A stretch of 64,000 bases of DNA from positions 10,739,206-10,803,205 of the forward strand of contig NC_053417.1 of assembly GCF_016859285.1 (NCBI RefSeq), read 5' to 3'. Under the pieces are notes generated by a model, which was not told the origin of the DNA, did not search any database, and saw only the letters and a program-made list of their open reading frames with translations. Source of the stretch: Xiphias gladius. Lineage: Eukaryota > Chordata > Actinopteri > Istiophoriformes > Xiphiidae. The first letter of the stretch is position 1. Each line of letters begins with the position of its first letter. Position numbers and translations under genes: made by a program. Positions 1-64,000 of this stretch are shown piece by piece.

Positions 1-2078
1 AGCCAAAGTTTGTCTAACATTACGGTCATTTTAAAGACTAAATATGTGTTTTGGGTCCCTACCAATGACTCTAATGATGACATCTACTCATTTGGTTTAA
101 CAAATCCTGTAAAGCTGCTGAGTCACACTTTTACCTGCTGCTTGAAGTATTCTGTGGCTCCAGACTGCCAGGAGACACCAATCAATCAGAGTTCACAGAA
201 AAGGATTTGTAGCAGCACTTCTCACCCAGGCCTGCTGCATCAGCAGGTAAGTTACAGCGACTGTAATCTTCTTTAGCTTTGGAAAACACTTATCTCACCA
301 GCAGCAGAAGACATGGCTTTAGGAATCTTTAACAAAATGAATAGTTTGTCTTGGTAAACATCCTCACATTTTATCATAAAACTTCTCCATACATGTTTTT
401 TTTTTTTTCCTTTCTTCATCCAGACGACAGAAAATCAAACATGAGCTAAACAAATGATACCTATAGTTCTGGCCTTGACAGAGAAATGATTACAAAATCC
501 TCACAAACAGCTGTACCAAATATTACAAAGGGAATAAGTCACCCTCCCTGGCCTTAATATCTAAATTAAGGGATTTGCGATGTGGTTTGTCAATTTTAAT
601 AAAAGACTACAGAGGTGAATCTGATGCTGCTACTTTTTAGTAAAATATTTTATCTACACAAAAAGTAGGGCCAAGCATATGTGTAAATTATGCCATTTTA
701 ATCATTTTGTGGGAATTTAATATTGTGAATCATTTTTTAAGTTTTTTTCAAGTTAACACTTGAAAATTATGCTGAAGATCATATCTAATGTAATGATGTA
801 ATGTAAATGTAATGTAAAATCTAATGTAAATGTAACTAGACAACCTGTCCTGATTTTTTTTTCCATTGCAAAACAGATTTTGTGATAAACAATATCAAAA
901 AAAAGGTCCTGTTCAGACCTCGTTATCTTGATATTTCTCTCTTTCCATATTTCCCAAACCTACACACACACTAAAACTAAATGATCTCTTACGCTTTAGT
1001 TTCTCTCACTACTTTCCCTTTCAGAAGATACTGTATTTTTGAATTTTAGCATTTCATGAATGTTTTCATACAAATAGAGACCAGGCAGTTTTTTAGAAAG
1101 CAAACTTTGAATTGTTTCTGCAAAATTTCAGGATTTGTTTTGTAAAATTCAAACCTTGCCTAGTACACACTTCTGAACATAATTAGCCTCATAATATTTG
1201 AGGCATCTGTCAAAATTAAAGTGTGAAAACAAACGGGTACTTTGAATTGCACAGTGCAAATTGGGGCCAGAAAACCAAAGCTTGTCTATTGACTTTAAAC
1301 TGTCAGGATGATACTGTCCCACCAATCCTATTCAGTCACTGACTCTATGAAGTGTTACTGAAATGAGTGTGCTGTGTAACAGTTGTCAACCACGAGCATT
1401 CATTAAACATCCAAAACCCAACGTACACTGAACCTGATCTGATATTTTCTCTAATTGTACACACTCATCAAAACCACCTATCAGATTATGACTGAATAAA
1501 AATCCACAAACTAAAAGCCAAAAAATAAGACTAGTGAATGGTACATCCTCTTCACAGTGTAGTCACAACCTCTGAGAACTTTGAGAGCAAACGGCCCACC
1601 TTTGCTCACTGAATCCAAAATATACCATACAGAAAGACACTTAGATTGACACGCCCTGACAACCACCAATAATGTCCATCGAAGCTTTACTTCTTCACCC
1701 TTCCCCTCCTCCTAAGTCAGTGACATGTCCAGCATTTAAAAAAAAAAATAATAAAAACAGACAGGAAACAAACTCGTTCCAAGCTGGTGAAGTGGAATCC
1801 TTGTTAATTAAGCAAGCACGGGAAAAATCCAGGCTGACAGAGTCTCTGTTCTCCTCTGCAGGGCTTCTCGATTTCACCAAACCTTCCTTCTAACGTCCCT
1901 TCCTCCCTTTTATCCTGCAGGTTTGGAGTTAGCAGGTGGGCTGGCTACTCTTCTGAGAGAGGTTTGAGCACGTGTCCTCTGGCTGGAGACACAGCTGGGA
2001 GTATTTTTGTGAATCAAACGTGAGGCTGGGTTTGGGTGGGGAGGAGCATCGGGGTAGTTTGTCTGGGCAAAGACCCCC
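1..2078. other. Non-coding region downstream of rprd1b
   Basis: This AT-rich stretch follows the rprd1b stop codon on the minus strand, so the proximal part is probably its 3' UTR. I could not find a convincing minus-strand AATAAA (TTTATT on the plus strand) here, so the transcript end is undefined. Short open frames (for example 10-276 and 1672-1893 plus) have no recognisable motif and no splice logic. I see no other gene. Confidence 0.5.
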
Positions 2079-5000
2079 TCAGTCAGTAGAGAAGAGGTCT
2101 CCGGCCGAGGGGAGCGGGGCCAGACCCCCGGTCACATTGGGCAGGAGGGAGAGGTCAGGGAGACTCTGGATGTGGGACTTGAGCTCTTTCCTCACCTGGG
2201 TCACTCTCGCAAGTTTCTGCTTATATTCCTGCACAGGACAATCAAGAAGACATAGCAAAGGTACATATAAAGCAATTATTTATTACTAGCTTATTAATTA
2301 TTACTTAACTGCAAAGAACAGAACAAAATTCTCCCAAAATGTTTTGTAAATACAGCTCTGACACTGTGAAACACATCTGGGTCACAATATGGGGCTTTAA
2401 AGGATAATAAAGGTGTATTACAACTTGCTTTTTACATGTTTGAGCCATCAGTCATTTCTTAAATCTGGAGACACGTATGGGCAGTCAGGAACTTTTGTTC
2501 ATATATAAGCAGGAATAATTTAACCACTTGATTTAAAAAGGTGAAACTGAAAGCTTATGAAGACGAAAGGTCAATTATAATCCATATTTTCAGATGAAAA
2601 CTATGTGCAAACTACATTACGTACAGTACAAGGTTGAACCAGGAGGTTGCTCTATCCCACCACTAAAGGTAAACTGGGAAAACTTAGAGTGAGTTTTTAT
2701 TAAATAACACTCAAAATGAATTAGTGAAGAAGAAACTTTAACACAAATATATTCATACATAGATCTATGTCTCAGTTCTCTGTATGCTTTTGGCTGTTAT
2801 GTTTGTGTATGCAGTGCCTTGCCTCTAGTTTCTTCTCTCTCTCCATGAGCGCCTCCTTCTGGCTGCTGATGTATTCAGTCAGCATGCGAGCCAGCTGCCT
2901 CCGGTCCTCCAGCTCTGCAGCCAGTCGGCCATTGTACTCCGCCAGCAGCAAACAGGCTTCATCCACCGTTTTCGACAGCCTGTCTGCTGCCTCCTTGTCT
3001 AGAATGGGGCCAAAGTGGGTTGTTAAAGCCAGAAATTTTGACACTTATGTACAAGGCAATTCATTTTAGACCTTTCACATTTTTTCTATTGATTCAGAAC
3101 AAAACATCTATAAAAATTATTCCAAGAAAAGCAATTTCTGATCAAACTGAGCTTTCAGGTCTTACCAGTGATCTTCTCCAGTAGGGAAACGTCTTGGACT
3201 TCCTGCGGCAGCGAGGCGATCTTCTGACGAACAGCTGCATCGCCTGATGCAGCGTTTTCCAAGTCCTGCAGGGCCTTCACCAGCTCCTCTGTCTGAAAGA
3301 GTGTGTCAGAGTGTGTTTAATGGGAACAGAGGGAGAAATTTAATAGGAGTCAAGGAGGAGGGGAAAGAAAACAAGATGAGGTGGAGAAAATGAGAGAGGT
3401 AGGAGAGAAGTGTGAGGAGTGAGAGCAGGAGGATGAAGGAGAAATTAGTAAACCAGAACACAAACATTTTAACATTAACTGCGAAGGTTTTTTTTCCCTC
3501 TGCATTTTGTGTCATTCAAGTAAAATTTGGGCTTCCTTACCAGCTGAGTAGCAGAGGCATCTGTGTTGCGAGGGGAGTTGTGGCTTCTATAGTCGTCGTC
3601 CTCATCATCTTCATCTTCCTGGATCTTCTGATAGCTACGTTTCACCGGCTTCTTCTCTTCTACAGTGTCAAGTTTAGAGACCACAGAACAGAAAAACACC
3701 CAAGTCAAATGTCACCAATTTATGTAGTTAATCCTCCAGATTATATAATAAAACTAAATTCTTCACAGTACCAATCATTTTATGAAACTTTTTTTTTTTT
3801 TTAATCTAAAATGAAAATTACACTAAAGTTAACTTAGAGTTTAAAAGTTAAATTATTTGATGGTAATTAAAAGATAAAAGCAGAAGCAGCCTGTTAATGA
3901 TGCAATCACCTCATATATTATGACACTTCTCTCCCCTACTTATCACATTAGCTGCTTTTAATAATGAGAAGTATTGGTTTCAACATCAGTGATCCTGGAC
4001 CCGGTTTTACCTGGTATTGGATCAAAACCAAATTTTGTGGTATCACCCACCCCTAACAAATAGCCTATACAAAACATGTATAGGCATAACAATGCAATTA
4101 ATAGACAGCCGTCTAACCTGAAGGCCTGGGGCTGTTAGAGTCTTCTATGGCCAGTTTGAGCTGCTGAATGAAGTCACTTCTGTAAAGGTTCCTCTCCTTC
4201 CAGATGTTCAGCAGTCTCTCCATGTGCTTTTTACAGCTCTCATCTGCTTCACTGCAGGGAAGCAGGGGAACAGCACAGTTCAAAGTAACAGAGAGGATTA
4301 AAGGAAAAGATCATTTTATGTGAGCGAATTTACCCTTTAAAATATTATCCCCAATTAACGAATTTCTTTGTCGAAAACAGGAAACAAAAATTAATTAATT
4401 AAAAAAGAAAAACTAATTTCAGCTGTAGAAGTGGGTTTCTACAAAGGACTTTAGGTACTCAACTATTTCTCAAAAAGCTTTGGGGCAGCAAGTGTGCCAC
4501 CTACCTACACACACACACACACACACACACACTTATTACGCAGACGGTTATTTGTAGCTGTCTAATAGCATACAGTGGCCACATGATTATCTACCTGGCA
4601 ACATGGGAGCAGGCATCGACGAGGACGGACTCAAAGTCTTTGGTGAACTCTGGTCCTTTCTTCTTGCTGTTTTGGATGACGTCGTTGGCCAGATACAGGA
4701 ACGTCAGCTTCCTGTTGCTTTTAGCTGGACAATACATGAAAAAATAGCTTATTTATATCGATATATTTGAAGGTTACATGGTGAAAACTCATTCTTACAC
4801 TGTATCATCAATCTGGGTTGGTCAAGACATTAAAATTATTTTGCAATAAAGGTTGATTTACTCTGTCATTGTACCCGTTTTTCTTGGGGATGAAATCATG
4901 CCCCTTTACTTAAAAAGCAACAGGTTTTCTGAGTGTTCTGCTGTAAAAACTGGCATTTACTACTAAAGTTTTATACATCTATGAAACTGCAGTGCGTGAA

Positions 5001-5640
5001 AGAATCCCACTACAACACCATGTCTAGATACGGTTTGTTATCTGCAGAATTAAGGAAAGTACACTATCCAAAAATAAGAAAAAAACAAAATTAGCAATTT
5101 TAACACTTAAAGACATTATCACTGAGCCTCTGAGTATCTCAAAGACCTCTTCCATAGGGTTAGAGGAACTCATGCTCATCAGACTACAGCCAATGTTGCA
5201 GACTTGTGCTTCCCGAGGGGTCAACACCAATACAGGCAGTTGTTCCTTTAGATTATGTGATGCAAAAAACTGGAACAAGTTACTGTTGTATATTAAAAAC
5301 GTAAGTGACCACCACAGTTTTAAAAAGAAAGTTAAACTGTGTCTTAAGGGAAACTTGGGAGAGTAAGTAAGTAATTGGTATACTGTGTGTGTGTGTATAA
5401 TTTGTTATTAATGGCTATTTTACTCATGCATCAATATCTTTTTTTTATATATATACTTTGCAGCAACAGTCAGCAGTGGCAGCTCTCACCTTTCTTCAGC
5501 TCCTTGTGCCACACTTTGACGATGAGGGCCGAGTGTTTGCGGTGGTGGATGATCCACAGAGACAGAGTCTGGACGCTCTGCTGCGAGCTGCTCAGCTCCG
5601 ACAGCTTCTTCTCCAAGGCCGCCTCCGAGAAGGACGACAT
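2079..5640 (-). CDS. rprd1b: Regulation of nuclear pre-mRNA domain-containing protein 1B (RPRD1B/CREPT), seven exons, complete
   Basis: RPRD1B binds the phosphorylated C-terminal domain of RNA polymerase II in the nucleus, helps dephosphorylate Ser5 through RPAP2, and promotes cyclin D1 transcription (family knowledge). Coding exons, in gene order: 5490-5640, 4595-4724, 4118-4251, 3541-3659, 3166-3292, 2823-2998, 2079-2228. They sum to 987 bp, giving 328 residues against 326 in human. The start is ATG at 5640 (MSSFSEAALEKKL). Exons 1-3 encode the CTD-interacting domain (SLWIIHHRKHS, FLYLANDVIQNSKKKGPEF). Exon 4 is an acidic linker (EDEDDEDDDY). Exons 5-7 encode the dimerising coiled coil, ending LPSAGDLFSTD, which fits RPRD1B rather than RPRD1A. 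Phases agree at every junction. Intron 6 has a GC donor instead of GT. The gene is read from a CpG-rich promoter to its right. Confidence 0.93.
2229..2822 (-). other. rprd1b: Intron 6 of rprd1b, GC-AG type
   Basis: Exon 6 ends with the codons AAA CTA GAG, and the next bases on the minus strand are GCAAGG. No GT lies close enough to keep the frame. The 3' end is a normal CAG before GAA TAT AAG. Joining there gives KKLE-EYKQK, the conserved family sequence. GC-AG introns are a known minor class spliced by the U2 spliceosome, usually with an otherwise strong donor consensus, as here. Confidence 0.85.
4506..4532. repeat. (CA)n microsatellite in rprd1b intron 2
   Basis: About 13 uninterrupted AC units lie roughly 60 bp downstream of the exon 2 donor (minus-strand gene, donor at 4594). 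Confidence 0.9.
5120..5366 (+). mobile_element. Possible decayed non-LTR retrotransposon tail in rprd1b intron 1
   Basis: The plus strand, opposite to rprd1b, has a short open frame at 5172-5366. It contains a pattern (CDAKNWNKLLLYIKN then SFKKKVKLCL) like the end of many LINE reverse-transcriptase proteins, where a 'LWNxLP...F+xxLKxxL' block closes the ORF. The block is short and no catalytic domain remains. This is inference from pattern only. A chance frame is possible. Confidence 0.35.
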
Positions 5641-6250
5641 GACGCTGGGCGTGTGTTTGTGTTTGTGTGTGCGTGTTTTACCCTGTGACCCGACCGAACC
5701 CCGACCCGGTCTAAAGCGACTGAGCTCCGAGCTGGTTTGGAGAAACTCGCACTGTCATCAAAACTCGAGTTGTGTTGCAAACTTCCAGACATGCAGCGTC
5801 GAAGCGCCTCCTGCTGCCCGCTCCTCTTCCCTGGCGTTAGCTCTTTACCCGGCTGAAGCTTTGACCAAATCTGCTGAACAAACCTGCAGAGTGTGCGGTG
5901 GTTTACCTGCAGCTGTTTCTCGACTGTGTGTAGTGTTTGTTTACAGCCACGGCTAATGTTAGCCCGCCGAGCTAAGCAGCCATCTGCAGACCAGTGCAAC
6001 TCCCGAGCAACGCCCGCGACTCAACCTGAGTTCAAAAACACCGAGCTTCTGTAATATCCCTCTACAGTATGTCTTCAGTGCGCCGACAGGTGCGACAGAG
6101 CCGATAAATAGTGACGGTGAAACTCACAGTACGTCTCTGCTCGTCCAACTACTCAGGAAGATCTTTTCGAAAAAATGGCAGCCTTGCACTTTCACCTCGA
6201 CATGTGCGTCGCACAGCAGTGACGCAAACAGAGCCGGACGCCACCCCGTT
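5489..6250 (-). promoter_or_regulatory. rprd1b: CpG-rich promoter region of rprd1b
   Basis: Around the first coding exon and upstream to about 6.25 kb the sequence becomes GC- and CpG-rich (for example 5680-5710 and 6010-6240), then drops abruptly to AT-rich DNA. This is the usual signature of a broadly expressed CpG promoter. A YY1-like AAAATGGCAGCC lies near 6173. No TATA box is evident. The transcription start is not resolved. Confidence 0.55.
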
Positions 6251-7452
6251 TATCCAGAGATGAAAAAAAGGAAATAATATATTTCTTATTTTTATTTTGG
6301 AAAAACAAACATTAGCATTTTAAACAAGCCGTTATAACAGGAGGGAAATCAGGACTTCCCAACATTGATTCTATTTTAAATGTGATGATTTATTTTATTA
6401 CTTTTTTTAATTCACAAATGTTGTTTTTCTAAAAGATTGAAAGATGATTTTCTCTTTTCCATCATAGTTATTTATATTTTATAAACTCGCTAAATATATA
6501 AATTCATAAAAACAATGCACAATTAATTATTATAACTAAATTTTTGAAAACACTTATTCTGCATTTTTTTGAATTATTTATTTATTTACTGTACTTTATT
6601 TTTTCTTTTTAGTGTCATTGTCAATTTTATTTAGTTCTTCCTTTCATAGGACTTGATTGTAATTTCCATTTACTGTGTTGGGACTGCAATGAAATGGAGA
6701 TTTAAGTTGACTAATGAAGTCTTTTGGGGGGAAAATATCCAGGGATGAAAATATAAAACCCACCCCAGCTTAAAAGGCTTTTTTTTGATGTTGACAGTAA
6801 AAGTGCATCCTGTAATGCTGAGTCAGAATCAGCTTCTTTTATGATCGATCCTCAATCCAGTAAATTTGGGACAGATATACAGGAGTATTTTCAGTATAAC
6901 TGTGAATTCTGTTACAAGTGTGGGAAAATACATTCCAACTAAACTGAACGTAACATGAAATCCTTCTATTTTATTGTAAATCTCATACTCTTGGTGGGCA
7001 AACTTCCAATACACAGAGCAATATCTTATAATATTGTATTATATTATTATAAATCTTACCTTAATATAAATCTATTTTTGATCTTAGATTAGAATAGAAT
7101 TTATACATAGGCTCATTAAGACTAACCACAAAAAAAATCACATGTTCATTATTGTGTTGTGAAAAGTTGTTTGGTGAGTCACCTGAACAGTTGTAACTTT
7201 TATTTATTTTCCTTGCACTTATTTTTTTATTCAATTAATATTTTGTATTATTAAATAATTGTTTATTTTATATTTATTATTATTACCATTTATTATTTAT
7301 TTGCACAATAATGTATCACATATCTAGCTACCGGAAAAATGTCTATGTTTCTTGATACTGTTTAATAAAAAATGCTGAAAATTGATGCAACCTATTTGGT
7401 TAATAAAGTAAAAAATATATTATACATACATATTGATTCATACATACATACA

Positions 7453-7489
7453 TTGATACATCCCTGGATATAATCCAGGGATGTATCAA
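7453..7489. repeat. Perfect 17-bp inverted repeat with 3-nt loop
   Basis: The left arm TTGATACATCCCTGGAT (7453-7469) and right arm ATCCAGGGATGTATCAA (7473-7489) are exact reverse complements separated by ATA. A run of TACA units precedes it. It could be a foldback remnant of a small transposon. It does not look like a terminator in this eukaryotic context. Confidence 0.85.
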
Positions 7490-7834
7490 CACAGCAGCTA
7501 GATTTAACAAGCTAGAACTTATTTATTTTAGGTCCATTTCTTTGATAACTTTTTTGGGGTTTCCTCTTCTTAATAATGGAAGGGTTTATTTTGATTTTTT
7601 TTTCATCATACAGCACTTGCTGTAATGTTATATAAAATAAACAGAGTAACTGATTGATTATTTAGTTGAAATAATTATTTATAATTTGTGAAAACCCATG
7701 AATAGGTACAATAAAATGAAATATCTTTGACGGATGAACCTAAAGTTGCGATTTGTTTATTCTTTAGCTCGTCTTGTCACATTTATATTGAGTTAAAACT
7801 GTCAGCAGCACACTAACACTGCCCATGACTGAAT

Positions 7835-9120
7835 TCCATTTCGATGTCCCAGGGCCCTGGTATAGGTCTTTTTCACTGCATACGGTTTGACTTGTCAATG
7901 TGGGAAAAGCACAGGGGTTACTAACAACATTAAGAAGGGCTCTGTTCTGTTCAAGTGTCCCAGTAAGACATGATAGTGTGACAGCGAGCCGGCAAGAACA
8001 ATACCTGGACCACGAAGCAGCTAAACTGGATTCAGACATCATCCATTTTATTATTTACACCTGTGGTTTTCCTACTGAGACATATTTTGTTTTAATGGAT
8101 CTTGATATATTCCTTAGTATGTTGAGTCTGTATATAGACTTCAATGGTGTGCCCCATGATTTTCTAACAGTAATTTTTATACAGTAAGTCTTAAATTTAC
8201 TATTAAACTGTCCGCTACTATATGTTACTGATTTATTGTTTCAACTATTACTCTGTTAATAATAAAAATTTTAGTTAATTCATCTGATGTGAAAAATTTC
8301 TTAAAGACAACATGTTGTTGTTATTGTTTTGAATAGAAATTACGACTGAAGCTTTTACCAAATACTTTTTCTGTTGAAAATGGGAACGCTTGCTCAATGC
8401 AAATATTTCTCACTCAAATCTTTGTGTTTGTACTGACACGAGAATTTACATGTCTATTTGCCTACATAATACTGAGGCTGACAAAATGCACAATATTTCT
8501 GTCAAAACAATGGGTTTGGGTTCTGGGCACAGGTGAGCGTCAAGCAAATTATATGTTGTTTGTGTTTAACAAAATGAGCCTCAAATATCAACCAAAATGC
8601 AAATTTAGCCACACTGGCACAAGCCGTCATGAGAGACATTTTAACTAAGCAAGACAAACACAGGTATAACTACTAACACTAATCAATGAACGTTCTGTTC
8701 CTTTTTATCTGCCAGTAAGTCTCGCGCGTGAGACAGTTTGGACGACGGACCTTTTTCACACCAGAGATATTGACTTGTCATAGCAGGTCTATACCAAGGC
8801 CCTGGAACTGCTTCACTTAAATGAGATACAGTCATCATTATTGTTGATAATTGCAACTGTGATTCTCCTGCTGTGACAAGTGAAAATGGAAATGTCTGCT
8901 GCAAAAAAGAAATAATAGGTCGAGAAATCTGGGGTCAGCTTTGATTTTACCACTGCTTCCTCTGTTTGTGATTCATCAGCGTACGAAATTGGACAATAAA
9001 AGGTCCAACTCAATCAAATGTCCTGGAAAGCTTTAAGCTTCTGTGTGTGAGGTTTAATTATTATGGTGTCTGACTTTTTCTCACACTGTCTGAGTTCTCT
9101 TAAAGGTGACTGGCAAGAAT
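7835..9120. repeat. Two diverged copies of an unclassified interspersed repeat
   Basis: Near 7875-7900 and 8749-8772 the sequence shares a TTTTTCAC...TTGACTTGTCA pattern. Both neighbourhoods also carry an 'ATACCAxGGCCCTGG'-type block, inverted in the first copy (7852-7864) and direct in the second (8792-8806). The similarity is weak and seen by eye only. I would treat these as decayed copies of one fish repeat family. Confidence 0.3.
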
Positions 9121-9534
9121 AAAAACCATAGTATCCTTACCAGACAACATTTTGTTTAAGTAAACCTTTTTCTTATGGAGTAATTGACTAATGTAATTGG
9201 AGGGACATAATTTCTAAATAGTTCCCAAGCTGAACCTTAGACATTGATTAAAAAAAAAAAAAAAAGACACAGTGGCTCCATGTTTAAGTGTGAAATCTGA
9301 TTAGAAATACTAGTTTGCCAACTGCTGTTTCTTAAAAACAAGTCCTTTCATTATTTTTACTCAAAATGTGAATTTAACTACATAAAAGATAGACCTGATT
9401 GCTATCATGAACATTACTATTAAAGTTATTATTCCTCTAATGTTGTTTGCTTATAAATCATCTAGTTTGTCCACAGAATCGCCTTTGTTTTTGGTATGTT
9501 AACTATCTTAAGGCAGAAAAATCTCTCTTTTAAA

Positions 9535-9575
9535 ATTTATTTAACCAGGTAAAAGTCCCATTTCAAAATCTTTCT
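9535..9575 (+). repeat. Short fragment of a common teleost repeat
   Basis: The sequence TTTATTTAACCAGGTAAAAG and the bases after it resemble the tail of a widespread fish repeat. A reverse-oriented relative lies at 12405-12452 in a tas1r1 intron. The identification rests on memory of the motif. Confidence 0.45.
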
Positions 9576-10196
9576 TTTCTTTTTTTTTAAATTAAATCCT
9601 TGCATCAGACCTAAATGTGCAGAGCTTTTCATTCTCAAGATTTGAAATTTTTGGCCATCTGGAACCTTCACATTGTGTCATGAGTGCCACAAGTAGCAAA
9701 AAAAGACAGCGTCAAAACAGCATTATGAGACTATCCAGTTTAGCAGGACGTAAAAATAGTTGAATTCTCAAGTGAGATAAACAAAACTATTGACCAAGAG
9801 TGATCTAAAAAAAAATTGAAACTGACTCAAATTAAAAAAGAGTCTCTGCTCAAAACTGATTTTTTTAAACATCCTTAATAAAGTGGAAAACAGCTATATG
9901 ACTAATAGATCTGAGCCACAAACTGTCTGTGTTTGTACTGGTGTACCGGTTTATGTCACTTGTCAAAGATTGATGGAAAAAACACGGTCTCCCTTTTCAT
10001 AAAACTCTTCAGCCACACAAACAAATTACACATGCAAATATGCTTCAGTCAACCAATACTCCCTGGAAAGATGCAAAAGTGATCCTCTCATCCCTCCCTC
10101 TGTCAGCCCACACTTTCAAAAACAGTCCCTGGTCCGTTTTGCAAACCACACAGAGCTCTCACAGCAGCATATGTGAGGTGGAGGTAAAGTTTTGAT

Positions 10197-13100
10197 ATGT
10201 TTGGTGCTGTGTTTCTTTGCTTGGCTTGGCTGATGGGGCAGGTAACTGATGGGGAACTGGATTACATCTCTCAGGGACAGGGGATGCAACTGCTGGGCGA
10301 CTTCTCCATCGCTGGACTGTTTCCTCTCCACTACACGGATAGACCAAGGGCTAGTATGCCTGCTCTGGTTCCATGTGATGAGTGAGTTTTACTGCTTTCC
10401 TGGACAGTAAACTTCCAATTCCACTGATCAAATGCATCTCGTTGGTGGTGTGGCTTTAACATCATCCCAAATATTGTTGTTGTTTTTTTTTGTTTTTTTT
10501 TTATCATCTAATGATTATTACTTCACATTTTAATTAATTTTTCTTTTAACATGTTACCTTTTCTAGAGGTTCAACTAACAAACACGGCTTTCACCTGATG
10601 CAAGCCATGAGATTTGCTGTGGAAGAAATCAACAACAGCAGTGGACCACAGCCTCTTTTACCAGGAGTGAAGCTGGGCTACCAGATGTACGACATCTGTT
10701 CAGTGCCAGCCAGTGTCCTGGCCACACTGGACCTGCTGGAGCAGCAGAGCCAGAGCCCCTCTACGCCTGGGACAGAGGGAGACACAGACCCAGACTATGA
10801 GAACAGTCAAAGAGCAGTGGCTGTGATTGGGCCGGACAGCAGCAGCAAAACCTTCACCCCCGCTGCTTTACTGGGGGCCTTTTTAATACCACAAGTAAGT
10901 TTTAATCATTGCCCTTGAAATATGACCTGAAAAGGCCTGCATGCAACACAGAATCATTCCTCGCATCCTCTTTGTTTCATCGTAGATCTCTTATGAGGCA
11001 TCAAATGAAATGCTCAGCAACAAGTTCCTCTATCCAGCCTTTTTCCGCACAATTCCCAGCGACAAGAACCAGGTTGCAGCTATGATCCAGCTTTTAATTC
11101 GTTTCAACTGGACATGGATCGCTCTCTTAGGTAGTGACAACGCCTACGGCCTGGCGGGCATGCAGAGTCTTTCCAACCATGCGCCGCACCACGGCATCTG
11201 CATTGCCTACCAAGGAATCATCCCCTCACTCAGAGCTGACACGATCCAGACCATGAGGAACATGGTGGGGAAAATACTGAAGACCAAGGTCAACACCATC
11301 GTAGTCTTCTCCAGCAAGTCCAAACTCAGTGGCTTCTTCCCGTTTGTCATTGAGCGCAACGTGACAGATAAAGTGTGGATTGGGACGGAGGACTGGTCAT
11401 CAGCTACTCTTATATCAGGGATACCTGGGATCCAGACCATCGGCACTGTGCTCGGTGTGTCCATCAAAGATGCACATATTCCTGGTTTTGAGGACTTTGA
11501 GAGAAAGGTAGTTCAGGCTTCAGTGCAAGAGAATGACACCCAGAATGGCACCATAAGCCCAGACAATGCTTGTCTACAGAGCACAGACCTGTTCAGCCTC
11601 GCCAGGAAGAATTTCTCACTGGAGAAATATGACATTACCTCTTCCTTCAATGTGTATAAGGCGGTGTACGCCGTGGCTCATGCTCTGCACCAAGCTCTTG
11701 GCTGTGATTCTGGAGAGTGCCAAAGGAGGAGGGTGCATCCATGGGAGGTGAGCAAATGTAAACTTGCATTTTTGCCAAAGCAGAGAATCTTTCAGAACCA
11801 CAACTTGTTAAGCATTGGTGTTTCCTCTCTCCTCTCCATCTACAGCTTCTCTCGTGGCTTAAGAAGGTTCGATTCTCTCTGTTCAACACCTCTGTGTACT
11901 TTGATATGAATGGTGACCCGCCGACAGGATATGACATCGTCTCCTGGGTTTGGAGGGGGACAGACTGGTCTCTCAGAGTGGTGGGCTCCTTCACCCCAGA
12001 TCCCCTTAAGCTCACAATTGACGATGATCAAATTGAGTGGCACCAAACAGAACATTCACAACCAGTAAGAACAATGTGGAATAGTTTTCATTACACTGTT
12101 TGTAAAACTTTTGTAAAGCTTAAAAACTTTACTTTTCAACATGTTTCTTTTCACACGCTTTTTTTTTTCTTCCTTCAAGATCTCATTTGGTTCAAATATG
12201 TATGTATACTATTAGTGAGAAATTTGCAAAAGTGTTTATGAAAATATAAAATTGTAAAATGTAAAAAATATTGTTCTGATTTTAGAGAGGCCTGAACAAA
12301 TTCTAACCTTTTTAAAGGTGTATCTGATTGTTTCCAAAGCCGTCTATATGTGCTTTTGTGTGATTGCCTGTGTTTTGTTGTGTGTCTTATCTCTGTCCTT
12401 ATATCTGGAGATTTTGATCCCAGTAAGGTGACCTGATTAAATAAAGGTTATTTCTATTCTTTCTCAAACCCTGTTGCTTGCATGCAGGTGCCGTTGTCCG
12501 TCTGCTCAGCCCCATGCCCGAGGGGCCACAAGAAGGTTCTGACAGGGCAACACACCTGCTGCTTCGACTGCCAGGCTTGTCCTGCTGCCACATTCCTCAA
12601 TATAAGCGGTAAACTAAAGACACACACAGAGAGAGCAGGTTACAGTTCCTCTAGTGGTCTTTGAAGTCTTGCAGTTCTGTAACTTACGATCTTTTTCGTA
12701 TTGAATTCTACTCAAAACTCCGGAAGAAATTTCTTGCCAGTTTGAACAAAGTGTTGAACAAAATGATCAATACCCCAACACAGAAGTATTTTTTAGCTGT
12801 TGTCTGTGAGATTGACCAGCAGGTGGAGCATAATACTCACACTATGTGCTGATGCAGGAGCCAAACTGACTCAAGAGCCCTTTCGAAAGGATTCACTGGA
12901 TCTAACAACCTGTGATTTAAGACTCCTAACAAACGCTGCCAAGTGTTTTCTCTTCTAGACCGTAATTTTTAATCTAGGGATGACTCACTAACATTAAATA
13001 TGAAACCCATCGCACTGGACAAAACCCAGCTCAGGTTTTACATCCCTGGATTTCTCTTTAAATCTATGCCCTTTCTCTTCCTCAGAACCAACTACATGCC

Positions 13101-14011
13101 AGTCGTGCCTGCCGGAGCAGTGGGCTCCACGGAGCAGCGATCAGTGTCTGAATAGGACCGTCCTGATGCTCGCCTGGGACGCCCCCCTCTCCATTGCCCT
13201 GCTCCTCTTTCTGGCCACCTGTCTTCTCATGACCTCTGGCTCTGCAGTAATCCTCCTGCTCAACCTGAACACGCCTGTGGCCAAGTCTGCCGGAGGCCGC
13301 ACCTGCCTCCTGATGCTGGCAGCCCTGACTGCTGCTGCCATGAGCTCTTTGTGCCATTTTGGCCAGCCCTCTCCTCTGGCCTGTATCCTCAAGCAGCCTC
13401 TATTCATCTTTAGCTTCACTGTGTGCCTGGCCTGCATCACTGTGCGCTCCCTCCAGGTTGTCTGCATTTTTAAATTTGCATCCAAGCTGCCGGCGGCTTA
13501 TGACAAGTGGGCCAAAAAACGCGGGCCAGAGTTTACCATTTTCCTGGTGTCTGTCACCATCTTGCTCATTTCTGTACTCCGTGAGGCCCTCAACCCTTCC
13601 CAGCCGTCCGAGGATCTTGACTTCTACAAGGACAGCATTGTCTTGGAGTGCAGTAACACCCTCTCAGTCGGCACAGGCGTCGAGCTAACTTATTTCTTCC
13701 TGGTCAGCATCCTCTGCTTCTCTTTCAGCTACATGGGAAAAGACCTGCCAGCAAACTACAATGAAGCTAAGTGTGTCACCTTCAGCCTCATGGTGTGCAT
13801 GATCTGCTGGATTAGCTTCTTCACTTTATACCTCATCAGCAGAAGCCCGTTCACCATGGCCACACACGTGTTTGCCATACTTCTCAGCGTCCTGGCCTTC
13901 CTCTGCGGCTACTTCCTGCCCAAAATTTACATTATTGTCCTGAAGCCGCAAATGAACACGACTGCCCATTTCCAGAACTGCATTCAAATGTACACCATGA
14001 GCAAACAGTGA
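10197..14011 (+). CDS. tas1r1: Taste receptor type 1 member 1-like (class C GPCR), six exons, complete
   Basis: T1R1 pairs with T1R3 at the taste-cell surface to sense amino acids (umami). Exons: 10197-10381, 10567-10894, 10986-11747, 11846-12064, 12488-12608, 13086-14011. They total 2541 bp, giving 846 residues, the usual T1R length and six-exon structure. Residues 1-19 look like a signal peptide. Exons 1-4 encode the Venus flytrap ligand-binding domain (GLFPLHYTD, MRFAVEEINN, VIGPDSSS). Exon 5 and the start of exon 6 hold nine cysteines of the cysteine-rich domain. Exon 6 encodes seven membrane helices with NTPVAKSAGGR and the class C signature DLPANYNEAKCVTFS. T1R1 is favoured over T1R2 or T1R3 by stretches such as GIQTIGTVLGVSI and GYDIVSWVWRG, but paralogue choice needs a tree. 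Phases agree at all five junctions, with no stop or frameshift. Confidence 0.88.
12405..12452 (-). repeat. Teleost repeat fragment in tas1r1 intron 4
   Basis: On the minus strand this reads AACCTTTATTTAATCAGGTC followed later by GGGATCAAAATCT. It matches the motif at 9535-9575 in opposite orientation. It is a short degenerate tail with no coding content. Confidence 0.45.
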
Positions 14012-14310
14012 AGCATGTAATGAAGAGTAGCTACAAATGATGCTGGTCAACTACTGTTATCAGCCCAGGCTGAGTTTCACTTTTAAATCTATCTCACAGC
14101 TGAGTTGAAATGTTAATTGTATGTACACAAATGAAGTTGCATTAAATTGGTGTCAGTAGGGTAATTCCCTTTTCGCCGGACCTCGACTAGGAAGGTCAGT
14201 GGCCATGCTCACCTACAGATCAGCAACTGTGGCTAAAGTTTTAATCACTGAAGATCCAGACTTTTCAAGTATCCTTAAATAGGATAAATAAATAAACGTT
14301 ATCTCTGACT
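14012..14310 (+). terminator. tas1r1: tas1r1 3' UTR and probable poly(A) signal
   Basis: The stop codon is followed by about 270 bp of unique sequence. Overlapping AATAAA hexamers occur at about 14286-14297, suggesting cleavage near 14310. Confidence 0.5.
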
Positions 14311-14874
14311 AGTGTGCATTCGTTTGTGGAATCCAATGCTGCTGAAGAGAATCCAAGGGTAACACAGAGTGGTCTTTTTCCATCATAGCGCGCCCTGGTA
14401 GTTGTAGTAGGAACTGAAACACTAACACTGATGGTTGAAATGTTGTTTTTGTGAATACAAGTCAAGAATGTTGTCAGTGATGGGAGACCATTTCACTTGT
14501 TTCCAGAAGATTTTGGAACATTACCCAAACAGAACCGGTGCCTACAAAAATCAAGGAAATTATCTGATTAAAAGTGTTGATGTGTTGGAGAAAAGAAAAA
14601 TCTTTTCTTATCTTATGCTGTTGGTTTTGAGATTTTGATATTTGATAACAGTACCTGTAAAGCTTTTATGGTTTATAAATGTCAGCTTGGGTCAACAAAA
14701 CAATTGACATGATCATATTTCCAGGGATTCAACAAGTGGCAGCTGGTCTTAGAAAAAAAAGGTTTCAGAAAAGCACCATGACGTAACATCTCTTTGCATA
14801 TCAAATAAATACACAATTGGCCTGTCTTGTGTGTCTGTGTGTGTGAGTGCGTGCTTGGGTTTGTGTGTATGCGT

Positions 14875-14932
<58 letters not shown>

Positions 14933-14967
14933 AGCACATACCCACATACACACACACACACACACAT

Positions 14968-14999
<32 letters not shown>

Positions 15000-16090
15000 G
15001 CTGCTGTTGGCTGTTGTTTGAGAGGAGAGATGAAAAGGCCTTTTGTGGCTGAGAGGTCAACGCTATTGACCAGTAGATGTGTGAGTAGAGTCCAAGCTTG
15101 GCTTTCCCACAGTCTCTCTGTCCACTCACGGCTAAATACCCTGGGTCAACAATCGAAGTGTGCCATGGGTGAACAAGCAGGAGTTTTATTGTCAGCACTC
15201 CAAGCTACTGAGGAGGTTTTAGGATTTTTACCTCACAAGCTTTTTGATCAAGTGCATTTTGGAAAATTAATATTTATCATCATGCAGTGTTTAAACCATG
15301 TGTGTGTCGTCTGAAGCCAGAACCATCTTTCTCATGCTTCCCTCGATTAGTTCTGTTGGGAGTTAAGTTACAGATACAGGAGGACAGAGCAGTGTTCAAA
15401 ATGTGCTCCAAAATACTACAGCGAGACACCCAAGATGTCCTGCGATACAAACCAGAAATTTAAAATACATGCAGAATCAATTTTTACCCCTTTATCTGCA
15501 GCCTGGTACCAGCAGAGGTCAACAATTTCTAATGGTCTCATTTGATTCTCCTTTCCTGCTCCAGGATTCAACAAATCAAACTCTAGATGCTCATTAAATC
15601 TGCAGGTCCAGCAGAATTGAGTTTGTTGGTTTTTCAGTCCCTACATCATTGTTAGTTCATGTAATTTTTTCTAAATGGTGTCATTTCATTTGAAATGAAA
15701 CTTCATTTGTTACTGATATTAGAAGATGTATGAAGATGTTTGGGCAGAGAAAGTAAAGGAACAAAACCTGCAAAAATCTGAAATATCCAAATTAATGTAA
15801 TGGAAAGTCAAGTGACGGTCTTCTTTTCACAAATGTGGATTGTTTTACAGCAGTATTTGATGAATAATGAATTTACACTTTCAATGCCTTTTCCCTGAAT
15901 GCCGCCAATGCATTAAATCCTGTCTTTAATTGTTCCCTGGTTGCACATCAGGAGATGCCCATGTTACCCTGTGTAACTGGAGTGTGAGATAAGCAGCAGC
16001 CCCTGATAAGAGACTGACAGGATATCATTCCTAGTCTGATATATATCTCGGGAACGGTTTTATCTCCAATGGTCAGCCTGTGATTGCTTC
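14311..16090. other. Intergenic region between tas1r1 and the hes5 cluster
   Basis: Apart from the large CA tract, this stretch shows only short unsupported frames. Its right end grades into the promoter of the first hes5 gene, with an RBPJ/Su(H)-like TGTGAGAT at 15983-15990. Confidence 0.5.
14877..14998. repeat. Compound (CA)n microsatellite, about 120 bp
   Basis: Long runs of CA units are interrupted by short ATATACAAG and ATACCCACATA segments, and TG-rich sequence precedes them at about 14830-14875. The repeat creates spurious poly-Cys/Val and poly-His/Thr frames on both strands. Confidence 0.95.
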
Positions 16091-16257
16091 ACCTCTGAGT
16101 TATTGATGTGTGTCCTATTGTTACAAGCCTCAGCCCTGCCTGAGTCACATGGCTTTGTTATGCTAATATCTCCCTATAAAATGAGGAACAGCTCTTCCAG
16201 AGACATCAGAGCTTACAGTGTCATCCTGAAGTAGCCGCTCACTTCACCTGCACAGAC
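16090..16257 (+). promoter_or_regulatory. Promoter of the first hes5-type gene
   Basis: A TATAAAA box lies at 16175-16181, 83 bp before the ATG. Blocks upstream (GAGTTATTGA, CAGCCCTGCCTGAGTCACATGG, GGCTTTGTTATGCTAAT) recur in the same order, with small changes, upstream of the inverted copy at 19000-19200. Their conservation between copies suggests shared regulatory sites. Confidence 0.7.
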
Positions 16258-16861
16258 ATGGCTCCCTGCTCCACCAGCTACTCCTCTATTCACCACATCA
16301 GGATCTCTGAGAGAGACAACATCAAAGTGAGTACTGGATGGGATTTAAATGGTTTTGTGAAGCACAAATGTCTGATTGTTTATTACTGAATTGAATCACG
16401 AACTTACCAGGCTGTCTCCTCTTCCCCAGTTGAGAAAACCTATTGTGGAGAAAATGCGCAGAGACCGCATCAACAGCTGCATCGAGCAGCTCAAGATCAT
16501 CCTGGAGAAAGAGTTCCACAAGCAGGAGCCCAACTCCAAGCTGGAGAAAGCCGACATCCTGGAGATGACCGTGAGCTTCCTGAGGCAGCAGTTGCAGCCG
16601 GGCCTCTGTCGGAGCGACTATAGCCAAGGCTACTCTCACTGCTGGAGGGACTCTCTGCACTTCCTCTCTGCCGGCTCCAGCAAAGAGGCCACTTTCACCT
16701 CTCCGCAGGGCCTCCAGCAGAAGGAGCGGCACGAGCAGCCGCTCCATCAGGCCCAGAGAGGCAGCAGCTTCTCGCCAGTCTGCTCCACCCTCAGGCCCAC
16801 CACGCTGCAGGACAGCAGCAGCAGCAGCAGCAGCAGAGGCCCCGTGTGGAGGCCTTGGTAG
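16258..16861 (+). CDS. hes5-like: Hes5/her-type bHLH-Orange transcriptional repressor, inverted copy 1
   Basis: Hes5-type proteins are nuclear Notch targets that bind N/E-box DNA as dimers and recruit Groucho/TLE to block neural differentiation. Exons: 16258-16326 and 16430-16861 (501 bp, 166 residues). The basic region reads KPIVEKMRRDRINSCIEQLK, including the proline typical of Hes basic domains, followed by helix-loop-helix (ADILEMTVSFLRQQ). An Orange-like segment follows (DYSQGYSHCWRDSLHFLS). The last four residues are WRPW, the Groucho-binding motif. A serine run is encoded by AGC repeats just before the end. bHLH through WRPW is a single open frame, so only one intron is present, whereas mammalian HES5 has two as I recall. 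It is paired tail-to-tail with 18389-18999. It belongs to the hes5/her4/her12/her15 group; exact orthology is unresolved. Confidence 0.92.
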
Positions 16862-18388
16862 AGACTCTGTCCCACAGACACTGAGACCTGAGGGGAATCT
16901 GTTCTCTCCCTCACTAAGTAGGAAATATATTTCCAGCCTGCTCATTCATGGTGATATTGAGCGCTTTTAGTGGTTCATCATATTGATGAAAATATATGTA
17001 ATAGGTATTCTACCCTCTTAATAACAAGTTCACACTGGAGATATTCACTACACATGTGCACCACCAGTATCTTCATGCCTCAAAATGAGGTTATTATAAA
17101 TGTTTTTGTTCCTTTTTGTAACTGAAAGTGTATTCATTGTGTGTAGTTAAACCTGCTCTGAAGTTAAAAGTTTGTGTCACGTTATACTTGAAACCAGAGT
17201 GCTTTACCAAACATACAGTATCTGTTGTGACTTATTTGCCTTTAATAAATGAAGAAAGTATTTGGCAAAATGCCAAGAGACAGTAGCTAACAGTGTTGGT
17301 CATTTGTGTATGTTGTGTTTTCTATTGTAATGCATTACAGTGTAGATAAATGCTACGTATTAGAGATAGCATTTAATAGTGCTACAAACTGTTTACCATA
17401 ACTTAAATTTGGAAAATTGGATAACAATAAGACATATTTATCCATTTCTCTTTTCTTTATATTTTGTGTGGATCTATTAATTGTAAATACAGTGTGTACA
17501 GTTTTTTAATGGTTTAATTATTAATTAGAATCTCTGGATCAATAGAATTCAAATAAAAGGACATGTCTGTATTAGTATTTTAAGCCTTAATGCGACTTTT
17601 TACTTGAGTATTATGTATGTACAAAAAATAAAATAAAGACAAGCTCAGGACAGTTTTAATCCGAGGTTCATTATGGACATAGGCCAAAAGGCACTGATGT
17701 GAACATTTCCTTCATTTAAAAGGAGGGTCAACATTATCAAGAAGTTTCTTGAGTGCTCTGTACAAAAAATATAAATATTTACATTCCAATAAAAAATCTG
17801 GAATTAGCTTTTTTTTTAATGATTGTATCTTTTTATTGTAAATTGTCATACAAATGTTAGAAAATAAGTTTTAAGAGCCAGAATGTAATAGCAGAACAGC
17901 CATATCAACAAAATGTTAATATGTACATCCACTTGCACACACATGCACAAACACACACATCATCATTCTCATCCATAAAATTTGGCATAGATAATTCAAA
18001 AGAGAAGAGAAATATTCTCAACAGCAGCTGTCAGTATAACACAGTACGGCAGATATATATACTGTATATATCGTTACATCAAGCAGTCCAAAGATAAACT
18101 CCACTGGAGTAAACAATCATTTCACAAAGATTTGACAAAACCATCATCACTCAAAATCAACCTCCTGCTTTTTTTAAACACAAGGAAAAAGCTAACATCA
18201 GGTGTAAATCAAAGTCAGAGCAGGACAATCTTCAAATGAGTGAGAGCCTTCGCTTTTACTACTTGTCCATCAATGTGATGAGACAATAAGGAAACCCATC
18301 ATGAATGAGCAGGCTGGAAATATATTTCCTACTTAGTGAGGGAGAGAACAGATTCCCCTCAGGTCTCAGTGTCTGTGGGACAGAGTCT
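16862..18388. other. Convergent 3' UTRs and spacer of the inverted hes5 pair
   Basis: The first 89 bp after each stop codon are nearly identical in the two copies, ending at 16950 and 18300 with CCTGCTCATTCATG. The roughly 1.35 kb between is unique. Plus-strand AATAAA occurs at about 17243 and again near 17553 and 17626. A minus-strand AATAAA (TTTATT) lies near 17832. The two transcripts therefore converge without an obvious gene between them. Confidence 0.65.
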
Positions 18389-18999
18389 CTACCAAGGCCT
18401 CCACACGGGGCCTCTGCTGCTGCTGCTGCTGCTGTCCTGCAGCGTGGTGGGCCTGAGGGTGGAGCAGACTGGCGAGAAGCTGCTGCCTCTCTGGGCCTGA
18501 TGGAGCGGCTGCTCGTGCCGCTCCTTCTGCTGGAGGCCCTGCGGAGAGGTGAAAGAGGCCTCTTTGCTGGAGCCGGCAGAGAGGAAGTGCAGAGAGTCCC
18601 TCCAGCAGTGAGAGTAGCCTTGGCTATAGTCGCTCCGACAGAGGCCCGGCTGCAACTGCTGCCTCAGGAAGCTCACGGTCATCTCCAGGATGTCGGCTTT
18701 CTCCAGCTTGGAGTTGGGCTCCTGCTTGTGGAACTCTTTCTCCAGGATGATCTTGAGCTGCTCGATGCAGCTGTTGATGCGGTCTCTGCGCATTTTCTCC
18801 ACAATAGGTTTTCTCAACTGGGGAAGAGGAGACAGCCTGGTAAGTTCGTGATTCAATTCAGTACTAAACAATCAGACATTTGTGCTGCACAAGCTGATGC
18901 AAAACCATTTAAATCCCATCCAGTACTCACTTTGATGTTGTCTCTCTCAGAGATCCTGATGTGGTGAATAGAGGAGTAGTTGGTGGAGCAGGGAGCCAT
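18389..18999 (-). CDS. hes5-like: Hes5/her-type bHLH-Orange transcriptional repressor, inverted copy 2
   Basis: Exons: 18931-18999 and 18389-18817 (498 bp, 165 residues), on the minus strand. The protein has the same N-terminus (MAPCSTSYSSIHHIRISERD), basic region, helix-loop-helix, Orange-like segment and WRPW end as the plus-strand copy. The differences I can see are one serine fewer in the AGC-encoded run and Ser instead of Thr in KEASFTSPQ. The intron is almost the same, apart from an approximately 11-bp insertion near the middle (CATCAGCTTG). The same role as a Notch-dependent repressor is expected. Near identity through intron and 3' UTR points to recent duplication or gene conversion. 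Confidence 0.92.
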
Positions 19000-19200
19000 G
19001 TCTGTGCAGGTGAAGTGAGCAGCTACTTCTGGACGGCACTGTAAGCTCTGATGTCTCTGGAGGAGCCACTCCTCAATTTATACTGGGAGATTAGCATAAC
19101 AAAGCCATGTGGCTCAGGCAGGGCTGGGGTTCCCACACTCTGACCGGGGGGACTCCCAGCACAACAATGGACGACATGTCAATAACTCATAGGGCGTGTA
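19000..19200 (-). promoter_or_regulatory. Promoter of inverted hes5 copy 2
   Basis: A TATAAA box on the minus strand (19082-19077) sits 83 bp before the ATG, the same spacing as in copy 1. A Su(H)/RBPJ-type TGTGGGAA (minus strand, 19137-19130) lies 131 bp upstream of the ATG, as expected for a direct Notch target. Copy 1 lacks this exact site at the matching place. Confidence 0.7.
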
Positions 19201-22200
19201 TCTGTGTGTGGCATATTTCCCAAGATAAGCAACAGGTAATTAACACGTCATTTGAGAATTTATCATGGACTGATGGTCAGAATTGGACTTTTTAGATGTA
19301 TAAGAAGAAGAAGTGATACACAATCTTCAAAGGGGGGGTTGGGGGGCACTGCAATTAAGGACCAAATGCTTCACTGCAGTAAAACAATATAAACTGAAGG
19401 CTTTCATTTTCTCTTCAAAGACAGCTGCCCTTCCTAAAAAAAAAAAAAAAAAAAGAGAGAAACATTTTGGTGCACAGACAGGAGCATTTGAACACATGAA
19501 AAATGTTGTTTTCAGTGGAACAGGTGTCTCTTTCCTGTCTTGGCCACTGGGTCGTCACAGTTTGGTTAAAAATAAACCACCACAATAACGTGTAAAATCA
19601 GGAGGAGAGCGGGAGAGAGGACAGAGCAGGGAGGGCAGTCAAAGAGGGACCAGAGTGACTGGCTGCAGGTGAAACATTTCATCTTCCACCTGTTGCTTAA
19701 CGTTGCTGCTCCTGAACGTGAGGGTTTCCCACAGGACGGGTGTGCGAAGGAACGCTGTAGCAGTCCGAGGGGGAGACACTGATCAAAAGGCTGCTGCTGA
19801 CTCACGTCTCCCAGGTGCGAAAGCCATCACGCGGAGCACGTTCTCGGTGGCGCGAGGCGCAGGCCGCGTGCGGTGCGGTGGCGCAGTCAGTGCCAGAGGT
19901 GGGGTCTCGTGTGCATGTCATGACGCGCAGCATGGCTTTTTGATTCAGGTTGCCCCCCCCCCCCCTCCCCTCGCTGGGCTCATGCAGAAAGAAGAAAAAG
20001 AAAAAAAAAGGGGCGCAAAACGTGCCCCGTTGGTCAATTCATAGGGAACACAGCGAGCTCGGAAAGAAAGGAAGTCACATGATATCAGAAAATATTTAAA
20101 TTCTAACCATCGAAGCCCTGCATGAGTAGAACCGACAGCTATTGTACAGTATTTACATGGGCCTGGAAACAGGCCAGGAACAGGCCACGGCAGTCAGTTC
20201 ATCAAACTCTATAGTTTCCAAACTTCACTCCCTGTGGCCTAACAAAGGAGTCAGTGTTGATGACAGGAGATGATATGAAGACACCTGTACGGTTATGAGA
20301 GCATCCCTCATAGAGATTATGTTTGCAAACTATTTCACCAAAATGTATAATTGATTTTTAAAAGAGCCGTTTGTATTTTTTGGTACGCGGACCTGGATTA
20401 TTGTTGTCTTTAGTCAGTGAGTTTTTAGCGACTGAGTCCTGCTGAAAACTGTAGGCAGACTTTAATTATAAGCTCTTGTCTTACTTCTCCCGAGGGACCG
20501 CAGGCCCTGTTGTAAGTGAACTGTGTCAAATTAGTGTCAAGTTAATGGCATTATGAGAGGGCTGGCAGTGTGCCTCCGAGGGCCTCCATCCCTAGCTGGC
20601 CCCAGATGTGAAGCCGGCCTTGTGGGCGCAGTGTGAGTAGTCCCGTCTCCCTAGTTTCCCACCAATCCCCAACACCAGGGTAAATGACCTACAAAAGCCA
20701 TGTCGCTCCTCAGTGCTCCACTGAGAATGTTAATTGATCTTTTGTTGCAGGACAAACAGAAACTCTCTGTCCCGGTCCATCTGGGGAAAAACAAGTCAAC
20801 TGACTTTACTGCTTGGCACAGAGCAGTCTGTCTGCCTTTGGTCTCCGTTGACTTTTTTAATTTAAGGGTTCAGCCACCGATCTACAATGCTGAAAGAAGT
20901 ACTTTAAGTTTTAATTAAGTCAAAGAAGTAATGCCACAATAGAAATACTACTTCATTAAATTAAAAAAAAAAAAAAAGCAAAGCTAAAGGAAAAGGCAGA
21001 GGATCCACACACTGGCAACATTTCCATCCCAGAAAAAGTAAAAGTAAATAAGTATTAGCAGTAGAATGTACACAAAGGTGCTAATTGAGAGAAATGGACC
21101 TCATAAGAATGTTTGATTATTAATGCACAATAGATATCTGATAACTGGCAGGTTAATGCATGAAAAGTGAAACTCTCCAAAGTTGGAGGTAATGAAATAA
21201 TGGAAATCCACTAAATTGAAAATACACTATTACAGTTGACCAGTTTTCCATTAATTTTCAGACTTTCTGATCAGTTAAAGGGTCACATGATCTTTTACAT
21301 GTCGACATAATTCTCTAAAATCTTTTAAATAGGGTCAAAGATGCATTTTATCATCAAAACAAGGCTGTCGCAGTACTTGTGATAAACGGAAAAGTAGGTT
21401 TAGGTAAAGGTAATTCAAAGTGTTATAGGGACATCATTTTACAGACAATGTGATTAAAAATAAACTACAATGAATTTGATTAAATAATACAAGTATAAAG
21501 TCTTGCAAAATGGAAATATTTAAGTAAGGACCCAGCACTGTTCAGTCATACAGCAGAACAGCACTTGAGTAAATGTGCTATGTTGCTTCCTTCCTGTTTG
21601 CATCTGAGCAGGTTTGTGACCTGTTGGTATTTGTGGTGTCACAATGGTGCTTTAAATTTCTAACAAGGCACCTGCATCACATCCATTTAACCCAGATCAG
21701 ATACTGTATTTAGCATTAAAAACAATACTATCTCTTTTCGTGCTTTACGTTTGCATATTGAGGTATGTTGGTAAACATCTCTTCTACTTCTCTTCAGTGT
21801 AGCGTTTGAAAACACAGTAACTGCCAATCTGTCAAGTCACGTTTATGTTTGGCTTTATTATCTGTCCTCTCCATTGATTTCACTCTCGACGTGTTTGTGT
21901 GAATTTGTGCCTCCTCTGAAAGTTAGTGTGCACTACACGGCTCCTGGGGGTCTTTGTCTACAAGTGTGTGTGAAGACGAGTTCCCCTCCCACCAACAGCC
22001 TGAGAGCTCTGAATTCCTGCCATAAAGTCTCGGCCATCGCTCAGACCTGCAGCGGCACAGAGCGGCTTCCCATCAGCCATCTCTCTGTGAGTGTGGTATC
22101 TCCCGTTTCCCACACTCTGTGCCTATTCACTGGCCCCAAGACGGGAACAATAGAAGTGTGTCTTGTTACACATCACATTAGCTACGGTGTTTGATCTCCC

Positions 22201-23000
22201 ATCGCAGGGGGAGGGGAGGCAGCTTCAGCCAGACCATCTGGCCTGTCCAACTAGACCCTGAGAAAGTCCCGGGCATGCCACATTCTCCACAACTTCTGCA
22301 CACACAAATAGTTGTGAAAGACTTTTGTGGCACTTGAGACATAATTCAGGCACTAGACAGCATGCCACAACTACAACAACAGAAGTGGGCCGTGTGACAT
22401 AAATGGAGCAGGCGTGTCTCCATACTCCAGATTTTCAATTTCTTTTAAACACCTGTGCACCAGGAAGGTCAGATAAGATGAAACGTTAATGATCCCTGTG
22501 GGAAACACTGTATCAAGAAAAAAAATACGGAGTTAAAAGTATGAAAAAAAAGCACCACCACCTGTCGTTAAATTATCTGAAGAATGAATTCCCTGAGTAA
22601 TGTTAGTTATATTTTTTTTAACATGCATGTGTTTTGAACTCTTCTGTTGAAATAAAATCAGGCTTTTAAGATTGATGCAGTAAAAATGAATGCACTGATA
22701 GAATCAGTGCATGTCAAAACACAGATTTGCATCCATTACCGGTAGTAAGAAGTATGATGTTAAATCCAAATACTTTTGATGTACTGAACCGATACTCAGC
22801 TGCACTCGACCTGTGCATATAGATATTATTATGTTGTCTCATTAATTCATTCAGTCACTCAATGTTCAAGATCAAATGAACAGTCTTTATGTAAGATTTT
22901 CTACGTACTTTGACCTCTGTCACTCAGCGCTCAAGATTTCTGAATAAAGTAAAAACACCACTGTTGTTCATGTTTGCAAAACTTCATGTGAAGTTTTCTG
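19201..23000. other. Intergenic region within the hes cluster
   Basis: No supported gene. It contains poly-A tracts (19436-19454, 20961-20976), a CpG-rich block at about 19.73-20.04 kb with a run of C at 19951-19963, and moderately GC-rich stretches at 20.5-20.7 and 21.9-22.3 kb. A Su(H)-like TTCCCACA occurs at 22107-22114. The open frames here (for example 19703-20044 and 21874-22194) lack known motifs. Confidence 0.5.
19730..20040. promoter_or_regulatory. CpG-rich block without an assigned gene
   Basis: This segment is unusually rich in CG dinucleotides for the region (GCGAGGCGCAGGCCGCGTGC and neighbours). It lies about 0.75 kb upstream of inverted hes5 copy 2. It could be a CpG island serving a distal promoter, an enhancer or a non-coding RNA. 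No start site is recognisable. Confidence 0.4.
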
Positions 23001-23715
23001 TTTATTTTTTTTTTAAATGTTCAAACGCAAACTTCTCAAGGAAGCAATTCAACAGATTCTTTTAGTAAAGATTGATGTCAACATAAAATGCCTTTATAAA
23101 AGGTATTCATTTGAAGATGAAAAAACATCTATTATGAACATCACAACTGAACAGTTAGCAGGTACAATTTCAGCAGTAACACTCACTTCACACATAGGCC
23201 AAATAATGGTTACAAATAGTCATTATAAAGTATAATCATAACAAGATTTACAGTAAAAGTGGATCCATGGGATCCATTAATGGGATGTTGTTGCTTCATC
23301 AGCGCCAAGATGATCAAGGTATCAGTCAGTGATACTCAGTATCAAAGATAGACAGTGGTTTAAACACGTCAGTCAATCAGTGTCTCAGACACTTAAATAA
23401 TGTGGACTCACAAATAAAATCCAGGATCTGCTTTTCCAAAGGAACAATTGACACAATCACAGAGTGAACACTCTAAATTATATAGAGTATAATACACATG
23501 GTGTACATATTCAGTAAAACCTGAATCCTTTCAGTCCTTCCAAAGGAATACTGGGACATTGAGCCCATTTCGCCACACTAGTATAACACTTAACAATATT
23601 GAATCTCCTGCCAAAGCAAAATGAAACAGACTTCAGTGAGTCTTTAACTTTCTGTCCATGACATTCACAGACGTAGATCTCTTTCTGTCTTTGTGGAGGT
23701 GATGCTGCCTCCATC
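23001..23715 (-). terminator. 3' UTR of the third hes5-type gene
   Basis: About 700 bp follow the stop codon. A minus-strand AATAAA (TTTATT at about 23001) is a plausible poly(A) signal. I see no other coding content in this stretch. Confidence 0.4.
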
Positions 23716-23974
23716 CTACCAAGGCCTCCACAGACCACAGCTGGCCTGGCTCACACCCTTGCTGGAGCTGACCTGACGGAGAGGAGAGCCAGGAGGTGAC
23801 AGGGCGCAGGGAGCTTGGCCGGTCCTGCTGGACGCCTGCAGGCCCTGGAAGTGGCTGAGGAGCCGTCTGTGGGCCTGAGTCTGGACCTCGCAGTGGGACA
23901 GGAAGCTGACGGCCTCCTGCACGCAGCGGGAGTAGCCGTCGCTGGCCGTCGTCAGGCCAGAGGTCACGCTGACG

Positions 23975-24024
<50 letters not shown>

Positions 24025-24356
24025 CTGCTGCCAGCTTCTCAGAAAAGACACAGCCATCTCCAAGATGTCCGCCTTCTCTTGCTTGGAATCGGGCTGCTGC
24101 CTGAGGAACTCTGGACCCAGCAGGGATTTCAGCTGCTCGATGCTGGTGTTGATGCGGTCTCTGCGCAGTTTCTCCACCATTGGCTTTCTCAGCTGAAGAA
24201 AAGAAAAAGAGAAAACATTGAGTCCACTTGAAAACTGGAAACTTTTTTTATATTATTTGAACGCATCTCAACAAGTGAGCTAAGTGACTTTATAGAAAAG
24301 GTGTTTACCTTATGAGCAGGAGTCAGGTGTTCCTTAGAGAAAACAGTGGGTGCCAT
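23716..24356 (-). CDS. hes5-like: Hes5/her4-type bHLH-Orange repressor with polyglutamine tract
   Basis: Exons: 24309-24356 and 23716-24192 (525 bp, 174 residues). It begins MAPTVFSKEHLTPAHK and continues into a Hes basic region (LRKPMVEKLRRDRINTSIEQ). The helix-loop-helix contains LLGPEFLRQQPDSKQEKADI, which recalls zebrafish her4. An Orange-like segment (DGYSRCVQEAVSFLSHCE) and the C-terminal WRPW Groucho motif follow. Between bHLH and Orange lies a run of 15 CAG-encoded glutamines (23977-24021), preceded by QQK. It differs from the inverted pair in its N-terminus and linker, so it is an older paralogue. A TATA box and a Su(H)-like site lie upstream. Orthology among her4/her15/hes5 is not settled here. 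Confidence 0.91.
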
Positions 24357-24560
24357 AGCTGTAGAGTCAGCGCGTTCCTGCTTGGTTTGAAGAGCCAGTT
24401 GAATCTGAGCTGCCTTCTCCTCTGCCTCTGCCCTGTATTTATACACCCAAATCTCCATATGAATGTGTGGGTCTTGGGCTTGTTGGAGTTTCTCACAGTC
24501 CCCGGGCCAATGAGAGCGCTGGGAAGGGCTTTGAGGAACGCAGGGCTGCCACATGCTCAA
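24357..24560 (-). promoter_or_regulatory. Promoter of the third hes5-type gene
   Basis: The minus strand has TATAAATA at 24443-24436, about 80 bp before the ATG. It also has TGTGAGAA, fitting the Su(H)/RBPJ consensus YRTGDGAD, at 24497-24490, and a nearby CCAAT (24510-24514 plus). The layout matches a direct Notch-responsive hes5 promoter. Confidence 0.6.
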
Positions 24561-25700
24561 TGAAGTGTTTATAGCCGTTGGGACAATGAGTGTGTCTCCG
24601 GGGAGCAGGTGGAGGAATAGACTGCGAGAGAAAGAGCCCAGGGTGGAGGGGGTGGAGAGGGAGGAGGGGCGGTATAGTTGGGAGACTGACCCAGTGCTTG
24701 TGTTGATATGGGAAAGTGGTGACCCCAGAGGGAAGCACGCTGCTGTCTCATGTCATCTCCGCCGCCACGTAATTGAGCACAAAGTGCCTCCGCCACCAGG
24801 CACACGTGGGTGTTACAGAGGGCCAGCCATTAGAAAAGATCTACACGCAGCCATTTCCACCAGTTTGACACGGCAGACTTCCCTCATGGAGCAGTGCAAC
24901 AGTTGACATGTCTCAGAGATGAATTTAAAAAAAAGTTTCTCTGCAAGTTTCGAGGTTGAAAAAAATAAATAAATTTCTTAAACTGTGAATTTAACCTTTC
25001 AATGAGGTTTTAGCACACACACCAAAATATTCTGTAAATTTACGGTCATGAAAACCTGTTTTCTTATTAAGTTACGTAATAAAAGTGCTGGAGAAACACT
25101 ATTAACTGTCAAAATTAGAGCAATCTTGGATCTTTCACATGATGTATTTCTATATTTCTCTTTTGTCTGTGCTCTTCTCACTGGTTTGGAGCGGGCAAGG
25201 TGATGTCTGGTATTATCATGGATAATAATTCTCCAAAATGCTGATGTTTTCCTTAGTTTTATTACTTAATTGTTGATTATTCAGTTACCATCTAGTTTTA
25301 TTGAGAAAAATACAAGATACATTTTCAGGTGCTTTAAAATCATCACTATACCATTTAATAATAAAGGGTTAAAATGACTCTAGTTTAAATAGTCTTTAGC
25401 CATATAGACAAACAGTACTCCACCTATTACATGTAAAGTCCAAATAAGTGTCAATGAAAAATCAATGCCAACACTGGATATTTTATTTTGAAAATTACTT
25501 GGTGGCCATCCTTTTGAAGTTCAGCCTGTCCACTTTAATTTGATGGTAGATGAACATGATTTGAACTGTAAGAGAAGAAAAGTTCTTCAACTGTAAACCT
25601 CCCAACACTCACCACACTCCAAGCACATGTTCACACATCAGACAAACCCCCAAATACCCACACAGACAGCCACACTCTCCTCGCTCACTTTCCCTCCCAC

Positions 25701-25709
25701 ACACGCACG

Positions 25710-25743
<34 letters not shown>
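25701..25743. repeat. (CA)n microsatellite
   Basis: A CGCACGCACG lead-in is followed by uninterrupted CA units up to CAGCTGG. Confidence 0.9.
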
Positions 25744-25744
<1 letters not shown>

Positions 25745-25941
25745 CTGGCTGACCTGCCCACCGCTGGCCACGTCTCAGTCACACGCTCTCTTCCTGCCTG
25801 TGTGGAACGTGGGAGCCGCTGTGGTCCCAGGCTTCCCACACTTCAGTGTTAATGACACTGAGGCCGGCTGCACAAAGGAAGTGTGCCCCATCGAACAAAG
25901 ATTGAGTGACCAACCCCACCCCACCCCCTCCCACCCCCTCC

Positions 25942-25989
<48 letters not shown>
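25942..25989. repeat. (CA)n microsatellite
   Basis: About 23 uninterrupted CA units lie roughly 200 bp from the preceding tract, after a CCCCACCCC-rich segment. Confidence 0.92.
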
Positions 25990-25990
<1 letters not shown>

Positions 25991-26764
25991 GGGAAAACAG
26001 GGCTGTCAACAGGGCTTCCAGGCACACCATCTGGACGGATTGTACGCTATTGTCAGCCAATCAAGCATAGGAGACATTCACCGTGAGAATTGGAAAGGCT
26101 GAAATAGAGACAGAAAGTTAAATAAGAAGAATAGGGAGTGTGTGTGTGTGGAGGGTGGGAAACGTTGAGGACAGTTTGATGGTTTGTTTTCAACGTTTCT
26201 AAAAATCATATAGCGTGTGAGACAAACAGTTTTCTAAGTTGAGAAAAAGTGAATATTGTTTCACGTCATAAGATTGTTCGAACAGAAAGAGGATTTGGGA
26301 CAAAATAAACAACAAACACACAAATGTAACAAGTAATAACAACATAAGACACTTAAGGATTGGCAGTTGTGATTAAGTCTTGTCTTATAGGCACTACTTC
26401 TTTTAAAATTAATCTACTACTGTAAATTTTTAGAGTAAAATAGTGGAAGCTCATGTTACGTGCCATTCAGCTTTAGACTTAACATCTCTGTCCACCACCT
26501 TGTTAAATGGACAGAGAGACTCCTTGTAAATGGACGTCCTTCCATTCCGTGTATGCCGTCCTCAGGCAGATGTTTTTCCATCATGTTCCCACCACATATC
26601 ACTACCGGTCCATACAATAACGCAGATATTTCCCTTTTTGTGGTGCATCAGCTGAGCGACAAGGGGCCAGCGAAGGGCCCCTCCCACCTGTTTGTTTGGA
26701 TTGGGGCCATTGTGCCCCATGAATTCAACTAATTCATTCACATCCTATTGTCATAACACTGCTT

Positions 26765-26860
26765 TGTGATTGGCCAACCACTGTGAGAACTAGCATCACA
26801 TGAAATCGATGGGAAAGTTGGTATAAGTATATAAAGGATGGAGGTCTTGGTGAGTAAAAT
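26765..26860 (+). promoter_or_regulatory. CCAAT/TATA promoter of the small two-exon gene
   Basis: An inverted CCAAT box (ATTGG, 26769-26773) is followed 55 bp later by TATATAAA (26828-26835). This predicts a transcription start near 26860 and a 5' UTR of about 70 bp before the ATG at 26933. Confidence 0.65.
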
Positions 26861-26932
26861 CAGTACCCTGAACGCCTCTTGTATCCCACACAGACCTGGA
26901 CTGACTGTACACCATCTGACTTCACATTCACC

Positions 26933-27952
26933 ATGAGGGATCAGCACACAACGTAAGTTCAAATGGAGAAAACTCATCCATAGAAGTAGTTAATATTATT
27001 GATCTTCAGCTCATCTCCCTTCCTTAAATTGTTTTTTCATTTAAGGTCATCCCAGGGTCAGGAACATTTTGGTGTTTTGGTTTTATAAGGTTATCAGGGC
27101 CCTGATTTTTGCCTTGTTGGTGATACAGAAACTTGACTCCCAAGTAACACTTATCAATGCTGATTGAAAGTTCTGGTTTTGGGGCAGATGTTCAAAATGA
27201 TCTGTTACAAGGGTCAGGTCACCCAAGTGAACAAAAAACATTTTATCGCTTGGGCATGGTGGGATTTATGTTTTGGTTATGTTTGCCCAAGGTTTGAGAT
27301 TACCGGTCTCTCCTGATTCAGTGGAGGTGAATTTCCACATTTCCAATTCAAAGAACCTGCTGAATAGTTTTTCTGTATTTCCAAAGAAAACTCTTCACAG
27401 AGAGGTCTGTGGACTATTCAGAGTATCGTGAATACTGATTCAGTGTTATGAGCATCACAAATGAAATTCCATTCATCTCATTTGCATTGGGGGCAGCCGG
27501 AGAAATCCCACACATTGATCTCTGAACATCTGAACAAATAAAAATCTGTCTGCATGGCTTGATACCAGTATTGCTAAGGAAGAAAATGTTGCTTTTTTTT
27601 AATTTGGGTGAACGAACCCTTTAAATAAATTAAGGATTTCTGATAACTTAAAAGTGCTGTCTGTTTTGCATATCCAACATTCATCTGATGTTTCCCGTCC
27701 TTTCTCCTCAGCAAATGTAAAATGATGATTTTGGAGAGGAAGTGCACAGACAGAGCGGTGAGGCTCCGCTCAGCCCTTGAGAGCCAACTCAACAATGGGG
27801 TGTCCAGCTCTGATATGTGGGACAAGACAGTCTCATTCTTCACAGTGAAGAAGGCCTTGATTTTCCATAATGGCTACACCAAATCCTCCAGAGAGGCCAT
27901 GAGGCTGTTCCCCTCACCCGCAGAGGACGTGGTACCACTTTGCTGCCAGTGA
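26933..27952 (+). CDS. Small two-exon gene encoding an unrecognised 86-residue protein
   Basis: Exons: 26933-26952 and 27712-27952. The first ends AC|GTAAGT. The second follows a pyrimidine tract and CAG. The joined frame starts MRDQHTTKCKMMILERKC and ends DVVPLCCQ. I do not recognise the protein. It has no signal peptide or membrane segment. It is basic near the N-terminus, with a possible helix (TDRAVRLRSALESQLNN), and has a central hydrophobic-basic stretch VSFFTVKKALIF. That stretch lines up with the FYHSKRRLIF tail of the CDK inhibitor p21 but lacks the Q and M of a true PIP box. The CCAAT/TATA promoter, consensus splice sites and AATAAA at 28485 support a real gene. The family is unknown. 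Confidence 0.68.
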
Positions 27953-28510
27953 GAAGTGGACACACACATGAAGACAACGAGAAATGAGATATAACATGTG
28001 GGTGTGTGTTTGAATATCTACAAGCTCTGAAGCACTAAGCATACTGGCACCATGTCAAGAAGTTCTCCATGGAAAACATTTTTCAAATGGAAAAAAGGAC
28101 AGTAAATAAAAATAAAAAAAAAGGAAAACTTTTTTTCACTCAACACTAAGTGTAAAAGGTAGAAAAGATGGGAGTTTTATACCCCTCATCTATGACCATA
28201 TACACTGTGAATTTATATGTCCACAAACAGGCCTTAAAATGTGCATTTTATACCTTAAGCCTTAGTACTCCTTATCACTGGTCACTTAAAGACCACGTTG
28301 TTGAGGTTTTGTTAACTTAAAGCCATATTCCTTTGTATAAAGGGGAAGTGTTTATGCCAATGCATACTTTGTTTTATAAATGTTTTTATGACATTGTGAA
28401 TGATGTTCGTTTTAATTGTTAAGTATAAAATGTCTTGCTGAGAGCCATAAAATGTGCAATATGTGCTTTCATATACGAGTTGAAAATAAACAGTTTATGT
28501 CAATGTTTTC
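27953..28510 (+). terminator. 3' UTR and poly(A) signal of the small gene
   Basis: About 530 bp of AT-rich sequence follows the stop codon and ends with AATAAA at 28485-28490, then a GT/T-rich stretch (TTTATGTCAATGTTTTC). The transcript would span about 26.86-28.51 kb with one 759-bp intron. Confidence 0.65.
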
Positions 28511-29260
28511 TTTACTGATTGTGTTAGAAGTGGTTATTTCCGGTTTATTTTGGCCAGTCAGTTTAAAATGCAAACTTTAATGTGTTCAGTGTGATTGTTT
28601 ATATTTAGGCTTTGTATTTTATTCACAGTTAACACTGAAAACAGGGAACAAGTTCACATCTCAGAGTCTTAATGAATATCGCCCTCTAGTGGCCTTTATT
28701 CAGCAATACCTTAAGATATTATCCACACACTAACAGCTTTGTCTCCCTGGACTCTCATGGTCCCAACTGGTCTGTGTTGTTTTAAGACAGACTTGAAAAA
28801 TTGCAAACCTATCCTTTAAATTATGGCAGTTTGGCCTGGAGATTCAAGAAGCAAAGCAGGGAGGTTGCTGTTTTGGACCAAACAATCAGCTGAGGTGTTT
28901 AACAGCTTTCAAAATGTAACGGCTCTGTTTGCACAAGTGCTATACACTGCATACTTTGCCCCTTGATGCTTCTAAAATAAATATGTTTTAAAGAAAACCT
29001 ACAAGACTAAACAAACATGACTTCATTAGTTACCTGATCTGATTGGAAATCAAAAACCCATTAGATTTTAAAAAAAATGTATTTATATTCTGTGCCTCTT
29101 CACAGGACATTTTAACAGCAATGACTTGCACCGTCACTTGACGAGTAGCTTTTTTTTTTTTTTTTTTTTTTTAAATGGGGACACAGCAGACGATACATCT
29201 TTTTTAAGAACGTATACTGCAGCGGGAACAGAAGAGGTTACCCTGGATCAGATTTGGAAT
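28511..29260. other. Spacer between convergent transcription units
   Basis: This lies between the small plus-strand gene and the 3' end of ubr4. It contains a T-run at about 29151-29172. No gene is seen. Confidence 0.5.
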
Positions 29261-30714
29261 TATTACTGCTTTATTAATCATTAGCTAAGTTCAAAAAGCA
29301 GACATTCAGCAACAGTTTAACATTGTAGCAGCGGGAATAGGAGAATTAACAATAAACTGGGTGAACTCCAAACCATGCATTCAGTTCTGGAGTTATAAGG
29401 ACACCTTTTATAACTGTCTAAGTTTAAAAGTTGATCCGTCACTGAAGAATAAAAGTCAGTGGCACTTTGCTTTCCAGAAATCTTTTGTCCAGACTGTTGC
29501 CAGTGATTCTGGGGAAAACCAAAATCTAAATCCGAGAGTTCAGAGGCCTGAGAAATAAAGAAACTGCTGGGGAAGAAAACAAACTGAACGACAAAACAAT
29601 TAGTCAAAGAAAAAAGTGTTTAAATATGTAATGTATGTCTGTTTTATTATTAATTTAGACAAGTCTGATATTTCATTGCAACAGATGGAATCTTTCACAA
29701 GTCCAAAGTTCACTTTGTCACCAAGGCATAGCTTTATGGAAAAAATAAAACAAACTCTTATTCATTGTTCTTCTCCTCACTTTGCTTCAGAGGTTGATAA
29801 AAGAAACCTTACACATACACACTAAATCAAAAAACTTTTTTCTGTCCATCACTCAAATTCCAGTTAGAACCTACATGAAGACCGAACAGCAAAAGCCTGG
29901 AAGAAAGGACAGGTTAGCTTGTAACCATGTGACACTGAAACCTTCTGCCATTTTAAAAAGCCCTGACCAAAACAAACTTAAACCAAACAAACAAAAAATG
30001 AAATCAAGATAAAATCAAATGCCACTCGTAATACGTGGTGGGTCAAATCCCCAAAATGTTTTAGTTATCGTAACATTGCCCCCCAATATTGGGGAGGGGG
30101 GGATCAAAAAAACGATGTCCACCCTAAAACAGAATTCACGAGTTATTCCCATCAACTTGACAACTCTTTTCTTTTTTAAATATCAATAACCACATTTTCT
30201 CAGCCCACCATTCTATGACAACCTTTGATATCCTTAAGACTGAACAATGGTAAAGCTTCAGGTTTGTTTGCGGTAACAGTCGTGAACCAGAAAATACACA
30301 AACTTTTTCTGGTTTAATGCTCAGCAGAGTCCCAGATCTCTTGTCTCAAGCTTGGCGAGAAACTGAGTTATGTCCTCAACTCTACACTGAAGCAGTCTGA
30401 ACCAGAGGGGCAACACGTAAAATTCTGTTTTAGTGTGTTCCCCCCACCCTTTAACAGCATTGTGTTTTTGTGTTAAAAGTTATAGAGATGTTGCCAAAAG
30501 TGGATGATTTTTTTTAGACTACACATAGATTCAGCTTTAAGTTAATTTGAAGATGTCATATGGGAGAGGGAGGTGAGCAGGAAGCATGGTGTATACTCTG
30601 TGTATGTGTGTGTCAGTGTGTAAAAAGAGAAAATTATTTTTTTCAGTTGGTAGGTGTCCCAATGTTATTTGCAGGGCTGTTGTGTGTTGGAGGGATGTGG
30701 GCTGACGTTGGCCA
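29261..30714 (-). terminator. ubr4: Probable 3' UTR of ubr4
   Basis: The ubr4 stop codon is at 30717-30715. A minus-strand AATAAA (TTTATT at 29270-29275) would give a 3' UTR of about 1.45 kb. Another candidate lies near 29642. The short open frames here have no motif. Confidence 0.4.
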
Positions 30715-63993
<33,279 letters not shown>

Positions 63994-64000
63994 CTGTGAA

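Follow-up and report, generated by a model that had tools for sequence, protein, structure and literature searches.

In the swordfish (Xiphias gladius) genome, a window of 64,000 nucleotides (the whole stretch of DNA analysed) contains two hes5-type genes arranged tail to tail, and their likeness raises the question of whether the pair arose by very recent duplication or was homogenised by continuing gene conversion, the two readings that the initial annotation had left side by side. We examined the locus in one genome and one haplotype. Both genes (copies A and B, Table 1) have intact reading frames ending in WRPW, in agreement with the earlier description of two bHLH-WRPW genes in opposite orientation. 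Copy A matched Pfam HLH (E 1.5e-13, 50.8 bits), the bHLH domain of the hes5/her family; it gave no match to Pfam Orange at E 0.001, and a third hes5-type gene, gene C, reached 24.5 bits against the Orange cut-off of 25.3. The inverted arms match over 479 nt at 99%, 138 nt at 99% and 230 nt at 93%. The introns (103 bp in copy A, 113 bp in copy B) are indeed shared, differing by only 2 substitutions and a net indel of 10 bp, which replaces the earlier estimate of about 11 bp.

Table 1 Features of the inverted hes5-type pair and its surroundings (positions in the window)
Feature	Position	Strand	Remarks
Core (putatively homogenised), arm A	16237..16953		change point, 0/20000 permutations; partner 18297-19020
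Core (putatively homogenised), arm B	18297..19020		alignment with arm A
Copy A, hes5-type bHLH-WRPW gene	16258-16861	+	exon 1 16258-16326, intron 16327-16429, exon 2 16430-16861; 166 aa
Copy B, hes5-type gene	18999-18389	-	exon 1 18999-18931, intron 18930-18818, exon 2 18817-18389; 165 aa
Promoter/5' UTR of copy A outside core	16128..16236	+	15/109 positions differ from copy B
Promoter/5' UTR of copy B outside core	19021..19129	-	change-point analysis
TATA box of copy A	16175..16181	+	-83 from ATG
TATA box of copy B	19076..19082	-	-83 from ATG
Su(H)/RBPJ-type site TGTGGGAA of copy B	19130..19137	-	55 bp upstream of TATA; absent from copy A
Residual homology past inner core end, arm A	16967..16988		18/22 match
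Residual homology past inner core end, arm B	18268..18289		aligned as 18289-18268 to arm A
Residual homology upstream of promoters, arm A	16092..16122		0 to 7/2000 shuffles, varying with length and scoring
Residual homology upstream of promoters, arm B	19163..19193		same alignment as arm A block
Unique spacer	16954..18296		1343 nt, 31% GC; read as two diverged 3' UTR tails
AATAAA in spacer	17244, 17552, 17627, 17788; 17837		first four in copy A's sense, last in copy B's sense
Gene C, third hes5-type gene	23716..24356	-	nearest to her4-like C21 array; TGTGAGAA 54 bp upstream of TATA
Open frame of gene N	27689..27949	+	three genome matches, one per hes5 locus

The near-identity is confined to a core of 717 bp in arm A, comprising the exons, the intron and the first 89 bp of the 3' UTR, which had been described as common to both copies and are identical (16862-16950); the first mismatch 3' of the stop codon is at 16951. 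Within the core, the copies differ at 5 of the 714 aligned bases and by two indels, of 10 bp and 3 bp; there are two amino-acid substitutions, and none of the 103 synonymous sites has changed. A change point was located at 16237, inside the 5' UTR, upstream of which 15 of 109 positions differ, against 5/714 in the core (0/20000 permutations). The contrast persisted for noncoding positions alone (15/109 upstream versus 3/216 in the core; 6/20000 permutations). Further comparison of near-neutral core sites (20 bp of 5' UTR, the intron, the 89 bp of 3' UTR and synonymous sites, leaving out the 16951 mismatch and the intron indel) gave 2 differences in 315 (95% interval 0.08-2.3%), against 15/110 upstream. 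Uniform identity, as expected of a recent segmental duplication, was thus not found given the change point at 16237; the two paralogues are far more alike within the tract than are their homologous flanks, as expected of gene conversion.

At the inner edge, similarity falls sharply at 16953/18297, close to the abrupt stop initially placed at 16950/18300, yet not to zero, since a weak 18/22 homology lies beyond. This residual homology is just 22 bp long and its significance weakens with flank length: under two scorings, its score was reached by 1 and 0 of 3000 shuffles with 60-bp flanks, 8 and 1 with 100 bp, 21 and 5 with 150 bp, and 89 and 35 with 200 bp, and by 6 and 2 of 5000 real nearby sequence pairs with 60 bp and 94 and 30 with 150 bp. 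The unique spacer has essentially its reported length of 1.35 kb (Table 1), and its 650-bp halves aligned no better than chance (109 and 127 of 300 shuffles).

Both copies keep the 83-bp spacing from TATA to ATG noted earlier, but their promoter blocks, initially listed as shared, are 88% identical and so not near-identical. In the -130 block, copies A and B agree at 115/130 positions, against 64/105 and 69/105 in comparison with the second pair, on contig C21 (see below). Polarisation assigned 7 changes to copy A and 2 to copy B and left 6 unresolved, which is too few for a claim of unequal rates. Copy A is 28 bp shorter than copy B where the Su(H)/RBPJ-type site sits; no YGTGRGAA occurs within 1 kb upstream of copy A, and one lies at -1154. 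Of the 18 hes5-type genes examined in this genome, 17 have a Su(H)/RBPJ-type site that lies 54-55 bp upstream of their TATA box, the exception being copy A; these 17 promoters are not independent and amount to about five distinct ones. TCAGAGTGTGGGAA occurs at the equivalent position in copy B and in the C21 pair. None of the 18 genes has a reverse-strand YGTGRGAA within 800 bp of exon 2; head-to-head paired Su(H) sites (SPS) were assessed by inspecting the promoter sites by eye. These promoter sequences suggest that copy A would respond to Notch more weakly than copy B, and that the two copies probably encode almost the same protein while receiving different Notch inputs.

A 479-bp core query against the genome (690.8 Mb, 1298 contigs) gave 21 matches among the best candidates scored, namely copies A and B (99-100%), 16 others at 73-82% over 160-260 bp, and three short ones (42-52 bp, 85-92%). 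The genome also contains a second tail-to-tail hes5 pair, P1 and P2, on contig C21, with 896 bp reported as 100% identical; clustered differences in P1 shift its reading frame and look like a consensus fault. Outside its arms, the C21 pair showed no homology above chance, and taken alone it could therefore be a recent duplication. At both the window locus (contig C18) and C21, the pair is followed by a third hes5 gene and then by gene N, with the third gene and gene N in opposite orientation between the two loci. Neither Pfam nor PDB gave a match for gene N. In a tree of 159 bp of the bHLH, A and B are identical, as are P1 and P2, and the two pairs are joined at 92/89 by an unstarred branch, none of the 6 inner branches being starred; the paralogues cluster by locus, and the predicted clustering within a species thus holds within this genome, for one species. 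No relatives were found in viral contigs, bacterial and archaeal genomes or plasmids, as expected of a vertebrate gene, and an Rfam scan of 14000-32000 at gathering thresholds gave no match.

The pair's neighbours in the window are UBR4, which presumably adjoins EMC1 on the human map, and a T1R1-type receptor, for which a T1R2-like assignment was rejected on closer comparison. In zebrafish, according to the accessible parts of PMC8320183, emc1 and icmt flank the her4.1-4.4/her12 cluster on chr23, and the her2/her15.1/her15.2 cluster lies on chr11. The UBR4/T1R1 neighbours would therefore indicate correspondence to the chr23 her4/her12 locus, which makes it more likely that the window pair is of her12 type and that the C21 pair is the her15-type counterpart; the link first drawn to zebrafish her15.1/her15.2 is probably indirect.

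Taken together, the window most likely holds an inverted, probably her12-type, hes5 pair in which non-allelic gene conversion has made the gene bodies alike, with promoters and distal 3' UTRs left to diverge. Conversion between the inverted arms would have homogenised the transcribed bodies of A and B, the last effective tract beginning in the 5' UTR some 20 bp ahead of the ATG and ending some 90 bp beyond the stop codon. Promoters and distal 3' UTRs would have lain outside this tract, so that divergence went on there, copy B retaining the hes5 promoter plan with its Su(H)/RBPJ-type site and copy A being left without it. We favour conversion in an older pair because the change point lies in the 5' UTR and residual homology extends past the core, and also because a second tail-to-tail pair shows the same gene order. 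As to conversion being continuing, it may have recurred, and a single past tract would suffice.

It is unlikely that some 0.8 kb was duplicated in inverted orientation very recently, without conversion, and that the promoter then changed fast. The bodies are very alike (2/315 near-neutral sites) and the C21 pair has clean edges, as such an event would leave; however, the promoters are homologous yet 12-14% different, weaker homology extends outward on both sides, and all this divergence would have to fit the time of 2 or 3 intron, 3' UTR or synonymous changes. Recent duplication alone does not predict the contrast between core and flanks, whereas conversion in an older pair does. We consider it very improbable that the likeness arose in assembly or polishing, with one copy corrected by the other's reads. 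The core exceeds short-read length, and the differences in C21 P1 resemble such a fault. Nevertheless, the copies differ in flanks, promoters, the 10-bp intron indel, a codon indel and 5 substitutions, no further near-identical copy appeared among the best candidates scored in the 1298 contigs, and a missed-adapter palindrome would be without the 1.3-kb unique spacer. Hardly any credence is due to an old pair held alike by strong purifying selection without homogenisation: the bHLH is conserved across the whole family, but the intron, the 3' UTR and the synonymous sites match as closely as the protein does, there are two amino-acid substitutions against not one synonymous change, and introns and synonymous codons do differ between other family members. 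Indeed, 9 of 45 same-residue bHLH codons differ synonymously between copy A and C21 P2, and no similarity beyond chance was found between the introns of copy A and gene C.

The pairs at the two loci allow two histories. With close to even chances, the C18 and C21 pairs formed independently after the loci separated, each being converted later, which is compatible with the favoured explanation. The A and B promoters resemble one another more than they do those of C21, implying that the pair postdates the locus split or that earlier conversion covered the promoters, and zebrafish chr23 carries a single her12 in the accessible parts of PMC10112928. On the other side, both pairs are tail to tail with the same order of third hes5 gene and gene N, a resemblance tempered by the opposite orientations. 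In the second history, which is somewhat less probable, the inverted pair would predate the split of the two loci, perhaps at the teleost genome duplication, conversion would have kept the bodies near-identical at both loci since, and the C18 promoter would have escaped.

The zebrafish her4.1-4.5/her12 (chr23) and her2/her15.1/her15.2 (chr11) clusters and the hes5 clusters of teleosts and frogs likewise contain clustered hes5-type genes with near-identical copies (accessible parts of PMC8320183, PMC3396596 and PMC10112928), whereas the swordfish pair is inverted and probably a her12-type gene doubled. The portion of PMC3396596 available describes five almost identical hes5 copies in zebrafish and, in stickleback, a lineage-specific group of nine, and proposes recent tandem duplication and dosage to account for the zebrafish copies. 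Gene conversion, a break between body and promoter, or one-copy loss of a Su(H)-TATA unit was not found for hes5 clusters in the accessible text of PMC8320183 and PMC3396596. The mechanism of conversion is already known; no report of it for hes5 genes was found in the literature searched. In Drosophila Amy and Hsp70 duplicates, coding regions were reportedly converted while flanks diverged, a similar limitation of conversion to the gene body with diverging control regions, but in another gene family; in swordfish the diverged element is a Notch-type site. Primate Y palindromes, whose arms gene conversion keeps similar, resemble the locus in having inverted arms, a unique spacer and arms more alike than flanks (as far as PMC3403216 is accessible), whereas the swordfish arms are 0.7-1.2 kb on 30-33 Mb contigs, carry a developmental regulator and were compared in one species. 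The consensus TGTGGGAA of the RBPJ site in the mammalian Hes5 promoter (PMC7685452, accessible part) also occurs in the Hes5-family promoter of swordfish copy B; in swordfish the 54-55 bp distance to TATA is kept in 17 genes and the site lost in one. Since deletion of all nine Notch-dependent her genes left zebrafish neural stem cells and progenitor formation unaffected (PMC10112928), the regulatory split may matter little.

If conversion accounts for such near-identity as that of the zebrafish copies, her4, her12 and her15 genes could not be reliably dated or assigned orthologues copy by copy, and redundancy of Notch targets would be kept at the protein level with regulation free to split. 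The Su(H)-to-TATA distance, kept in all hes5-type genes examined in this genome but copy A, offers a sharp test of the role of the proximal site. At C18, one protein would be served by one Notch-tuned and one Notch-detuned promoter, and, the arms being inverted, a crossover between them would flip the spacer and swap the distal 3' UTRs without harm to either gene. Duplicates would thus stay interchangeable as proteins through conversion as their control diverges.

The inverted pair of hes5-type bHLH-WRPW genes recognized in the initial annotation is confirmed as two frames ending in WRPW on opposite strands (copies A and B). Two replacements (S7N and one T-to-S) and the length of a serine run, by one codon, distinguish the two proteins, with no synonymous changes between the genes. 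The copies are one codon apart in a CAG/CTG microsatellite coding for serines near the C-terminus (16813-16836/18414-18434).

Features of the hes5-type loci and their surroundings (window positions unless C21, a second contig of the same genome, is named)
Feature	Position	Strand	Remark
T1R1-type taste receptor	10550-14011		best match T1R1, E 1.7e-119
Copy A, hes5-type gene	16258-16861	+	two exons, short intron, frame ending WRPW
Copy B, hes5-type gene	18999-18389	-	two exons, short intron, frame ending WRPW
P1	C21, ATG 430748	+
P2	C21, ATG 436361	-
Gene N matches	27689-27949; C21:424105-424347; C21:7008029-7008265	+ (window)	genome search

Tabulated by exon, intron and flank, as the initial annotation had proposed, substitutions per aligned base between A and B were 6/49 and 9/81 ahead of the ATG (5' flank and TATA-to-ATG interval, respectively). 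They came to 1/69 for exon 1, 1/429 for exon 2 and 2/103 for the intron, and to 1/92 for the 3' UTR that the copies share. The differences are concentrated 5' of 16237, the best change point (15/109 before versus 5/714 after; none of 20000 permutations as strong), and noncoding sites alone gave 15/109 versus 3/216 (6/20000 permutations). The 99% block (the core) is thus part of a longer homology between the two sequences and starts within their 5' UTRs. The abrupt end of similarity noted earlier holds for this block, but weaker matches persist beyond it. An outer one joins 16092-16122 to 19193-19163 (0 to 7 of 2000 shuffles), and an inner one, 13 and 7 bases beyond the core end, joins 16967-16988 to 18289-18268 at 18 of 22 positions. 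Under two scorings, the inner score was reached by 1 and 0 of 3000 shuffles and by 6 and 2 of 5000 real pairs with 60-bp flanks, by 21 and 5 shuffles and 94 and 30 real pairs with 150-bp flanks, and by 89 and 35 of 3000 shuffles with 200-bp flanks. Since these counts rise with flank length, the inner match is supportive, not overwhelming, backing for older shared sequence.

Had the pair arisen by recent copying, one would expect a sharp boundary and a single identity level. Identity here is instead graded from the 99% core through 88% flanks to scraps, the pattern that a conversion tract would leave in a pair of greater age. Of the two origins suggested initially, recent duplication or continuing gene conversion, the gradient favors conversion in an older pair. 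Constraint alone is not enough to explain the likeness of the gene bodies: between A and P2, its nearest outside relative, 9 of the 45 bHLH codons for a shared residue carry silent differences, and the introns of A and gene C, the third hes5-type gene of the window, are alike only at chance level (score reached by 982/1000 shuffles). Neither silent sites nor introns are therefore frozen in this family here. Under conversion, the arms of the close inverted repeat would be repaired from each other, copying the transcribed body and leaving promoters and distal 3' UTRs uncopied. Neutral rates in fish are a few per billion years; if these apply, the 2 changes among 315 near-neutral core sites (0.08-2.3%) suggest a last homogenization within roughly a few million years. 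The A/B promoter is many times more diverged than the core, even though it is probably under constraint. Ongoing conversion between arms is described for Y palindromes (PMC3403216), and the same likeness of inverted arms by repair is proposed here for a hes5 pair.

Searching the genome (690.8 Mb, 1298 contigs; the 64-kb window is C18 10739206-10803205) with the core revealed a second hes5 pair on C21, P1 and P2, also tail to tail. Its arms span ~1.19 kb, of which 896 bp, including ~545 bp of promoter, are reported as 100%, and the spacer is 4.3 kb. A tight cluster of changes with indels (C21:431099-431112; L010:1099-1112) shifts the P1 frame, and is either a true difference from P2 or an error in the consensus. 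Outside these arms the sequences showed no more homology than chance, so at C21 a recent duplication would look the same as conversion reaching to the homology limit. A tree built over 159 bp from 18 hes5-type genes shows A identical to B and P1 to P2, so that within this genome paralogues cluster together as anticipated; the two pairs join at 92/89, and none of the 6 inner branches is at the starred level. The order at C18 is A+, B-, C-, N+, and C21 read backwards gives P2+, P1-, P3+ (a third hes5 gene), N-, the same order with the third gene and N turned round. Gene N, a small protein exon whose frame had no Pfam or PDB match, has three genome-search matches, one per hes5 locus. We infer that both loci descend from one locus already with this gene order, which possibly had the inverted pair too; independent formation of the pairs at C18 and C21 is also possible.

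UBR4 is a further vertebrate neighbor gene in the window, and in human it adjoins EMC1. According to PMC8320183, zebrafish her4.1-4.4/her12 are flanked by emc1 and icmt on chr23, and chr11 carries her2/her15.1/15.2. Taken with the UBR4 neighborhood, the chr23 placement indicates that the window is probably the chr23-type locus and A and B her12-type. The C21 pair is more likely than the window pair to be the counterpart of her15.1/15.2.

In addition, C21:6.965-7.015 Mb carries 12 hes5-type copies resembling gene C; we take gene C and this array to be her4-like. When the other 11 are compared with one reference copy, exon 2 shows 95.8-99.7% identity, the 200 bp ahead of it 97.5-98.5%, sequence still further 5' 83.4-98.4% and the region past the gene 69.3-99.6%. 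In all 11 copies exon 2 is more alike than either flank, barely so in copy 4 (99.7 versus 98.4 and 99.6%), and exon constraint may contribute to this likeness. Ten of the 12 copies (C21:6964998-7015329, loci L012-L017) are without an exon 2 stretch containing GYSRCVQEVAHFLS, Orange-domain-like by eye and present in the last two; among these ten, two (6976434, 6990277) have a different frame or stop and no terminal WRPW, and one (6982320) ends in WGPW. Gene C has a long glutamine run directly after its bHLH (~23970-24030, minus strand). One possible conserved regulatory element is a 116-bp segment (22083-22198) that lies 1.5 kb downstream of gene C and is 74-78% identical to elements spaced along the array (11 matches).

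The promoters of A and B differ in predicted Su(H)/RBPJ sites (consensus YGTGRGAA). These occur at -138 and -734 in B and at -141 in gene C; the -138 and -141 sites are 55 and 54 bp from the TATA box, an agreement within 1 bp found in 0/20000 shuffles of both upstream regions. In 17 of the 18 hes5-type genes surveyed, such a site precedes TATAAA by 54 or 55 bp; three short genome matches fall outside this survey. With 12 array copies and P1 = P2, the 17 promoters are not independent and amount to about five distinct ones (B, C, P3, P1/P2, array). Copy A is the exception, with no YGTGRGAA within 1 kb upstream and one at -1154. In a three-way alignment, TCAGAGTGTGGGAA is common to B and the C21 promoter, A being gapped and different there, and in A the outer homology block is 28 bp closer to the ATG than it is in B; both point to site loss on A's side. 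Polarized changes in the -130 block number 7 to A, 2 to B and 6 of unassigned direction (29, 20 and 24 over 260 bp, large parts of which align poorly). The AATAAA signals of A (from 17244 onward) and B (17837) sit between the arms, so transcripts that run on into the opposite arm, and would form a hairpin RNA, are not expected as a rule.

A and B would be expected to act as almost the same repressor but to differ in how far they depend on Notch. Zebrafish hes5-type genes are described as Notch-dependent in the nervous system (PMC10112928 and PMC11394890), and her12 and her15 as also cyclic in the presomitic mesoderm (PMC10859470). However, PMC10112928 reports that neither neural stem cells nor the formation of progenitors was affected when nine such genes were deleted in zebrafish, which speaks against much importance of the regulatory split.
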